The notes below the pieces were generated by a model. It searched no databases, was not told the origin of the DNA, and was given only the letters and a program-made list of their open reading frames with translations. Positions 1-64,000 of a DNA stretch of 64,000 nucleotides are shown one piece after another; the stretch's first letter is position 1; the number at the start of each line of letters is the position of its first letter. Both the position numbers and the translations under genes were made by a program. Source of the DNA: Streptomyces spiramyceticus (GTDB lineage: Bacteria; Actinomycetota; Actinomycetes; Streptomycetales; Streptomycetaceae); assembly GCF_028807635.1 (NCBI RefSeq), contig NZ_JARBAX010000001.1:4017501-4081500 (forward strand), in the 5' to 3' direction.

Positions 1-61
1 GGTGCAGTAAGGGGGAATGCCCGCGCCATTACGGGGAAGGCGCACGGTATCCCCCCACGGG

Positions 62-114
62 TGCACAGCCCCCTGTGCAGGCCGTCCGCGCTCCCCCCTC
101 TGGCGCGGACGGCC
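62..114 (+). terminator. Tandem hairpins, probable terminator of an off-window gene
   Basis: Two adjacent perfect stem-loops lie in the first intergenic stretch. One pairs TGCACAG (62-68) with CTGTGCA (73-79). The other pairs 80-91 with 103-114, a 12-bp stem with an 11-nt loop. A weak T-run (gctttc) follows. No credible gene was found in 1-288, so this probably ends transcription of a gene left of the window. Confidence 0.5.
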
Positions 115-183
115 GCCCGCTTTCGGGGGTATGTGCGCGGCACCACACGGGGCCGGGGGACCGGCACTGCCGGGGTCGGATAG

Positions 184-1278
<1,095 letters not shown>

Positions 1279-1298
1279 TACGACCCTTTACGCGCGGA

Positions 1299-1331
1299 GG
1301 TCCCGGCCCACTTGGGTGGCCGGGACCTTTT
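1299..1331 (+). terminator. Rho-independent terminator of mdh
   Basis: GGTCCCGGCC (1299-1308) pairs with GGCCGGGACC (1318-1327) and is followed directly by a T-run (1328-1331). It lies about 20 bp after the mdh stop codon. Confidence 0.8.
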
Positions 1332-1361
1332 GCGTTCCCGCGCCAACTCCCGCCCTTCAGT

Positions 1362-1400
1362 TTGTACTTCGACTCCGGTATGTAGTACTTCTTATACATG
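1362..1400 (+). promoter_or_regulatory. Promoter/operator overlapping the XRE gene start (leaderless?)
   Basis: A -35-like TTGTAC (1362-1367) and a -10-like TAGTAC (1383-1388) precede the ATG at 1398 by a distance that would put the transcript start at or near the A of the ATG. No Shine-Dalgarno is visible, which fits a leaderless message. The inverted repeat ATGTA (1380-1384)/TACAT (1395-1399) spans the start codon and could be the autoregulatory operator of the XRE protein. The spacing of the boxes is short (15 bp), so the promoter call is tentative. Confidence 0.35.
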
Positions 1401-1643
1401 AGCGAGCAGGTACACAACAGGCTGGCGATGGTCCGGGCCGAGCGCAAGGTGTCCCGGCAGGCGTTGGCCGAGGCGGTCGGGGTGCACTACCAGACCATCG
1501 GGTACATCGAGCGAGGGCAGTACAACCCGAGTCTCGACCTCGCCCTGAAAGTCGCCGAGTTCTTCGAACTGCCGGTGGAGGCGCTGTTCTCCCTCCGGCC
1601 GTTCCGGCCGCTCACTGATGAGGTCTACGGGAGGAAGCAGTAA
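1398..1643 (+). CDS. Small XRE-family HTH regulator (YozG-like)
   Basis: An 81-residue DNA-binding protein made almost entirely of one Cro/CI-type helix-turn-helix. Residues from about 8 to 61 show the pattern LAMVRAERKVSRQALAEAVG, then HYQTIGYIERGQYNPS and ALKVAEFFELPVEALF. This short family usually forms a pair with a downstream membrane protein. Here the stop overlaps the next start by one base (TAATG), which indicates translational coupling. It probably represses its own operon. Confidence 0.85.
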   Translation: MSEQVHNRLAMVRAERKVSRQALAEAVGVHYQTIGYIERGQYNPSLDLALKVAEFFELPVEALFSLRPFRPLTDEVYGRKQ

Positions 1644-2194
1644 TGACCGCAGTTGCAGGAACGGGTGCTGGCGCAGGCGCCAAGGGCACGCGCTACGACC
1701 GGCGCATGTTCGCGCTGATGAACCGGCCGGAGGGCGCCGCCCTCCACGCCACGGCGAGCCGCAGGCGGATCGTCGTCGGCGCCCATGTGCTGCTGACCGT
1801 CGCCTCTGTGGCGGCGTGGAACCTGGTCGTCTTCGGGGAGCGCCAGGTGTGGGCCCTCGTCGTCACGTTCGCGCTGCTCCTGCCCTGGTGCTTCGCGACC
1901 GGCGTGATCAACAGTGCCACCCGCGGCCTCCTCGAACTGCGCGGCCGCGTTCTGGACGAGCGGCAGCTCGCCGAGCGCGACCGGGCCCGCGCGCGTGCGC
2001 ACCGCCTGACCTCGGGGCTGCTGCTGGCCGCGGCTCTCGGGGTCGGTGCGGCCGGGTGGCTGGGGGAGGTGCGGGTCGAGGGGCTGATCGCGCCTGTGCT
2101 GATCGCCGTGCTTGTCGCGCACTGGCTCATGCCGCTGTGGGTGGCCGGCCTGATGGTGCGGGACGAGCCCGCCGACACGCCTGTGGACGACTGA
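1643..2194 (+). CDS. Four-helix membrane protein coupled to the XRE regulator
   Basis: 183 residues. Hydrophobic segments lie near residues 50-70 (VVGAHVLLTVASVAAWNLVV), 75-95, 125-145 and 150-170, so an integral membrane protein is expected. The charged stretch between the second and third segments (LLELRGRVLDERQLAERDRA) is helical and may sit at the membrane face. The start overlaps the XRE stop. Similar XRE plus membrane-protein pairs are common in actinobacteria. No enzymatic motif is visible and the function is unknown. Confidence 0.75.
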   Translation: MTAVAGTGAGAGAKGTRYDRRMFALMNRPEGAALHATASRRRIVVGAHVLLTVASVAAWNLVVFGERQVWALVVTFALLLPWCFATGVINSATRGLLELRGRVLDERQLAERDRARARAHRLTSGLLLAAALGVGAAGWLGEVRVEGLIAPVLIAVLVAHWLMPLWVAGLMVRDEPADTPVDD

Positions 2195-2246
2195 GGGAGC
2201 GAGTCGTCAGCCATTCCCGTCGCCTTTCGCACCATAATGACCCTTT

Positions 2247-2262
2247 TTGACCGATCGCGGTC
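2247..2262. promoter_or_regulatory. Short inverted repeat upstream of betB
   Basis: GACCG (2249-2253) and CGGTC (2258-2262) form a perfect dyad around ATCG. The site overlaps TTGACC (2247-2252), which could be a -35 box. It is a candidate operator for the betaine genes. No dedicated BetI-like regulator is encoded next to it. Confidence 0.3.
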
Positions 2263-2381
2263 GTGATACAGGGCACTTTCGGACACGTAATGCGCATGGT
2301 TCCTGTCCCCGGGGGGAGGGCTCCAGGTTGCTGGTCGCAAACCGGCGAGGAACATAACGGGAACGGAAGGCGAAACGCGAC

Positions 2382-3884
2382 GTGTCGGCACAACAGACCA
2401 TCCATGTGGGCGGGAAGTGGCAAGCAGCCGCTTCCGGCGCCACGCGCGAGATCATCGACCCCGCGGACGCCAAGCCCTTCGCCGTCGTCGCCGAGGGCGG
2501 TGCCGCGGACGTCGATGCCGCCGTGGCGGCTGCCCGTACGGCCTTCGACACCGGCGAGTGGCCCCGTACCCCGGTGGCCGAGCGGGCCGCGCTGCTGCGC
2601 CGCGTCGCCGAGCTCCTCCAGCGTGACCGCGAGGAGATCGCGCTCCTGGAGAGCCGCGACGCGGGGAAGACGCTGGAGGAGGGCCGGGTCGACGTCGACT
2701 GCGTGACCGACGCCTTCCGGTACTTCGCCGACCTCGTGATGAACGAGAGCGGCGGCCGCGTCGTCGACGCCGGTTCGCCGGACATCCACAGCGTCGTCGT
2801 GCATGAGCCCGTCGGCGTCTGTGCGCTCATCGCGCCATGGAACTATCCGCTGCTCCAAGCCAGCTGGAAGATTGCCCCGGCCCTCGCCGCGGGCAACACC
2901 TTTGTGCTCAAGCCCAGCGAGATCACCCCCCTGACGACCGTCGCGCTCGTCGAGCTCCTCGTCGAAGCGGGCCTTCCCGCCGGCGTCGCCAACCTCGTGA
3001 CCGGCGCGGGCGACCCCGTCGGCGCGCGCATGTCCGAGCACCCCGACGTCGACCTCGTCTCGTTCACCGGCGGCCTCGCCAGCGGTACGAAGGTGATGCA
3101 GGCCGCGGCCGTGACCGTGAAGAAGGTCGCGCTGGAGCTTGGCGGCAAGAACCCCAACGTCGTCTTCGCCGATGCCTGCGCGACCGAAGAGGGCTTCGAC
3201 ACCGCCGTCGACCAGGCGCTCAACGCCGCCTTCATCCACAGCGGCCAGGTCTGCTCGGCCGGCTCCCGGCTGATCATCGAGGAGTCGGTGCGCGAGCGCT
3301 TCGTCGCCGAACTCGCCCGCAGGGCCGCGAAGATACGCCTCGGCCGCGGTACGGCCGACGGCGTGGAGTGCGGACCGCTCGTGTCCGCACAGCAGTTGGC
3401 GAAGACCGAGATGTACGTCGCCTCCGCGCTGGAGGAAGGCGCCGTACTGCGCGCCGGCGGCGCGCGGCCCGGGCCGTCCGACGTACGGCCCGAGGGCGGG
3501 TACTTCTACGAGCCGACCGTCCTCGACCTGTGCCACGGCGAGATGCGCGTCGTACGGGAAGAGGTCTTCGGGCCCGTCCTGACCGTGGAGACCTTCCACA
3601 CCGAGGACGAGGCCGTTGCCCTCGCCAACGACACCGAGTACGGCCTGGCCGGCGGCGTATGGACGGCGGATGCCGGGCGTGCGCGGCGGGTCGCGGGGCG
3701 GCTGCGGCACGGCACGGTGTGGATCAACGACTTCCATCCCTACCTGCCGCAGGCGGAGTGGGGTGGGTTCGGCAAGTCGGGTGTCGGGCGTGAGCTCGGG
3801 CCGTCCGGACTGGCCGAGTACCGCGAGGCGAAGCACGTCTACCAGAACCTGAATCCGCGCCCCGTGCGCTGGTTCGCGGGCTGA
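2382..3884 (+). CDS. betB: Betaine-aldehyde dehydrogenase family enzyme
   Basis: NAD(P)-dependent aldehyde dehydrogenase of 500 residues, probably oxidising betaine aldehyde to glycine betaine. Visible ALDH signatures are PWNYPLLQASWKIAPALAAG (cofactor/oxyanion region, near residues 150-170), the glycine motif SFTGG near 227, the general-base glutamate in LELGGKNPN and the nucleophilic cysteine in GQVCSAGSR. The C-terminal NDFHPYLPQAEWGGFGKSG is typical of the betaine-aldehyde group. It starts with GTG. The choline dehydrogenase and betaine transporter genes that follow support the substrate, although other aldehydes cannot be excluded. Confidence 0.88.
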   Translation: MSAQQTIHVGGKWQAAASGATREIIDPADAKPFAVVAEGGAADVDAAVAAARTAFDTGEWPRTPVAERAALLRRVAELLQRDREEIALLESRDAGKTLEEGRVDVDCVTDAFRYFADLVMNESGGRVVDAGSPDIHSVVVHEPVGVCALIAPWNYPLLQASWKIAPALAAGNTFVLKPSEITPLTTVALVELLVEAGLPAGVANLVTGAGDPVGARMSEHPDVDLVSFTGGLASGTKVMQAAAVTVKKVALELGGKNPNVVFADACATEEGFDTAVDQALNAAFIHSGQVCSAGSRLIIEESVRERFVAELARRAAKIRLGRGTADGVECGPLVSAQQLAKTEMYVASALEEGAVLRAGGARPGPSDVRPEGGYFYEPTVLDLCHGEMRVVREEVFGPVLTVETFHTEDEAVALANDTEYGLAGGVWTADAGRARRVAGRLRHGTVWINDFHPYLPQAEWGGFGKSGVGRELGPSGLAEYREAKHVYQNLNPRPVRWFAG

Positions 3885-4001
3885 GGGTTTCTTCCCCACC
3901 CCGTCCCCTCCCGTCCCTTCACGCAGTGAGATTTTGCGGCTGCCACCGCGCGAGGGGCTCCGCCCCGGACCAGTGGCCGCACGAAAGAGGAGCAGCAACC
4001 C

Positions 4002-5534
4002 ATGCCCGTATACGACTACGTCGTCGTCGGGGGCGGCACCGCAGGATCGGTGATCGCGTCCCGTCTCACCGAGGACCCGTCGGTCCGTGTCGCCGTCATC
4101 GAGGGCGGCCCCACGGACATCGACCGGCCCGACGTCCTGACGCTGCGCCGCTGGATGGGCCTGCTCGGCGGTGACCTCGACTACGACTACCCCACGACCG
4201 AGCAGCCCCGCGGCAACTCCCACATCCGGCACAGCCGCGCCCGCGTCCTGGGCGGCTGCTCCTCGCACAACACCCTCATCGCCTTCCAGCCGCTGCCGTC
4301 CGACTGGGACGAGTGGGCGGCGGCCGGGGCCGAGGGGTGGGACGCCGCGGCCATGGGGCCGTACTTCCACAAGCTCCGCAACAACATCGTGCCGGTCGAC
4401 GAGAAGGACCGGAACGCCATCGCCCGCGACTTCGTCGACGCGGCGCAGGACGCGCTCGGGGTGCCGCGCGTCGAGGGCTTCAACAAGAAGCCCTTCCACG
4501 AGGGCGTCGGCTTCTTCGACCTCGCGTACCACCCCGAGAACAACAAGCGCTCGTCCGCCTCGGTGGCGTATCTGCACCCGTTCCTCGACCGGCCGAACCT
4601 CCACATCATGCTGGAGACCTGGGCGTACAAGCTGGAGCTGGACGGCACCCGGGCGACCGGCGTGCAGGTCCGGACGAAGGACGGCACGGAGATCCTCGTC
4701 GAGGCGAGCCGTGAAGTGCTGGTGTGCGCGGGCGCGGTGGACACCCCGCGGCTGCTGATGCACTCCGGCATCGGCCCGAAGGCCGACCTCGAAGCGCTCG
4801 GCATTCCCGTCGTGCTCGACCTGCCCGGCGTCGGCGAGAACCTGCTCGACCACCCGGAGTCGGTCATCGTCTGGGAGACGGACGGGCCGATCCCCGAGAA
4901 CTCGGCGATGGACTCCGACGCGGGTCTGTTCGTACGAAGGGACCCCGAGAGCCGGGGCCCCGACCTGATGTTCCACTTCTACCAAATCCCGTTCACCGAC
5001 AACCCGGAACGGCTCGGGTACGAGCGCCCCGAGCACGGTGTGTCGATGACCCCGAACATCCCCAAGCCGCGCAGCCGCGGCCGTCTCTTCCTGACCAGCG
5101 CCGATCCGTCGGTCAAGCCCTCGCTGGACTTCCGTTACTTCACGGACGAGGACGACTACGACGGCCGCACGCTCGTCGACGGCATCCGCATCGCCCGCGA
5201 GATCGCCAAGGCCGAACCGCTGGCGAAGTGGCTGACGCGCGAGGTGTGCCCCGGTCCCGACGTCACCACCGACGAGGAGATCAGCGAGTACGCCCGCAAG
5301 GTCGCGCACACCGTTTACCACCCTGCGGGAACCTGCCGAATGGGCGCTTCCGACGATGAACTTGCCGTAGTGTCACCGGACTTGAAAATCCATGGCCTCG
5401 AAGGCATCCGTATCGCCGATGCATCCGTCTTCCCGACGATGCCAGCCGTGAACCCGATGATCGGGGTCCTGATGGTGGGGGAGAAGTGCGCCGAACTGCT
5501 TGCCGCAACCACTACACCGGGAGGTGATGCGTGA
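4002..5534 (+). CDS. betA: GMC oxidoreductase, choline dehydrogenase-like
   Basis: FAD-dependent GMC-family oxidoreductase (510 residues), likely choline to betaine aldehyde. The N-terminal ADP-binding motif [18 protein letters not shown] ends in a glutamate-containing strand (VAVIEGG). The second GMC signature includes [15 protein letters not shown], and the C-terminal active-site region has HPAGTCRMG and [18 protein letters not shown] good ribosome site (gaaagaggag) precedes the ATG. Its stop overlaps the ABC ATPase start, so synthesis of betaine and its uptake are encoded together. Confidence 0.85.
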
Positions 5535-6634
5535 TGACCGCCATTGAAAAAGCCACCGAAGCAACCACCGAAAAGACAACCGCCACCGAACCGGTCTTCT
5601 CCGTTCGTAATCTGTGGAAGGTCTTCGGACCGAAGGCCGGCCGGATACCGGCCGACAACGAGTGCGCCGAGCTGTCCGCCGAAGAGTTGCGGTCCCGCAC
5701 CGGCTGCACCGCCGCCGTGCGTGACGTCTCCTTCGACGTGCACAAGGGTGAGGTCTTCGTCGTCATGGGGCTGTCGGGCTCCGGCAAGTCCACCCTCGTA
5801 CGCTGCCTCACCCGCCTCATCGAGCCCACCTCCGGCGCCATCGCCATCGACGGCGAGGACGTGCTCTCCATGGACAAGTCGCGGCTGCGCGAACTGCGCC
5901 GGCACCGCGCCTCCATGGTCTTCCAGCACTTCGGCCTGCTGCCGCACCGCTCCGTCGTCGACAACGTCGCCTACGGCCTGGAAATCCAGGGCATGGGCAA
6001 GTCCGAGCGCCGCGCCAAGGCCGCCGAGGTCGTCGAGAAGGTCGGCCTCGCGGGCATGGAGGAGCGCCGCCCCGGTCAGCTCTCCGGCGGCCAGCAGCAG
6101 CGCGTCGGCCTCGCCCGCGCCCTCGCTGTCGACCCGGAAGTGCTGCTCTTCGACGAGCCGTTCAGCGCGCTCGACCCGCTGATCCGCCGCGACATGCAGG
6201 AAGAAGTCATCCGCCTGCACCGCGAAGAGGGCCGCACGATGGTCTTCATCACCCACGACCTCAACGAGGCGCTGCGGCTCGGCGACCGGATCGCGCTCAT
6301 GCGCGACGGCCGGATCGTGCAGCTCGGCACGCCCGAGGAGATCGTCGGAGCGCCCGCCGACGACTACGTACGCGACTTCGTCCGCGACGTACCGCGCGAG
6401 CAGGTCATGACCGTACGCACGGCCATGCGCCCCGCCGACGCCGGCGAGGCCGAGACAGGCGCGTCCGTCGCCCCCGACGCCACTGTCTCCGACGCCATCG
6501 AGGCCGTCGCCCGCACCGGCGAGCCCGCCCGCGTCATGCAGGACGGCCGCTGCATCGGCATCGTGGACCACAAGGGGCTGCTCGCCGTCGTCGCGGGCAT
6601 CGGGCCCTCGGACCCGAAGGCGGTCGCCGCATGA
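5534..6634 (+). CDS. Glycine betaine/proline ABC transporter, ATP-binding subunit
   Basis: ProV/OpuAA-type ATPase of 366-367 residues. Walker [10 protein letters not shown], signature [15 protein letters not shown], Walker [14 protein letters not shown] and the switch His ([10 protein letters not shown]) are all present. The insert [11 protein letters not shown] before Walker A and a C-terminal extension from about residue 280 are typical of quaternary-ammonium importers, but the CBS-like tail is short. The ATG at 5534 shares a base with the betA stop, and a GTG three bases upstream is an alternative. It ends with a 4-bp ATGA overlap onto the permease gene. Confidence 0.93.
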
Positions 6635-8643
6635 CGGCGGCCGTCACCGCGCCCGTGAAGGACCGGGCAACGGCAGGCCAGAAGGGCCCGTTCGCGGGCC
6701 TTGTACGCCACCGGGTCGGCCGGAAGCTGCTGCCGCTCACCGTCGCCGCGTTCGTGCTCGTACCGCTCGGGGTCGTGCTGTGGGGCGGTGGCAGCTGGCC
6801 CGCCGACCTGACCGTGGACGTGTCCGGACCGCTCGACGACGCCAACGCGTGGGTCATCGACAACCGCGAGACCCACCCCCTCTTCCTCTACTTCCTCCTG
6901 CACCTCTCCAACACCGCCACCGACGCGGTCAACGCCGTCTACAACGGCCTCGACGCGCTCGGCTGGGTCGGCTTCGCCGTCATGGCGGTGCTCTTCGCCT
7001 GGCGCGCTGCCGGGCTCGACCGGCGCGGCGCGAAGACCGCGGGCATCGCGGTAGGCGTGTTCGCGGTGTGCGGGCTGCTGGGCATGTGGGACGCGACGCT
7101 GCTCACCATCGCCCTGATGGTGGTCGCGGTCGGGCTGGCCTCCGTGGTCGGCATCCTGCTCGGGCTCGCGGCGGGTCTTTCCGACCGCTTCAACCGGATG
7201 CTGCGCCCGGTGCTCGACACCATGCAGGTCATGCCGGCCTTCGCGTATCTGCTGCCGTTCGTGCTGGTCTTCGGCACGGGTACGCCCGCGGCCCTCTTCT
7301 GCACCGTCATTTACGCCGCCCCGCCGATGGCCCGCCTCACGGCGCTCGGTCTGCGCGGCGCGGACGCCGGTGTGCTGGAGGCCTCGGCCTCGCTGGGCGC
7401 CAGCGGCCGACAGCGGCTGTGGACGGCGCGGCTGCCGCTCGCCCGCAAGGAAATGCTGCTCGGGCTCAACCAGACGATCATGATGGCGCTCTCGATGGTC
7501 GTCATCGCGGCCCTCGTCGGCGCCGGCGGTCTCGGCGAAGAGGTCTACTCGGCGCTTTCCACGGTCGACGTCGGCAAGGCGCTCGCGGCCGGCATCCCGA
7601 TCGTGCTGATCGCGGTCTGGCTGGACCGTACGACCGCTGCTGCGGGCGAGCGCATCGGCACGTCCGTGCCGGGCGAAGGCCTCTCCCTGCTGCACGGCTG
7701 GCGCGCGTGGGCCCTGGTCGGCGCCGTCACCGCGGCCGCCGCCGTCGCCGGGCGCGTGCTCACTTCGCAGACCTGGCCGGAGAGCTGGACGTACAACATC
7801 TCCACGCCCGTCAACAAGGCGCAGGACTGGATCACCGAGCACCTCTCCTCCGGTGTCCCCGTTCTCGGTGGCACCGAAGTCTGGTCGGAGACCTTCACGC
7901 TGTGGGTGCTCAACCCGCTGCGCGACGGCCTGTTCTGGCTGCCCTGGTGGTCCCTGCTGCTGCTCGTCGCGGCGCTGGCCTGGCTGGTCGGCACGTGGGC
8001 GACCGCGCTCACGTCGACGTTCGCGATGGGCCTCATCGGCGTACTCGGCGTATGGACGAAGTCCCTCGACACGCTGTCCCAGGTGATCGCGGCGCTCGTC
8101 GTCACCCTGGCGCTCGGCTTCGCGCTGGGTGTCGCGGCGGCGCGGGCGGGCCGGTTCGAACGGTGGATGCGGCCGGCGCTGGACGCGATGCAGACCATGC
8201 CGCAGTTCGTCTATCTGATCCCGGTGGTCGCCCTGTTCGGCGTCACGCGCGCGTCCGCGATCATCGCGGCCGTCGTGTACGCGCTGCCCGCGGTCGTACG
8301 CATCACCACCCAGGGCATCCGCGAGGTCGACCCGGCGGCGCTCGAAGCCTCGCGCTCCATGGGCGCCGGCTCCCGGCAGCAGCTCCTCCAGGTGCAGCTG
8401 CCACTGGCCCGTCCGGCGCTTCAGCTCGCCGTCAACCAGGGCGTGGTCCTGGTGCTGGCCGTGGTCGTCGTCGGCGGCCTCGTCGGCGGTGGCGCGCTCG
8501 GCTACGACGTGGTCAAGGGCCTCTCGCGCGGCGAGATGGGCATCGGCATGACGGCCGGCGCCGCGATCGTCTGCCTCGGCCTCGTCCTCGACCGCCTGAC
8601 TCAGCCCGGCGCGGGCCGCTCCCGCGGCCGTAACGACAGCTGA
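6631..8643 (+). CDS. Glycine betaine ABC transporter permease, two fused permease domains
   Basis: A 670-residue integral membrane protein with two consecutive ProW/OpuAB-like permease units. The first unit has [24 protein letters not shown] EAA-loop sequence ([20 protein letters not shown] near residue 250). The second repeats it near residue 575 ([20 protein letters not shown]). Each unit is preceded by a helix pair and by its own [12 protein letters not shown] or [15 protein letters not shown] segment. A single chain can therefore supply both permease halves of the transporter. The start overlaps the ATPase stop by four bases. Confidence 0.92.
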
Positions 8644-8692
8644 CCACCTCCCCCTGCCTGACTCCCCGCCAAAGAAAAGAGACACCCTCACC

Positions 8693-9667
8693 ATGCGCAT
8701 GAATACGCGAAATACGCGAGTACTCCGCACAGCGACCGCTTCCGCCGCCGCCCTCGGCCTGCTCGCCCTCAGCGGGTGCGGCGCCGCCGAGACCGGCAAG
8801 AGCGACGAGGCCGGCGGCAAGAAGGTCGTGAAGCTGACCGTCCCGTCGTGGGTCGGCGCCCAGGCCAACACGGCCGTGGCCTCGTACCTCCTGGAGAAGG
8901 AGCTCGGCTACACCGTCAAGACCCAGCAGATGGGCGAGGTCCTCGCGTGGGATGCCCTGTCGAAGGGCGACATCGACGGGATCATGGAGGACTGGGGCCA
9001 CCCCAAGGAGGAGAAGCAGTACGTCGACACCAAGAAGACCGTCGTCAAGGGCGGCGACCTCGGTGTCACCGGGCACATCGGCTGGTACGTGCCGAAGTAC
9101 TACGCCGACAAGCACCCGGACGTCACGGACTGGAAGAACCTCAACAAGTACGCCAAGGACTTCAAGACCGCGGAGAGCGGTGACAAGGGCGAGATCCTCG
9201 AAGGCTCGCCCGACTACGTCACCAACGACGACGCGATCATCAAGAACCTGAAGCTGAACCTCAAGACCAACTACTCGGGCTCCGAGGCCAGCCAGATCAC
9301 GGCCATGAAGAAGTACGCCAAGGCGGAGAAGCCGTTCCTGACGTACTGGTGGACGCCGCAGTGGCTGAACGCCGAGATCGACATGGTCGAGGTCAAGCTG
9401 CCGGCGTACAAGGACGGCTGCGCGGACGACCCGAAGAAGGTCGCCTGCGCCTACCCGAACACGCCGCTCCAGAAGTTCTTCAACGCGGACTTCGCGAAGA
9501 AGGGCGGCAAGGCGGCGGAGTTCCTGAAGAACTTCAAGTGGACGACCGAGCAGCAGAACGAGGTCGCCCTGATGATCGCGGACGAGAAGCTCTCGCCCGA
9601 GGCCGCGGCCGAGAAGTGGGTCAAGGCGAACGAGTCGACGTGGAAGGCCTGGATGCCGAAGAAGTAG
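8693..9667 (+). CDS. Glycine betaine-binding lipoprotein of the ABC transporter
   Basis: ProX/OpuAC-type substrate-binding protein of 324 residues. The signal peptide ends in a lipobox, LLALSGC, with the acylated cysteine near residue 26, so the mature protein is anchored outside the membrane. The mature domain has features of the OpuAC fold, such as VPSWVGAQANTAVASYLLEK and TYWWTPQWLNAEIDMVEVKL. The tryptophans are plausible cation-pi ligands for the trimethylammonium group. It is the last gene of the betaine block and is followed by a terminator. Confidence 0.93.
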   Translation: MRMNTRNTRVLRTATASAAALGLLALSGCGAAETGKSDEAGGKKVVKLTVPSWVGAQANTAVASYLLEKELGYTVKTQQMGEVLAWDALSKGDIDGIMEDWGHPKEEKQYVDTKKTVVKGGDLGVTGHIGWYVPKYYADKHPDVTDWKNLNKYAKDFKTAESGDKGEILEGSPDYVTNDDAIIKNLKLNLKTNYSGSEASQITAMKKYAKAEKPFLTYWWTPQWLNAEIDMVEVKLPAYKDGCADDPKKVACAYPNTPLQKFFNADFAKKGGKAAEFLKNFKWTTEQQNEVALMIADEKLSPEAAAEKWVKANESTWKAWMPKK

Positions 9668-9689
9668 CTTTCGGTGCTCGGGTGACGAG

Positions 9690-9717
9690 GGGCCTGTTTC
9701 TGGTAAACAGGCCCTTC
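9690..9717 (+). terminator. Terminator of the betaine operon
   Basis: GGGCCTGTTT (9690-9699) pairs with AAACAGGCCC (9705-9714) around a 5-nt loop and is followed by TTC. It lies 22 bp after the lipoprotein stop. Confidence 0.8.
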
Positions 9718-9776
9718 GTCATGCGACGACGTACAAGACGGCGTACAAGACGCTGTGCAACACGGGGGGACCACCG

Positions 9777-10241
9777 ATGGACTTCATGTTCTATGCCATA
9801 CCCGCGCTGATCGCGGCGCTGGCGCTCTTCATGGCGGGCAAGACCGTCGTCTCGCTGCTGCGGCTGAAAGCGGCCTGGCGCAGCGGGCTCACCGCGGAGG
9901 GGCGCTGCGTCCGTACGTACACGACGACGAGCCGGGGCGGCGACGACAACCGCATCCGCACGACGATGCATCACGTGTACGAGTTCACTGTCCCCGGCGG
10001 AGACGGCCGCCCCGTCCGCTTCGAGGAGACGGACGGTCCGGGCACGGTCATCGAGGGCGACATCGTCCCCGTCCACTACCCGGCCGACCGCCCGGAGCGG
10101 GCCACGGCGCTGTCGCCGGAGCGCGCGACGCGGGCCACGGTGAGTGCGGTGTTCGTGGTGGGGTTCTGCGGGGTGGTGACGGCGGGCTGCGTCTTCTTCG
10201 CGCTGACGTACGCGACGTACGCGACGGTCTTCGACTTCTGA
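9777..10241 (+). CDS. DUF3592-type membrane protein
   Basis: A 154-residue protein with one hydrophobic segment at residues 2-23 and another near 120-145, separated by an extracytoplasmic-looking domain. The central sequence has the DUF3592 look: VRTYTTTSRGG..., HHVYEFTVPGGDGRPVRFEE, then IVPVHYPADRPERA. No catalytic motif is visible. It stands alone between two terminators. Function unknown. Confidence 0.75.
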   Translation: MDFMFYAIPALIAALALFMAGKTVVSLLRLKAAWRSGLTAEGRCVRTYTTTSRGGDDNRIRTTMHHVYEFTVPGGDGRPVRFEETDGPGTVIEGDIVPVHYPADRPERATALSPERATRATVSAVFVVGFCGVVTAGCVFFALTYATYATVFDF

Positions 10242-10263
10242 GCAGATTCTGAGCAGAAAAAGA

Positions 10264-10296
10264 GGCCCCGGCCGGACGGGGGGACCGACCGGGGCC
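10264..10296 (-). terminator. Terminator of the DMT-like gene
   Basis: GGCCCCGGCCGG (10264-10275) pairs with CCGACCGGGGCC (10285-10296) with one wobble. On the minus strand the hairpin is followed by CTCTTTTTC, so it ends transcription of the gene at 10378-11286. It may also act weakly on the plus strand. Confidence 0.7.
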
Positions 10297-10377
10297 GTAC
10301 ATGGGGTGAGTGCGGATGGCGGCGCCACACTCACGTAAAGATGAACGATAAACCAGTCTCCCTGGTTCCCGCACATC

Positions 10378-11286
10378 TCAGTCCTTTGCGGAAGGATTGG
10401 TGGCCTGTTCCGTGGCGGGGGCGACCGGGGCCTCCCCGAACCGTGCCAGGGCCAGTGCGCCCGCCACCGCCACCGCGAAGCCGCTGATCGCCAGCCATGC
10501 CAGGTCCTCGCGCGTACGGTCGCCGAGCCAGACGACGCCCACCAGGGCGGGGCCGATCGTCTCGCCGATCACCATGCCCGCCGTCGCCGTGGTCACAGAG
10601 CCGCGGTGAAGCGCCGAGGTGAACAACAGGAACGCCGTGCCGCCGCCGAGCAGCAGTGCGTACAGCGCCGGATTGGCGAAGACCGCCGACGGCGCCGGGT
10701 CTTCGTTGATCAGCCGCACAGAGACCGACACCACCCCGAAGCCCGTGCCCGCGCCGAAGCCGAGGACCAGGGAGCGGGCCGGGTCGCGGAGGCGGCCCGC
10801 CAGCGCACCCGCGACCAGCAGCCCGCACGCGACGCCGAGCAGGGCGTACGGCAGGGCTGACGGGGTGTGGATGTCGCCCTCCGCGCCCGAGGAGAAGCCG
10901 AGCGCCGCCAGGCCCGCGCAGACGACGGCCACCGCACTCCACTCGATGCGGCTGAGCGGCACTTTCAGGACGCGGGCGGCGATCACCGCCGTAACGGCGA
11001 GGCTGCCGGCCTGGGCCGCCTCGACGGCGTAGATCGGGACGGTAATCAGGGCGACGAGCTGGAGTACGAAGCCGAAGAAATCGAGGGTGAGACCGGCGAC
11101 GTAACGCCACTGGCGCAGCGCGCGCATCAGCAGAAGGAGGTCGACGCCGCTGCCGGTGCCCGGCTGCACGGCGCGGGCCGCGGTGGCCTGGAGCACGGAG
11201 CCCGTACCGATGCAGACCGCCGAAGAGAGCGCGCAGATCATCCCAAGGATCACAAAAGCGACTTTAGATGGGGAGGGATCGTGCAC
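10378..11286 (-). CDS. DMT/EamA-like integral membrane protein
   Basis: 302 residues with about nine to ten hydrophobic helices separated by short loops, beginning with VAFVILGMICALSSAVCIGT. Internal similarity of the two halves and the helix spacing suggest a drug/metabolite-transporter-type carrier. The start used is a GTG at 11286 with a weak ribosome site. An internal ATG at 11241 is possible. No substrate can be inferred. Confidence 0.75.
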   Translation of the reverse strand: MHDPSPSKVAFVILGMICALSSAVCIGTGSVLQATAARAVQPGTGSGVDLLLLMRALRQWRYVAGLTLDFFGFVLQLVALITVPIYAVEAAQAGSLAVTAVIAARVLKVPLSRIEWSAVAVVCAGLAALGFSSGAEGDIHTPSALPYALLGVACGLLVAGALAGRLRDPARSLVLGFGAGTGFGVVSVSVRLINEDPAPSAVFANPALYALLLGGGTAFLLFTSALHRGSVTTATAGMVIGETIGPALVGVVWLGDRTREDLAWLAISGFAVAVAGALALARFGEAPVAPATEQATNPSAKD

Positions 11287-11369
11287 CGGGTTCCGGCGGC
11301 GGAAGCGGGCCCTCTAGTCTGTCGGACGGTCTGGAGAGTGTGTTCGAACGACGGGGTAGGGGCCAGCAC

Positions 11370-11663
11370 ATGGCGGTAACACGGCGCAAGATGAGGTCCG
11401 GCACGGTGCTGCTCGGCGGCATGGGGGTGCTCGCCGCGACGCTCACGGCGTGCGGCTCGGAGCCCGACGAGCGGTGCGTGGACGCGATCACCCAGGAAGT
11501 GCTGCCGGACTACGAGTGCGACGGCGACAGCAGTAGTGGCAGCAGCAGCGGCCGGTACTACTACGGCGGCAGCGTCAGCAACGGCAAGGTCTCGGGCGGC
11601 AGCTTCGACAAGTCCGCGGTCGACACCGGCGGCTTCGGGTCTTCGGGCTCCAGCGGCGGCTGA
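11370..11663 (+). CDS. Small Ser/Gly-rich lipoprotein
   Basis: A 97-residue exported lipoprotein. Residues 1-25 form a signal peptide ending in the lipobox LAATLTAC. Four acidic/cysteine residues follow (GSEPDERCVDAITQEVLPDY), then a Ser/Gly/Tyr-rich tail (SSSGRYYYGGSVSNG). Gene order (small lipoprotein directly before a glutathionylspermidine-synthase-like gene, 23-bp gap) recalls the E. coli ygiB-ygiC arrangement. That comparison is inference. The longer in-frame ORF from 11268 has no signal peptide, so ATG 11370 is preferred. Confidence 0.8.
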   Translation: MAVTRRKMRSGTVLLGGMGVLAATLTACGSEPDERCVDAITQEVLPDYECDGDSSSGSSSGRYYYGGSVSNGKVSGGSFDKSAVDTGGFGSSGSSGG

Positions 11664-11686
11664 CGGATCGCAGGCGGCACGTACTG

Positions 11687-12883
11687 ATGAAGCGTCACAC
11701 GATCGAACCGCGCCCCGGCTGGCAGCAGACCGTCGAGGAGCAGGGCCTGATCTACCCGCTGACCCGCTATCCCGACGGCTCTCTGCGCCCGTACTGGGAC
11801 GAGAGCGCGTACTACGAGTTCTCGCTGCCCGAGGTCGAGGCGATGGAGGACGTCGTCGAGGAACTGCACGCCATGTGCCTGGCCGCGGCCGCGCACATCG
11901 TCGAGCACGACCGCTTCGCCGACCTCGGCATCACCGACCGCCGGCTGGTCTCGCGGATCGCCACGTCCTGGCGCCGGCGTGCCGAACTCCCCTCCATCTA
12001 CGGCCGGTTCGATCTGCGGTACGACGGCACCGGCCCGGCCAAGATGCTGGAGTACAACGCCGATACGCCCACCTCGCTGGTGGAGGCGGCCAGCCCGCAG
12101 TGGTTCTGGATGGAGGAGCGCTTTCCCGGCGCCGACCAGTGGAACTCGCTGCACGAGCGGCTCGTCGACGCCTGGAAGCGGCAGGCGCCGCTGCTGCCGC
12201 CCGGGCCTGTGCACTTCGTCCACTCGGAGGGCGACGAGCTGGGCGAGGACCTGATGACGGTGGCGTATCTGCGCGAGACCGCGCAGCAGGCCGGGCTCGC
12301 CACGGAGGCGCTGTCGGTCGAACAGATCGGCTGGGACCGGCTTTCGGGCCGCTTCGTCGACACCAAACTGCGCTTCATCCGCAGCTGCTTCAAGCTCTAC
12401 CCGTGGGAGTGGCTGGCGACCGACCGCTTCGGGCCGCACGTCCTCAATACGCTCGACAACGGTGGCGGTACGGGCACTACGTGCTGGATCGAGCCGGCCT
12501 GGAAGATGCTGCTCTCCAACAAGGCGCTGCTCGCGATCCTCTGGGAGCTCTACCCCGGCCACCCGAACCTGCTGGCCGCGTACGTGGACGGGCCGCGCGA
12601 GCTGGCGGAGGCTGACGGTCCCGGGTACGTCGCGAAGCCGCTGCTCGGGCGTGAGGGGGCGGGGGTCACGATTCACGAGCCCGGCTCGGCTCCTCCGGCT
12701 CGCGTCGTCGGCGAACCCCCGGTCTGCTACCAGGAGTTGGCGCCGCTGCCGGACTTCGACGGGAACCGGGTGGTGCTCGGTGCGTGGGTCGTGGAGAACG
12801 AGGCGGCGGGGCTCGGCATCCGGGAGTCGTCGGGCCTGGTGACGGACGAGTACGCGCGCTTCTTGCCACACGTGATTCTTTAG
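11687..12883 (+). CDS. Glutathionylspermidine synthase-like ATP-grasp protein
   Basis: A 398-residue protein of the GSP-synthase C-terminal (ATP-grasp ligase) family, without the amidase domain of the bifunctional E. coli enzyme. Typical elements are the N-terminal R-P-G-W segment, GRFDLRYDGTGPAKMLEYNA followed by DTPTSLVEAA, and the ATP-grasp strand YVAKPLLGREGAGVTI. Such proteins join a peptide-like acid to an amine, but streptomycetes do not make trypanothione, so the substrate is unknown. The stop codon lies inside a 21-bp palindrome arm. Confidence 0.85.
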   Translation: MKRHTIEPRPGWQQTVEEQGLIYPLTRYPDGSLRPYWDESAYYEFSLPEVEAMEDVVEELHAMCLAAAAHIVEHDRFADLGITDRRLVSRIATSWRRRAELPSIYGRFDLRYDGTGPAKMLEYNADTPTSLVEAASPQWFWMEERFPGADQWNSLHERLVDAWKRQAPLLPPGPVHFVHSEGDELGEDLMTVAYLRETAQQAGLATEALSVEQIGWDRLSGRFVDTKLRFIRSCFKLYPWEWLATDRFGPHVLNTLDNGGGTGTTCWIEPAWKMLLSNKALLAILWELYPGHPNLLAAYVDGPRELAEADGPGYVAKPLLGREGAGVTIHEPGSAPPARVVGEPPVCYQELAPLPDFDGNRVVLGAWVVENEAAGLGIRESSGLVTDEYARFLPHVIL

Positions 12884-12965
12884 GGCGTGTCCGGCGGATC
12901 ACGCCTGGGCCGCGCTGAGATGGCGCCGCACCCTGAAGCCGGCCTGATCCGCCGGACACGCCCTA
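12881..12965. repeat. Large palindrome overlapping a stop codon
   Basis: A perfect 21-bp inverted repeat: 12881-12901 (begins TAGGGCGTGTCCGGCGGATC) pairs exactly with 12945-12965, around a 43-bp spacer. The TAG stop of the upstream gene is the first triplet of the left arm. It can act as terminator. Its length and wide loop resemble the dispersed palindromic elements of Streptomyces intergenic DNA. It marks the left edge of the accessory region. Confidence 0.85.
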
Positions 12966-12972
12966 GGCGGCC

Positions 12973-12998
12973 GCGGGGCGGTGCGGGCACCGCCCCGC
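12973..12998 (-). terminator. Terminator of the ArsR gene
   Basis: GCGGGGCGGTGC (12973-12984) pairs perfectly with GCACCGCCCCGC (12987-12998) across a 2-nt gap, just after the minus-strand ArsR stop. There is no T-run, so it may be an I-shaped terminator. Confidence 0.55.
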
Positions 12999-13014
12999 AC
13001 CGCCGCAGGTCCCG

Positions 13015-13392
13015 CTACGCACCGCGCCCCGGCGGATTCCGTCCCGCACCCGCCGCCGCCCCCACAACCGCCCCCAGCAGCCCAGGAAACCGCGCCTCCA
13101 GATCCGCCCGCCGCAGCGTGTTCATCTTCGCCGCCCCCCGGTACCGCTGGCGTATCACGCCCGCCACCCGCAGCACCCTGAAGTGATGCGTCGACGTCGA
13201 CTTGCTCACCCCCAGCTCCGCCGCTGCCGCTGAGCAACTGACCAGGCCCCCCTCGTCGAGCGCCGCGAGCACGCAGACGACCTGCAGCCGTGCCGGATCG
13301 GCCAGAGCCTGAAGCACGCTCTCCAGCCGTATCTCCTCCCGCGCCGGGTGCACCAGCTCGCGGCCGGCGCCCCCAACTCCCGTGTTCTGCAC
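13015..13392 (-). CDS. ArsR-family winged-helix repressor
   Basis: 125 residues with an ArsR-type winged HTH: VLQALADPARLQVVCVLAAL, then SCSAAAAELGVSKSTSTHHF (recognition helix region) and VLRVAGVIRQRYRGAAKMNT (wing). The GTG at 13392 after gaggggg is chosen because upstream residues are not family-like. It is divergent from the SMR/FrnE operon and shares its promoter region, so it probably represses that operon. No metal-binding CxC pair typical of ArsR/SmtB sensors is present, so the ligand may be organic. Confidence 0.85.
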   Translation of the reverse strand: MQNTGVGGAGRELVHPAREEIRLESVLQALADPARLQVVCVLAALDEGGLVSCSAAAAELGVSKSTSTHHFRVLRVAGVIRQRYRGAAKMNTLRRADLEARFPGLLGAVVGAAAGAGRNPPGRGA

Positions 13393-13471
13393 GGTGATTC
13401 CCCCTCTTTCTGACGTCTTCACTCTTCCGGGTTGACGCACTCTCCTTCGCGAGGCAATATTGCGTGCACAA

Positions 13472-13490
13472 GCAACGCTTGCGCAAGCAA
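13472..13490. promoter_or_regulatory. Palindromic operator GCTTGCGCAAGC before the SMR/FrnE operon
   Basis: GCTTGCGCAAGC (13477-13488) is a perfect 12-bp dyad 22 bp before the first SMR start. The same core, GCTTGCGTAAGC, occurs at 24413-24424 in front of a MarR gene. It is a candidate site for that MarR protein or for the divergent ArsR protein. Confidence 0.6.
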
Positions 13491-13510
13491 TGAATATGGA
13501 GGAGCTCGAC

Positions 13511-13891
13511 ATGGCCTGGATCTACTTGCTCATCGCCTCGGTCTTCGAGGTGATCTTCGCCCTCGGCACCAACGCCACCGAAGGCTTCACCAAGCTCGGA
13601 CCGTCCCTGCTCACCGCCGTAGCCGCCGGCTTCGGCATCTTCTTCCTCAGCCTCGCGCTGAAGACGCTGGACGTCGGCGTCGGCTACGCGATCTGGACCG
13701 GCATCGGCTCCGTCGGCACCGTCCTCCTCGGCACCGTGATCTTCGACGAGTCGCTGAATCTCGGCAAGGTCGTCTGCTTCGTCGCCATCCTCGGCGGAAT
13801 CATCGGCCTCAAGCTGGTCGACCGCAGCTCCGCCGATGCCGAAGCGACAATCCCCGCAGCGACGGCGACGGTCCCCGAGCCGGTCCGCTGA
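13511..13891 (+). CDS. SMR-family small exporter, SugE/Gdx-like (copy 1)
   Basis: A 126-residue, four-helix small multidrug-resistance protein. The membrane-embedded glutamate lies in IASVFEVIFALG (near residue 13), and the third helix region has VGVGYAIWTGIGSVGTVLLG, which resembles the guanidinium-exporter (SugE/Gdx) branch more than EmrE. A hydrophilic C-terminal tail of about 20 residues is extra. The ATG at 13511 follows GGAGGAG. It is the first gene of an operon with a FrnE-like protein and a second SMR gene. Confidence 0.9.
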   Translation: MAWIYLLIASVFEVIFALGTNATEGFTKLGPSLLTAVAAGFGIFFLSLALKTLDVGVGYAIWTGIGSVGTVLLGTVIFDESLNLGKVVCFVAILGGIIGLKLVDRSSADAEATIPAATATVPEPVR

Positions 13892-13925
13892 CGCGGCCCG
13901 CCACGACGACCGACGGGTGACCGAC

Positions 13926-14621
13926 ATGCCTCTGAAGATCGAGATCTGGTCCGACTACGTCTGCCCGTTCTGCCTTCTCGCCAAGAAGGTCCTGGATCAG
14001 GCGACCGAGGGCAAGGACGTGGAGATCACCTGGCATCCGTACGAGCTGCGGCCGGAACCGACGCCGACCCTGCTGGTCGAGGGCGACTACCTCCAGACCA
14101 TCTGGAAGAGCGTGGTCTATCCGATGGCGGCCCGCATGGAATCGCCGATCGTCCTGCCGGACGTGTCACCGCAGCCGTACAGCCGGCTTGCCTTCGAGGG
14201 CTACCAGTTCGCGCTGGAGCACGGCAAGGGAACCGAGTACAACGAACGACTCCTGACGGCCTTCTTCCTGGAGGAGCGCGACATCGGCGATGTCGAGGTC
14301 CTCACCGAACTGGCCGCCGGACTGGGCCTGGACGCAGAGCAGTACCGCACCGCCCTGCAGACCGGCCGCTACTACGAGACACACCAGCGGATCCAGCGCC
14401 ACGCACACGAGGACCTCGGGATCAAGACCGTCCCCACCATCTTCGTCGGGGAGGGCCGCACCAAGGTCGAGGGCATGCCCCAACGTGCGTTCCTCACCAA
14501 GGTCGTCGACGAGGTACTCGCGGCAGAACAGCTCGCAGCAGAACAGCTCGCAGCAGAACAGCCTGCGACAGAACAGCCTGCGGCAGAACGCCCCGCAGCA
14601 GTACCGCTCCCCGTGGCCTGA
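13926..14621 (+). CDS. FrnE/DsbA-family oxidoreductase (copy 1)
   Basis: 231 residues with a DsbA-like thioredoxin fold: IEIWSDYVCPFC gives the CPFC redox motif near residue 13, and the cis-Pro loop is KTVPTIFVGEG. No signal peptide, so it acts in the cytosol, as FrnE-type proteins do. The tail carries about six copies of a five-residue AAEQL/AAEQP repeat (15-bp DNA units, about 14516-14605). It is about half identical by eye to the second copy at 21795. It lies between the two SMR genes. Confidence 0.88.
   Translation: MPLKIEIWSDYVCPFCLLAKKVLDQATEGKDVEITWHPYELRPEPTPTLLVEGDYLQTIWKSVVYPMAARMESPIVLPDVSPQPYSRLAFEGYQFALEHGKGTEYNERLLTAFFLEERDIGDVEVLTELAAGLGLDAEQYRTALQTGRYYETHQRIQRHAHEDLGIKTVPTIFVGEGRTKVEGMPQRAFLTKVVDEVLAAEQLAAEQLAAEQPATEQPAAERPAAVPLPVA
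14516..14605 (+). repeat. 15-bp tandem repeat inside the FrnE-like gene
   Basis: Degenerate units of the form gcagcagaacagctc repeat about six times and encode AAEQL/AAEQP at the C-terminus. Such in-frame repeats can expand or contract without breaking the protein. Confidence 0.8.
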
Positions 14622-14675
14622 AGGCCCGCCGCGCCGCACCCCCCAAGAACCCACATCACCAAGGAGAACCACGTC

Positions 14676-14996
14676 ATGGCCTGGATCTGGCTGCTCATCG
14701 CCTCCGTCTTCGAGGTCGCCTTCGCCCTCGGCACCAACGCCACCAAGGGCTTCACCCGCCTGTGGCCCTCGGTCTTCACTTTGCTGGCCGCCGCCGGCGG
14801 CATCTTCACCCTGAGTCTCTCGCTCAGGACGCTGGACGTCGGCGTCGGCTACGCGATCTGGACCGGCATCGGCTCGGTCGGCACCGTCCTCCTCGGCTCG
14901 GTGATCTTCAAGGAGAAGATCACCAAGGAGAAGGTCCTGTGCTTCGTGTCGATCGTCGGCGGCATCATCGGCCTCAAGCTGGCGTCGGGCATCTGA
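14676..14996 (+). CDS. SMR-family small exporter, SugE/Gdx-like (copy 2)
   Basis: 106 residues, four helices, normal SMR length. It is very similar to copy 1 (both contain TLDVGVGYAIWTGIGSVGTV) with the conserved glutamate in IASVFEVAFALG. A strong ribosome site (aaggag) precedes the ATG. Two SMR genes in one operon often make a heterodimeric exporter with opposed topologies. Whether that applies here, or the copies are redundant, cannot be read from the sequence. Confidence 0.9.
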   Translation: MAWIWLLIASVFEVAFALGTNATKGFTRLWPSVFTLLAAAGGIFTLSLSLRTLDVGVGYAIWTGIGSVGTVLLGSVIFKEKITKEKVLCFVSIVGGIIGLKLASGI

Positions 14997-15227
14997 AACG
15001 GCCGGCCCCGGCCGGTGCTCCGGCTGGTGCTCCTCCGCGAGCAGAGCCTCCCGGCCGGGAGCGTCACCGCGCGCCCCACTGCGCCCCCACCACGCTCCCG
15101 CCACTCCGGCGCCCCGTGCCCGCACCGCGGCGCCGACACCCAAGACGGAACCCCGGCCGCCAGTACCGATCCCCCGCCCGGCGGCCGGGGTTCCCACCCC
15201 CTCTGCGAAAGCGATTGCGAGGAGACC

Positions 15228-16751
15228 ATGCCTTCCCAGGGATTCCTGGACCACCTCACCGACCAGGCGGCACTGCGACCGCACGGGACCGCCCTCGTCT
15301 TCCGCGAGGAGCGTGTCAGCTACCGGGACCTGCTGGGTACGGCCCAGGACCTGCGTACGCAGCTGGCGGACCTCGGCCTCCGGGCCGGGCGGCCGCTCGC
15401 CGTCTCCGCCAAGAAGTCACCCGGCGCGATCGCCCTGGTCATCGCCCTTCTGATGGAGCAGCGGCAGATCCTGCTGCCCTCGCCGGAGCTGGGCGAGGAC
15501 GTCTTGCAGACCCTCGGGCGGCAGGCCTCCTGCTCCCACATCCTGACGGTTTCGTACGACGCCGACGGCGGCGGCCGTGCCACGGTCGAAGCACGGGAGG
15601 TGACAGGGCCCCCGGGCGCCGAAGGTTTCGTACTGCCGCCGGCCGCCCAGGCATCGCTGTTCCTCACCACCTCGGGCTCGACCGGCACCCCGAAGATCGT
15701 CCCGCTGCTCGGTACGGCCGTGGACAACTTCCTCGACTGGGGCGCCGGACAGTTCGCCGTGGCGGCGGGCAGCGCGGTCCTCAGTTACGCCCCCCTGAAC
15801 TTCGACCTGTCGCTGCTGGACATCTGGTCCACGCTCGCGGCCGGCGGCAAGGTCGTCCTCGTCGACCAGGACCGGGCCACCGATCCGGCGTATCTGCTCG
15901 GCCTCTTCGAGCAGGAGGGGCCCGAACTCGTCCAGGCCGTACCGATGTTCTTCCGCCTGCTGGCGGAGGCGGCCGAGGCTGCGCAGGTTGGCGGTCTGGT
16001 CTTCAAGCAGGCGCGGCATGTCGTCTTCACCGGCGACGCGATGCCGTACGCCCTGCTGACCCGGCTCGCGGCGCTCTTCCCCGCCGCCCGCTTCCACAAC
16101 CTCTTCGGCTGCACGGAGACCAACGACAGTCTGATCCACACGGTCGACGTCGCACGGCTCTCCCCCGACGAGGAGATCCCGATCGGCCGCCCGCTCCCCG
16201 GTGTCGACGCCCTGCTGCTCGACGAGGACGGACGGATCATCCCCGGCGAGGGCACCGGCGAACTGCTGGTCGCCACGCCGTTCCAGACTTCCGGGTACCT
16301 CGAAACCGCCCGCAATGAGGGCGTCTTCGTGCCGCACCCGGACGGCGCCCACCTCGGCGCCTATTACCGCACCGGCGACATGGTCGCCCGCCGCCAGGAC
16401 GGTACGTACGTCCTGGAGGGCCGTAACGACTTCCACGTGAAGGTCCGCGGCGTGCGGACCAACATGCAGGAGGTCGAGCAGGTCATCCTCCAGCACCCGG
16501 ACGTCCGGGAGGCGGCCGTGGTCGCCCTCCCCGACGAGCTGGCCGGCGTGAAACTGCACGCCCTGGTGCAGCGCCGGGAGGGTTCCAAGCTCGGTGGCCT
16601 GTCGCTGCGCACCCACTGTGCCGCGGCGCTCCCGCGCCCGGCCATCCCCGGATCGATCGTCGTCGGCGACGTACCGCTGCCGCGCACGCCGACCGGGAAG
16701 CCCGACCGCAATCTCATCAAGAAGAACCAGATCGAGAGGAACGCAGCATGA
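15228..16751 (+). CDS. Stand-alone adenylation (amino acid-activating) enzyme
   Basis: A 507-residue ANL-superfamily enzyme that would form an acyl-adenylate and load it on the adjacent carrier protein. It has the A3 loop TSGSTGTPKIVPL, A4 NFDLSLLDIW (the Asp that binds the alpha-amino group in NRPS A domains is present), A5 NLFGCTET, A7 YRTGDM, A8 GRNDFHVKVRG and A10 TPTGKPDR with the catalytic lysine. This supports an alpha-amino acid substrate. The substrate itself cannot be decided by eye. Start ATG 15228 follows gaggaga. The 231 bp upstream hold no gene. Confidence 0.85.
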   Translation: MPSQGFLDHLTDQAALRPHGTALVFREERVSYRDLLGTAQDLRTQLADLGLRAGRPLAVSAKKSPGAIALVIALLMEQRQILLPSPELGEDVLQTLGRQASCSHILTVSYDADGGGRATVEAREVTGPPGAEGFVLPPAAQASLFLTTSGSTGTPKIVPLLGTAVDNFLDWGAGQFAVAAGSAVLSYAPLNFDLSLLDIWSTLAAGGKVVLVDQDRATDPAYLLGLFEQEGPELVQAVPMFFRLLAEAAEAAQVGGLVFKQARHVVFTGDAMPYALLTRLAALFPAARFHNLFGCTETNDSLIHTVDVARLSPDEEIPIGRPLPGVDALLLDEDGRIIPGEGTGELLVATPFQTSGYLETARNEGVFVPHPDGAHLGAYYRTGDMVARRQDGTYVLEGRNDFHVKVRGVRTNMQEVEQVILQHPDVREAAVVALPDELAGVKLHALVQRREGSKLGGLSLRTHCAAALPRPAIPGSIVVGDVPLPRTPTGKPDRNLIKKNQIERNAA

Positions 16752-17026
16752 GCAGCAGAAGCACCAGCACCACGACTGACCGGATAACCGAGTTCGTCAC
16801 CAGCCAGTTCCTGCCGGACGTCGACGCCTCCGAACTGGCCGCGGACTACGACCTGGTGGACAACGGCGTGATCGACAGCCTGGGCCTGATACGGGTCATC
16901 TCCTGGGTCTCGGAGACCTTCGAGCTTCCCCTGGACGACATCCCGATCGCCGCCGAGAACTTCCGCTCCGTCGAGGCCATCGACCGCTTCGTCACCGAGG
17001 CGAAGGCCCCCGCCGCGGCTCTCTGA
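16748..17026 (+). CDS. Acyl/peptidyl carrier protein
   Basis: A 92-residue carrier protein. The 4'-phosphopantetheine serine lies in DNGVIDSLGLIRVISW near residue 44, and the segments around it fit a four-helix ACP/PCP fold. It overlaps the adenylation gene by four bases (ATGA), so the two are made together and form the loading pair. A phosphopantetheinyl transferase at 20586 could activate it. Confidence 0.88.
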   Translation: MSSRSTSTTTDRITEFVTSQFLPDVDASELAADYDLVDNGVIDSLGLIRVISWVSETFELPLDDIPIAAENFRSVEAIDRFVTEAKAPAAAL

Positions 17027-17091
17027 GCCGTCCCGCACCCCGCTTTTTCCGAATCACCCATCGACAGAGATCCGTTGAGGAGAGAACAGAA

Positions 17092-17466
17092 ATGATCATT
17101 CGCGGTCTGACAGACGTCAAGCACGTGGAGTGGGGCAACGGCCTGAGCCGGCGCTTCCTGACCGAGGCCGACGGTATGGGGTACTCCCTCACGGACACCG
17201 TCGTCTTCAAGGGCACCGTCTCCAAGCTCCAGTACCAGCAGCACCTGGAGGCCTGTTACTGCATCTCCGGCAGCGGTGCGGTGGAGACGGTCTCGGGCGA
17301 GCGCATCGAGATATCGGAGGGAATGATGTACGCCCTCGACGAGCACGACGCGCATCTGCTGATCGCCTCGGAGAACGAGGACTTCCGCCTCGTGTGCGCC
17401 TTCGCCCCCGCCCTGCGCGGCGACGAGGTCCACTCGCTCAGCGCGGACGGCTACTCACGCTACTGA
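17092..17466 (+). CDS. Ectoine synthase-like cupin (orphan EctC homologue)
   Basis: A 124-residue EctC-family cupin. It keeps the EctC landmarks: YQQHLEACYCISGSG, then MYALDEHDAHLL and FRLVCAFAPALRG. These contain the Glu, Tyr and His expected to bind the catalytic iron. EctC closes the tetrahydropyrimidine ring of ectoine, and the family can also cyclise glutamine to a five-membered cyclic amidine. No ectA, ectB or ectD lies nearby, so here it probably works inside the adenylation/carrier-protein pathway. Preceded by gaggaga. Confidence 0.85.
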   Translation: MIIRGLTDVKHVEWGNGLSRRFLTEADGMGYSLTDTVVFKGTVSKLQYQQHLEACYCISGSGAVETVSGERIEISEGMMYALDEHDAHLLIASENEDFRLVCAFAPALRGDEVHSLSADGYSRY

Positions 17467-17603
17467 GCCGGTTCTTGTCCACACCGTTTCACCCCCTTCA
17501 CCGCTTCACCCCTTCCCCCGAACTGCGTCGGCCCGCTCGACGGCGGGCGGGCCGGCGCTCCCCCTTTTGAACCTCTTCGACCCCTCATCTCCTAAGGACC
17601 GAA

Positions 17604-18743
17604 ATGATCACGTGGACGGCTGAGCAGCAGGAGTTCCGGGACCTGATGGCCCCCTTGGCGGACGAGCTGAACGAGGGGCACATCGAGTGGGACGAGAAGG
17701 AGGAGTTCCCGTACGACAAGTGGAAGACGGTCCAGCGCTCCGGCCTGCTGGCCGTGCCCTTCCGCGAGGAGTGGGGCGGCCGCGGCCAGTCGCTGCCGAC
17801 CACGATGTACGCACTGGAGGGGCTCGGCTACCACTCGCGTGACGCCGGGCTCAACTTTTCCGCCTCCACCCAGATCGTCTCCACCGGCATCCCGCTCCAG
17901 CGCTTCGGCTCCAAGGCGCTCAAGGATCGCTATCTGCCGCGGATCCTGGACGGCAGCCTGATCGGCGCACATGCGATCACCGAGCCGGACCACGGTTCGG
18001 ATGCGACGAACATCCGGTCGGTCGCGGTCAAGGACGGCGACGACTACGTCATCAACGGCTCCAAGATGTTCATTTCCAACGCCACGATCGCCGACGTCTT
18101 TCTGCTGTACGTACGTACCGGCGAGCCCGGCAGTCCGCTGGGGATCAGCGTCTTCCTCGTGGAGCGCGACACCCCCGGCCTGAGCGTCGGGCCGAACATC
18201 AAGAAGATGGGCCTGCACAGCTCGCCGCTCGCCGAGGTGTTCTTCGACAACCTGCGGGTGCCTGCCTCGAACATGCTCGGCTCCGAAGGTGCCGGATTCC
18301 TCATCCTGGACTACGTGATGAAGCGGGAGATCCTCTTCTCCTTCTCCATCAACCTCGGCGAGATGCAGCACCGGCTGGAGCGCGTCGTCGCGTATGCCAG
18401 GAGCCGCGAGCAGTTCGGTCAGCCCATCGGCAAGTTCCAGGGCGTCTCGCACAAGATCGCCGACATGAAGATCGCGGTCGAGACCGCCCGCAAGTGGCTC
18501 TACGACACGGCCGAAAAGGTCGTCGCCAACAAGGACAGCACGATCGATGTCGCCGCCACCAAGATCACGGTGAGCGAGGCGAACAAGGCCACGGCCCTCA
18601 CCGCCCTCCAGATATTCGGCGGCTACGGCTACCTCACCGAGCACGGCATCGAGAAGGACGTGCGCAACGCGCTCGCCGGAACCATCTACTCCGGTACGTC
18701 CGAGATCCAGCGCAACCGCATCGCGTCAATGCTCGGCCTCTGA
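17604..18743 (+). CDS. Acyl-CoA dehydrogenase-like flavoenzyme, possibly acting on a carrier-bound acyl group
   Basis: 379 residues with a complete acyl-CoA dehydrogenase fold: AITEPDHGSD (FAD-binding), FGGYGYLTEHGIEKDVRNAL, and the C-terminal GTSEIQRNRI. The usual MCAD-type base position (the E in IYEGTS) is serine here (IYSGTS). Instead Glu242 in MKREILFS aligns with the base position of isovaleryl-CoA dehydrogenase, which is also used by prolyl-carrier-protein oxidases such as PltE and RedW. With the adenylation/carrier pair, oxidation of a tethered amino acid is plausible. A 137-bp gap precedes it. Confidence 0.85.
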   Translation: MITWTAEQQEFRDLMAPLADELNEGHIEWDEKEEFPYDKWKTVQRSGLLAVPFREEWGGRGQSLPTTMYALEGLGYHSRDAGLNFSASTQIVSTGIPLQRFGSKALKDRYLPRILDGSLIGAHAITEPDHGSDATNIRSVAVKDGDDYVINGSKMFISNATIADVFLLYVRTGEPGSPLGISVFLVERDTPGLSVGPNIKKMGLHSSPLAEVFFDNLRVPASNMLGSEGAGFLILDYVMKREILFSFSINLGEMQHRLERVVAYARSREQFGQPIGKFQGVSHKIADMKIAVETARKWLYDTAEKVVANKDSTIDVAATKITVSEANKATALTALQIFGGYGYLTEHGIEKDVRNALAGTIYSGTSEIQRNRIASMLGL

Positions 18744-18817
18744 CCCTCGGCGCCCTTGCACGACGCACCACCGCATTGCTTCCCGCACCCGTACGAGAGT
18801 CCCCGGAGGGACGTGCC

Positions 18818-19513
18818 ATGACCATCGTCACCGAGCAGAGCCCCGACACCTTCGAGTACCTGCTGCGGCCCACCTACTTCCTCGACCACGACACCCCGGA
18901 GATCCAGGAGTTCGTGGACCGCTGGGTCACCGACCGCGACGCCCCGGCCGCCCAGAAGGCCGTAGAGCTGTACTACGCGGTCCGCGACAACGTCTTCTAC
19001 GAGGTGTACGACGCCGACCTGTCCCGCGAGGGACTGCGGGCCAGCTCCATAGCCATTGGCGGGCAGGGCTTCTGTCTGCACAAGTCGATCCTGTACGCGG
19101 CCGCCGTCCGCGCGGTGGGCATACCCAGCCGCCTCGTCTACGGCGACGTACGCAACCACCTGGCCTCCGACCGCCTCAAGCAGCACATCGGCGGAGACGT
19201 CTTCTTCCACGGCCTGACCTCGGTCTTCCTCGACGGCCGCTGGATGAAGGCCACCCCGGTCTTCAACAAACTCCTGTGCCGGCTGTACGGGATGACCCCG
19301 CTGGAGTTCGACGGCACCGGCGACAGCCTCTACCACCCGTTCGACGGGGACGAGGGCGACTCCTCGCAGGCCATGCAGTTCCTGCGCATGCACGGCGAGT
19401 TCGACGACCTGCCCTACGACTACGTCATGACGAACATGCGGTCCAAGCACCCGAAGTTCGTGCACGGCGACGGCACGGTGGCGGGCGGCTCGCTGGCCGC
19501 CGAGGCGTCCTGA
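18818..19513 (+). CDS. Transglutaminase-like cysteine protein
   Basis: 231 residues with a transglutaminase-like core: GGQGFCLHKSILYAAAVRAV supplies the nucleophilic Cys, and VFFHGLTSVFLDGRWMK supplies the His. At the usual third-residue position (V-D-P) the sequence is KATPVFN, so the aspartate is not obvious. Members of this fold do proteolysis, transpeptidation or amide formation on carrier-bound substrates. The role here is unknown. ATG 18818 follows ggaggg. It sits 25 bp before the next gene. Confidence 0.78.
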   Translation: MTIVTEQSPDTFEYLLRPTYFLDHDTPEIQEFVDRWVTDRDAPAAQKAVELYYAVRDNVFYEVYDADLSREGLRASSIAIGGQGFCLHKSILYAAAVRAVGIPSRLVYGDVRNHLASDRLKQHIGGDVFFHGLTSVFLDGRWMKATPVFNKLLCRLYGMTPLEFDGTGDSLYHPFDGDEGDSSQAMQFLRMHGEFDDLPYDYVMTNMRSKHPKFVHGDGTVAGGSLAAEAS

Positions 19514-19538
19514 GCCCCTACTTCCTCCTGGAGAACCG

Positions 19539-20348
19539 ATGAGCAACGTCACCACCCCCACTGACGGCTGGCGGGCCCGTGCCCGGGTCGGCGTCGTCGT
19601 CCCGCACGCGGACGTCGGCCCCGAGTCCGAGCTCCAGGCGATGGCCCCCGAGGACGTCTTCATCCACGGCTCGCGCCTGCACTTCGGGGCGATGCGCCCC
19701 GGCGGCGAGATGGACCCGAAGATCCCGCATTCGCCCGTGTACGCGTTCATCGAGCCGCCGCACGTGGACATCGCCACCGAACTGCTGGCCGCCTCGCCCA
19801 TCGACTCGATCGCCATGGGCTTCACCAGCTCGTCGTACGTCGTCGGGGTGGCCGGTGAGAAGGCGCTGTACGAGCGGCTGGCCGAGCGCACCCGCGGCAT
19901 CCCGATCACCGGCACCACCACGGCGGCCGTCGCCGCGATGCGCGCACTGGGCGCGGAGCGCCTGGCGCTGGTCAACCCGCCGTGGTTCGACGACGAGCTG
20001 TCCGGGCTGGGCGCCACGTACTTCACCGACCAGGGGCTGCACGTCGTGCACCACGGGCCGTGCGGACTGCCGAGCAACCAGAAGGAGATCACCCCCGAGG
20101 CGCTCTCCGCCTGGATACGCACCGAGGTGGCGTCGTACAAGCCGGACGCCGTACTCGTCGCGGGCAACGGGATCCGCGCGGTCGGTGTCATCAAGGGCCT
20201 GGAGGAGGAGCTCGGCTTCTCCGTCCTGACGGCCAACCAGGTGCTCTTCTGGCACGCGCTCCATCTGGCCGGCGCCGCGGACGTGGCCAGAGAAATCACC
20301 TCGTACGGGCGACTCTTCGGGAGCACTGATGGCCCTCTTGCCGGCTGA
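19539..20348 (+). CDS. Asp/Glu racemase-superfamily protein lacking the usual cysteines
   Basis: 269 residues resembling maleate cis-trans isomerase/arylmalonate decarboxylase. Conserved shapes are RVGVVVPHADVGPESELQAM, SIAMGFTSSSYVVG and VLVAGNGIRAVGVIKGLE. In active racemases and isomerases a Cys lies in each of the last two motifs. Here the positions are FTSSS and AGNGIR, so both are absent. The Thr-Ser pair that forms the oxyanion pocket in arylmalonate decarboxylase may be kept. The substrate is unknown and chemistry different from racemisation is likely. Confidence 0.75.
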   Translation: MSNVTTPTDGWRARARVGVVVPHADVGPESELQAMAPEDVFIHGSRLHFGAMRPGGEMDPKIPHSPVYAFIEPPHVDIATELLAASPIDSIAMGFTSSSYVVGVAGEKALYERLAERTRGIPITGTTTAAVAAMRALGAERLALVNPPWFDDELSGLGATYFTDQGLHVVHHGPCGLPSNQKEITPEALSAWIRTEVASYKPDAVLVAGNGIRAVGVIKGLEEELGFSVLTANQVLFWHALHLAGAADVAREITSYGRLFGSTDGPLAG

Positions 20349-20547
20349 CGGTTTCGTCGCGCAGTTCATGACCCAGGACGGCGACCGTTACACCGAGCCG
20401 CTGATCTGCTGGCGGGAGGACGACACGTGCGTCTACGGCATGGTGCTGCACAAAGGATCCCTGCGCAGGGCCGAGGCCCTGAACGGCTTCCTGAACTACC
20501 GCACGGCGGAAGAACAGGCGGAGCGCCGCCTCCACGCCGTGGGCTGA
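20329..20547 (+). CDS. Small hypothetical protein of the biosynthetic cluster
   Basis: 72 residues, not recognised. It overlaps the previous gene by 20 bases, which argues for coupled translation and against a chance ORF. The sequence (DGFVAQFMTQDGDRYTEPLI, then CWREDDTCVYGMVL) looks like a small beta-rich domain followed by an amphipathic helix (EEQAERRLHAV). Two cysteines are seven residues apart. No signal peptide or membrane segment. Confidence 0.65.
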   Translation: MALLPADGFVAQFMTQDGDRYTEPLICWREDDTCVYGMVLHKGSLRRAEALNGFLNYRTAEEQAERRLHAVG

Positions 20548-20585
20548 CAGCAGCCCGTACGGGGCGGTCGCTCTTTCCGCGAGGG

Positions 20586-21236
20586 GTGGTCTTCACCGAG
20601 GCGGCGGCGGACATGTGGGAGCAGCCCCTCCCTGCCGCCGAGGAGCAGCACTTGGCGGGCGCTGTACCGCGGCGGATAGGGGAGTTCCGGGCGGGCAGGC
20701 ACAGTGCCCGGGCCGGGCTCGCCAGGATCGGGCTGCGGCCGGAGCTGCTTCTCCCCGCCCCTGGCGGCGGAGTCCGCTGGCCGGCAGGGGCCGTCGGATC
20801 CATCTCGCACAGTGGCCGATATTGCGCCGCAGCGGTCGCCCCGGCCGCGCTGGTGGCCGGGATCGGCTTCGACGCCGCCCAGCGGACCACCGTGACGGGG
20901 GTGATGGCCCGGGCGGTCTGCCGGCCGGAGGAACTGGACTGGTGCGAGCGCGATCCTTACCCGGCCGAGGAGCGGGCGACCCTCGTCTTCTCGGCCAAGG
21001 AAGCGCTCTACAAGGCACTCCACCCACTGACCGGAGTGCCGCTCGGTTTCCAGGACGTGACCGTCACCGTCCCGGCCGCCCGGCTGACCTCGGGCCGCTT
21101 CTTCGCCCTGGTCCTCGCCCCGGGCCCGTTGAACGGCCTCAGGGTGCGGGGCCGCTACGCCTTCACTGCCACGGAGGTCCTCACCTCCGTGGTCCTCACC
21201 CACCACCCCACGACCGGCAAGGAGCCGACCCGATGA
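20586..21236 (+). CDS. 4'-Phosphopantetheinyl transferase (EntD/Sfp-like)
   Basis: 216 residues from a GTG start. It would transfer phosphopantetheine from CoA to the carrier protein at 16748. Family landmarks are RRIGEFRAGRHSARAGLARI, GSISHSGRYCAAAV and FSAKEALYKALHPLTG (Mg-binding Glu and Lys). The middle metal motif is IGFDAAQ rather than the usual G-I-D-x-E, so the second acidic residue is Ala. No better start codon exists in frame after the preceding gene's end. The stop overlaps the deaminase start (ATGA). Confidence 0.85.
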   Translation: MVFTEAAADMWEQPLPAAEEQHLAGAVPRRIGEFRAGRHSARAGLARIGLRPELLLPAPGGGVRWPAGAVGSISHSGRYCAAAVAPAALVAGIGFDAAQRTTVTGVMARAVCRPEELDWCERDPYPAEERATLVFSAKEALYKALHPLTGVPLGFQDVTVTVPAARLTSGRFFALVLAPGPLNGLRVRGRYAFTATEVLTSVVLTHHPTTGKEPTR

Positions 21237-21742
21237 CCACTCCCTCCTCCGCCTCCACAGCGGCCGCCGACGCCGACCCGCAGCTCGTCGAGTACGTGAA
21301 CCAGGCCGTCCGACTCTCCTCCGAGCACGTGGCCCGTGGCGGCATCCCCTTCACCGGCCTCGTCGTCGGACGCAAGGGCGACCTGCTCGGCACCGGCGTC
21401 AACACCGTGAGCGAGGACCGCGACGCGACCGCCCACGCGGAGATCGTGGCCCTGCGCGCGGCGGCGAAGCAGCACGGTCTGCGGGCCGTGGCCGGGTCCA
21501 CCCTGATCGCCTCGGGGGAGCCGTGCGCGCTGTGCTACATGGCGGCGCTCCACTTCGGCGTACAGCACATCGTGTACGCGGCGGACCGGCACATGGCCGC
21601 GCGGGCCGGCTTCGACTACGCCGACTCCTACCGCATCTTCGCCACCGACCCCACCCAGTGGCCCCTGAAGGTCACCGCGCTTCCCGTGGAGGGTTCGGAG
21701 CGGCCCTTCGACGAGTGGCGCGGCGTACGTCTGCACCACTGA
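21233..21742 (+). CDS. Cytidine/guanine deaminase-like zinc enzyme
   Basis: 169 residues of the cytidine-deaminase-like superfamily, closest in look to guanine deaminase/tRNA-adenosine deaminase relatives. The zinc site is complete: TAHAEIVAL supplies the His and the proton-shuttle Glu, and EPCALCYMA supplies two Cys. A four-base overlap with the phosphopantetheinyl transferase gene ties it to the pathway. It could remove an amino or imino group from an intermediate, or act on a free nucleobase. The sequence does not decide this. Confidence 0.82.
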   Translation: MTTPSSASTAAADADPQLVEYVNQAVRLSSEHVARGGIPFTGLVVGRKGDLLGTGVNTVSEDRDATAHAEIVALRAAAKQHGLRAVAGSTLIASGEPCALCYMAALHFGVQHIVYAADRHMAARAGFDYADSYRIFATDPTQWPLKVTALPVEGSERPFDEWRGVRLHH

Positions 21743-21794
21743 ACCGAACCGAATCCCACCACCGCACCGTACTGAGCACGAAGGAGCCGACCGC

Positions 21795-22487
21795 ATGACG
21801 GTGAACATCAAGGTCTGGTCCGACTACGTCTGCCCGTTCTGCCTGCTGGCCGAGGAACCGCTGCTCAAGGCGGTGGAGGGCGAGGACGTCGAGATCGAGT
21901 GGATGCCGTTCGAACTCCGCCCGCACCCGGTGCCGACGCTGCACCCCGAGGGGGAGTACCTCCAGACCGTCTGGAAGCGGGCGGTCTACCCGATGGCGCA
22001 CCGCATGAAGGTGGACATCAAGCTGCCGGACGTTTCTCCGCAGCCGTACACCGGGACCGCTTTCGAGGGCTACCAGTTCGCGAAGGAGCACGGGAAGGGC
22101 ACGGAGTACACGCCGCGGATGCTGCGGGCATTCTTCCAGGAGGGCCGGAACATCGGCGAGATCGATGTACTGACCGACATCGCCACCGAACTGGGCCTCC
22201 CGGCCGCCGAATTCCGGCAGGCGCTGGAGGGCGGCACCTACCGGCAGGCGCACCAGGACGCGCTGAAGATGGCGGAGAAGAATCTGATCCAGAGCGTGCC
22301 CACGATCATCGTGGGCGGCACCCACCGCATCGAGGGAGTCCCGCACCCCGCGCAACTCCGTAAGGCGATCGAGGCCGCGAAGGCAGAGACCGCGCAGGCG
22401 GAGAAAGCCGCGGCCGAGAGCGCGGCCGCCGAGGCCGGAGGGGCACCCGCCGACTGGGGTGCCACCTGCGGAATCGACGGATGCTGA
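21795..22487 (+). CDS. FrnE/DsbA-family oxidoreductase (copy 2)
   Basis: 230 residues, cytosolic. CPFC redox motif in VWSDYVCPFCLLAE (near residue 13) and cis-Pro loop SVPTIIVGGT. It is clearly paralogous to the protein at 13926: both have LPDVSPQPY and AFEGYQFA-EHGKGTEY. It ends with a cysteine-bearing tail (ATCGIDGC) absent from copy 1. The last seven bases overlap the MarR gene, so redox protein and regulator are co-expressed. Confidence 0.88.
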   Translation: MTVNIKVWSDYVCPFCLLAEEPLLKAVEGEDVEIEWMPFELRPHPVPTLHPEGEYLQTVWKRAVYPMAHRMKVDIKLPDVSPQPYTGTAFEGYQFAKEHGKGTEYTPRMLRAFFQEGRNIGEIDVLTDIATELGLPAAEFRQALEGGTYRQAHQDALKMAEKNLIQSVPTIIVGGTHRIEGVPHPAQLRKAIEAAKAETAQAEKAAAESAAAEAGGAPADWGATCGIDGC

Positions 22488-22861
22488 GCGAGGCCGCCCA
22501 CTGGCGTGACCTGATCGTGCTGACCGGCCGGGTCGGTCACGCCGTCGACAAGGCGATGCTGCGCCACCACGGCATCTGCCTCTCCGGCTTCTTCGCGCTG
22601 TCGGCGCTGAAGGAGACGGAGGGACAGCTGCTGCGCGTGCAGGAGTTGTCCGATGCGGTGGGGCTGACGCAGTCGACGGTGAGCCGGCTGCTGAACCGGC
22701 TGGAGGATTCGGGTCTGGTGCGGCGGCGCATCGGAAACCACGACCGGCGCGCTACCTATGCCCTCATTACGGAGGCGGGTCTTGCGGCGGTGGACGAAGC
22801 CACCGGCACCTTCGAGAAGGAAGTAGGAGCGGCTCTCGCGGCCGTTCGATTGAAGTTCTGA
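22481..22861 (+). CDS. MarR-family regulator (copy 1)
   Basis: 126 residues with a MarR winged helix: VQELSDAVGLTQSTVSRLLN (recognition helix), RLEDSGLVRRRIGNHDRRAT (wing) and a C-terminal dimerisation helix. Cys residues are sparse (one in HHHGICLSG-like context), so thiol sensing is possible but not shown. It overlaps the FrnE-like gene and is paralogous to the MarR gene at 24479. Its likely targets include the island operons. Confidence 0.88.
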   Translation: MLSEAAHWRDLIVLTGRVGHAVDKAMLRHHGICLSGFFALSALKETEGQLLRVQELSDAVGLTQSTVSRLLNRLEDSGLVRRRIGNHDRRATYALITEAGLAAVDEATGTFEKEVGAALAAVRLKF

Positions 22862-22877
22862 CAACTTTAGTGGAAAG

Positions 22878-22900
22878 AAACCGGACGTCCGGTATAGTCT
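22878..22900 (+). promoter_or_regulatory. ARE-like element 1 (before the sulfotransferase gene)
   Basis: A 23-bp site beginning AAACCGGACGTCCGGTATAG. Its centre ACCGGACGTCCGGT (22880-22893) is a perfect dyad. It aligns with three other sites in this island (25016, 28308, 29807), all starting AAACC. The pattern matches the autoregulatory elements bound by gamma-butyrolactone receptors. It lies about 96 bp before the start at 22996. Confidence 0.65.
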
Positions 22901-22995
22901 CCAGGTGGGTAGTCACGAGGGGTGGGCCCGTGCGTTGCGCGGTCTGCGGACTCAGTGACTGCCCACCAAGTCTTTGGTGACGAGCGGGGTGGGGG

Positions 22996-24327
22996 ATGGC
23001 CATGTACAGCGATGACCGTCAGGCGCGGGACTCCGGGGCGTACGCAATACACGGACACGGACACGGGCGTTCCGGCGGCCGTACGGGAGTGCTTGCCCCG
23101 AGCGGCCGGGGGGCTGTGGGGCAAGGTTCAGGGCAAGTCCGGGGAGGGCCGGTCCCGGATGCGCTCCCGGCTGCCGTCCGGCCCGCCGGGCCTTCCGCCC
23201 ACGCGGCCATCGATCTGGAGGCGCTGCTGGCGGACGCGGTACGTGCCCCCGGCGGCTGCTCGGTGCGTTTCCTGCCCGAGCTGGAACGCCTCGTCGAGTC
23301 GCTCAACTCTCAGGCCCGGCTGACCACCGGGGGAGCGGCCGCCGTCGTGGAGGGGCTGCGTACGGCGCTCACCCGGCCGGTGCAGCTGCGCATGCTGCGC
23401 AGCGCCGTACCGGCGATCGCGCACATCGAACCGGCGCCGGTCTTCATCACCGGGCTGCCGGGCAGCGGGGCGGGGCTGCTGCACAATCTGCTGGCCGAGC
23501 ACCCGGCGGTGGACGCCCCGACGCTGTGGGAACTGGCGGAGCCGGTCGCCCGGGCTGCTGGGCCGCGCGAGTTCCGTGCCCTGATCGGGCGCGGGCGGGC
23601 CGCGGCGGAATCCGGCAGCCAGTCGCTGCACGGCCGGCCCGCCGGGCTGCTGCGCACGGCGACCCGTCCCGGCGGCTGCTCCTGGCTGCTCGGCAACGCC
23701 TTCCAGAGCGTGGCGTTCGCACTGCGCTGGCGGGTGCCGGGATACGCGGACGGGCTGGCGGCTGGCTCCATGACGGAGGCGTACCACTTCCACCGTGAGC
23801 AGCTCCAGGCGATCTGCCACCGGATTCCCGGCCCGGCGCCACTGCTGCGCGACCCGTTCCATGCGGGGCGCTTGGGGGACCTGTTCGACGTATATCCGAG
23901 CGCGCGCGTGATCGTCGTGCACCACGACCCGGTGCGTACGGTGACCGCCACCGCCGGGATCAGCCACGCGCTGCGCGGCGCGGGCAGTGACGGCGGTGAC
24001 CCGCGCGAGACGGGGCGCGAGTGGACCGGCCGTATCGAGCGCCAGCTGGTGGCCTCGGAGGTCGCCCGCCGCAACCTGCCGGGCGGGCGCATTCTCGATG
24101 TGCGGCACGCGGATCTGGTGGGGGCGCCGACGAGTGAGGTTCGCCGGGTCCTGGCATTCATGGGGGTGGAGCAGGTGCCGGTGGTGGAGGGCAATGTGGC
24201 GGAGCTGGCGGCCCGGACCATGCGGGCAGCGAATCGGAGCGTTCCTTTCAGGCCGGCGGAATTCGGGATTTCGAGGGGCGCTCTCGCCGGCCGGTTCGCC
24301 TTTTACCGTGAGCGGTACGGTCTTTGA
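22996..24327 (+). CDS. Sulfotransferase-family protein
   Basis: 443 residues. After a Gly/His-rich disordered N-terminus (about 75 residues) comes a sulfotransferase fold: the 5'-phosphosulfate loop PVFITGLPGSGAGLLHNLLA near residue 155 and the 3'-phosphate region RVIVVHHDPVRTVTATAGIS near residue 305. These suggest PAPS-dependent sulfonation of a small molecule or lipid. In the loop the usual R-S-G-T-T is GSGAG, a small departure. ATG 22996 is used, and an ATG six bases downstream has better spacing to GGGGTGGGGG. It is probably controlled through ARE 1. Confidence 0.78.
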   Translation: MAMYSDDRQARDSGAYAIHGHGHGRSGGRTGVLAPSGRGAVGQGSGQVRGGPVPDALPAAVRPAGPSAHAAIDLEALLADAVRAPGGCSVRFLPELERLVESLNSQARLTTGGAAAVVEGLRTALTRPVQLRMLRSAVPAIAHIEPAPVFITGLPGSGAGLLHNLLAEHPAVDAPTLWELAEPVARAAGPREFRALIGRGRAAAESGSQSLHGRPAGLLRTATRPGGCSWLLGNAFQSVAFALRWRVPGYADGLAAGSMTEAYHFHREQLQAICHRIPGPAPLLRDPFHAGRLGDLFDVYPSARVIVVHHDPVRTVTATAGISHALRGAGSDGGDPRETGREWTGRIERQLVASEVARRNLPGGRILDVRHADLVGAPTSEVRRVLAFMGVEQVPVVEGNVAELAARTMRAANRSVPFRPAEFGISRGALAGRFAFYRERYGL

Positions 24328-24394
24328 TCGCCGCCTTTGATCCCGCCTTTGATGTCCGCTTCGATCTCCGTCTTGTTCTCCGTCTTGTTCTCCG
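24325..24394 (+). repeat. Degenerate ~12-bp tandem repeat
   Basis: Units such as ccgcctttgatc and ccgtcttgttct repeat about six times directly after the sulfotransferase stop. No coding frame is implied. Confidence 0.6.
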
Positions 24395-24409
24395 CAGTCC
24401 CACTGCATA

Positions 24410-24427
24410 AATGCTTGCGTAAGCATT
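24410..24427. promoter_or_regulatory. Palindromic MarR operator AATGCTT-GCGT-AAGCATT
   Basis: Perfect 7-bp arms (24410-24416 and 24421-24427) around GCGT, 52 bp before the MarR start. The inner core GCTTGCGTAAGC matches the operator at 13477-13488. This is probably the autoregulatory site of the MarR protein. Confidence 0.75.
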
Positions 24428-24478
24428 ACACTTGCCTGAGCGGGCGCCGATCGGCGCCCAGGGCAGGAGGTGGCCGCG

Positions 24479-24922
24479 ATGGCCGAGGCGGCGAACGGCA
24501 CGGCAACCCTTGCCGGCCTGGACCTTTACCGGCAGCTGACCATCCTCGTCGGTCAGGCGAGCGGCACGCTCGAAAAGCGAATGCTGAGAAGGCACGGCGT
24601 CACCCCGCTCGAATACATGGCGCTGTCCAAGCTCGCGGACGCGGGCGACGACAGCCTGCGCATGAACGACCTCGCTGAAGCCGTGGGGGTCAACCCCTCC
24701 ACGGTGAGCCGGCTCATGGGCCGCCTGGAGGCCGGTGAGCTGGCCCGCAGGGAAATCTGCGAGGCGGACCGCAGGGCGACGTACGCGCGGATCACCGAAC
24801 AGGGGCAGCGGGTGGTGCGGGAGGCCGCGGCCACCTTCGACGACGACTTCGAGACGGTGCTGGACACTGCCGCGGTCGATTCCCGTACGGCGGCTCTGGT
24901 GGCGGTGCTGCGCCGGGAGTAG
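24479..24922 (+). CDS. MarR-family regulator (copy 2)
   Basis: 147 residues with MarR landmarks LRMNDLAEAVGVNPSTVSRL, MGRLEAGELARREICEADRR (wing) and terminal dimerisation helices. The ATG at 24479 is chosen because it has proper spacing to GGCAGGAGG; a GTG at 24470 abuts that site. Its promoter holds a perfect palindrome, and the same palindrome precedes the SMR/FrnE operon 11 kb away, suggesting a small regulon. It stands alone in transcription. Confidence 0.9.
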   Translation: MAEAANGTATLAGLDLYRQLTILVGQASGTLEKRMLRRHGVTPLEYMALSKLADAGDDSLRMNDLAEAVGVNPSTVSRLMGRLEAGELARREICEADRRATYARITEQGQRVVREAAATFDDDFETVLDTAAVDSRTAALVAVLRRE

Positions 24923-25015
24923 CGGACGGCGGATGCGTCCGCAGAGGCCGGCCCACGACGGACTGTCGGGGTCGGCTTTTTTCTGTGCGTTTTTCTTCGG
25001 ATCGCGGTGGAAAAA

Positions 25016-25038
25016 AAACCGGTGGGCAGGTATGTTTT
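25016..25038 (+). promoter_or_regulatory. ARE-like element 2 (before the divergent AfsA gene)
   Basis: 23 bp beginning AAACCGGTGGGCAGGTATGT, ending in a T-run. It is 35 bp upstream of the ATG at 25073 and aligns base for base with the other AREs in the island. It is in a position to block transcription of the three-gene operon 25073-28259. Confidence 0.75.
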
Positions 25039-25072
25039 ACGAGTCGAACCGTCACCGAGAGGATTCGCGAAC

Positions 25073-25972
25073 ATGGCTGTACTGCTTGAGCCGCCGGTCG
25101 TCACCGCGCAGCACGACGCGCCGGCCGGGGAACTCATCACCCATTGCCAGGCCGAGGACGACCGCACGTACGAACTCTCCGCCCGATGGCCGCGCGAGCA
25201 CGGCCTCTTCGGGCCCGTGCTGGAGCGCTGGCACAATCCGCTGCTGGCCGCCGAGATCATCCGGCAGTCCGCCCTCGCGGTCGCGCACACCGGCTTCGCC
25301 GTCCCGCAGGGCCACCGCTTCCTGATGTGGAACCTGAAATACACGCTCTCCCCGGTCGGCCTGCGCGTCGGCCCCGCGCCCACCGGACTCACCGTCAGGA
25401 TCGTGTGCCGCGACGTCAAGCGGTCCGGCGCCGAACTGTCCAGCATGCGCGCGACGGCCGACCTCTACCGCGGCACCGCCCTCATCGGCCGCGGCGAGAC
25501 CACCTTCACCTGTGTCTCGCCCCAGGAGTACGAGCGGCTGTGCGGCGTCAATGAGCCCGCCACCGCCCCGGCCCCCGAACTGCCCGCCCCGGTCTCCCCG
25601 CCGCTCGTCGGCCGGACCGACCCGGCCGACGTACTCCTCGCCCCCACCGGGACCGCCGGCGCCTGGCAGCTGCGGGTCGACCGCGCGCACCCCGTGCTCT
25701 GCGACCCGGCCGCCGACTCCGTCCCGGGCATGGCCCTCATGGAGGCCATGCGCCAGGCCGCCCAGATCGCCGCCGGATGCGGCACGGTCCTCTCGCTCGA
25801 CTTCGCCAGCGAATTCACCCGGTACGTACGCTTCGACCGCCCAGCGCTGGTCACCGCCGAGGTCATCGGCTCCTCGCACGGCGGTGGCGTCCCGGTCCAT
25901 GTGGCCGTCGAACAGGACGGCGAACTCGCCGCGTTCGGCACGCTGCAGCTTCAGCCGGTGCGTTCGGCGTGA
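25073..25972 (+). CDS. Divergent AfsA-family (A-factor synthase-like) protein
   Basis: 299 residues with two AfsA hotdog repeats. Repeat 1 shows YELSARWPREHGLFGPVLER, then NPLLAAEIIRQSALAVAHTG. Repeat 2 has HPVLCDPAADSVPGMALMEA, where canonical members, including the other copy here, have D-H-P-x-D-H-x-P-G-M. The usual VHR-x-x-x-x-x-V-F N-terminus is also missing. AfsA proteins join a beta-keto acyl-ACP to dihydroxyacetone phosphate at the first step of butyrolactone signals. This copy may have another substrate or be inactive. First gene of an ARE-controlled operon. Confidence 0.8.
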   Translation: MAVLLEPPVVTAQHDAPAGELITHCQAEDDRTYELSARWPREHGLFGPVLERWHNPLLAAEIIRQSALAVAHTGFAVPQGHRFLMWNLKYTLSPVGLRVGPAPTGLTVRIVCRDVKRSGAELSSMRATADLYRGTALIGRGETTFTCVSPQEYERLCGVNEPATAPAPELPAPVSPPLVGRTDPADVLLAPTGTAGAWQLRVDRAHPVLCDPAADSVPGMALMEAMRQAAQIAAGCGTVLSLDFASEFTRYVRFDRPALVTAEVIGSSHGGGVPVHVAVEQDGELAAFGTLQLQPVRSA

Positions 25973-25983
25973 GCGGAGTACCA

Positions 25984-27132
25984 GTGACGACCACCACCGA
26001 GGCCGCCCGAACCGCGGAGGCGGCCAACGGCCCCCGCATCCTGGTGACCGGGGCGACCGGCTTCATCGGCTCCGCCGTACTGCGCGATCTCGCCGCGCGG
26101 CACGGCGGGACCGGCGGGCAGGTACGGGCCCTGGTCAGAAACGTCCCGAGACCGCGGATCAGCCGCCCCGTCATCGACCCCGGCATCGAGTACGTACAGG
26201 GCGACGTAACGGACCCCGCCTCCCTGCGCGGGGTCTGCGACGGCATCGACGTACTGATCCATCTCGCCTGCTACATAGGCCCCGACGAACGGCTCTGCAC
26301 CGCCGTCAACGACCACGGCACCCAGGCCCTTCTCGCCGAGGCGGCCCGGGCCGGCACCCGCCGCATCCTGACCGTCTCCACCACCGCGGTCTACGGCGGC
26401 GGCCCGCACCGGAGCATCGGCGAACACGACGTCGAGCCCGCACCGGTGTCGCCCACCAGCCGCAGCAGGCTGCTCGCCGAGCAGGCCGTGCTCGCCGCGG
26501 GAGGCGTGGTCCTGCGGCCGGGACTCGTCTACGGCACCGGCGACGAATGGGTCGTACCGGCCGTCGCTGAACTCCTCGGCCGGGTGCCCGCCTGGTGCGA
26601 CGGCGGCCGTGCGCTGCTGTCCGTGATCGCCGTCGACGACCTGGCCCGGCTGCTCACCACGGCGGCCATGTCGTACGACCCGGTGCTGCCGCCCGGCACG
26701 GTGCACCACGCGAACCACCCCGAGCCGGTCTCCCTCCGGGACCTGCTGATCGAGCTCTGCCTGGGCGTCGGGCTGCCGCTGCCGCAGGAGGACCTGACGT
26801 ACGAGGAGTACCGCGGGCGTCTGGCAGCCGTGCCCGGCTGGGTGACCGAGCGTCAGCTCTCCCTGCTGGCCACCGATCACTGGTACCGCAGCTGTTCCGT
26901 GTGGCAGCTCGCCGGGTGCCTGCCGGGGCCCGGGTTCCAGGCCCGTATGCGCTCGTACGCCCCCTGGTACCGGGCGTTTCTCGACCAGGCCCCGGCCATG
27001 CATCCTGTCCAGCCCACGCACCCTGTCCCGCCCACGCACCCTGTCCCGCCCACGCTCCCTGTCCAGCCCACGCCCTCTGCCCCGCGCAGCGCCGCATCAT
27101 CCGTTCCGACCTGGATCGAGACCTCCGCATGA
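25984..27132 (+). CDS. NAD-dependent epimerase/dehydratase-like extended SDR
   Basis: 382 residues. Rossmann motif ILVTGATGFIGSAVLRDLA at the N-terminus and the conserved VSTTAVYGGG strand. The catalytic Y-x-x-x-K that normally follows is not present: the aligned stretch is TSRSRLLAEQ (Tyr to Thr, Lys to Arg), so chemistry may be altered. The C-terminus carries about four Pro-rich repeats (HPVPPT). GTG start 12 bp after the AfsA-like gene, and a 4-bp overlap with the OYE gene. A reductase or epimerase step on a signal precursor is plausible. Confidence 0.82.
   Translation: MTTTTEAARTAEAANGPRILVTGATGFIGSAVLRDLAARHGGTGGQVRALVRNVPRPRISRPVIDPGIEYVQGDVTDPASLRGVCDGIDVLIHLACYIGPDERLCTAVNDHGTQALLAEAARAGTRRILTVSTTAVYGGGPHRSIGEHDVEPAPVSPTSRSRLLAEQAVLAAGGVVLRPGLVYGTGDEWVVPAVAELLGRVPAWCDGGRALLSVIAVDDLARLLTTAAMSYDPVLPPGTVHHANHPEPVSLRDLLIELCLGVGLPLPQEDLTYEEYRGRLAAVPGWVTERQLSLLATDHWYRSCSVWQLAGCLPGPGFQARMRSYAPWYRAFLDQAPAMHPVQPTHPVPPTHPVPPTLPVQPTPSAPRSAASSVPTWIETSA
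27004..27078 (+). repeat. 18-bp tandem repeat at the 3' end of the SDR gene
   Basis: About four copies of a unit like cctgtcccgcccacgcac encode HPVPPT/LPVQPT. The repeat length is a multiple of three, so copy-number changes keep the frame. Confidence 0.8.
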
Positions 27133-28259
27133 CCACCTCCCCCCAACGGCTCCACCCCGCCCTCGCGCCGGTCGACTTCGCCGGACTGCGCCTGGACAAC
27201 CGCCTCGCGGTCGCGCCGATGACCCGCGTCTCGGCCACCGCACAGGGACTGGCGACCGCCGAGATGGCGGCGTACTACACCGACTTCGCCCACGGCGGCT
27301 TCGGCCTGGTCATCACCGAAGGCACGTACACGGACAGCGCGTACAGCCAGGGCTACGCCAACCAGCCCGGCATCGTGTCGACCACGCACACCGCCGCCTG
27401 GCAGCGCGTCACCGACCGGGTCCACGCGGCCGGTTCCCGGATCGTGCTCCAGCTCATGCATGCCGGTGCGCTGGCCCAGGGCAACCGGTTCCGGCCGGGC
27501 ACCGCCGCGCCGTCCGCCGTGCGGCCGCGCGGCGAGCAGCTGGCCAACTACGGCGGCGGGGGGCCGTGGCCGGTGCCCGTGCCCATGACCCAGGAGGAGA
27601 TCACCGAGGCCGTCCGCGGCTTCGCGGACTCCGCCGCGCGGGCACGGGAGGCGGGCTTCGACGGGGTCGAGGTGCACGCGGCCAACGGCTATCTGCTCGA
27701 CCAGTTCCTCACCGACTGCACCAACCTCCGCACCGACTGCTACGGCGGCCCGATCGGGCAACGCGTCAGGCTGATGCGCGAGACCGTCGCCGCCGTGCGG
27801 TCCGCGACGGGCCACGGCTTCACGGTCGGCGTCCGTTTCTCCCAGGCGAAGGTCAACGACCACGCCCACCGCTGGGCGGGCGGCACCTGCGAGGCCGAGA
27901 CGATCTTCACGGCGGCCTCGGCGGCGGGAGCGGACTATCTGCACATCGCCGGCAGCGGCCGGGACTGGTTCACCGCCGAGCGCCTTGACGACGGCCGGAC
28001 CGTCGCCGCCGTCGCCCGTGAGTCCACCGGGCTGCCGGTGATGGCCAACGGCGGCATGCACGACCCCGACCAGGCAGCGCGGGTCCTGGAGGAGGGGCAC
28101 GCCGATCTGCTCTCGGTCGGTACGGGCGCTCTCGCCAACCCCGATCTGCCGCGCCGTCTTGAGGGCCGCGCGGCGCCCGCCCGGTTCGATCCGGCGGTGC
28201 TCAAGCCGCTTGCCACGCTCGCCAACGCCCGTCGGGTGCGGGCGGGGCAGCCTCTGTGA
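27129..28259 (+). CDS. Old yellow enzyme-family NADH:flavin oxidoreductase
   Basis: 376 residues, FMN-dependent ene-reductase fold. Typical elements: LAVAPMTRVSATAQG, IVLQLMHAGALAQGNRF, the HAANGYLLDQFLTD strand followed by N-x-R-T-D-x-YGG, and the phosphate-binding MANGGM near the C-terminus. It overlaps the SDR gene (ATGA), so AfsA-like, SDR and OYE are one operon. Reduction of a butenolide double bond is a known step in butyrolactone-type signals, and an ene-reductase fits that step. The assignment is inference. Confidence 0.88.
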   Translation: MTTSPQRLHPALAPVDFAGLRLDNRLAVAPMTRVSATAQGLATAEMAAYYTDFAHGGFGLVITEGTYTDSAYSQGYANQPGIVSTTHTAAWQRVTDRVHAAGSRIVLQLMHAGALAQGNRFRPGTAAPSAVRPRGEQLANYGGGGPWPVPVPMTQEEITEAVRGFADSAARAREAGFDGVEVHAANGYLLDQFLTDCTNLRTDCYGGPIGQRVRLMRETVAAVRSATGHGFTVGVRFSQAKVNDHAHRWAGGTCEAETIFTAASAAGADYLHIAGSGRDWFTAERLDDGRTVAAVARESTGLPVMANGGMHDPDQAARVLEEGHADLLSVGTGALANPDLPRRLEGRAAPARFDPAVLKPLATLANARRVRAGQPL

Positions 28260-28307
28260 GCATCCCTCACAACTGGCCGGAACCCCTCGCTGGAGTACGG
28301 CAGTTCA

Positions 28308-28330
28308 AAACCATCTGGTAGGTTTTTTGC
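28308..28330 (+). promoter_or_regulatory. ARE-like element 3 (before the first TetR gene)
   Basis: AAACCATCTGGTAGGTTTTT and three more bases. The symmetrical flanks AAAACC (28307-28312) and GGTTTT (28321-28326) form the dyad. It lies 43 bp upstream of the TetR start at 28373 and shares AAACCATC with ARE 4. Confidence 0.7.
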
Positions 28331-28372
28331 TTCGGTGAACTACAGGCGACGAACGGTCGATCGGGGTGTGGC

Positions 28373-29095
28373 ATGGCGGAGCAGGAAAGGGCCAGGCGGA
28401 CCCGGAACCGGCTGGTCGTCGCGGCGGCCGAGGTGTTCGACGCCATCGGGTACGAGCGGGCGACGATGGCCCGCATCAGTGCCGCGGCCGGGGTGACCAA
28501 GGGAGCCCTCTACTTCCACTTCTCCACCAAGGACGAGCTGGCCAGGGCTGTTCAGGCGCGGGCGTGCGAGGGATCCGCCGAAGTGCTCGCCGGGCTCGAC
28601 CGGCCCGGCGCACCGGCGCTTCAGGTGCTCATCGATGTGACCCATGCGCTGGCCCGCCTGGTGCGGGACGACATGGTGGTACGGGCCGGCGTGCTGCTCT
28701 CGCGCGAGCGCGGGAGCGCCGATGCGGCCCTGGACTGTTACGCGGTCTGGCTCCGCTGCGTACAGGCACTGCTGCTGCGCGCCGAGGCCGAGCGCGCGCT
28801 GCGGCCCGGCGTCTGCCGCGACGCGGTCACCGCTCTGGTGGTCTCCATGATCTGCGGGACCGAGTTCTTCGCCCGCAGGGACGTGCTGGACACCGGACTG
28901 GACCCGGCCCTGTCCACAGATACGGACACGGACACCCGCGCGGACGCCAATACGGACACGGCCCGCGACCGGTCGGACGGGGCGTTCGAATGGCTTGCGC
29001 GCATCTGGGGCCTCGTCCTTCCCGCGCTGGTGGAGACCGGCGTCGGCGCGGCACTGGACGCGTCGGGCAGGGCGTCCGGCCCGTCCGCCGGCTGA
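28373..29095 (+). CDS. TetR-family gamma-butyrolactone receptor-like regulator (copy 1)
   Basis: 240 residues. N-terminal TetR HTH with the ArpA/ScbR-type signature: VVAAAEVFDAIGYERATMAR, then ISAAAGVTKGALYFHFSTKD. The ligand domain has VRAGVLLSRERG, similar to receptor proteins. Residues about 181-203 are an acidic Thr/Asp insert (STDTDTDTRADANTDT) unusual for the family. An ARE-like site in its own promoter suggests autoregulation or control by the second receptor. It may be a pseudo-receptor rather than the true signal sensor. Convergent with the next gene. Confidence 0.85.
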   Translation: MAEQERARRTRNRLVVAAAEVFDAIGYERATMARISAAAGVTKGALYFHFSTKDELARAVQARACEGSAEVLAGLDRPGAPALQVLIDVTHALARLVRDDMVVRAGVLLSRERGSADAALDCYAVWLRCVQALLLRAEAERALRPGVCRDAVTALVVSMICGTEFFARRDVLDTGLDPALSTDTDTDTRADANTDTARDRSDGAFEWLARIWGLVLPALVETGVGAALDASGRASGPSAG

Positions 29096-29161
29096 CCCCC
29101 GATCGGCCTCCGGTTCTTCCTCTCCCTGTTCCTGCAAGCGTTTCTGCTGCCGTTTCCGTCC

Positions 29162-29779
29162 CTAAGTCGCGGCGCTGCCCTCTGCCTTCAGGTGCGGCAG
29201 CATGCCCGAGACGGCGATGCCGGGCAGCAGTGCGCGCCACAGCACGGCGATGCGCTGGGGCAGGTCGGCCCTGTTCGTGTAGAGCTGGGAGAACAGCTGC
29301 ACACCGCTGTACGCGGCGACGAGCAGCTCGGAGAGCTCCCGGGGGTCGGCGTGCGGCAGCAGCTCCCCCCGCGCCTTGGCCGCGTCCAGGTGCTCGCGGA
29401 AGGCCTTCACCCACAGCTCGTACGGCGTGGTGTCCTGCACGCCGAAGGAGGACTGCTCGATCGAGAGCCGCACACCCGCGCGCAGCAGGACGTTCGTCTG
29501 CAGTTCGCGCGCGAGGTACAGGGTCGTGTCGATGAGTGTCTGGAGCCCCGGTTCCCCCTGGGGGAGTTCGAGGGAGTCGCCCTGCGCCGACATGACGCCC
29601 TGCGCCAGTTCTTCCTTGGAGGGGAAGTGGAAGTACAGGGCTCCACGAGTGACGCCCGCTTTGGCCAGGATGTCGTTGATGCTCGCGGTCGTGAAGCCGT
29701 GCTCCTCGAACACGGCGGCGGCGGCGTTGATGAGCGTCTCGCGCGTCTTGATCGCTCGCTCTTGTTTGGGCTTCGCCAT
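29162..29779 (-). CDS. scbR: TetR-family gamma-butyrolactone receptor (ScbR/ArpA-like)
   Basis: 205 residues, typical length. HTH: LINAAAAVFEEHGFTTASIN and DILAKAGVTRGALYFHFPSK. The ligand domain keeps the tryptophan in ELWVKAFREHLD expected in the signal pocket and the LLRAGVRLSIEQSSFG strand. It is divergent from the canonical AfsA gene with an ARE-like site in between, the classic scbR-scbA layout. It probably represses the AfsA gene and itself until the signal binds. ATG 29779; upstream in-frame residues are not family-like. Confidence 0.92.
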   Translation of the reverse strand: MAKPKQERAIKTRETLINAAAAVFEEHGFTTASINDILAKAGVTRGALYFHFPSKEELAQGVMSAQGDSLELPQGEPGLQTLIDTTLYLARELQTNVLLRAGVRLSIEQSSFGVQDTTPYELWVKAFREHLDAAKARGELLPHADPRELSELLVAAYSGVQLFSQLYTNRADLPQRIAVLWRALLPGIAVSGMLPHLKAEGSAAT

Positions 29780-29806
29780 GGATACCTCTCGAACAGGGGT
29801 AGAAAA

Positions 29807-29829
29807 AAACCATCCAGCCAGTATCTTAT
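29807..29829. promoter_or_regulatory. ARE-like element 4 in the scbR/afsA intergenic region
   Basis: AAACCATCCAGCCAGTATCT plus three bases, preceded by an A-run. It lies 27 bp before the ScbR-like start (minus strand) and about 70 bp before the AfsA start (plus strand), so one site could serve both divergent promoters. Confidence 0.8.
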
Positions 29830-29900
29830 CAGTGTGCACCTCGCCGGCAGAGACTGCGGCGCCAGGTGATTTTTGCCTGTTCCAAGGGGAGGGAACTCGC

Positions 29901-30899
29901 TTGTCCAGCACACATGCCACCATCGCCCACACCGGTTTCGAGCACGTTGCGCGGTCTGGTTTTCAGCACGGCTTCGGGGGGTTCGGGAACGAGAAGCTGA
30001 CCACCATGGTTCCGAAGGAGTTCGTGCACCGCGCCGCGGCCGCCGAAGTATTCCTGACAGGCTGGAAGGACACCGGTGAAGACCGCTTCTCGGTGACTGC
30101 CCAATGGCCGCGCGCGCACGCGTTCTACGGTCCGTCCTACGGCCTGCACGACCCGCTGCTGCTGGCCGAGACCATCCGTCAGACCATCCCGCTGCTGTCG
30201 CACGTCGCATACGGCGTGCCGTTCGGGCACCGGTTGATATGGCAGGACCTGCACTACACGCTCAAGCCGGAGGCGCTGCGCACCGCGGCCGTGCCCGCCG
30301 AGCTGGAGCTGCGCGTCAGCTGCCACAACGTCGCCCGAAGATCGGGACGACTGGTCGGTATGCGAATGGAGTTCCTCGTACTGCGTGAGGGCAAGTTCCT
30401 CGCCAGCGCGACCGCCCGCTTCACCAGCCATGCCCCCGCCGTGTACCGGCGGCTGCGCGGTGGCTACGCCGACCTGGAGACCGCGCTCGGCGGCATGATC
30501 CCGATGCCGCAGCCGGTGGCCCCGCATCTGGTCGGCCGGGACCGGCGCGGCGACGTCGTTCTCGCCCCCGGCGGGGCCGAGGGCCGCTGGCGGCTTCGCA
30601 CCGACGTCACACACCCGGTGCTCTTCGACCACCCGGTCGACCACGCGCCCGGCATGCTGCTGCTTGAGGCCGCCCGTCAAGCGGTGCAGCTCACCAGCGG
30701 TTCGGTACCGGTCGTCCCGGTGGCGATGAAGACGGCCTTCACCCGGTACGCCGAGTTCGACGCGCCCTGCTGGATCGAGACCGAGCGCATGGGCGCCGAC
30801 GGTCTCGGCCGGTCCCGCGTCCGTGTCACTCTCCGGCAGAACGGCGAGGTTCTCTTCGAGACCATGGTCACCACGGTCTGTGCGACCCAGGTGAACTGA
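29901..30899 (+). CDS. scbA: Canonical AfsA/ScbA gamma-butyrolactone synthase
   Basis: 332 residues. Repeat 1: VPKEFVHRAAAAEVFLTGWK, FSVTAQWPRAHAFYGPSYGL and DPLLLAETIRQTIPLLSHVA. Repeat 2: HPVLFDHPVDHAPGMLLLEA. Both halves keep the AfsA signature. It would condense a beta-ketoacyl-ACP with dihydroxyacetone phosphate. The start is taken as TTG 29901, eight bases after GGGGAGGG, because no ATG/GTG fits between the promoter and the conserved region. It is followed by a strong terminator. Confidence 0.92.
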   Translation: MSSTHATIAHTGFEHVARSGFQHGFGGFGNEKLTTMVPKEFVHRAAAAEVFLTGWKDTGEDRFSVTAQWPRAHAFYGPSYGLHDPLLLAETIRQTIPLLSHVAYGVPFGHRLIWQDLHYTLKPEALRTAAVPAELELRVSCHNVARRSGRLVGMRMEFLVLREGKFLASATARFTSHAPAVYRRLRGGYADLETALGGMIPMPQPVAPHLVGRDRRGDVVLAPGGAEGRWRLRTDVTHPVLFDHPVDHAPGMLLLEAARQAVQLTSGSVPVVPVAMKTAFTRYAEFDAPCWIETERMGADGLGRSRVRVTLRQNGEVLFETMVTTVCATQVN

Positions 30900-30923
30900 G
30901 CCCGGCGCAGACGCGACCGCGCC

Positions 30924-30959
30924 CCGTGCGTTCGCTGTGACACCACAGCGAACGCACGG
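30924..30959. terminator. Bidirectional-looking hairpin between afsA and rocD
   Basis: A perfect 16-bp stem (30924-30939 with 30944-30959) around ACAC, 25 bp after the AfsA stop. There is no T-run on either side. It marks the right edge of the accessory region. Confidence 0.75.
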
Positions 30960-30969
30960 CGCGGGCGGT

Positions 30970-31071
30970 TTCCCAGCCGTACCGGCTTCCCGGCCGTACC
31001 GGCTTCCCGGCCGTACCGGCTTCCCGGCCGTACCGGCTTCCCGGCCGTACCGGCTTCCCGGCCGTACCGGC
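30970..31071. repeat. Six 17-bp tandem repeats
   Basis: Six head-to-tail copies of TTCCCGGCCGTACCGGC; the first has one change. The array ends six bases before the rocD stop. It is too short, and lacks spacers, for a CRISPR. Confidence 0.95.
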
Positions 31072-31076
31072 CGCCT

Positions 31077-32288
31077 CTAGGAGGTGCCCGCCAGCACCTC
31101 GCCGAGCTGCTGGAGGCCCCAGTCCAGATCCTCCTTGCTGATCACCAGCGGCGGGGCGATCCGGATCGTCGAACCGTGGGTGTCCTTGACCAGCACACCC
31201 CGGTCCATCAGCTTCTCGGAGATCTGCCGGCCGGTGCCGTGCGACGGATCGATGTCGATGCCCGCCCACAGCCCGCGGCCGCGCACCGCGGTGACCGCGC
31301 CGCCGCCCACCAGCAGACCCAGCTGGTGATGGAGGTGGTCGCCCAGCTCGGTGGCGCGCTGCTGGAACTCACCGGTGCGCAGCATCGCGATGACCTCCAG
31401 CGCCACCGCGCACGCCAGCGGGTTTCCGCCGAACGTCGAACCGTGCTCACCCGGCCGGTACACGCCCAGCACCTCGGCCGACGACACGACGGCCGACACC
31501 GGCACGACACCGCCGCCCAGCGCCTTGCCCAGCACATACATGTCGGGCACGACGCCCTCGTGCTCGCAGGCGAAGGTCTTGCCCGTACGGCCGAGCCCCG
31601 ACTGGATCTCGTCCGCGATGAAGAGCACGTTCCGCTCACGGGTCAACTCCCGTACCGCCGGGAGATATCCGGCCGGGGGCACCAGCACCCCCGCCTCGCC
31701 CTGGATCGGCTCAAGGAGCACGGCCACGGTGTTCGGTGTCACCGCTGCGTCGAGCGCCGTCAGGTCTCCGTACGGGACGATCTCGAAGCCGGGGGTGTAC
31801 GGACCGAAGTCCGCCCGCGCCTCGTGGTCCGTGGAGAAACTGATGACGGTCGTCGTACGGCCGTGGAAGTTGTTGCCCGCCACGACGATCTTTGCCCGGC
31901 CGTCGCGCACTCCCTTCACCTTGTAACCCCACTTGCGGGCCGTCTTCACGGCGGTCTCCACCGCCTCGGCCCCGGTGTTCATCGGCAGCACCATGTCCAT
32001 GCCGCACAACTCGGCGAGCTGCGTACAGAAGTCGGCGAACCGGTCGTGGTGGAAAGCCCTGGAGGTCAGCGTCACTCTCTCCAGCTGCGCCTTGGCCGCG
32101 TCGATCAGCCGGCGGTTGCCGTGCCCGAAGTTGAGCGCCGAGTACCCGGCGAGCATGTCGAGGTAGCGGCGCCCCTCGACATCGGTCATCCAGGCGCCGT
32201 CCGCCGACGCCACGACGACGGGCAGCGGGTGATAGGTGTGCGCACAGTGCGCCTCCGCGGAGGCAATGGCAGCGTTAGTGGTCGGCAC
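31077..32288 (-). CDS. rocD: Ornithine aminotransferase
   Basis: 403 residues, class-III PLP aminotransferase converting ornithine and 2-oxoglutarate to glutamate semialdehyde and glutamate. Visible: SALNFGHGNRRLIDAAKAQL, NTGAEAVETAVKTARKWGYK, the PLP-phosphate/Asp region FIADEIQSGLGRTGK and the Schiff-base lysine in VLGKALGGG. GTG 32288 with GGAG upstream gives the normal family length; the extra 60 residues of the longer frame are not conserved. Divergent from glyA. Confidence 0.93.
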   Translation of the reverse strand: MPTTNAAIASAEAHCAHTYHPLPVVVASADGAWMTDVEGRRYLDMLAGYSALNFGHGNRRLIDAAKAQLERVTLTSRAFHHDRFADFCTQLAELCGMDMVLPMNTGAEAVETAVKTARKWGYKVKGVRDGRAKIVVAGNNFHGRTTTVISFSTDHEARADFGPYTPGFEIVPYGDLTALDAAVTPNTVAVLLEPIQGEAGVLVPPAGYLPAVRELTRERNVLFIADEIQSGLGRTGKTFACEHEGVVPDMYVLGKALGGGVVPVSAVVSSAEVLGVYRPGEHGSTFGGNPLACAVALEVIAMLRTGEFQQRATELGDHLHHQLGLLVGGGAVTAVRGRGLWAGIDIDPSHGTGRQISEKLMDRGVLVKDTHGSTIRIAPPLVISKEDLDWGLQQLGEVLAGTS

Positions 32289-32410
32289 GGGGTCTCCGAT
32301 CGTCGAGAGAATCCATCCGGTGAGGGGCAGGGGATGGTGCCCCTTTCTATCGTCGCTCGCATGGCGGACAAGGAAACCTTCCGCGGCGGCGCGCCCGCTA
32401 GGGTGTGTAC

Positions 32411-32490
32411 GCACGGCGACTGGCGTACGCGGAACGAACCGCGGGGAAGCCGTGCGCGAGAACCGCACGAGGTGCCGCCCGCCTGGGCAC
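32411..32490 (+). ncRNA. ZTP (pfl) riboswitch upstream of glyA
   Basis: Stem P1 pairs GCACGGC (32411-32417) with GCCGTGC (32449-32455). Inside, CGCGG (32428-32432) pairs with CCGCG (32439-32443), followed by the conserved GGGGAAG. The invariant 3' core CCGCCTGGGCA is at 32479-32489. This is the architecture of the pfl motif that senses ZTP/ZMP and controls one-carbon genes, and it lies 47 bp before glyA. No T-rich terminator follows, so control is probably at translation (ribosome site cggaggac). Confidence 0.9.
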
Positions 32491-32536
32491 CCCGGGATCC
32501 CGACCGGACACTGACCGCTCGCCCCCGGAGGACGCC

Positions 32537-33823
32537 ATGACGCTCCCGCTCAGCCACCCCGCCCTGTCTGCGACCGACCCCGAACTGGCCGCCCTGGTCG
32601 GCGCCGAGGAACAGCTGCAGGCCGACACCCTGCGCCTGATCCCCAGCGAGAACTACGTCTCGCAGGCCGTACTCGAAGCCTCCGGCACCGTCCTGCAGAA
32701 CAAGTACAGCGAGGGCTACGCAGGCCGCCGCTACTACGAGGGCCAACAGAACATCGACCAGGTCGAACGCCTCGCCACCGCCCGCGCCAAGGCCCTGTTC
32801 GGCGTCGACCACGCCAACGTCCAGCCCTACTCGGGCTCCCCGGCCAACCTCGCCGTCTACCTCGCCTTCGCCGAGCCCGGCGACACCGTGATGGGCATGG
32901 CCCTCCCGATGGGCGGCCACCTCACCCACGGCTGGGGCGTCTCGGTCACCGGCAAGTGGTTCCGCGGCGTCCAGTACGGCGTACGCCAGACTGCGAATCC
33001 TGAAACGAATGGCCGCATCGACTTCGATGAGGTGCGCGACCTCGCCCTCAAGGAGCGCCCGAAGCTGATCTTCTGCGGCGGTACCGCCCTTCCCCGCACC
33101 ATCGACTTCGCCGCCTTCGCGGAGATCGCCCGCGAGTCCGGTGCCGTGCTCGTCGCCGACGTCGCCCACATCGCGGGCCTGATCGTCGGCGGCGCTCACC
33201 CCTCCCCGGTCCCGCACGCCGACGTGATCTCCACGACCACCCACAAGACGCTGCGCGGTCCGCGCGGCGCGATGCTGATGTCCCGCGAGGAACACGCGAA
33301 GGCCATCGACAAGGCGGTGTTCCCCGGCCTCCAGGGCGGCCCGCACAACCAGACCACAGCGGCCATCGCCGTCGCCCTCCACGAGGCGGCCCAGCCCTCC
33401 TTCCGTGACTACGCGCACGCGGTCGTGGCCAACGCCAAGGCGCTTGCCGAGGCTCTGCTCGCCCGGGGCTTCGACCTGGTCTCCGGCGGCACGGACAACC
33501 ACCTGATCCTGATGGACCTCACCAACAAGGACGTGCCGGGCAAGGTGGCGGCCAAGGCCCTCGACCGGGCCGGGATCGTCGTCAACTACAACACCGTCCC
33601 GTACGACCCGCGGAAGCCCTTCGACCCCTCCGGCATCCGCATCGGCACCCCCTCCCTCACCTCGCGCGGTCTCGGCACGGAGCACATGCCGGCCGTCGCC
33701 GACTGGATCGACCGAGGGGTCACCGCCGCCCGCACGGGCGACGAGGACGCACTGGCCGGCATCCGCGCCGAGGTCGCCGACCTCATGGCCGCCTTCCCCG
33801 CACCGGGCCTCCCGACGGACTGA
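32537..33823 (+). CDS. glyA: Serine hydroxymethyltransferase
   Basis: 428 residues; interconverts serine + THF and glycine + methylene-THF, feeding purine synthesis. Landmarks: LIPSENYVSQAVLEASG, the YEGQQNIDQVERLATARAKA segment, AHIAGLIVGG, and the PLP lysine in STTTHKTLRGPRGA. The ATG follows CGGAGG. The ZTP riboswitch upstream links its expression to 10-formyl-THF shortage. Confidence 0.96.
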   Translation: MTLPLSHPALSATDPELAALVGAEEQLQADTLRLIPSENYVSQAVLEASGTVLQNKYSEGYAGRRYYEGQQNIDQVERLATARAKALFGVDHANVQPYSGSPANLAVYLAFAEPGDTVMGMALPMGGHLTHGWGVSVTGKWFRGVQYGVRQTANPETNGRIDFDEVRDLALKERPKLIFCGGTALPRTIDFAAFAEIARESGAVLVADVAHIAGLIVGGAHPSPVPHADVISTTTHKTLRGPRGAMLMSREEHAKAIDKAVFPGLQGGPHNQTTAAIAVALHEAAQPSFRDYAHAVVANAKALAEALLARGFDLVSGGTDNHLILMDLTNKDVPGKVAAKALDRAGIVVNYNTVPYDPRKPFDPSGIRIGTPSLTSRGLGTEHMPAVADWIDRGVTAARTGDEDALAGIRAEVADLMAAFPAPGLPTD

Positions 33824-33853
33824 CCCCGAGCCGACGCCTCTGCCCAACCTCCT

Positions 33854-34543
33854 TCACATGTCGATGAGTTGACGTCGTGGTCCCGGTGGGTCTGTGCCCC
33901 GCCGGGCCGCGTCGCCGCGCCGCACCAGCACGGTCCCGCCGAAGCCGATCAGAACCCCGGCTGCCAGCCCCGGTATCGACCACCACCAGCCGGTGCTGTC
34001 CCCGGGCCCCGTGGAAGCGGCCTCGGGCGGCGCAGCTGCCTCTTCGGATTCCTGAGAGCCGCTCCCGCTCACCCGCGCCGCCGACGGGCCGTCCAGTACG
34101 CCGAGTTTCTTCAGCAGTGCGCGTAACTGCGCCGGGTCTTCGGCCTCGTGCCAGCGTTCCCCGTCGGCGGACGGGTCCTCCGTCACCGTGCTGACCCATA
34201 TCGGTCCGTCCGACTTCGGCAGAAACACATGGTTGACCCGCCACACGGACACGTCGTGGCTCAGCCAGGTCACCGTGACCTGGCGCCATGCGCCGCCCTC
34301 TTCCAGGGTCTCGGGGGCGAGCTCCGACGGCCGTTCTGCCACTCCTCCCGAGCGCAAGGGCCCGAGGTTCTTCTCCAACTCCCGGTATGGGGAGGCGGTG
34401 TAGTAGAGCGAACTCGTCCGGCCGCTCTCGGGCGAGACCACCAGCACACTGGTCGGCCCGCCCGCCACGGCCTGCGATGCGCACAGCACGGTCGTCGTGA
34501 GTACCGCCCCGACAACGGCGGCAAGTCGTTGCAGCAGTCGCAT
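33854..34543 (-). CDS. Secreted/membrane-anchored protein of unknown function
   Basis: 229 residues: signal peptide (RLLQRLAAVVGAVLTTTVLC, cleavage after ASQAVA), an extracellular domain with repeated Trp/Tyr (VTVTWLSHDVSVWRVNHVFL), an Ala/Glu-rich linker, and a C-terminal membrane helix (WWSIPGLAAGVLIGFGGTVL) with basic tail RRGDAARR. It therefore hangs on the outer face of the membrane. Start ATG 34543 follows tggggga. Function unknown. Confidence 0.8.
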   Translation of the reverse strand: MRLLQRLAAVVGAVLTTTVLCASQAVAGGPTSVLVVSPESGRTSSLYYTASPYRELEKNLGPLRSGGVAERPSELAPETLEEGGAWRQVTVTWLSHDVSVWRVNHVFLPKSDGPIWVSTVTEDPSADGERWHEAEDPAQLRALLKKLGVLDGPSAARVSGSGSQESEEAAAPPEAASTGPGDSTGWWWSIPGLAAGVLIGFGGTVLVRRGDAARRGTDPPGPRRQLIDM

Positions 34544-34628
34544 GATTCCCCCATCCGACGTACCCGCACTGCCTGTCTGCACTGCGGTGTCACTTCTCAT
34601 ACACCGCTCGGTCCGCGCAGGTTCCCCC

Positions 34629-35528
34629 TCAGTCGGCGGATTCCCCAGCAGATTTCGAGGCGGTTTCCGCGAGGTCCACCGCGCGCTCCATCGACGTGAC
34701 GCCTTCGAGCCGCAGCGTCAGATCCCCGGCCCGCTGCCAGACCAGCGTCGGCCCGGCCGACCTGACCTTCCGCGCGTACGGGCGGCCGTCCTCGTCCACC
34801 AGCCGCAGCGTCAGCCGGTGGCGCTCCGGGAACCACAGGGCCGTCCGCCCGTCCACCTCCGTGTACTCGGCGGGCACCGGCGTCGCCTTGTAGAACACGG
34901 GGTCGATGGCCGCCCGGAACTCGTCGATCCGGACCGTCCGCCCACCCTCCGTCCGCCAGCACACCGACAGCACCCGCCGGTCACGCGACACCGAGGCCGC
35001 GACCGGCTTGCCCAGCCCGCGCGGCAGCACCGGGTCGAAGCCCGCCCGCAGCGCCGCCTCGGCCACCGTCAGCCCGCCCCGGCAGTCGGGCGCCCCGGCC
35101 CCGGGCGGCCCGGGCGGCGGCGACGCCGTCGGGTCGTACCGCACGTCCACGCCGCCGAAACCGAACCAGTCCGCGACCGCGGCCCGTACCGGGGGCGTGA
35201 GCACCAGCACGACCAGCAGCCCGGACAGGGCAGCGGCCACCGCCCGCCACCTCCGCCGCGCCCAGGCCCGCAGCCGCTCGCCGCGCGCAGGGGGCCGCGC
35301 CACCGGTACGGCGACCGCCTCCGCGACGATCTGCGCCAGCACCCGCTCGGCCATCGTCGGCCCGTCGACGTCCGGACTCCTCATCCGGCGCCCCAGCTCG
35401 CGAAGCTCGTCGGCCAGCTCATGGCCAGCCTCCGGCAGGCCCGCGTGCCGCCCGTCCTGTCGCCCGTCCCGCCGCGCCTCCTGTCGCCCGTCGCGCCGCT
35501 CCTTCGGCCGCTCCTCATTCATGCTCAT
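34629..35528 (-). CDS. Putative membrane anti-sigma factor
   Basis: About 299 residues. A charged cytosolic N-terminus (RRDGRQEARRDGRQDGRHAG, then ELADELRELGRRMRSPDVDG), one membrane helix near residue 105 (AVAAALSGLLVVLVLTPPVR) and an extracytoplasmic domain. It overlaps the end of the sigma-factor gene by 14 bases, the usual layout for sigma/anti-sigma pairs. No HxxxCxxC ZAS motif is visible, so it is a non-canonical type. Its sigma partner is broken by an amber codon. Confidence 0.7.
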   Translation of the reverse strand: MSMNEERPKERRDGRQEARRDGRQDGRHAGLPEAGHELADELRELGRRMRSPDVDGPTMAERVLAQIVAEAVAVPVARPPARGERLRAWARRRWRAVAAALSGLLVVLVLTPPVRAAVADWFGFGGVDVRYDPTASPPPGPPGAGAPDCRGGLTVAEAALRAGFDPVLPRGLGKPVAASVSRDRRVLSVCWRTEGGRTVRIDEFRAAIDPVFYKATPVPAEYTEVDGRTALWFPERHRLTLRLVDEDGRPYARKVRSAGPTLVWQRAGDLTLRLEGVTSMERAVDLAETASKSAGESAD

Positions 35529-36162
35529 CACCCCCCTCCCGCTCGCACCGCTCGTCCCGTCCGTCCCACTCGTCCCGCATCCCCGGCAGAATCAGCCCCA
35601 GCTTCCGCAGCCCCCGGTTCAGCCGCGACTTCACTGTGCCCCGCGGCCAGCCCAGCGCCTCCGCCGTCTCCGCCTCGTCCATTTCCAGCAGATAGCGGTA
35701 CGTCACGACCTGGCGCTGGTCCTCGTTCAGCTCATCCAGCGCCGCCAGCAACAGCGCACGCCGCTCCTCCTCCAGCGCCGCCACCGCCGGATCGGCCGAT
35801 TCCGGTATCAGCGGCTCGGCGGCGAGCAGCGCGGCCTCCCGTCCCGTCGCCGCCCGCAGCCGTACCGCGGACCGAACTGTGTTTCTGGTCTCATTAGCGA
35901 CAATCCGCAGCAACTACGGCCGGAAGGCCGAGCCGTCCCTGAAGCGCCCCAGCGACTGGTACGCCTTGAAGAAGGCCGTCTGCACCACGTCTTCCGCGTC
36001 CGAACCCGCTCCGAACGCCACGGCCGCCCTGAGCGCGATTCCTGTGTACGCGCGCACGAGTTCCGCGTACGCCTCGGGCTCCCCGGACCGTACGCGCGCG
36101 ATCGCCGCAGCATCGTCGATGCCGATGCGGCCCCCCTCCAGGGTCCCCTCCCGCGTCCTCAC
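35515..36162 (-). pseudogene. ECF sigma factor gene interrupted by an in-frame amber codon
   Basis: Reads as an ECF sigma factor: region 2 (PEAYAELVRAYTGIALRAAV, then GSDAEDVVQTAFFKAYQSLG) and region 4 (LNEDQRQVVTYRYLLEMDEA, then WPRGTVKSRLNRGLRKL). The two parts share one frame but are separated by TAG at 35914-35916, in FRP-stop-LLRIVANETRN. Family members have Trp at this spot (F-R-P-W-L), so a single TGG to TAG change explains it. A TTG right after the stop could restart the C-terminal half. It is either a pseudogene, a sequence error or suppressed. Confidence 0.85.
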
Positions 36163-36204
36163 ACTCTTGATACACCGGAGAACCGAGCTGGGTTCCACAC
36201 CTGA

Positions 36205-37230
<1,026 letters not shown>

Positions 37231-37383
37231 CCCGCCCAGCGCGGAGCGGACGCCCACAGGGGCCGGGCACAAGGCTCTGACCAAGGACTCTGGCCACAAG
37301 GGCGCCGCGCCCGCCACACTGCACACTGGCAGAACCACACAGGACAGCACCACAGGACGTACCGGACTACGGAGGAGAACGAC

Positions 37384-37977
37384 ATGGGGACCGTAACGCT
37401 CGGCGTTTCGATCGCGGTCCCGGAGCCGTACGGCAGCCTGCTCCAGCAGCGGCGCGCGAGCTTCGGGGATCCTGCCGCGCACGGCATCCCCACGCATGTC
37501 ACCCTCCTCCCGCCGACCGAGATCGACGCCTCGCTGCTGCCCGCGGTCGAGGCGCATCTCGCCGCGGTCGCGGCGTCGGGCCGCTCGTTCCCGATGCGGC
37601 TGTCCGGCACCGGTACGTTCCGCCCGCTCTCCCCGGTCGTCTTTGTGCAGGTCGTGGAAGGCGCGGCGGCCTGCGCGTGGCTCCAGAAGCGGGTCAGGGA
37701 CGCGTCGGGCCCGCTCGTGCGCGAGCTGCACTTCCCGTACCACCCGCACGTCACGGTCGCCCACGGCATCTCCGAAGAGGGCATGGACCGGGCGTACGAG
37801 GAGCTCTCGGAGTACGAGGCGGAGTGGGCCTGCAGCGGTTTCGCGCTGTACGAGCAGGGGGCGGACGGCGTGTGGCGCAAGCTCTGCGAGTACGCGTTCG
37901 GGGGTGGCACGGCGGGTGTCGTGCCTGCGCAGAATTCACCGGTCGATGAACCGGCGGCGCCTTCACTGCGGTCCTGA
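37384..37977 (+). CDS. 2'-5' RNA ligase superfamily (LigT-like) protein
   Basis: 197 residues with the paired H-x-T motifs of the 2H phosphoesterase fold: HVTLLPPTEI near residue 39 and HVTVAHGISEE near residue 121. Such proteins act as cyclic phosphodiesterases on RNA ends. The true substrate is open. ATG 37384 follows cggaggag. A low-complexity Ala/Pro tail ends the protein. Confidence 0.85.
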   Translation: MGTVTLGVSIAVPEPYGSLLQQRRASFGDPAAHGIPTHVTLLPPTEIDASLLPAVEAHLAAVAASGRSFPMRLSGTGTFRPLSPVVFVQVVEGAAACAWLQKRVRDASGPLVRELHFPYHPHVTVAHGISEEGMDRAYEELSEYEAEWACSGFALYEQGADGVWRKLCEYAFGGGTAGVVPAQNSPVDEPAAPSLRS

Positions 37978-38006
37978 GCCTCTGGGGTCCTCAAGCGCCG
38001 GACGGC

Positions 38007-38765
38007 TCAGTATGCGCTCATGCGCCTGAACAGCGGCCTCGGTACGTGGCGCAGTGCCGACATCACCAGGCGCAGCGCTCCCGGCACCCACACCGTCTCC
38101 GAGCGCCGTCGCAGGCCCAGCTCGATCGCCGCCGCGACCGCCTCCGGGGTCGTCGCCAGGGGGGTCTCCGCGCGGCCCGCCGTCATTTTCGACCGTACGA
38201 ATCCGGGGCGTACGACCATCACGTGCACGCCTGTCCCGTGCAGTGCGTCGCCGAGCCCCTGTGTGAACGCGTCCAGGCCCGCCTTGCTCGACCCATAGAT
38301 GAAATTCGCGCGGCGGGCGCGCTCGCCCGCCACCGATGACAGTACGACCAGCGATCCGTGGCCCTGCTCCTGGAGAGCGTTCGCACACACGAGGCCTGCC
38401 GAGACGGCGCCCGTGTAGTTGGTCTGCGCGACCCGGACCGCCGCCAGTGGCTCCGCCTCGTCGCGCGCCTGGTCGCCGAGGATCCCGAAGGCCAGCAGCA
38501 CCATGTCGATGTCCCCCTCGGCGAAGACCTTGCCGAGCACCTCTTCGTGCGACGTGGAGTCGAGGGCGTCGAAGGCGACGGTACGCACGTCGGCGCCCAG
38601 CGCGCGCAGCCCCGCAGCGGCCGATTCGAGGGCGGGGGAGGGCCGCCCTGCCAGCCAGACCGTACGGGTGCGGCGGGCCACCAGGCGGCGGGCCGTTGCG
38701 AGGCCGATCGCCGACGTACCGCCGAGAATGAGCAGGGACTGAGGGGTGCCGAAGGCGTCCTTCAT
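38007..38765 (-). CDS. dprE2: Decaprenylphosphoryl-2-keto-ribose reductase (DprE2-like SDR)
   Basis: 252 residues, classical SDR: LLILGGTSAIGLATARRL at the N-terminus and the catalytic Ser/Tyr-Lys region FIYGSSKAGLDAFTQGLGDA. It lies 18 bp after a DprE1 homologue, and together they would epimerise decaprenylphosphoryl-ribose to -arabinose, with this enzyme as the NAD(P)H-dependent second step. The C-terminus ends in a basic RRMSAY. Confidence 0.88.
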   Translation of the reverse strand: MKDAFGTPQSLLILGGTSAIGLATARRLVARRTRTVWLAGRPSPALESAAAGLRALGADVRTVAFDALDSTSHEEVLGKVFAEGDIDMVLLAFGILGDQARDEAEPLAAVRVAQTNYTGAVSAGLVCANALQEQGHGSLVVLSSVAGERARRANFIYGSSKAGLDAFTQGLGDALHGTGVHVMVVRPGFVRSKMTAGRAETPLATTPEAVAAAIELGLRRRSETVWVPGALRLVMSALRHVPRPLFRRMSAY

Positions 38766-38783
38766 GGATGAGCTCCTGGTACG

Positions 38784-40160
38784 TCAGAGGGAGAGGCGGC
38801 GGGAGAGGTCTGACGTGAACACGCCCAAGGGGTCCAACTCGGCCCTCAGCGCACGGAATCGGGCCAGTTTCGGATACATCGGCGCCAGCATCTCGGGCCG
38901 CAGCCGGGAGTCCTTGGCCAGGTAGACACGCCCCCCGGCCGCCGCGACCTCCTCGTCCAGCTCGTCGAGGAACGCGCCGAGCCCGGACAGGTTCGCCGGG
39001 ATGTCCAGGGCCAGCGTCCAGCCGGGCATCGGAAAGGACAGCCACCCCGGATCGCCGTCGCCGAACCACTTCAGCACGGCGAGGAACGACGGGCACCCCC
39101 GCCCGCCGCCCGTACAGGAGGAGATGCGCCGGACGATGCGGCGCAGGGCGTCCTCCTGCCCGTACCCGACGACGAACTGGTACTGAACGAACCCGCTGCG
39201 CCCGTAGAGCCGGTTCCAGTGCGGTACGCCGTCCAGCGGGTGGAAGAAGGCCGACAGCTTCTGGATTTCCCCGGTCCGGCGCGCGCGGGGGGCCGTGCGG
39301 TACCGGAGCTCGTTGAACAGGCCCACGGTCGTACGGCCGAGCAGCCCGTCCGGTACGAAGCGTGGCGCGGCGGGGAGCCGGCCGGGGCTGAAGGCGAGCG
39401 GCGACCGGCGGGCGCGCGACGGGAGCGCGTCCAGCGGGGCGTGCTCCCCGCGCGTGAGGACCGAGCGCCCCGTCGAGGCACCGCGCGCGAGCAGGTCGAT
39501 CCAGGCGACCGAGTAGCGGTAGCGGTGGTCGTCGGCGGTGAGCCTGGCCATCAGGTCGTCCAGGTCACTTGCCCGTTCGGTGTCGACGCACATCAACGAG
39601 GTTTCGACGGGCAGCAGTTGGACGGTCGCGGAGAGGATGACGCCGGTCAGGCCCATGCCGCCCGCCGTCGCGTCGAAGAGATCGGTGCCGGACGGGACGG
39701 TGCGTACCTCGCCGTCGGCGGTGAGCAGGTCGAACGACAGGACATGGCGGGAGAAGGACCCCGACCCGTGGTGGTTCTTGCCGTGGATGTCCGCACCGAT
39801 CGCGCCGCCGACGGTCACATACCGGGTCCCGGGCGTCACCGGTACGAACCAGCCGAGCGGCAGCAGCACTTCCATCAGCCGGTGCAGACTCACGCCCGCG
39901 TCGCACACCACGACGCCCGCCTCCGCGTCGATCCTGCGGATGCGGTCGAGGCCGGTCATGTCGAGCACGGAGCCGCCCGCGTTCTGCGCCGCGTCGCCGT
40001 ACGCCCGCCCGAGGCCGCGTGCGATACCGCCGCGTGCGCCGTGCGCGGCGCATTCGACGACGGCGGCCGCCGCTTCCTCGTACGAACGCGGCCGGATCAG
40101 CCGGGCGGTGGTCGGGGCCGTGCGGCCCCAGCCGGTCACTGAGACGGTGTCGACAGACAT
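38784..40160 (-). CDS. dprE1: Decaprenylphosphoryl-ribose oxidase (DprE1-like)
   Basis: 458 residues, FAD-binding oxidoreductase (VAO fold). The FAD loop is VGGAIGADIHGKNHHGSGSF; the C-terminus has FLAVLKWFGDGDPGWLSFPM and YLAKDSRLRPEMLAPMYPKL as in M. tuberculosis DprE1. The residue aligned with the benzothiazinone-reactive Cys387 is Ala (about residue 384, in GWTLALDIP). It produces the 2-keto intermediate for DprE2. Divergent from the PAP2/UbiA genes. Confidence 0.9.
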   Translation of the reverse strand: MSVDTVSVTGWGRTAPTTARLIRPRSYEEAAAAVVECAAHGARGGIARGLGRAYGDAAQNAGGSVLDMTGLDRIRRIDAEAGVVVCDAGVSLHRLMEVLLPLGWFVPVTPGTRYVTVGGAIGADIHGKNHHGSGSFSRHVLSFDLLTADGEVRTVPSGTDLFDATAGGMGLTGVILSATVQLLPVETSLMCVDTERASDLDDLMARLTADDHRYRYSVAWIDLLARGASTGRSVLTRGEHAPLDALPSRARRSPLAFSPGRLPAAPRFVPDGLLGRTTVGLFNELRYRTAPRARRTGEIQKLSAFFHPLDGVPHWNRLYGRSGFVQYQFVVGYGQEDALRRIVRRISSCTGGGRGCPSFLAVLKWFGDGDPGWLSFPMPGWTLALDIPANLSGLGAFLDELDEEVAAAGGRVYLAKDSRLRPEMLAPMYPKLARFRALRAELDPLGVFTSDLSRRLSL

Positions 40161-40282
40161 GGCTCCGACCGTATCGCTCCGCCTGACCCCGTATAGCCCA
40201 TAAAGGTGTCAATTGCGTGATTCACCCACCTTGTCGTGAATAGTGGGATTAACTGAAGTGGAGAGCGGGAGAGGGGTGACAG

Positions 40283-40822
40283 ATGCGAGAAGCCGATCGC
40301 CGTCTGCTGTCGGCCATGCGGGACTGCGGTACGGACCCGCACGTTGCGGCCGCCGCCCGCGGGCTCTCCTGGTGCGGCGAGCACGGCGCCGTCTGGATCG
40401 CCGCCGGCCTCCTGGGCGCGGGCGCCGACCACGACCACCGCCGGGCCTGGCTGCGCGGTACGGCACTGATCGGCGCGGCACACCTCGCGAGCATGGCCGT
40501 CAAGCTGGCCGTACGCCGCGCGCGCCCCCAACTCCCCGCCCTGGAGCCCCTGGTACGTACCGCCGGGCGGCACTCCTTCCCCAGCTCGCACGCGGCTTCG
40601 GCGGCCGCCGCCGCGGTGGCCTTCGGCGCGCTGCGCCCCGGCGGCGGCAACATCGCGGCGCCGCTGGCCGCAGCCATGTGCGTGTCCCGGCTGGTCGCCG
40701 GCGTGCACTACCCGACCGATGTCGCGGCGGGCGCCCTGCTCGGCGGGCTCACGGCCGGGCTCGGGGCGGCCTGGATGACGCGGCCGGCCGCCGCGCCCGA
40801 CGGGGGAGCAGGGAGTGTCTGA
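40283..40822 (+). CDS. PAP2 phosphatase, decaprenylphosphoryl-phosphoribose phosphatase-like
   Basis: 179 residues with the three PAP2 motifs: KLAVRRARP (near 73-81), SSHAASAAAAAVAF near 102, and SRLVAGVHYPTD near 137. Placed directly before a DPPR-synthase-like UbiA gene (overlap), it is likely the phosphatase step that removes the 5-phosphate from decaprenylphosphoryl-5-phosphoribose. Hydrophobic segments fit a membrane enzyme. Confidence 0.85.
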   Translation: MREADRRLLSAMRDCGTDPHVAAAARGLSWCGEHGAVWIAAGLLGAGADHDHRRAWLRGTALIGAAHLASMAVKLAVRRARPQLPALEPLVRTAGRHSFPSSHAASAAAAAVAFGALRPGGGNIAAPLAAAMCVSRLVAGVHYPTDVAAGALLGGLTAGLGAAWMTRPAAAPDGGAGSV

Positions 40823-41750
40823 GCGCGGCATCACGGCACTGGTCACCCAGCCCCTGCACTCCCCGCCGGGAGACCCCGTCCGCCGCTCCCTGAGCCTGTC
40901 CGGAGGGCTGCTGCGCACCGCGCGCCCCCGCCAGTGGGTCAAGAACACCCTGGTCGTCGCCGCGCCCGCCGCCGCCGGAGAACTGGCTTCCCGGCACACC
41001 CTCACCCAACTGGCCGTGGTCTTCGTACTGTTCACCGCCGCCGCGTCCGCCGTCTACCTCATCAACGACGCGCGCGACGCCGAAGCCGACCGTGCCCACC
41101 CCGTCAAGTGCCGCCGCGCCGTCGCCGCCGGACAGGTGCCCGCATCCGTCGCGTACACCGCAGGGTTCCTGCTCGCGCTGCTCGCGCCCGCTGCCGCCGT
41201 CCTGCTCTGCAATCCGATGACCGCCGCCCTGTTGACGGTGTACGTCGTCATGCAACTCGCGTACTGCATATGGTTCAAACACGTACTCGTCGTCGATCTG
41301 GTCGTCGTCACCAGCGGATTCCTGATGCGCGCGATGATCGGCGGCGTCGCCCTGCAGATCCCCCTCTCCCGCTGGTTCCTGATCACCGCGGGCTTCGGCG
41401 CGCTCTTCATGGTCGCCGCCAAGCGCTACTCGGAGGCCGTGCAGATGGAGGACCGGGCGCAGTCGCCCGGCGCCACCCGGGCGCTGCTCGGCGAATACAC
41501 CACCGGATACCTGCGCTTCGTATGGCAGTTGGCGGCAGGCGTCGCCGTGCTCGGCTACTGCCTGTGGGCGCTGGAGAGCGGCGGCACCGCCAACGGCAGC
41601 CTGCTGCCCTGGCGTCAGCTCTCGCTGATCGCCTTCATCCTCGCGGTGCTGCGGTACGCCGTCTTCGCCGACCGGGGCACGGCGGGAGCACCTGCGGCCA
41701 GGACACTGGATCTCGCGACGGAGGGTAAGCGCATCCCATGGACTGGCTGA
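40815..41750 (+). CDS. UbiA-family decaprenyl-phosphate phosphoribosyltransferase
   Basis: 311 residues, about nine helices. The first aspartate motif is NDARDAEADRAHPVKCRRAV, the pattern N-D-x-x-D-x-x-x-D-x-x-H-P-x-K-x-x-R typical of DPPR synthases (Rv3806c type). The second Asp region lies near KRYSEAVQMED. It starts with GTG inside the PAP2 gene (8-base overlap) and its end overlaps the YihY start. It makes the first committed lipid of the arabinose donor path. Confidence 0.88.
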   Translation: MSERGITALVTQPLHSPPGDPVRRSLSLSGGLLRTARPRQWVKNTLVVAAPAAAGELASRHTLTQLAVVFVLFTAAASAVYLINDARDAEADRAHPVKCRRAVAAGQVPASVAYTAGFLLALLAPAAAVLLCNPMTAALLTVYVVMQLAYCIWFKHVLVVDLVVVTSGFLMRAMIGGVALQIPLSRWFLITAGFGALFMVAAKRYSEAVQMEDRAQSPGATRALLGEYTTGYLRFVWQLAAGVAVLGYCLWALESGGTANGSLLPWRQLSLIAFILAVLRYAVFADRGTAGAPAARTLDLATEGKRIPWTG

Positions 41751-42703
41751 AGAAACTGCCCGTCGTCGGCCCCCTCGTGACACGGCTGATGGTCACTCAC
41801 GCCTGGCACACGTACGAGACACTCGACCGTGTCCACTGGACCCGGCTGGCCGCCGCGATCACCTTCATCAGCTTCCTGGCACTCTTCCCGCTGATCACCG
41901 TCGGCGCGGCGATTGCCGCGGCCCTGCTCTCCGACGACCAGCTGAACCGCCTGGAAGGAAAGATCGCCGAGCAGGTGCCGGGCATCTCCGGGCAGCTCGA
42001 CTTCGGATCACTCGTGGACAACGCGGGCACCGTCGGAATCGTCGCGGGCGCCCTGCTGCTCTTCACCGGCATCGGCTGGGTCGGCTCCATGAGGGGATGC
42101 CTGCGGGCCGTATGGGGGCTGGACGACGAGGAGGGCAACCCCTTCCTGCGCAAGCTCAAGGACGCCGGAGTGCTGATCGGTCTCGGCGTGACCGGGCTCG
42201 CGTCCCTGGCCGCCTCCTCCGTCGGATCGACCGCCGTCGACTGGACCGCCGAACAGCTCGGCATCTCCGGAAGCGGTGCGGGCGGCGTCCTGCTGCAGAT
42301 CATCGCCATCGCCCTGGCTGTCTGCGCGGACTTCGTCATCCTGCTGTATCTGCTGACGCTGATGCCCGGTGTGCAGCCGGTCAGGCACCGGTTGTTCACC
42401 GCCGCGCTCATCGGCGCCGTCGGCTTCGAACTGCTCAAGCTGCTGCTCGGCGGCTACATGAAGGGCGTCGCCGCGAAGAGCATGTACGGCGCCTTCGGCG
42501 TCCCCGTCGCCCTGCTCCTGTGGATCAACTTCAGCGCGAAGCTGCTGCTGTGCTGCGCCGCCTGGACGGCGACGCAGCGCGGCGACGAGGAGGCCGGGGG
42601 CGACGAGGAGGCCGGCGGCGGGGACGAGCCCGGCGGCGGGGACGAGCCTGCTAGCGGCGGGGACGACGACGTACGAGGGCGGGAAGGGGCCAGCGCCGGT
42701 TGA
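41738..42703 (+). CDS. YihY/UPF0761-family membrane protein
   Basis: 321 residues, six helices. Family features: RLAAAITFISFLALFPLITV and the LYLLTLMPGVQPVRHRLFTA region, plus the final GAFGVPVALLLWINFSAKLL. The tail from about residue 285 is an acidic Gly/Asp/Glu repeat (EEAGGDEEAGGGDEPGGGDE). It overlaps the UbiA gene by 13 bases and the convergent dacC-like gene by 53 bases at the 3' ends. Role unknown, perhaps envelope-related. Confidence 0.88.
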   Translation: MDWLKKLPVVGPLVTRLMVTHAWHTYETLDRVHWTRLAAAITFISFLALFPLITVGAAIAAALLSDDQLNRLEGKIAEQVPGISGQLDFGSLVDNAGTVGIVAGALLLFTGIGWVGSMRGCLRAVWGLDDEEGNPFLRKLKDAGVLIGLGVTGLASLAASSVGSTAVDWTAEQLGISGSGAGGVLLQIIAIALAVCADFVILLYLLTLMPGVQPVRHRLFTAALIGAVGFELLKLLLGGYMKGVAAKSMYGAFGVPVALLLWINFSAKLLLCCAAWTATQRGDEEAGGDEEAGGGDEPGGGDEPASGGDDDVRGREGASAG

Positions 42704-43922
42704 CCAGGTACACCCCGCCGACGAGCAGCAGCAGCGCGCCGCCCGTGACGGCGAGCGCGACGCCGGCGCCGCTCGAATCGCGGTCGGTCGAGGCGAGCTG
42801 CGCCTCGTTCTTCTCCGACGTGTCCGATCCCTTGCCCTTGGCGTCCTTGCCCGCGCCCGGTTCCTTGGCGGACGGGGCGCCCTTGCTGGTCTCCGCCGAC
42901 TTCGGCGGCACCAGCTCGCCGACCGGGGCGACCTTCCCGGCCGCCGCGAAGCCCCAGTCGAGGAGGCGTGCGGCCTCCTTGTAGACGGCGTGCCCCTCGT
43001 TCGCCGACGGGTTCATGACGGTGACGAGCAGCACCTTGTCACCGCGCTGGGCGACACCGGTGAAGGTCGCTCCGGCGTGGGTGGTGCTGCCGTTCTTGAT
43101 GCCCGCCACGCCCTTGTACGGCGAGATGCCGTAGTCGCCCGTCAGCAGGCGGTTGGTGTTCTGGATCTGGAAGCTCTCGCGCTTCTTCCCCTTCTTCTTC
43201 TCACCGGGGAACGTGGCGCTCGGCGTCGCGCAGTACTCGCGGAAGTCCTTCTTCTGCATCCCGCTGCGGGCGATGAGCGTCAGGTCGTACGCGCTGCTGA
43301 CCTGGCCCTTCGCGTCGTAACCGTCGGGCGAGACGACAGAGGTGTCCAGCGCCTGAAGCTCTTCCGCGTGCGTCTGCATGTCCCGTACGGTCTTGGACAT
43401 TCCGCCGTTCATCGCGGACAGCACATGCACGGCGTCATTGCCCGAGCGCAGGAACACCCCGAGCCACATGTCGTGGACCGTGTAGGTGTGGTCCTCCTTG
43501 ATGCCGACGAGGCTGCTGCCCTCGCCGACGTTCGCGAGCTCGGCCTGAGTCACCTTGTGGACCTGCCGCTTGGGCAGGCGCGGCAGGACCGTGTCCGCGA
43601 AGAGCATCTTCATGGTCGAGGCGGGAGGCAGCCGCCAGTGGGCGTTGTGCGCCGCGAGTACGGCGCCCGACTCGGCGTCGGCGACGATCCACGATCTGCC
43701 GCTCAGCTCCTTCGGCAGCACCGGCGCACCCCGGCCGAGCTTCACCTGCGTACCGGGCCGGCCGAGCTGTGATCCACCGACCGTCGACATCACGGACGGT
43801 GGGTTCGGCTGCTTCCTGCCCGGGTTGTCGTCCGTCGTTGCCGCGTGCGCGGGCAAGGCGGTGAGAGCGGGCAGCAACGCGGTGGCGAGGACCGTCAGTG
43901 CGGTCTTTTTAACAGAAGACAC
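42651..43922 (-). CDS. D-alanyl-D-alanine carboxypeptidase (class C PBP)
   Basis: 423 residues. Signal peptide ending ALPAHA, catalytic S-x-x-K in PASTMKM, S-x-N in LRSGNDAVH, and K-x-G as IKNGSTTHAG. A C-terminal membrane helix (GVALAVTGGALLLLVGGVYL) and basic tail anchor it outside. It trims D-Ala from peptidoglycan stem peptides. Start GTG 43922, with no clear ribosome site. The 3' end overlaps the convergent yihY-like gene by 53 bp. Confidence 0.92.
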   Translation of the reverse strand: MSSVKKTALTVLATALLPALTALPAHAATTDDNPGRKQPNPPSVMSTVGGSQLGRPGTQVKLGRGAPVLPKELSGRSWIVADAESGAVLAAHNAHWRLPPASTMKMLFADTVLPRLPKRQVHKVTQAELANVGEGSSLVGIKEDHTYTVHDMWLGVFLRSGNDAVHVLSAMNGGMSKTVRDMQTHAEELQALDTSVVSPDGYDAKGQVSSAYDLTLIARSGMQKKDFREYCATPSATFPGEKKKGKKRESFQIQNTNRLLTGDYGISPYKGVAGIKNGSTTHAGATFTGVAQRGDKVLLVTVMNPSANEGHAVYKEAARLLDWGFAAAGKVAPVGELVPPKSAETSKGAPSAKEPGAGKDAKGKGSDTSEKNEAQLASTDRDSSGAGVALAVTGGALLLLVGGVYLVNRRWPLPALVRRRPRR

Positions 43923-44046
43923 GCACGAGAACGTACATGGCGTGATCAAGGATGCCGACAGGGCGTGTGTGACCCGCCGTGGGCTCCGCCGGGACAGCCC
44001 AGCCCCCGGGCGGCGGGGGCCCGGGGACGGCGGTGATACTGAGCCT

Positions 44047-44298
44047 ATGAAGCTCAGCCGCTCCGTCTCCTGGTTCCTGCTCGCCTTCGGGGTGTGGAGC
44101 TGGTTCATCTGGGTCACTTTCGCTCGGAATCTGTGGAAGGACGCCAGCGGGCTCGCCTTTGACGACGCGGGTGACCCGACCACGTACTTCTGGGTGCATC
44201 TGCTGCTTGCCGTTACGTCCTTTCTTCTGGGGACGGCCGTTGGGGTGATCGGGTTGCGTGGAGTGCGGGCCCTTCGACGTGAGCGGAGCCGGGGATAA
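44047..44298 (+). CDS. Small SCO4848-type membrane protein
   Basis: 83 residues with two membrane helices (SRSVSWFLLAFGVWSWFIWV and WVHLLLAVTSFLLGTAVGVI) and a basic C-terminus (RALRRERSRG). It recalls the conserved Streptomyces family next to dacC. It ends two bases before the metallophosphoesterase gene, so it is probably co-transcribed. Function unknown. Confidence 0.85.
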   Translation: MKLSRSVSWFLLAFGVWSWFIWVTFARNLWKDASGLAFDDAGDPTTYFWVHLLLAVTSFLLGTAVGVIGLRGVRALRRERSRG

Positions 44299-44300
44299 CT

Positions 44301-45629
44301 GTGGGCATGGTCTTGGGTCTCCTCGCGGGTGCGGTCGTGGTGGTCGCCGTGCTGGGCGGGGCGCACTGGTACGTCTGGCGGCGGCTGGTCCGCGACACCA
44401 CGGCGCGCGGCGGTCTTGCCCGGCGCGCGGGCACGGTCGCGGTGGTGGTCCTGCCGCTGCTGACGGTGGGTGCGTTGGTCTCGGGGCGGGCGCATGCGCC
44501 GTTCTGGGTGCAGCAGGTGGTGGCCTGGCCGGGGTATCTCTGGCTGGCGGTGCTGATGTACCTGGTGATGGCGCTGGTGGTGGGGGAGGCGGTACGGCCC
44601 CTGCTGCGGCGGGGGTTGGAGCGGCGGTCCGCCCCTGCCCCGGCGGCGCTTCCCGAGGCGTTGGGGGAGGCCGCCCCCAGTGGCTCGGGGCGTGCGTCCT
44701 CGGGCGGTAGCGGTGGCGGCAGCGGTGGCGGTACGGACACGGTGACGATGCCCCCGGCGGCGACGACGCCTGCGGCCCCCACGGCGCCCACGGCCCCGGC
44801 CGGTGTTTCGCGGCGCCTGTTCGTTTCGCGGGTGGTCGGCGGAGGCGCGGCGGCCGCGGCGCTGGGGACCGTGGGATACGGGACGTACGGGGTGCTGCGC
44901 GGGCCCCGGGTGAAGCGGGTCGTGGTGCCGCTGGCCAAACTGCCGCGGGGCGCCCACGGGTTCCGGATCGCCGTCGTCAGCGACGTACACCTGGGACCGA
45001 TTCTCGGCCGCGCCCACACCCAGCGCATCGTCGACACGATCAACGCCACCCAGCCCGATCTGGTGGCCGTCGTCGGCGACCTCGTCGACGGGAGCGTGGC
45101 CGACCTCGGGTACGCCGCCGAGCCGCTCGCGCAGTTGGAGGCGCGGCACGGGTCGTACTTCGTCACCGGCAACCACGAGTACTTCTCCGGTGCGGAGCAG
45201 TGGGTCGAGCATGTGCGTGAGCTCGGGCTGCGGCCGCTGGAGAACGACCGCGTCGAGATCGCGGGCTTCGACCTCGCCGGGGTCAACGACGTCGCGGGCG
45301 AGAGCGAAGGGCAGGGACCGGACTTCGTACGCGCGTTGGGGGACCGCGACCGCACGCGGGCCTCGGTGCTGCTCGCCCATCAGCCGGTCGTCATCCACGA
45401 CGCGGTGAAGCACGGCGTGGATCTGCAGCTCTCCGGACACACGCACGGCGGCCAGCTCTGGCCCGGCAACTTCATCGCCGCCCGGGCGAACCCGACGCTG
45501 GCGGGCCTTGAGCGGTACGGCGACACCCAGCTGTACGTCTCGCGGGGCGCCGGGGCGTGGGGGCCGCCGGTGCGCGTGGGGGCGGAGTCCGACATCACGG
45601 TGGTCGAGCTGGCTTCACGCCGGGCGTAG
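44301..45629 (+). CDS. Membrane-anchored calcineurin-like metallophosphoesterase
   Basis: 442 residues. Three to four membrane helices in the first 110 residues, a Ser/Gly/Thr-rich linker, a Tat-like RRLFVSRVVGGG segment, then the phosphoesterase domain: SDVHLGPILG, VVGDLVDGS, GNHEYFSG and LSGHTHGGQLWP supply the metal ligands in order. GTG start at 44301; ATG at 44307 is possible. The domain probably faces the periplasmic side. Confidence 0.9.
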   Translation: MGMVLGLLAGAVVVVAVLGGAHWYVWRRLVRDTTARGGLARRAGTVAVVVLPLLTVGALVSGRAHAPFWVQQVVAWPGYLWLAVLMYLVMALVVGEAVRPLLRRGLERRSAPAPAALPEALGEAAPSGSGRASSGGSGGGSGGGTDTVTMPPAATTPAAPTAPTAPAGVSRRLFVSRVVGGGAAAAALGTVGYGTYGVLRGPRVKRVVVPLAKLPRGAHGFRIAVVSDVHLGPILGRAHTQRIVDTINATQPDLVAVVGDLVDGSVADLGYAAEPLAQLEARHGSYFVTGNHEYFSGAEQWVEHVRELGLRPLENDRVEIAGFDLAGVNDVAGESEGQGPDFVRALGDRDRTRASVLLAHQPVVIHDAVKHGVDLQLSGHTHGGQLWPGNFIAARANPTLAGLERYGDTQLYVSRGAGAWGPPVRVGAESDITVVELASRRA

Positions 45630-45658
45630 GCGCACGCCGGCGCCGGGCCCGGCCGACG

Positions 45659-45725
45659 GTCGGTCAGCCTCGCTGTCGGTCCGTCTCGCTGTCGGCTCGC
45701 CTTGCTTGTCGGTCCGCCTTGCGGT
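45659..45725. repeat. Degenerate 15-17-bp tandem repeat
   Basis: Units like gtcggtccgtctcgct repeat about four to five times between two convergent genes. No coding role is apparent. Confidence 0.7.
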
Positions 45726-46429
45726 CAGTGCGCCTTGTGCGAGGCCACCGTCTGGGCCATCCCCGGCAGGAAGTCCGTGAACAGCTCGTGCACTTCGCGC
45801 ACGAGCGGACGCAGCACCCGGAAGCGGGCGAGCGCGACCCCGCGGGCGGTGAGGCGGGCGCCGCGTTCGGCGAGGCGGCGACTGCGTTCCCGGTCCTCGG
45901 AGCGGTCGAACACCCAGTACAGGACCAGTCCCATCTGGGAGAGCCACATCAACTCCGGCAGGATGTCCCGCAGTTCCTCGGCCACCTTGGCCTTGGAGCC
46001 GGCCAGCACCTCCCGGTGAACGGCGATGGCCGCCTCGCGGGCGTGCTCCGACTCTGGGGAGAAGGGGCTCAGCGGGCTCTCGGGGTCCGCCGCGTTCTTG
46101 AAGAACTGGGCCGCGAACTCGTGGTACGGCGCGGCGATGTCCAGCCAGGCCTTCAGCACCCCGGCCATCCGCGCCTCCAGATCTGTCTCCTTGTCCAGTA
46201 CGGGACGGACCGCCGCCTGGTGTTCGGCGGCGATCCGGTCGTAGAAGCCCTGGACGAGGTGTTCCTTGGAGCCGAAGTAGTAGTACGCGTTCCCTACGGA
46301 GACGCCCGCCTCCTTGGCGATGGCCCGCATGGTGGTCTTGTCGTAACCGCGGTCCTGGAAGAGCTGGAGCGCGGTCTCGAGGATGAGCGTGCGGGTCTGC
46401 TCGCTCTTGGGGGCCTTGTCTTCTTTCAC
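45725..46429 (-). CDS. TetR-family regulator
   Basis: 234 residues. HTH: ILETALQLFQDRGYDKTTMR and AIAKEAGVSVGNAYYYFGSK. The GTG at 46429 is selected; further upstream residues are not family-like. It is the third gene of a minus-strand operon behind a membrane protein and a DCC protein, 11 bp from the latter. Two identical-type palindromes before the first gene are the probable operators of this regulator. Confidence 0.88.
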   Translation of the reverse strand: MKEDKAPKSEQTRTLILETALQLFQDRGYDKTTMRAIAKEAGVSVGNAYYYFGSKEHLVQGFYDRIAAEHQAAVRPVLDKETDLEARMAGVLKAWLDIAAPYHEFAAQFFKNAADPESPLSPFSPESEHAREAAIAVHREVLAGSKAKVAEELRDILPELMWLSQMGLVLYWVFDRSEDRERSRRLAERGARLTARGVALARFRVLRPLVREVHELFTDFLPGMAQTVASHKAH

Positions 46430-46440
46430 GGTGTCCGAGC

Positions 46441-46860
46441 CTAACCGGGTACGGAGCACCGCTCGCCGCAGGGCGTTCCCCCGGCTGCCCCGGCCCCTGT
46501 CGCCTCGCGGTACTTGGCCGCCGCGAGCATCGTGACCCGTACGAAGGGGGCGCCCGCCGGGGTGGCGAGCCAGTGGGCTCTGGGCCGGTGCTCGGCCAGG
46601 GCCCAGAGGCAGACGACGAAGGCGGCGGGCCCGGCGTAGATCTGGCCCCTGTCACCGATGACGGTGATCTCCCGCAGGGTACGGGCGTGGTCGAGGCGCG
46701 GGTACCGGCGCCGCGCCTCGACCGAACCGGCGGGGACCAGGTCCAGCGGTACGAGCTGGCGTTGGCGCAGCAGCCAGCTCCGCAGGTGGACGCAGAGGGA
46801 GCACTGGGCGTCGTACAGGACCGTCAGTCTGCGGACCGGTGTGTGGCCCATCGCGCTCAC
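46441..46860 (-). CDS. DCC-family thiol-disulfide oxidoreductase-like protein
   Basis: 139 residues from GTG (ATG at 46851 is an alternative). The family motif D-x-x-C-x-x-C is seen as YDAQCSLCVHL near residue 22. A hydrophobic stretch AAFVVCLWALAEH is central. GTG-TGA overlap with the preceding membrane-protein gene shows coupling. DCC proteins are thought to act in thiol redox, but substrates are poorly known. Confidence 0.85.
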   Translation of the reverse strand: MSAMGHTPVRRLTVLYDAQCSLCVHLRSWLLRQRQLVPLDLVPAGSVEARRRYPRLDHARTLREITVIGDRGQIYAGPAAFVVCLWALAEHRPRAHWLATPAGAPFVRVTMLAAAKYREATGAGAAGGTPCGERCSVPG

Positions 46861-47300
46861 GCCCCGGCGGGACCGGTGGCGGGTGCGGCCCACGGGCCCT
46901 GACCGGCCTGGTGCGTCCAGCCCTGCGGCGGAACCGGCGGGACCTGCTCGCGCTCCATGATGCTGCGCCGCCGGATCTTGTTGAGGACCCAGACATTGCC
47001 GAGGTGCATGACGCCAAGGACGAGCAGGACGACACCGAGCTTCACCGAGAGCGCCTCGAAGAGCCCACGGGCGTCGTCGACGGCGTCCGCCGCCTTGAGG
47101 TAGAGGGCGACGAACCCGAGGTTGACCAGGTAGAAGCCGACCACCAGGAGGTGGTTGACCGCGTCGGCGAGCTTCTCGTCCCCGTGCAGGACGCTCGCGA
47201 TGAAGATGCGTCCGTTGCGGCTCAGCGTCCGCGCGACCCAGATGGTGAGCGCGACGCTGATCAGCAGGTAGACGACGTAGGCGACAACAGTGAGGTCCAT
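46857..47300 (-). CDS. Four-helix membrane protein, first gene of the TetR operon
   Basis: 147 residues with about three membrane segments (LTVVAYVVYLLISVALTIWV; LLVVGFYLVNLGFVALYLKA; VKLGVVLLVLGVMHLGNVWV) and a Pro-rich tail. ATG 47300 follows gggtggggt; the longer ORF from 47372 would translate through the operator and is rejected. Two TTGAACrTGTTCAA sites precede it. Confidence 0.85.
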   Translation of the reverse strand: MDLTVVAYVVYLLISVALTIWVARTLSRNGRIFIASVLHGDEKLADAVNHLLVVGFYLVNLGFVALYLKAADAVDDARGLFEALSVKLGVVLLVLGVMHLGNVWVLNKIRRRSIMEREQVPPVPPQGWTHQAGQGPWAAPATGPAGA

Positions 47301-47313
47301 ACCCCACCCCTTC

Positions 47314-47372
47314 TTGAACGTGTTCAAAAGGCTGGCAGGAAGGAATCTAGACCTCTTTTTGAACATGTTCAA
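47314..47372 (-). promoter_or_regulatory. Two TetR operators TTGAACrTGTTCAA
   Basis: TTGAACGTGTTCAA (47314-47327) and TTGAACATGTTCAA (47359-47372) are 14-bp dyads (perfect apart from the centre base of the first), 45 bp centre to centre. They lie just before the operon membrane protein-DCC-TetR. The spacing (a little over four helical turns) suits cooperative repression by the operon's TetR protein. Confidence 0.85.
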
Positions 47373-47404
47373 GCGCGGAGCCCGGGGCGTCAGGGCGTAC
47401 GGCG

Positions 47405-47660
47405 GTGGAGGACGGCCCGGCGGCGCTCGGGCGCGGCGAACGCAGGCATTCGCCGACGTTCAGTCGTCGGCGTGGAGGGGGGATTCGGCGGACGCCTTCG
47501 CGGCGATCCCGGCGATCCAGGAGGCGCACTTCATCGCAGGCAGCAACTGCGGGACGTACTACGCCGGTTGTACGAGCTCGACGGTGTCAGCGGCACCCGG
47601 GCGACGGTGTCGCCGGAGAGGCTCTTCGAACGGCCGGTGACACCGCACGAGCCTCAGACG
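47405..47660 (+). pseudogene. Decayed Lrp/AsnC-family regulator gene
   Basis: Fragments of an Lrp/AsnC effector domain occur in successive frames: DGPAALGRG (about 47411), then AFADVQ...ADAFAAIPAIQEAHFIAG (about 47451-47540), then, in another frame, QQLRDVLRRLYELDGVSGTR and ATVSPERLFERPVTP (about 47542-47645). The segment after HFIAG, which should carry the D-Y-L-L strand, is missing. The DNA-binding half is gone. At least two frameshifts and one deletion show it is a remnant. Confidence 0.75.
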
Positions 47661-48181
47661 CTGAGCGAGCGGGCGTAGTTGATCTGGCCCATGATCATGT
47701 GGAAGGAGTGGGGACCGACGGCCGGGACCATCGTCGAGTGGTGCCGACCGCCACTGGTGACCGTGACCTGGATGAAGCCGGTCGTCTGCTTCTCCTTCAT
47801 CAGGAGGAAGAGCAGGCCGATCAGGCAGAGCAGGGCGAAGACGATGGCCAGCACGATCGCGACCGTCGGGATCTTCTCCTCCGTGCGCGACATGTCGGTC
47901 GCCGTCCACACCGCGCCCTTGAGGGGCATCGTGCCCGACGGCGTCACGATCGAGTCGTTCATGACGGTGATGTCACCGATCGACATCAGCGGCGCACCAC
48001 CGCCGACCCCCGCCGGAGGCCCGGCGTAGGGCATCGGCGTACCGTCTGCCACCGTCGGCTGCTGCGGATAGCCGTACCCGGGCGCGTTGTTGGGGTATCC
48101 GTAACCCGGAGTCGGACCCCACTGGTAATTTCCGTTCGGGTCACCGTCCGCCGCGTACGGATTCGGATTCTGCTCGCTCAT
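47654..48181 (-). CDS. Membrane protein with Pro/Gly/Tyr-rich N-terminus
   Basis: 175 residues from ATG 48181. Residues 1-60 are low-complexity (GYGYPNNAPGYGYPQQP), then a short beta-like domain (SIGDITVMNDSIVTPSGTMP), one membrane segment (VAIVLAIVFALLCLIGLLFL) and a C-terminal beta-rich domain (TTGFIQVTVTSGGRHHSTMV). No enzymatic motif; function unknown. Confidence 0.8.
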   Translation of the reverse strand: MSEQNPNPYAADGDPNGNYQWGPTPGYGYPNNAPGYGYPQQPTVADGTPMPYAGPPAGVGGGAPLMSIGDITVMNDSIVTPSGTMPLKGAVWTATDMSRTEEKIPTVAIVLAIVFALLCLIGLLFLLMKEKQTTGFIQVTVTSGGRHHSTMVPAVGPHSFHMIMGQINYARSLSV

Positions 48182-48242
48182 GTTCCCCGTGCTCCCCTCG
48201 GCGCGCGTGCAATACCCCTGATCCTGGCACACCATGGCGAAA

Positions 48243-48272
48243 GCCCGCCCCCCGTTCGCACCGGGGGCGGGC
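48243..48272 (-). terminator. Terminator of the sdh operon
   Basis: GCCCGCCCCC (48243-48252) pairs with GGGGGCGGGC (48263-48272). On the minus strand a short T-run (gcttt) follows. It lies about 35 bp beyond the sdhB stop. Confidence 0.75.
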
Positions 48273-48306
48273 CTTCGTACAGAAACAGCTCAAGCGCCGG
48301 GAACAG

Positions 48307-49074
48307 CTAGAAGCGGCGCGTGATCAGCGCACGCTTGACTTCCTGGATCGCCTTGGTGACCTCGATGCCGCGCGGGCAGGCGTCCGTGCAGTTGAACGTC
48401 GTACGGCAACGCCACACGCCGTCCTTGTCGTTCAGGATCTCCAGCCGCTGCTCGCCGCCCTCGTCACGCGAGTCGAAGATGAAGCGGTGCGCGTTGACGA
48501 TCGCCGCCGGGCCGAAGTACTGGCCGTCGTTCCAGAACACCGGGCACGAGGACGTGCACGCGGCGCACAGGATGCACTTGGTGGTGTCGTCGAACCGCTC
48601 GCGGTCCTCGGCGGACTGCAGACGCTCGCGCGTCGGCTCGTTGCCCTTCGTGATGAGGAAGGGCATGACATCGCGGTACGCCTGGAAGAACGGGTCCATG
48701 TCGACCACGAGGTCCTTGAGGACCGTGAGGCCCTTTATGGCCTCGACCGTGATCGGCTTCTCCGGGTTGATGTCCTTGATCAGCGTCTTGCAGGCGAGCC
48801 TGTTCTTGCCGTTGATCCGCATCGCGTCGGAGCCGCAGATGCCGTGCGCGCACGAGCGACGGAACGTCAGCGTGCCGTCGGTCTCCCACTTGATCTTGTG
48901 GAGACCGTCGAGCACCCGCTCCTTCGGGTCGATCTCGATCTGGAAGTCCTGCCACTCGGCCTCGGCAGAAATCTCCGGGTTGAAGCGGCGGATCCGGAAG
49001 GTGACCGTGATGTACGGGGAGGCGACCGACGCGGGCTTCGCGTCCTCGACCTTCTCCAGAGTCGTCGTAGACAT
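48307..49074 (-). CDS. sdhB: Succinate dehydrogenase iron-sulfur subunit
   Basis: 255 residues. Cluster ligands: CAHGICGSDAMRINGKNRLA for [2Fe-2S], CILCAACTSSCPVFW for [4Fe-4S], and CTDACPRGIEV for [3Fe-4S]. It passes electrons from SdhA flavin to menaquinone. The start overlaps the sdhA stop. Last gene of sdhCDAB. Confidence 0.97.
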   Translation of the reverse strand: MSTTTLEKVEDAKPASVASPYITVTFRIRRFNPEISAEAEWQDFQIEIDPKERVLDGLHKIKWETDGTLTFRRSCAHGICGSDAMRINGKNRLACKTLIKDINPEKPITVEAIKGLTVLKDLVVDMDPFFQAYRDVMPFLITKGNEPTRERLQSAEDRERFDDTTKCILCAACTSSCPVFWNDGQYFGPAAIVNAHRFIFDSRDEGGEQRLEILNDKDGVWRCRTTFNCTDACPRGIEVTKAIQEVKRALITRRF

Positions 49075-50828
49075 CAGTACTTACGCTCCATCGGCTGGTA
49101 GCGGGTCTGGACGACCGGCTTGTAGTCGAGCCGGATCGACTCGGAGCCGTCGTCGCCCACCTCGCGGTACGCCATGGTGTGGCGCATGAAGTTGACGTCG
49201 TCGCGGTTCGGGTAGTCCTCGCGGTAGTGACCGCCGCGGGACTCCTTGCGCGCCAGGGCGGACACGGCCATGACCTCGGCCAGGTCGAGCAGGTTGCCCA
49301 GCTCGATGGCCTCCAGGAGGTCGGTGTTGAAGCGCTTGCCCTTGTCCTGGATCGAGACGTTGAGGTAACGCTCGCGCAGCTCGCCGATCTTCTCGACCGC
49401 CGTCTTGATCGTCTGCTCGGTACGGAACACCATCACGTTGGCGTCCATCGTCTCCTGCAGCTCCCGGCGGATGTCGTGGACCCGCTCGGTGCCGGTGTTG
49501 CTGCGCAGGCGCTCGACCTGCGCGACGACGAGCGACGCCGGGTCCTCGGGGAGCTCGACGTAGTCGCTCACGGCCGAGTACTCCGCGGCGGCGATGCCTG
49601 CACGCTTGCCGAAGACGTTGATGTCGAGCAGCGAGTTGGTGCCCAGACGGTTCGCGCCGTGCACCGAGACGCAGGCGACCTCACCGGCGGCGTACAGACC
49701 CGGAACGACGGTGGTGTTGTCCGCGAGGACCTCACCCTTGACGTTCGTCGGGATGCCGCCCATGGCGTAGTGCGCGGTCGGCTGGATCGGGATCGGGTCC
49801 GTGTACGGCTCGATGCCCAGGTACGTACGCGCGAACTCCGTGATGTCCGGGAGCTTGGCGTCGAGCTGCTCCGGCGGCAGGTGCGTCAGGTCGAGGAAGA
49901 CGTGGTCGCCCTCGGGCCCGCAGCCGCGGCCCTCGCGGATCTCGGTGTAGATGGAGCGCGAGACGACGTCACGGGACGCGAGGTCCTTCATGACCGGCGC
50001 GTACTTCTCCATGAAGCGCTCGCCGTCCTTGTTGCGGAGGATGCCGCCCTCACCACGGGCGCCCTCCGTCAGCAGGATGCCCATGCGCCAGATGCCCGTC
50101 GGGTGGAACTGGAAGAACTCCATGTCCTCCAGCGGCAGACCGCGGCGGTAGGCCGCTGCCTGGCCGTCACCGGTCAGGGTGTGCGCGTTCGACGTCACCT
50201 TGAAGAACTTGCCGGTGCCGCCGGAGGCGAAGATGATCGCCTTCGCCTGGAAGACGTGGATCTCGCCGGTCGCCAGCTCGTACGCGACGACGCCCGCGGA
50301 CTTGCGGACCCCGTCGACGTCCTGCATCAGCAGGTCGAGGACGTAGAACTCGTTGAAGAACTCCACACCCTCCTTGACGCAGTTCTGGTACAGCGTCTGG
50401 AGGATCATGTGGCCGGTGCGGTCCGACGCGTAGCAGGACCGGCGGACCGGGGCCTCACCGTGGTTGCGGGAGTGACCGCCGAAGCGGCGCTGGTCGATGG
50501 TGCCGTCCGGGGTGCGGTTGAACGGCAGGCCCATCTTCTCCAGGTCGAGAACGGAGTCGATGGCCTCCTTCGCCAGGATCTCAGCGGCGTCCTGGTCGAC
50601 CAGGTAGTCGCCGCCCTTGATCGTGTCGAAGGTGTGCCACTCCCAGTTGTCCTCCTCCACGTTCGCCAGCGCGGCGGCCATGCCGCCCTGCGCGGCGCCC
50701 GTGTGGGACCTGGTCGGGTACAGCTTCGTCAGCACGGCGGTGCGGCTGCGCTTCGTCGACTCGATGGCCGCGCGCATGCCGGCGCCACCGGCGCCGACGA
50801 TGACGGTGTCGTACTTGTGAATCTTCAT
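49074..50828 (-). CDS. sdhA: Succinate dehydrogenase flavoprotein subunit
   Basis: 584 residues. N-terminal FAD motif [18 protein letters not shown], covalent-FAD His in [11 protein letters not shown], and the catalytic region with [20 protein letters not shown] and [20 protein letters not shown]. Succinate is oxidised to fumarate on the cytosolic face. Confidence 0.97.
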
Positions 50829-50850
50829 GGTGGTTGCCTCAGCCCCGGGC

Positions 50851-51333
50851 CTAGCGGATGTTCGGGTCGAAGGTGAAGATCACCAGCGTGCCCAGAAGGA
50901 CGGTGAACACCGTGGCGGTGTACAGCAGGTTCTTCAGCCAGAAGCGGGTGTTGGGCCGCTCCGCGTAGTCGTTGATGACGGTACGCAGGCCGTTGGCGCC
51001 GTGCAGCATCGCGAGCCACAGCATGAGCAGGTCCCAGGTCTGCCAGAACGGCGAGGCCCAGCGGCCGGCCACGAAGGCGAAGCCGATCTTGGACACGCCG
51101 CCGTCCAGCACGAGCTGGATCAGCAGGTGGCCGAGGACCAGGACGACCAGCACGATGCCGGACAGCCGCATGAACAGCCAGCCGTACAGCTCGAAGTTCG
51201 TGCGGGTGGCCTTGGGCGTCTTCTTGGTACGAACGCGTGGGGCTTCGATGACGGGAGCCGGGTTGTCGATATTGAACGGTCCCACAGGCTCTACGCCCTC
51301 GACGGGACCGACTGCGGAAGTGGTCTCAGACAT
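50851..51333 (-). CDS. sdhD: Succinate dehydrogenase membrane anchor subunit
   Basis: 160 residues, three membrane helices (about 45-150). [20 protein letters not shown] and the [20 protein letters not shown] segment with a haem/quinone His. The first 40 residues are hydrophilic. Seven bases after sdhC. Confidence 0.93.
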
Positions 51334-51340
51334 GTCTGCG

Positions 51341-51721
51341 TCAGCTCCCGAAGACTTCGCGTACGGCGTGGCCGAGCACGGGGTAGAGCGCGCCTGCCAT
51401 CAGCACGATCCAGATGCCCATGACGGTCCAGAGCATCTGCTTCTGGTAGCGGGGGCCCTTGGACCAGAAGTCCACGGCGACGACCCTGAGGCCGTTCAGC
51501 GCGTGGAACAGGATGGCGGCGACAAGGCCGTACTCGAGCAGTGCCACGAGAGGGGTCTTGTAGGTGGCCACGACATCGTCATACGCCTCGGGAGAGACGC
51601 GGACGAGAGCGGTGTCGAGGACGTGTACGAACAGGAAGAAGAAAATGAGGACGCCGGTGACTCGATGAGCCACCCAGGACCACATACCTTCCCGGCCGCG
51701 ATACAGCGTTCCAGCCGGCAC
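51341..51721 (-). CDS. sdhC: Succinate dehydrogenase cytochrome b556 subunit
   Basis: 126 residues, three helices. SWVAHRVTGVLIFFFLFVHV has the His ligand signature, and LFHALNGLRVVAVDFW is the second conserved part. First gene of sdhCDAB. A 167-bp gap to the next gene probably holds the promoter. Confidence 0.95.
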   Translation of the reverse strand: MPAGTLYRGREGMWSWVAHRVTGVLIFFFLFVHVLDTALVRVSPEAYDDVVATYKTPLVALLEYGLVAAILFHALNGLRVVAVDFWSKGPRYQKQMLWTVMGIWIVLMAGALYPVLGHAVREVFGS

Positions 51722-51888
51722 GGAAAAACCCTCCGGGAGCGGGGATCAGGGCCATGCCGGCTTCTGTGTCGGTCTGGCCCGGCCGGGTACGGTCCACCGG
51801 CCCCGGCCATCGTAGCGACGACTTGTCGGTTCGTTCGCGCGGGGTCCACAGGTGTGATCAAAGTGGCAATCAAACAGCCACGGACGGG

Positions 51889-52467
51889 CTATCGGGCCGG
51901 TCGGGGGCGGCCCGTGTGGCCAGGATGATCAGCATTTTCCCGGAAATCGACGGATTTCTGAGGTTCGGATACGAGGTGCGCGAGCCGTCCGCGTGCCAGC
52001 CTGCGCAGTTCGTCGGCGGCGACGGCCCGCTCCTCGTCCACTTCGTTGCCCAACCGGGTGCGGATCCCGCCGAGCACCTGGTTGAGCTGCTCCTCCGGGC
52101 GCAGGCCGTCCAGACAGATCACGAAGGCGTGCCCGAAGCTGCTCTCGTACGCGGCGTGGGCGGCGCGCAGCGCGGTGTGCGCGCTGGCGGGGGCGCCGTC
52201 GCGCAGGCCCGCGGAGGACTCGTCGGCCAGGGCGTCGGAGATCTCGTCGCAGGACAGGTCGTACGCCGCCTCGTCGGCCGCGGCGAGCAGGGATTCGAGA
52301 TCGGGGTACGGGCGGTGCGCGACCAGCCGCTGCGCCCAGCGGCGGCTGCCGCAGCAGGCGAGCAGGGCGGCTTCGGCGGCGCCGGCGGGCGCGGCGTTGA
52401 ACCGGTCCAGACCGGCTGCGACCGCCGGTCCGTGCTTCTGCTGGGGTACGGGCGTTCGACCGGACAG
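51889..52467 (-). CDS. OHCU decarboxylase (uric acid degradation)
   Basis: About 192 residues from a proposed CTG start. It removes CO2 from 2-oxo-4-hydroxy-4-carboxy-5-ureidoimidazoline to give S-allantoin. Family elements: LDRFNAAPAG, CCGSRRWAQRLVAHRPYPDL (catalytic His), YESSFGHAFVICLDGLRPEE and a Glu/Leu-rich C-terminal helix (VAADELRRLARGRLAHLV). The frame opens after TAG and has no ATG, GTG or TTG until deep inside the domain. CTG 52467 sits seven bases after GAGGAG. Confidence 0.75.
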   Translation of the reverse strand: MSGRTPVPQQKHGPAVAAGLDRFNAAPAGAAEAALLACCGSRRWAQRLVAHRPYPDLESLLAAADEAAYDLSCDEISDALADESSAGLRDGAPASAHTALRAAHAAYESSFGHAFVICLDGLRPEEQLNQVLGGIRTRLGNEVDEERAVAADELRRLARGRLAHLVSEPQKSVDFRENADHPGHTGRPRPAR

Positions 52468-52631
52468 CGTGAGCTCCTCGAATGGGACCGACGAGAAGGG
52501 CGGTGCGGGTGTGCCCCAACGCTATCGATGGTCCGGGAGGGCTGTCCGACGGATGCGGCGATTTCACCCGGACGGGAGAGTTTGGGCACACATTGTGGAA
52601 GTTTGGTGGCCCATTCGGCATCGTTCGCCCA

Positions 52632-54278
52632 ATGATGTCGCAATTCCGGGGTCCCCTGGCCGTGGCCGCCGTCTCCCTGTCCATCCCGCTCATAGCCCTC
52701 GCCGTACCGTCCAAGCCGTCCGCGCCGACGGCGGCACCGGCAGCACCCTCCAAGTCGGCGTCCCCCAAGCCGGCGGCGCCCTCGAAGCCGGCAGCGGCAC
52801 CCTCGAAGCCGGCAGCGGCACCCTCGAAGCCGGCGGCACCGTCCGCGCCTGCGGGGCCGTCCAAGGCGCCCGGCGCCATCCCGTCGGTGCGGGAGTACGA
52901 CGCCGCGACCGGCCCCGGCTGGCAGCCCGGCCGTGGCACGCGGGTCGTCGTGGCACCGGACAACAGCCGGGTGCTCGCCGACGAGGGAAGGCTCCTGGCC
53001 CAGGAACTGAAGCGGGGCTTCTTGCCCGCCGGGTCCGGCCGCGCGGGTGACATCGAGCTCGCGATCATGCCCGGGGGCGCCCCCGAGTCGTACACCCTCA
53101 CCGTGCGTGACGGGCGTGTACGCGTCACAGGCGCCGACGAGGCCGGTGTCTTCTACGGGACCCGCACCGTCAAGCAGGCGCTGAACGCCGACGGCCGGCT
53201 GTCGGAGGGCGTCGTCCGCGACCGCCCCGCCAAGCCGCAGCGCGGGCTGATGCTCGACATCGCACGCAAGCACTTCACCGCCGGGTGGATCGAGGACACC
53301 GTCCGCGAGATGGCCGACCTCAAGCTCAACCAGCTCGGCCTGCACTTCTCCGACGACCAGGGCTTCCGTATCGCATCGGACAGCCACCCCGAGGTGGTCT
53401 CCGAGCAGCACCTCACCAAGGCCGAGGTCCGGCGCATCGTGAAGCTGGCCGCCAGCCGCCACATCACGGTGATCCCGGAGATCGACTCGCCCGGCCACCT
53501 CGGAGCGGTGACGCGCGCGCACCCCGGACTCCAGCTGCGCGACACCAGCGGCGTGGCGGCGCCCGGCGCCGTGGACATCGCCAACCCCGAATCGGCGCGG
53601 ATCGTGGACGACCTGCTGCGCGAGTACGCCGACGTCTTCCCCGGCCGGTACTGGCACCTCGGCGGCGACGAGTACCAGGCACTGATGAAGCGGGACCCCG
53701 AGGCGTCGTACCCGGGACTCGCCCGCCAGGCCGTCCGCTCGTACGGCCCCGACGCGAAGATCCAGGACCTGGCCACCGGCTGGCTGAACGACCGCGCCGA
53801 GACGCTGCGCCCCCACGGCAAGCGCCTGAAGGCATGGAACGACGGCCTCCACGCCGGCGGCGTCGTCAAGGCTGACCAGGACCGCGAGGTCGAGTACTGG
53901 ACCGGCAAGGAGCTGGGCGCGCGGCAGCCGGTGGAGTACCTGAACGAGGGACGCGAGCTGGTCAACGCCAACGACGAGTACCTCTACTACGTACTCGGTG
54001 AGCCGAACACCTTCACCTACCCGACGGGCCGCCGCATCTACGAGGACTGGACCCCGCTCGTCCTGCGCGGCACGACCCCCGTACCGGCGCGCTACTCGGA
54101 CCAGATCCTCGGCGGCCGCCTCGCCGTCTGGTGCGACCTGTCGAACGCCCAGACGCAGGAGCAGGTCGCGCGCGGCATCCACCTGCCGCTGCGCGCCCTC
54201 GCCCAGAAGACCTGGGACTCGGGCAAGCCGGCCCTCGGCTGGGAGGGCTTCAAGGCGCTGGCCGGGCGTACGGGCTGA
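52632..54278 (+). CDS. Secreted beta-N-acetylhexosaminidase (GH20)
   Basis: 548 residues. Signal peptide (FRGPLAVAAVSLSIPLIALA), a Pro/Ala/Ser/Lys linker with several PSKPAA repeats, then GH20b and GH20 domains. Catalytic Asp-Glu pair in YWHLGGDEYQ; substrate loop LHFSDDQGFRIASDSHPEVV; WNDG near residue 400. It releases GlcNAc from chitin or peptidoglycan fragments. ATG 52632 (or 52635). Confidence 0.93.
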   Translation: MMSQFRGPLAVAAVSLSIPLIALAVPSKPSAPTAAPAAPSKSASPKPAAPSKPAAAPSKPAAAPSKPAAPSAPAGPSKAPGAIPSVREYDAATGPGWQPGRGTRVVVAPDNSRVLADEGRLLAQELKRGFLPAGSGRAGDIELAIMPGGAPESYTLTVRDGRVRVTGADEAGVFYGTRTVKQALNADGRLSEGVVRDRPAKPQRGLMLDIARKHFTAGWIEDTVREMADLKLNQLGLHFSDDQGFRIASDSHPEVVSEQHLTKAEVRRIVKLAASRHITVIPEIDSPGHLGAVTRAHPGLQLRDTSGVAAPGAVDIANPESARIVDDLLREYADVFPGRYWHLGGDEYQALMKRDPEASYPGLARQAVRSYGPDAKIQDLATGWLNDRAETLRPHGKRLKAWNDGLHAGGVVKADQDREVEYWTGKELGARQPVEYLNEGRELVNANDEYLYYVLGEPNTFTYPTGRRIYEDWTPLVLRGTTPVPARYSDQILGGRLAVWCDLSNAQTQEQVARGIHLPLRALAQKTWDSGKPALGWEGFKALAGRTG

Positions 54279-54495
54279 GCTGCGGAATCGTGATGGACGG
54301 CCGGTACGCGCGCTGACGCGCATGCAGCACCTCAAGGCCACGGCAGGGCCCGCTGGTTCAACTGAGCCGCCGCTTCCTGGACCGGCTGGGACTGTGATCG
54401 TCGGTGAGCGGGCTGTGACGTAAACGCGGCGCTGTACGCAGTCGGAAGGAGAGGGTCCGCAATCGTGCGGGCCAAGCAGTGCCTATGGAGGCATC

Positions 54496-55086
54496 GTGAC
54501 CCTGGTGGAACTGATCGGCCGCGCCGATGAACGGAGCCTGGCCGCGAGCGCGGTCGCCTGCCTGGACCGCTGCCTGCCGCTGCTGGAGTACGTCGAAGGC
54601 GCCGGGCGCATAGGCCTCGACACCGACGAGGCGCTCAGACCCCTGTGGGTCGCGGTCGAGGGCGGCGACGCCTGGCTCGGCCAGCTGCGCAGGGTCGCGG
54701 CCGTCGTGCAGCGCGTCGCGGGTGCGGCCCCCGGCGAACTGGCTCCTTTCGCCATCCGCATGGCCTCGGCGGTCCCGGCCGCGTACCACGGTCCCGAACT
54801 GCGCGACTGGGCCGAGGACTGCTCGGCCGCGGTGCTGGAGGTCCATCTGCGGCTGGACGGGGTGGCGACGGGCAACGACGAGGCGCGTGTGAAGGCGTAC
54901 CGGAACGGCGAGACCGACGGCATCAGCCCGCTCACGTCCGGCGAACTGCGCCGCCAGGCCCAGCTCCTCGAAATGCTCGCCGAAGGCTCGGGCGGCGGCG
55001 GGCTGAACCACGCCCTCCAGCTCTCGAACGAGGGCAAGCGCGTACTGCGGGCCGCGGCCTCACGCCGGGCCCGCAACAAGGGCTGA
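54496..55086 (+). CDS. Conserved hypothetical helical protein
   Basis: 196 residues from GTG with a ggaggc element. Nearly all alpha: VELIGRADERSLAASAVACL, WLGQLRRVAAVVQRVAG, LRRQAQLLEMLAEGSGGGGL. No membrane segment or enzymatic motif. A short Arg/Lys tail. The 217 bp upstream (54279-54495) hold no clear gene. Confidence 0.7.
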   Translation: MTLVELIGRADERSLAASAVACLDRCLPLLEYVEGAGRIGLDTDEALRPLWVAVEGGDAWLGQLRRVAAVVQRVAGAAPGELAPFAIRMASAVPAAYHGPELRDWAEDCSAAVLEVHLRLDGVATGNDEARVKAYRNGETDGISPLTSGELRRQAQLLEMLAEGSGGGGLNHALQLSNEGKRVLRAAASRRARNKG

Positions 55087-55097
55087 GCGGCTCTGCC

Positions 55098-55592
55098 TCA
55101 GACGAGCAGCCACTTCACGACCGCACGGCCCTCGTCGGCGGCGCGCGCGTAGAAGGCGCGGAGCTCGCCGTGACAGCCGGCGAAGTGGTCCCGGACTTCC
55201 GACGCGTCGTAGGGCTGCCCGTACAGCCTCGTCAGGTCCTCGCGTCCGGCCTGCCACAGCGCGTCGAACGACACCGTGGCCAGGTACGCGGCGGCCTCCG
55301 CCACCTGCGGCGGGGTGAGGACGACGAACGGCGGCAGCTGGTGGTCCGGGTAGTGGACCGGCCGCCCGCCGAGCACCGGCAGCTCCTCGGGGCCGGGCGG
55401 GCCCGGACGGGCCGGCGCACCCGAGTACAGGCGCTCGACGTCGAGGTAGTCCTTGTCCAGTACGGCTTCGGTCGCGGTCCGGCACCGGGCGCGGACGACG
55501 TCCCAGTCGTCGGCGAACAGTGCCCGCAGGTGGTCGGGATCGTCGCTCACGACCTCCTGGGGCACCGAACGCAGATGGAAGCAGAGGCTCAA
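55098..55592 (-). CDS. DUF1877-family protein
   Basis: 164 residues. DUF1877 pattern: SLCFHLRSVPQEVV at the start, LDKDYLDVERLYSG, and LTPPQVAEAAAYLATVSFDA followed by LYGQPYDASEVRDHFAGCH. TTG start in a TTGA overlap with the lipoprotein gene stop, after AAGGCGG. Cytosolic. Function unknown. Confidence 0.82.
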   Translation of the reverse strand: MSLCFHLRSVPQEVVSDDPDHLRALFADDWDVVRARCRTATEAVLDKDYLDVERLYSGAPARPGPPGPEELPVLGGRPVHYPDHQLPPFVVLTPPQVAEAAAYLATVSFDALWQAGREDLTRLYGQPYDASEVRDHFAGCHGELRAFYARAADEGRAVVKWLLV

Positions 55593-56317
55593 CTCGCCGC
55601 CTTGCCCGCGTGCTCAGCCAGCTTGGTGACCTGGCTGGTGAAGAGATCCTGCGGGAGCTTCGCCTTCGCCGGCTGGGCGAGGTGGATGGTGAAGAACGAC
55701 GCCACGGTGTTGTCCTCGCGCACGAGCGTGAAGCGCATCGGGACCTGCGTGCCCTGGACCTCGCCCGTCATCACGAAGGACAGCGAGTCGTCGCCGGCCT
55801 TCGCGTTCTGCTCCGGCTTCACCGAGACGTACTTGACCGTCGCACCGCCGTTGTTGCCGGTCGTCGAGAAGCCGCCCGCGCAGTTGGTCATCGCCTTGCG
55901 GACACCGTCGAGGGTCTGCTGGGCGCCTTCCCCTTCGTACGAGAGAAGGCCGGTCGTCACGGCCAGGCCCGGCGCGGTGGCGGAACCGTAGGTGCGGCTG
56001 GCCCAGGCTTCGGCCTCGGGCGTACGGCCCGTGCCGGACGCCGTCATGTCGGCAAGGGCGGTGCACTCCGGCTTGTCGGCCTTGGGGCGCACGGCGGGGG
56101 CGGTGTTGTCCTCGGCCTCGTAGGCCTTCGCGTCGGCCTTGCCGACGAGGGCCGCCTTGAGCTGGGCCTCGGTCAGGACGGCGCCCTGAGACTCCTTCGC
56201 GGGCTGGTCGGTCTTGGGGGAGTTGGCGTCCGAGCTCGAACAGCCCGTCGTCAGGGCCAGCAGGGCGGCCGCAGCGGTGACGGCCGGGACGAGAGTGCGT
56301 GAAGCGAGGGTCTTCAT
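55589..56317 (-). CDS. Lipoprotein
   Basis: 242 residues. Signal peptide with lipobox LLALTTGC (Cys near 26). The mature part has GKADAKAYEAEDNTAPAVRP and a beta-rich C-terminal half with many substrate-surface Thr/Ser (VTTGLLSYEGEGAQQTLDGV). Similar to Streptomyces extracellular lipoproteins of unknown function. Followed by the coupled DUF1877 gene. Confidence 0.85.
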   Translation of the reverse strand: MKTLASRTLVPAVTAAAALLALTTGCSSSDANSPKTDQPAKESQGAVLTEAQLKAALVGKADAKAYEAEDNTAPAVRPKADKPECTALADMTASGTGRTPEAEAWASRTYGSATAPGLAVTTGLLSYEGEGAQQTLDGVRKAMTNCAGGFSTTGNNGGATVKYVSVKPEQNAKAGDDSLSFVMTGEVQGTQVPMRFTLVREDNTVASFFTIHLAQPAKAKLPQDLFTSQVTKLAEHAGKAAS

Positions 56318-56353
56318 GACTGCCTTACTGGTGGGACCTACTGGCCGAAAGGG

Positions 56354-56384
56354 CCGGGGCCCCTCCTGAGAGAAGGGGCCCCGG
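56354..56384 (-). terminator. Terminator of the amidase gene
   Basis: CCGGGGCCCCT (56354-56364) pairs with AGGGGCCCCGG (56374-56384), with CCCTTTC following on the minus strand. It lies just beyond the stop at 56398. Confidence 0.8.
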
Positions 56385-56397
56385 TGATGTGCGTGAC

Positions 56398-59163
56398 TTA
56401 CGGGTTGAGGACCTTGCCGATCGCTGCGCCCGTGGGGGCGCCCAGCGCCGTAGTGCCGTAGTAGATCCCGGAAGAGGTGACTACGCCGCTCGTGCTGCTG
56501 TTGTCGAGCTGGAGGACGGTGCCGTTGCCCGCGTCCTCGCCGTCCGCGCCGATCGCCAGGTCCGCCCGGGTGTAGCCGGACAGGTCGGTCAGCGATACCG
56601 CCGAGCCGAAGCGGTCGTTGGCCTCGGCCGTGCCCGGAACACCCGAGGTGTCCTGGGAGTACGCGACAGAGCCCGTGCCGGTCGGGCCGGTGGACGTGCC
56701 GAGCAGCAGGACGGTCTGGCCCGCATTGGCGTACGAGACGCCGCTGCGGGTCAGGTCCTCGCCGGGCTGACCGGCGAGGATGTCGCCGTACCCGTCGAGG
56801 TTGACGTCGCCGACCGAGACGGACGCGCCCAGGTCGTCACCGGTCTCGCCGCCGCCGGGGACGCCCGCGGTGTCCTGGTGGAGGGTCTTGACGCCGGTGG
56901 ACGTCAGTCCGGTCGAGGAACCGAACACGGCGCTGACCGCTCCGCCCTTGGCGGTGTGACCCGACTCGGTGGCGGAGGGTTGGCCGACGGCGAGGTCGGT
57001 GTAACCGTCGCCGTTGATGTCACCGCTCGCGAGCGAACGGCCGCCGCGCGCGGTCAGGATGCCGACCCGCTGGAGGCCGGACGACGAGCCCTTCAGCCAC
57101 AGGAGGCGTCCGGCGCCCGCCGGGTCGCGGTAGGAGACCGCCACATCGGCGTAGCCGTCACGGTTGAAGTCGCCGCTCGCGGCGGACGCGTAGGAGACGG
57201 CGCCGGTGTACGCCGCCGTGTTCAGGTAACCGTTCTTCGCGGCCCCGGTCTTCGAGTCCCAGGCCCACCAGCGGCCCGGCTTGCCCGGGGCGACGGAGAA
57301 GACGTCGGACCTGCCGTCGGCATTGAAGTCGCCGGTGGCGACGGTCGCGCCGAGTGCCTCGCCCGAGGTGCGGGTGGCCGCGTTGGTCCAGTACGAGGTG
57401 CCGGTGGTGAGCCCGGGGCCGTACATGACGGTGACGGAGCCGGTGTTGACCTGCGTCGACGTGCCGTTCTCGCCGGGGGCGCCGACGACCAGGTCGGCGA
57501 AGCCGTCGCCGTTCACGTCGCCGTACGCCGACGTGGAACCGAAGCGGTCGTCGCCCTCATTGCCACCGGGCACACCGGGGCTGTTCTGGCTCAGCGTGCG
57601 GCGGGCCGCGGCGACCGGGCCGTCCGTGGAGCCGGGCAGCACGGTGATGGTGCCGCTGCCGCTCGCGACCTTCGGCGTACCGACGGCGAGGTCGGTGATG
57701 CCGTCGCGGTCGAAGTCGGTGGTCGGGATCGCGGAGTTGCGGCCGGCGCCGGCGGCGAACTTACGGATCGCGGGCAGCTTGCTGTACAGGTTCGCGCCGG
57801 GGCACGCGGTGGCGAAGCCGTCGCGGTGGCCGGAGATGGTGTTCAGCGTGGCCATCTGGCCCTTGTTGTACTTGCCGGTGTTGGCGGCCGCTTCCAGCGT
57901 GACCGTGCCGGTCGGGCTGACGCCGTACTGGCCGAGCTTCCAGGCGGCGACGCGCGCGGCCGAGTCCAGGGCGGCCTGGGTGGGCTTGCCCGACTCGAAG
58001 TTGCCGAGCAGCGCGATGCCGGTGGAGTAGGAGTTGAAGCCGTACGTGTGCGCGCCGAGGACGGGCAGGTCGACGCCGCCCTCACGGCCTTCGAAGATCT
58101 GGCCGCACTTGTCGACGAGGAAGTTGTAGCCGATGTCCTTCCAGCCGTCGTAGCCGGCGCTGGGACGCGGCGTCACGTGGTACGCGTAGATCGCCCGGAT
58201 CATGGCGGGGGACTCGGCGCAGCTGTAGTTGTTCGAGTCGACCGTGTGGTGGACGAAGACGGCCTGGACCTTGTCGATGTACTCGGGGTCGCTGTAGTTC
58301 GTCGCGAGCGACTTGTCCGGGCCCCAGCCTGCGCGCAGGGTCATCGGCGGCCGCGTCACGGTCGACGGCGGCGCGGTGGGGATGGTCGGCGTAGGCGACG
58401 GGCTGGCGGTCGGGCTGCCGGTGGCGGTCGCGGACTCGGTGGCCGTGGCGGTGTCCGTCGGCGTGGCGGTCGCACTCTCGGTGGCCGTGGCCGTGGCCGT
58501 GGCGGTGTCGGTCGGCGTGGGAACCGCCGTGTCGGTCGCCGGGTCGGACGGAGTCGCGGTCGCGGCCGGGGTTTCGGTCTCCTCGACGGCGTACGCCGCA
58601 GACTGGGCGTCCGCGCCCGGGGCCTTGGCCTCCTTCGGGGTGACGCCCGGGTCCACCAGGGTCAGCTCAAGACCCTTGGGCAGCCCGGCGGTGGAGGTGC
58701 CGTCGGCCTTCAGGATGCGCCCCTCGACGCCGTCGGAAGCCCCGACCCACAGCGGCTCGGACATACCGGGCAGCTTGGCCTTGGCGTCGCGCTTCTCGGC
58801 CAGGTGCTGGTCGAGATGCACCTCCAGCCACTTGCCCCACTCACCGGTCTCGCGGCTGCGCGTACGCACCTCCGCCGTGCCGTCGATCTCGGCGTCCGGG
58901 TCGGCCCAGGTGACGCCGACCAGCGAGAACGGGTCCGTACCTGTACGCGGCAGATCCCGCTTCGTGCTGCCGGTGCCCTTGAAGGCGAGGGCATGCACCT
59001 TGGCCTTGCGCGGCTTGACCCTGTCCTGTGCGGGGTCGGCGTCGGGATTGGCGATGGCGACGGTGACCGCCCCTGCACCGCCGAGTACCACCGCGCCGAT
59101 GGTCAGCCATGCTCGGCGCTTCAGGCTCAGCGGTCTGTAGGCGTGCGACTTGCGCGGGCTCAA
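56398..59163 (-). CDS. Secreted peptidoglycan-recognition amidase with FG-GAP repeats
   Basis: 921 residues. Signal/anchor at residues 17-40 (RRAWLTIGAVVLGGAGAVTV). A middle low-complexity TATATES/TPTDTAT linker (residues about 205-265), an N-acetylmuramoyl-L-alanine amidase (PGRP) domain with Zn ligands in VFVHHTVDSNNYSC and the GHRDGFATACPG end, then about six to seven FG-GAP repeats (DFDRDGITDLAVGTPK, GDVNGDGFADLVVGAPGENG) forming a beta-propeller. TTG start after aaggga. It cuts or binds peptidoglycan outside the cell. Confidence 0.9.
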   Translation of the reverse strand: MSPRKSHAYRPLSLKRRAWLTIGAVVLGGAGAVTVAIANPDADPAQDRVKPRKAKVHALAFKGTGSTKRDLPRTGTDPFSLVGVTWADPDAEIDGTAEVRTRSRETGEWGKWLEVHLDQHLAEKRDAKAKLPGMSEPLWVGASDGVEGRILKADGTSTAGLPKGLELTLVDPGVTPKEAKAPGADAQSAAYAVEETETPAATATPSDPATDTAVPTPTDTATATATATESATATPTDTATATESATATGSPTASPSPTPTIPTAPPSTVTRPPMTLRAGWGPDKSLATNYSDPEYIDKVQAVFVHHTVDSNNYSCAESPAMIRAIYAYHVTPRPSAGYDGWKDIGYNFLVDKCGQIFEGREGGVDLPVLGAHTYGFNSYSTGIALLGNFESGKPTQAALDSAARVAAWKLGQYGVSPTGTVTLEAAANTGKYNKGQMATLNTISGHRDGFATACPGANLYSKLPAIRKFAAGAGRNSAIPTTDFDRDGITDLAVGTPKVASGSGTITVLPGSTDGPVAAARRTLSQNSPGVPGGNEGDDRFGSTSAYGDVNGDGFADLVVGAPGENGTSTQVNTGSVTVMYGPGLTTGTSYWTNAATRTSGEALGATVATGDFNADGRSDVFSVAPGKPGRWWAWDSKTGAAKNGYLNTAAYTGAVSYASAASGDFNRDGYADVAVSYRDPAGAGRLLWLKGSSSGLQRVGILTARGGRSLASGDINGDGYTDLAVGQPSATESGHTAKGGAVSAVFGSSTGLTSTGVKTLHQDTAGVPGGGETGDDLGASVSVGDVNLDGYGDILAGQPGEDLTRSGVSYANAGQTVLLLGTSTGPTGTGSVAYSQDTSGVPGTAEANDRFGSAVSLTDLSGYTRADLAIGADGEDAGNGTVLQLDNSSTSGVVTSSGIYYGTTALGAPTGAAIGKVLNP

Positions 59164-59384
59164 ATCCCTTACCCCTCATGAGAGTTCATTTGCGGCACAC
59201 CAGTCACAGGGGCCGCCTGTTATACCCAGCGCACCGCCCTGCGGAAACGTCACACACGACGCTTCGGCGAGGACGGCGCGCAGGAAACTTGCCGGGAATG
59301 CCGAGGTACCGCGTACGGCTCAGGGAGTCGGCACCTCGTCGACGTGCGAGCCCGCGGACGCGGCGAGCGCCACTGGGACGGTCA

Positions 59385-59858
59385 TCAGCCGATGGTCCCG
59401 TCGCCCTTGGGCAGCGCGCCGGTGCAGGTGGCCCGGCCGAACTTGCCCATGGCGGTGGCGCGCTGGACGTGCTTGCCGCGAATGGCGAGTGTGCAGCTGG
59501 CCTGGCCGCCCTTCTGGTCCAGGGTGACGTAGACGGTGGGCGCCTTGCCGATCGGGACCTGTACGGACTTCTTCCACGGCAGCCGGACCCCGGACACGAC
59601 GGTGGCGTCGCCGGCCTCGTTGCGGGCGAGGTAGGAGATGTCGGCGGTGCCCTCGCCGGTGACTTCGTAGGTCACCTCGGCGGTGGGGACGGCGCGGGGC
59701 TTCGGCTCGTCGGGGGTGTCGAGGATGCCGTAACCGACGAGTCCGCCGCAGGCGACAAGAAGCGTCAGGGCGACGGCAATTGCGCGCCGGTCCATTCCCT
59801 TTGGCTCGTCAGTCGAAACCTCTGAACTTTCGACGATATCCGTCGTCGCTGGCGGCAT
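59385..59858 (-). CDS. MmpS-like membrane-anchored protein
   Basis: 157 residues. One membrane helix (RAIAVALTLLVACGGLVGYG) after a short cytosolic part, then an outside domain resembling MmpS/ Ig-like transport accessory proteins (VTYEVTGEGTADISYLARNE, WKKSVQVPIGKAPTVYVTLD, two Cys in SCTL and TCTG). ATG 59858 preferred over TTG 59876. Confidence 0.75.
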   Translation of the reverse strand: MPPATTDIVESSEVSTDEPKGMDRRAIAVALTLLVACGGLVGYGILDTPDEPKPRAVPTAEVTYEVTGEGTADISYLARNEAGDATVVSGVRLPWKKSVQVPIGKAPTVYVTLDQKGGQASCTLAIRGKHVQRATAMGKFGRATCTGALPKGDGTIG

Positions 59859-59973
59859 GGGAAGTCCATCTTTCAATCGGCTGGAAAATTCGGAACCGGC
59901 CGGTTATACACCAGGCGATCCGGCGCGCGCGAGCATGCGGAAGAAGCGGACGTATCCGAATTGTTCGTGGGGT

Positions 59974-60003
59974 TGACGTGGTGCCGTCAACCTGACTAGA
60001 CAT
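59974..60003 (+). promoter_or_regulatory. Probable promoter of the RHS-type gene
   Basis: TTGACG (59974-59979) and TAGACA (59998-60003) with 18-bp spacing, close to the vegetative consensus of Streptomyces. A 7-bp dyad (59972-59978/59987-59993) overlaps the -35 and may be an operator. The leader to the GTG at 60115 is about 105 nt and contains a small stem-loop at 60002-60030. Confidence 0.5.
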
Positions 60004-60114
60004 CACCCTGCTCCTGGCCAGGGGTGATGCAAGTTCACCCCGCAAGCCGGTCCTGCAATTCGGGGCCGGCGTAATCGGCGTGCCCTCATTTTGGGCCGCC
60101 CCAGGAAGGGCATT

Positions 60115-63100
60115 GTGAATATAAGGTTGGGGAGATTCATCTCCTGCCTTGTGGTGTCGGCGGTCGCAGGTACTGCGCTACCGCAAGTGGCTTATGCCGC
60201 GCCGGCATCCGGGGACGACGACGGAAAGGGAGTCGTCGATACGGTAAAGGGTTGGTTTTCGGACGAGGATGATTCCGAAAGGGAATTGGCCAAACCGCCC
60301 GTCGGCGGGAAGCTCGAGATACCGAGCCGGGAGAAGCTGCCGAAGGGCAAGAAGCTTCCGAAGGCCAAGCGCGTCAAGGAGCTGACCGGGCAGCGCACCG
60401 CGCAGGCGCGTTTCTGGCAGATGTCGGACGGCCGGGTGGAGGCCGAGCTGTCGGCCGTCCCGGTTTCGTACAAGGCCGGCAAGTCCTGGAAGTCGATCGA
60501 CACCTCCGTCCGTGCGACGGACGCGAAGGGCTTCGACTTCGCCAACACCGCCAACTCCGGGCGGAGCTGGTTTGGTTCGGATCCGAAGAAGCTGATGCGC
60601 TTCGAGGCACCGGACGGCCGCTCGGTCAGCCTGGGCCTGGAGGGAGGCAAGAAGGATCTCGCTCCCACCTCCAAGGGCGACACCGTTTCCTACAAGGACG
60701 CGGTGGCGGGTGCCGACCTGGAATACAAGGTGGGCCGCGGCAAGGTCAAGGAGAACATTGTCCTTGATGCGGCTCCTTCCAAGCCGGTGTCTTTTGTGTT
60801 CACCCTGGGCACCGAGGGGCTGACGCCGAAGGCGCGCAAGGACGGCTCGATCGCCCTGTTCGGCGAGGCGCCGAACACTCCTGTCCTGGTGATTCCGGCG
60901 CCGTATATGACGGACGCCAAGAAAGACGAGCTGTCGCCGACCGGTGGTACGTATTCCACCAAGGTCACCCAGAAGCTGACCCGCTCGGATGACGGCAAGA
61001 GCTGGAAGCTCAAGATCACGCCGGACGCCAAATGGCTTGCGGCCAAGGAGCGCCAGTACCCGGTCGTGATCGACCCGACGATCACCATCGCGCCGTCGCC
61101 GTCGGCGTCGCAGGACGTGATGGTCCTGTCGGATCAGTCGGCGGTGAACTTCAACTCCACCTGGAAGCTGTCGGCGGGCAAGACCGGCACGGGCATCTCG
61201 CGGTCGCTGATCAAGTTCCCGCTCACCGAGATCCCGTCGGGTGTGAAGGTCGATGCCGCCCAGCTGAGCCTGTACTTCGACCAGGCCCACACCACCAACG
61301 GCAACAACGTGGACATGGCGGTCCACCGGGCCACGGGCGCCTGGGACGAGGCGACGGCGACCTGGTCCAACACCAGCGCGCTGGTGGGCGAGCAGTCCGC
61401 CAGCACGGTCCAGCTCGACGACGGTGATGTGGGCACGGCCGCCGTCGGCGAGTGGCCCAAGGGCGCGACGACCGGCGGCGCCGCCGTCAACGACGACTAC
61501 GCGTACAACAAGAACACCGCGACCGGCGAGTCCTACACCTGGCAGCCGCGGATTGCCGACACGGCCGACTACAAGGTCGAGGTCCGCACGCAGGCACTGG
61601 CCGACGCCACGACGGTCGCCCCGTACACGGTCACGTCCGGTGAAGGCACCTCGACGTATACCGTCAACCAGACCGGTACCGCGGCATGGAAGCAGCTGGG
61701 CACCAGCCAGCTCGACTTCGCCAAGGGCAATGCCGGCAAGGTCGTGCTCGGTGACACCGGCGACTCCACCAAGAAGACCGTCGCGGATGCGATCCGCCTG
61801 GTCAATCCCGCCCAGATCCGCAAGGACACGGGCGAATACAACCAGTGGCACAACTTCCGGGTCGCCGACACGGTCCAGAAGTGGGTGTCCGGCACCGCGT
61901 CCAACCACGGCTTCGTCATCAAGGCCGTCGACGAGTCCTCCACCGCGCTCACCGGTGGTCCGCGCTACGAGGCCGGCGACGGCGACTACGGCGGCGAGAC
62001 CTCGACCATTCCGCGGCTGACCGTCAGCTACGGCAAGGTCGGCACCGAGCTGAACTCACCGACTGTGGTGCACTCCACGGGCCCGGAGCTGTCCTGGACG
62101 AAGTACACCAACAACACCGGCAGCACGGACAACGACATCGCCGAGTACCAGCTGCACCGCTCCACGCAGCAGGTCTTCACACCGTCCGCCGCCACGCTGA
62201 TTGCCCCGATCGCGTCCACGGCGACGACGTACACGGACACCACGGCGGTGCCGACCCCGGACTCCAGCTCTGCGGAGATCGGCAAGTCGTACTTCTACCA
62301 GCTTGCGGTCAAGACCAAGACCGGTGAGGTACTCGGGTCTCCGACCCGGGTGGTCGGCATCCCGAAGGCCGGCCGGACGATGAAGATCATCCAGGCTCCG
62401 CCGACAGGGGGCCAGTACGACACCACGCTGTCCTCGGGCCAGCCGACCACCAACCAGGACAAGATCAAGTCCTGGGACATCGGCCAGACCTGGCTGAGCG
62501 TCGGCAACAACTCCTCGACGTACGGAAAGACCCGCGCCGTCGTCAAATTCCCCACCAGCGACATCCCCACCACCGCAACGGTGCTGGAGAACAAGATGTA
62601 CATGTGGGGAGCGGAGACCACCAGCACCAGCAACGGCGCGGTCTACGAACTCCACGCCCTCACCCGCGACTTCACCGAAACCGCCGCCACCTGGAACAAC
62701 GCCCACGCCACGACCCCGTGGACCACGGCAGGCGGCGACTACTCGGCCACAGTCGCCGACACCGTCCCGCAGATCACCGACGAAGTCGGCCGACACTGGT
62801 GGGGCGCCACCTCCCTGATGCAGTCCTGGGTCAAGACCCCGGCCAGCAACAAGGGCGTACTGGTCAAGCTCAAGGACGAGTCGACCACCGGCCCCCAGGA
62901 ACGCACCCTGTTCCTGTCCTCGGAGGCCTCGGACCCGCAGCTGCGCCCGTACATGCAGGTCATCTACGTCGACTCGACGACCGAGGACACGTACTACGCC
63001 CCGCAGACGCCTGCCCGTATGACCCCGAACTCCACCTACACGGTGGACATGACGGTCACCAACACCACGGCCTCTACCTGGGCCACCGGTGAGCGGGAGA

Positions 63101-64000
63101 TGTCGTACACCTGGAAGCTGCCCGACGGCACGGACGTCACCAACGGCGGCAACCAGGTCTCGACAGCGATCCCGACCCTCGCGCCCGGCCAGTCCGCGAC
63201 GATCAAGGCGCAGGTCAAGACCCCGATCAACTCCGACTCGGGCAACAAGCGCAACGACTACGTGCTGGGCTGGGACGTACGCAAGATCGCGGACGGCAGC
63301 TGGCTGTCGGCGGGCACCGGCGGCATCCCGTCGCTGAAGCAGAACGTGGCGGTGGAGGACCCGACCTCCAACCAGCTGGGCCTGGAGAAGTTCTACTCGT
63401 ACGCGGGCAAGAACACCGGCGCGGGTTCGTCGCTGATGAACAACACCGCGTCCGGCAACAGCGTCTGGCAGTACAACGCCATCAACAACCCGGGCCGCGG
63501 GGTCAACACCTTCGCCCGTCTCGCGTACAACACGCTGGACACCTCCGACAGCCTCCTCGGCCACGGCTGGTCCGCGCAGGTCTCCGGGCCGACCCGGCTC
63601 GGCGCGCCGCTCGACTTCCACCCGAAGTCGAACCCGACCGAGATCAGGCTTCCGGACGGCGACGGCACGACGCACACCTTCCGCAAGGAGCCGGACGGCA
63701 CCTGGAAGGCCCCGGCGGGCGTGCACTACAAGCTCGCCCCGAAGGCGAACCTGGACTGCACTCCGGCGAAGGACCCGATCCCGGACGCGTGGACGATGAC
63801 TCGTCCCGACGGCACCCGGTTCCTGTTCGGCTGCGACGGCTACATGACGTCGGCCGTCGACAACGACGGCAACACGCAGACGTACACCTACGAAGAGCGC
63901 AAGGCCCACGGCAAGCCGGCCAAGTTCCTTGCGTACATCACCGACCCGTCCGGCCGCCAGTCGCTGACGCTCGACTACTACAACAAGGGTGACGCGACCT
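60115..64000 (+). CDS. Giant secreted DNRLRE/RHS-type protein (5' part, cut by window end)
   Basis: At least 1,295 residues, open at the right edge. GTG start after AGGAAGGG. Signal peptide (FISCLVVSAVAGTALPQVAY, cleaved near AYA-AP). DNRLRE-type domains at about 328-640 and 755-955 (SRSLIKFPLTEIPSGVKVDA; TRAVVKFPTSDIPTTATVLE) with a fibronectin-like module between them, an Ig-like stretch near 975-1070, then the region that opens RHS repeats (LAYNTLDTSDSLLGHGWSAQ near 1132). Such proteins are wall-associated and often end in a toxin domain, which would be outside this window. Confidence 0.85.
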   Translation, partial: MNIRLGRFISCLVVSAVAGTALPQVAYAAPASGDDDGKGVVDTVKGWFSDEDDSERELAKPPVGGKLEIPSREKLPKGKKLPKAKRVKELTGQRTAQARFWQMSDGRVEAELSAVPVSYKAGKSWKSIDTSVRATDAKGFDFANTANSGRSWFGSDPKKLMRFEAPDGRSVSLGLEGGKKDLAPTSKGDTVSYKDAVAGADLEYKVGRGKVKENIVLDAAPSKPVSFVFTLGTEGLTPKARKDGSIALFGEAPNTPVLVIPAPYMTDAKKDELSPTGGTYSTKVTQKLTRSDDGKSWKLKITPDAKWLAAKERQYPVVIDPTITIAPSPSASQDVMVLSDQSAVNFNSTWKLSAGKTGTGISRSLIKFPLTEIPSGVKVDAAQLSLYFDQAHTTNGNNVDMAVHRATGAWDEATATWSNTSALVGEQSASTVQLDDGDVGTAAVGEWPKGATTGGAAVNDDYAYNKNTATGESYTWQPRIADTADYKVEVRTQALADATTVAPYTVTSGEGTSTYTVNQTGTAAWKQLGTSQLDFAKGNAGKVVLGDTGDSTKKTVADAIRLVNPAQIRKDTGEYNQWHNFRVADTVQKWVSGTASNHGFVIKAVDESSTALTGGPRYEAGDGDYGGETSTIPRLTVSYGKVGTELNSPTVVHSTGPELSWTKYTNNTGSTDNDIAEYQLHRSTQQVFTPSAATLIAPIASTATTYTDTTAVPTPDSSSAEIGKSYFYQLAVKTKTGEVLGSPTRVVGIPKAGRTMKIIQAPPTGGQYDTTLSSGQPTTNQDKIKSWDIGQTWLSVGNNSSTYGKTRAVVKFPTSDIPTTATVLENKMYMWGAETTSTSNGAVYELHALTRDFTETAATWNNAHATTPWTTAGGDYSATVADTVPQITDEVGRHWWGATSLMQSWVKTPASNKGVLVKLKDESTTGPQERTLFLSSEASDPQLRPYMQVIYVDSTTEDTYYAPQTPARMTPNSTYTVDMTVTNTTASTWATGEREMSYTWKLPDGTDVTNGGNQVSTAIPTLAPGQSATIKAQVKTPINSDSGNKRNDYVLGWDVRKIADGSWLSAGTGGIPSLKQNVAVEDPTSNQLGLEKFYSYAGKNTGAGSSLMNNTASGNSVWQYNAINNPGRGVNTFARLAYNTLDTSDSLLGHGWSAQVSGPTRLGAPLDFHPKSNPTEIRLPDGDGTTHTFRKEPDGTWKAPAGVHYKLAPKANLDCTPAKDPIPDAWTMTRPDGTRFLFGCDGYMTSAVDNDGNTQTYTYEERKAHGKPAKFLAYITDPSGRQSLTLDYYNKGDAT

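Follow-up and report, generated by a model that had tools for sequence, protein, structure and literature searches.

Organization of the gene cluster

The stretch of DNA analysed here, called the window in the following, comprises 64,000 nucleotides of Streptomyces spiramyceticus. The first-pass annotation had described a tight run of nine genes with several overlaps of 4-20 bp. All nine genes sit where they had been placed, and the overlaps were recovered between the genes of A and T (4 bp), the EutA-like protein and the DUF6253 protein (20 bp), and the PPTase and the deaminase (4 bp). The run is longer than described: SMR, DsbA and SMR genes (13490-14996) lie upstream, and a DsbA and a MarR gene (21795-22861) follow downstream. 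The features are as follows.

13490..13891, + strand: SMR exporter 1 (Pfam Multi_Drug_Res, 2.8e-24)
13926..14621, + strand: DsbA-family thiol oxidoreductase 1 (Pfam DSBA; CPFC motif)
14676..14996, + strand: SMR exporter 2 (Pfam Multi_Drug_Res; 67% identity to the S. showdoensis locus)
15228..16751, + strand: A, stand-alone adenylation enzyme, SdmC-like (Pfam AMP-binding)
16748..17026, + strand: T, peptidyl carrier protein, SdmD-like, Ser44 (PP-binding just under the cut-off)
17092..17466, + strand: EctC-like cupin, SdmE-like glutamine cyclase by homology (Pfam Ectoine_synth, 4.7e-36; Glu53/Tyr80/His88)
17604..18743, + strand: ACAD-like carrier-bound dehydrogenase (nearest NCBIfam models PigA/RedW, under the cut-off; Glu242)
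18818..19513, + strand: TG, protein of the transglutaminase fold and probable release enzyme (Pfam Transglut_core; Cys86/His131)
19539..20348, + strand: EutA-like protein, arylmalonate decarboxylase/maleate isomerase fold (Pfam Amdase; model and fold match)
20329..20547, + strand: DUF6253 protein, 72 aa (Pfam DUF6253, 6.1e-36)
about 20586..21236, + strand: 4'-phosphopantetheinyl transferase, PPTase (Pfam 4PPT_N/ACPS)
21233..21742, + strand: zinc deaminase, cytidine/tRNA-adenosine deaminase family (Pfam dCMP_cyt_deam_1; HAE...PCALC)
21795..22487, + strand: DsbA-family protein 2 (Pfam DSBA; 62% identity to the S. showdoensis locus)
22481..22861, + strand: MarR regulator (Pfam MarR_2; 37% identity to the S. 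showdoensis MarR)
22996-24327: sulfotransferase-like gene
24470..24922, + strand: second MarR regulator (Pfam MarR_2)
25007..25972, + strand: ScbA/BarX gamma-butyrolactone synthase (NCBIfam ScbA_BarX_GamBu, above its cut-off)
27129..28259, + strand: OYE-family reductase (Pfam Oxidored_FMN)
28373..29095, + strand: ScbR-family gamma-butyrolactone receptor (NCBIfam ScbR_bind_reg, above its cut-off)

Within the run the Pfam cut-offs were passed for AMP-binding, Ectoine_synth, Acyl-CoA_dh, Transglut_core, Amdase, DUF6253, 4PPT_N/ACPS and dCMP_cyt_deam; T reaches 19.5 bits with PP-binding (cut-off 20.8). SMR exporter 1 has SugE as its best NCBIfam model (99 bits, cut-off 126) and shows 52% identity to its counterpart at the S. 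showdoensis locus. As the annotation had stated, no PKS or multimodular NRPS is found with Pfam among the genes scanned between 13490 and 30899. Compared with strain ISL-98 the genes are intact, and dN/dS lies at 0.05-0.35 in 17 of 19; the values for T (0.65) and DUF6253 (0.61) are not low, with few changes underlying both. An AfsA relative occurs in 12 of the related cassette loci (ISL-98 left out of the count), and control of the cluster by the ScbA/BarX synthase is possible.

A conserved cassette of five genes

The first five genes of the nine (A, T, EctC-like, ACAD and TG) form a conserved cassette. A search of 200 Streptomycetaceae genomes gave 32 cupin matches of at least 48% identity outside the source genome, all of which were fetched. 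A-T-EctC-ACAD is present at 30 of them, the exceptions being L069 and L070, which argues that the cassette is more than chance. The adenylation and EctC-like genes occur together and the set is co-conserved. The annotation was right in seeing here a compact route, dedicated and running on a carrier protein, that leads to a modified cyclic amino acid.

Residues were scored in an alignment of 55 cassettes, the window included, 42 of which have TG. The three positions Glu53/Tyr80/His88 of the cupin, which align with the metal-ligand positions of EctC, are fixed in 55/55, as are Glu242 of ACAD and the carrier serine; the Cys/His pair of TG is fixed in 42/42. The adenylation pocket, its positions mapped by motif, reads DLLAVTLDS in the window and DLLGVTVDS in S. 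showdoensis. The pattern DLLxxTxDS is nearly fixed in the A proteins that are complete over the pocket (53 of 55).

Comparison with the showdomycin locus

Locus L115 was assigned to S. showdoensis, its EutA-like protein being 100% identical to P0062, which is named for that species. Twelve of the 15 genes visible there have a counterpart in the window: A, T, the EctC-like cupin, ACAD, TG, the EutA-like protein, DUF6253, the deaminase, DsbA, two SMR proteins and MarR. Identity amounts to 38% for T, 49% for A and 56% for the cupin. According to a review, SdmE cyclises glutamine, SdmC activates the product, SdmD is loaded, and oxidation and hydrolysis follow (PMC8724604). The window likewise encodes an adenylation enzyme, a carrier protein and an EctC-like cyclase, and we assign ACAD and TG as the putative oxidase and hydrolase. 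We consider the showdomycin-type identity of the cassette to be strongly supported. The shared genes together with the published route point to glutamine or to the cyclic amidine derived from it, and not to proline, as the most likely precursor. The type of route proposed in the first-pass annotation stands, but its remark that it knew no pathway with this set was wrong or incomplete: most of the set, the missing C-glycosynthase and phosphatase excepted, already belongs to a known product, which the annotation had itself named as a finding that would refute it.

The two loci differ in both directions. Only the window has the PPTase, which matches nothing at the S. showdoensis locus, a further DsbA, a further MarR, the OYE reductase and the gamma-butyrolactone genes. 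Only S. showdoensis has the PsuG-type C-glycosynthase and the HAD phosphatase. An SdmA-type C-glycosynthase (PF04227) is absent from the window cluster, the only PF04227 gene of the genome being located at 1,092,986, 2.9 Mb away, and an SdmB-type HAD phosphatase is missing too, with no window protein matching the HAD of L115 at E<=1e-10. Without these two sugar-attaching genes the cluster is unlikely to yield showdomycin itself; its product is probably a small ring compound that is reactive and carries no sugar.

The EutA-like protein and the accessory genes

The EutA-like protein has its Pfam family and fold in common with arylmalonate decarboxylase, maleate isomerase, EutA and IgiC. In Foldseek its predicted model matched arylmalonate decarboxylase (E 6.9e-14) and maleate isomerase (5.6e-12), the best match being an unnamed relative (E 4.2e-15). 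In contrast to arylmalonate decarboxylase, which has Cys188, the window protein has Gly at the aligned position. Its motifs are FTSSxY, of which the FTSS stretch presumably corresponds to the first Cys site of the family, and GNGxR, of which GNG is kept in the 21 rows of the family alignment. Since the catalytic cysteine expected of a maleate isomerase or arylmalonate decarboxylase is absent, a function as maleate isomerase or racemase was rejected. One EutA relative bears the gene name igiC, perhaps by annotation transfer, as IgiC of the indigoidine operon, annotated as an arylmalonate decarboxylase (PMC5014874), belongs to the same family.

An EutA-like protein with at least 63% identity to the S. 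showdoensis copy occurs in 16 of 392 Streptomyces genomes; the cassette adjoins its gene in all 16, and a glycosynthase is present in one. Relatives at 46-52% occur in 15 of the 392 genomes, and none of the 11 such loci fetched contains the cassette, their neighbours being uninformative. Among 246 sampled Actinomycetota genomes, one relative besides that of the source genome was found at E<=1e-40 (42%), so the close form is uncommon outside the family, although named relatives at 71-76% come from Sphaerisporangium, Saccharothrix and Kribbella.

At the EutA-clade loci the deaminase and SMR genes are present in 23/23 and DsbA in 20/23. At the 24 TrpD/A/F/C or TrpB loci and at the 11 whose only EutA relative is a distant one, none of the three was found. 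Neither the SMR genes nor the deaminase is exclusive to the EutA branch, since both StyAB loci have SMR genes and one of the three other PsuG loci has a deaminase. Similar sugar-free clusters were found in related bacteria and also in one Vibrio, whose gene set is nearly the same. PsuG and HAD are present together at four cassette loci (L010, L011, L040 and L115), and neither occurs at the others. The statement that EutA-like and PsuG genes are mutually exclusive had to be softened, because L010, L011 and L040 have a 30-31% paralogue and L115 a close copy. This S. showdoensis copy keeps 111 of the 120 residues fixed in the 24 PsuG-less copies and differs at 9, while other copies, left out singly, differ at up to 7.

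The DUF6253 protein is predicted to be a small beta-barrel (model mean pLDDT 85.5), and the fold search gave no PDB match at E<=0.001. The OYE reductase, whose second-best NCBIfam model is N-ethylmaleimide reductase (NCBIfam 170 bits, cut-off 403), tracks the cluster: close homologues occur in 6 of 199 Streptomyces genomes, namely in 5 of the 7 holding the cluster as judged by DUF6253 and in 1 of the other 192. L115 lacks it, and of the 23 EutA-clade loci just 9 have it at 60% identity or more.

Alternative products

We considered three alternatives for the product. First, the released aminopyrrole could be not the warhead itself but a building block for something larger, by way of the sulfotransferase-like gene present in the window or of other genes nearby or elsewhere. 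Relatives of the cassette do feed larger routes: some stand with TrpD/A/F/C-like genes, which in S. xanthii accompany type II PKS genes, others with TrpB-like genes or with StyAB genes. A rough gene grouping, however, revealed no additional family shared by the EutA-clade loci that it covered, and the Vibrio operon holds the cassette and the accessories as one compact block; we regard this alternative as unlikely.

Second, showdomycin or another C-nucleoside could be made in trans with the PF04227 protein encoded at 1,092,986 and a housekeeping phosphatase. PF04227 is indeed present somewhere in 22 of the 25 cluster-bearing genomes, but it was not found in the other three (G306, G247 and G272). 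For the Vibrio the 1.85-Mb record was searched and for S. globosus the plasmid, likewise without a match. Moreover, no cassette locus was found to have one of PsuG and HAD and not the other, so ribosylating clusters seem to carry their own genes, and a supply in trans appears improbable.

The third, that the residue loaded by A is proline or pipecolate, from which ACAD would form the pyrrole, was dropped as very improbable: although the best NCBIfam models of ACAD are PigA (346 of 500 bits) and the prolyl-PCP dehydrogenase RedW (325 of 650 bits), both below their cut-offs, the pocket code of A, which is unlike the known proline codes, and the EctC-like partner of A, T and ACAD point to the showdomycin enzymes, A and the cupin being similar to the glutamine-route proteins of S. 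showdoensis at the identities given above. The flavoenzyme chemistry of prolyl-carrier oxidation, on which the annotation had drawn, holds as an analogy.

Proposed pathway

On balance we favour reading these genes as the core of a showdomycin-type cluster that has no ribosylation pair, would form a carrier-bound aminopyrrole from glutamine and would lead to a sugar-free product. By homology to the showdomycin locus and from residue conservation, the first four steps would convert glutamine to carrier-bound 2-aminopyrrole-5-carboxylate and release it. The cupin would close the side-chain amide of L-glutamine onto the alpha-amine to give the cyclic amidine 2-amino-1-pyrroline-5-carboxylate. A would adenylate this amidine and load it onto T, primed by the PPTase of the cluster. 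The ACAD-like enzyme would then take two hydrogens to give 2-aminopyrrole-5-carboxyl-T, from which TG, with its Cys-His pair, would free 2-aminopyrrole-5-carboxylate.

In the showdomycin branch ribose-5-phosphate would be attached in the fifth step; the window cluster encodes no enzyme for this. Here the EutA-like protein, a putative decarboxylase, together with oxygen and the zinc deaminase, could lead through 5-aminopyrrol-2-one to maleimide or a close relative, and the product is probably a maleimide-type electrophile. Alternatively, the EutA-like protein and the deaminase may serve resistance and not synthesis. The tasks of export, sensing and protection of the producer itself would fall to the SMR pair, MarR, DsbA and OYE, with gamma-butyrolactones in control.

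The last steps of showdomycin formation are held to be non-enzymatic (PMC8724604). More tentatively, we suggest that a recurrent sugar-free branch in Streptomycetaceae and a Vibrio makes a free maleimide-type electrophile from glutamine, that the Cys-less EutA-like protein decarboxylates the aminopyrrole and the ring is completed by the zinc deaminase, which would make these last steps enzymatic in the relatives concerned, and that showdomycin is an occasional ribosylated offshoot. Of the Sdm proteins, the passages considered name SdmA-SdmE alone (PMC8724604); our reading would supply a substrate and a chemistry for the EutA-like protein, DUF6253, the deaminase and DsbA, to none of which a role is given there. 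Genes that carry the annotation 'ectoine synthase' or 'maleate isomerase' would then be expected to make a family of reactive metabolites of small size.

Comparison with ectoine synthase and kosinostatin

The window cupin belongs to the fold family of ectoine synthase and keeps its three metal-ligand positions. Its group shares 48-78% identity, whereas other relatives, probably true EctC proteins, are at 43% or less. An ectoine synthase gene would be expected beside ectA and ectB, but that of the window cupin has the cassette genes as neighbours, and a second EctC relative of the source genome (38% to the window cupin) is encoded at 977129. An ectoine-like osmolyte as product was rejected on account of this arrangement. 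True EctC cyclises glutamine poorly to a similar amidine, and the same review regards the function of stand-alone ectoine-synthase-like genes as unclear (PMC5924519); the present reading would give them a concrete substrate and chemistry.

The pyrrolopyrrole sub-cluster of kosinostatin/quinocycline (kstB/kstC) was likened to the window through the cassette of S. xanthii (L076), not through the kst genes themselves. At L076 the A code agrees with that of the window in all nine letters; the locus adds TrpD/A/F/C-like genes, but it is without the EutA-like gene, the deaminase and the SMR pair. In the literature the kosinostatin precursor is given as nicotinic acid, not glutamine (PMC7918784). Nicotinic acid, once favoured as the precursor for the window too, was judged less likely than glutamine, and the kosinostatin assignment becomes directly testable against glutamine.

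Gene content of the cluster

All nine genes listed in the first-pass annotation were found in place, with overlaps of 4–20 bp, and each assigned family was backed by Pfam, the carrier protein falling slightly under its cut-off. The gene unit runs further than noted, both upstream and downstream.

Features flanking the nine-gene run
13490–14996: SMR exporter, DsbA and SMR exporter genes, upstream of the run
21795–22861: DsbA and MarR genes, downstream of the run
28373–30899: ScbR-type receptor and second AfsA-domain protein, after the cluster

Beyond 22861 the order is sulfotransferase-like, second MarR, ScbA/BarX gamma-butyrolactone synthase, epimerase, OYE (old yellow enzyme) reductase, ScbR-type receptor and second AfsA-domain protein. 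The last two suggest that the cluster may be under gamma-butyrolactone control. The 19 window genes compared with the close relative ISL-98 are all intact, with dN/dS values of 0.05–0.35 for 17 of them (exceptions: carrier, 0.65; DUF6253, 0.61).

Searching with the EutA-like protein (arylmalonate decarboxylase/maleate isomerase fold) returned a 67% relative, P0062, named for Streptomyces showdoensis. A 100% identical copy is encoded in the genome of locus L115, where the gene order is HAD phosphatase, PsuG (C-glycosynthase type, PF04227), DsbA, deaminase, SMR, SMR, MarR, adenylation enzyme (A), carrier (T), EctC-like cupin, acyl-CoA-dehydrogenase-like enzyme (ACAD), transglutaminase-like protein (TG), EutA-like and DUF6253. 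In an excerpt of its description, the published showdomycin cluster comprises 16 genes in 12.2 kb, with SdmA as C-glycosynthase, SdmB as phosphatase, SdmC as A enzyme, SdmD as carrier and SdmE as glutamine cyclase (PMC8724604). The gene content of L115 fits, and we infer that L115 is this cluster. Twelve of its genes are matched by window counterparts at 37–69% identity, whereas PsuG and the HAD phosphatase belong to L115 and not to the window. The earlier note, whose author knew no pathway with this gene set, is incomplete on this point: showdomycin is a known anchor, except that the window lacks the sugar step. A partial showdomycin match of 52% appears in a genome paper (PMC8303363).

The recurrent cassette

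The first five genes of the nine-gene run (A, T, EctC, ACAD, TG) are a recurrent set. In 200 Streptomycetaceae genomes the cupin had matches at 32 places outside this genome at at least 48% identity. All 32 were fetched, and the proposed co-occurrence was borne out: A-T-EctC-ACAD was present in 30 and not found in two (L069, L070). Our table of 57 loci, selected for A, EctC and ACAD and including loci from other searches, gave a tree set of 54 loci plus the window once the near-copies L008, L039 and L078 were left out. Of the 55 cassettes, 42 include TG, and the other 13 are all of the TrpD/A/F/C kind described below. At the positions that we take to be catalytic from general enzymology, EctC Glu/Tyr/His, ACAD Glu242 and the carrier Ser are invariant (55/55), as are TG Cys and His (42/42), and the A Asp235 equivalent is present in all 53 rows reaching it. 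The nine-letter A pocket code, DLLxxTxDS, is almost uniform over the 53 rows complete there; the farthest off is L080 (DLLSLAIDT).

The Vibrio sp. THAF191c record (L077) holds MarR, A, T, EctC, ACAD-TG, DsbA, two SMR, deaminase and EutA-like (52%) genes; neither a DUF6253 match nor PF04227 was found on it. Its ACAD and TG share one 619-codon frame (L077:5098–6957), hinting that the two act one after the other.

The missing sugar step

The window cluster is without the sugar step. The single PF04227 copy of its genome lies at 1,092,986, 2.9 Mb distant. Some PF04227 gene occurs in 22 of 25 genomes holding a cluster of this type (not found in G306, G247 and G272), and it adjoins the cluster in just two, G728 (S. 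showdoensis) and G209 (L040), several of the 25 being drafts in which PF04227 on other contigs cannot be placed relative to the cluster. Apart from these two loci, no PF04227 was found inside the cluster pieces read. Among the fetched loci, relatives of the S. showdoensis phosphatase occur only at L010, L011 and L040, which are precisely the remaining loci with PsuG. These three lack a close EutA-like protein and have a 30–31% paralogue nearby.

EutA-like proteins at 63–100% identity to the S. showdoensis copy were present in 16 of 392 Streptomyces genomes, beside the cassette in all 16 and with PsuG, within the piece read, in one. In the concatenated tree, a quick search with L077 and L080 on long branches, 24 EutA-bearing rows and two PsuG rows form one well-supported group of 26; Vibrio is the sole EutA-bearing row outside. 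On this tree the distribution of PsuG over four rows takes three changes (shuffled labels were equally good in 29/500), and ribosylation therefore seems to come and go.

Accessory genes

The accessory genes are part of the system. In 23 EutA-clade loci, a set that excludes the window, the near-copies and two truncated loci (L018, L118), deaminase and SMR occur in 23 each, DsbA in 20 (the L051–L053 pieces stop close to the deaminase), DUF6253 in 17, OYE (at least 60%) in nine and PsuG in one. None of these six was found at the 24 TrpD/A/F/C or TrpB loci, nor at the 11 loci whose sole EutA relative is a distant one. The other three PsuG loci have deaminase in one and neither SMR nor DsbA. For the truncated EutA-clade locus L118, a longer piece (L144) has deaminase, DsbA and SMR. 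Close OYE homologues (E≤1e-120) were found in six of 199 Streptomyces genomes, in 5/7 holding DUF6253 versus 1/192 others, assuming one genome draw for both counts. No cassette was found around the odd homologue (L143).

Proposed chemistry

After the showdomycin model, glutamine would be cyclised, loaded, oxidised and released, the placement of ACAD and TG being our own. According to an excerpt of PMC5924519, true EctC catalyses such a cyclisation weakly. By our arithmetic, one two-electron oxidation would turn the amidine into an aminopyrrole because the amidine already carries one double bond. All steps after release, without ribose, we infer. The deaminase could convert a maleimide imine to maleimide; the SMR pumps (SugE-like, score under cut-off), DsbA, MarR and OYE would fit roles in exporting a small product, cationic at first and electrophilic later, and in protecting the cell from it. 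For DUF6253 a small barrel is predicted.

The EutA-like protein is predicted to have an arylmalonate decarboxylase fold. Gly occupies the Cys188 position and the first site also lacks Cys, so this protein is no ordinary decarboxylase, isomerase or racemase. His23 and Cys175 are kept in 24 aligned PsuG-less copies and lost in that of S. showdoensis, whose substrate may have changed; this copy is a long branch, and the other copies, left out singly, likewise show as many as seven deviations from positions that are invariant in the rest.

Other contexts of the cassette

At L058, L076, L042, L047, L060 and others the cassette lies beside TrpD, TrpA, TrpF and TrpC-like genes, with type II PKS genes also adjoining at L076. 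The near-identical A code there suggests, by analogy, that the kosinostatin pyrrolopyrrole may derive from a glutamine-derived aminopyrrole instead of nicotinic acid. L064, L065, L066, L068 and L082 carry a TrpB-like PLP enzyme (NCBIfam over cut-off for L064, by similarity for the others) and possibly lead to beta-(aminopyrrolyl)alanine; a 170–184 aa protein, without Pfam match in its L064 copy, is present at all but L082. L012 (Streptomyces pathocidini) and L063, with a styrene-monooxygenase-like StyA, flavin reductase and SMR pair (SMR in 2/2), represent another oxidative branch. The cassette at L080, on a plasmid of the alphaproteobacterium Aliiroseovarius crassostreae, is divergent: TG, EctC, ACAD, A and carrier genes are accompanied by ketosynthase and trpD-like genes. 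EctC-like genes at 55–56% identity occur outside the cassette: that of Rhizobium gallicum (L074) adjoins a type I PKS, and that of Gloeothece (L073) lies near a tryptophan halogenase.

Comparison with known systems

The biosynthetic logic of the cluster is already known. Among the matches listed in the open-licence literature, titles and abstract beginnings contained no report of the PsuG-less version. What seems new is that the sugar-free form is the commoner one in the genomes searched, that it occurs in a Vibrio, and that it has a conserved set of unassigned tailoring genes.
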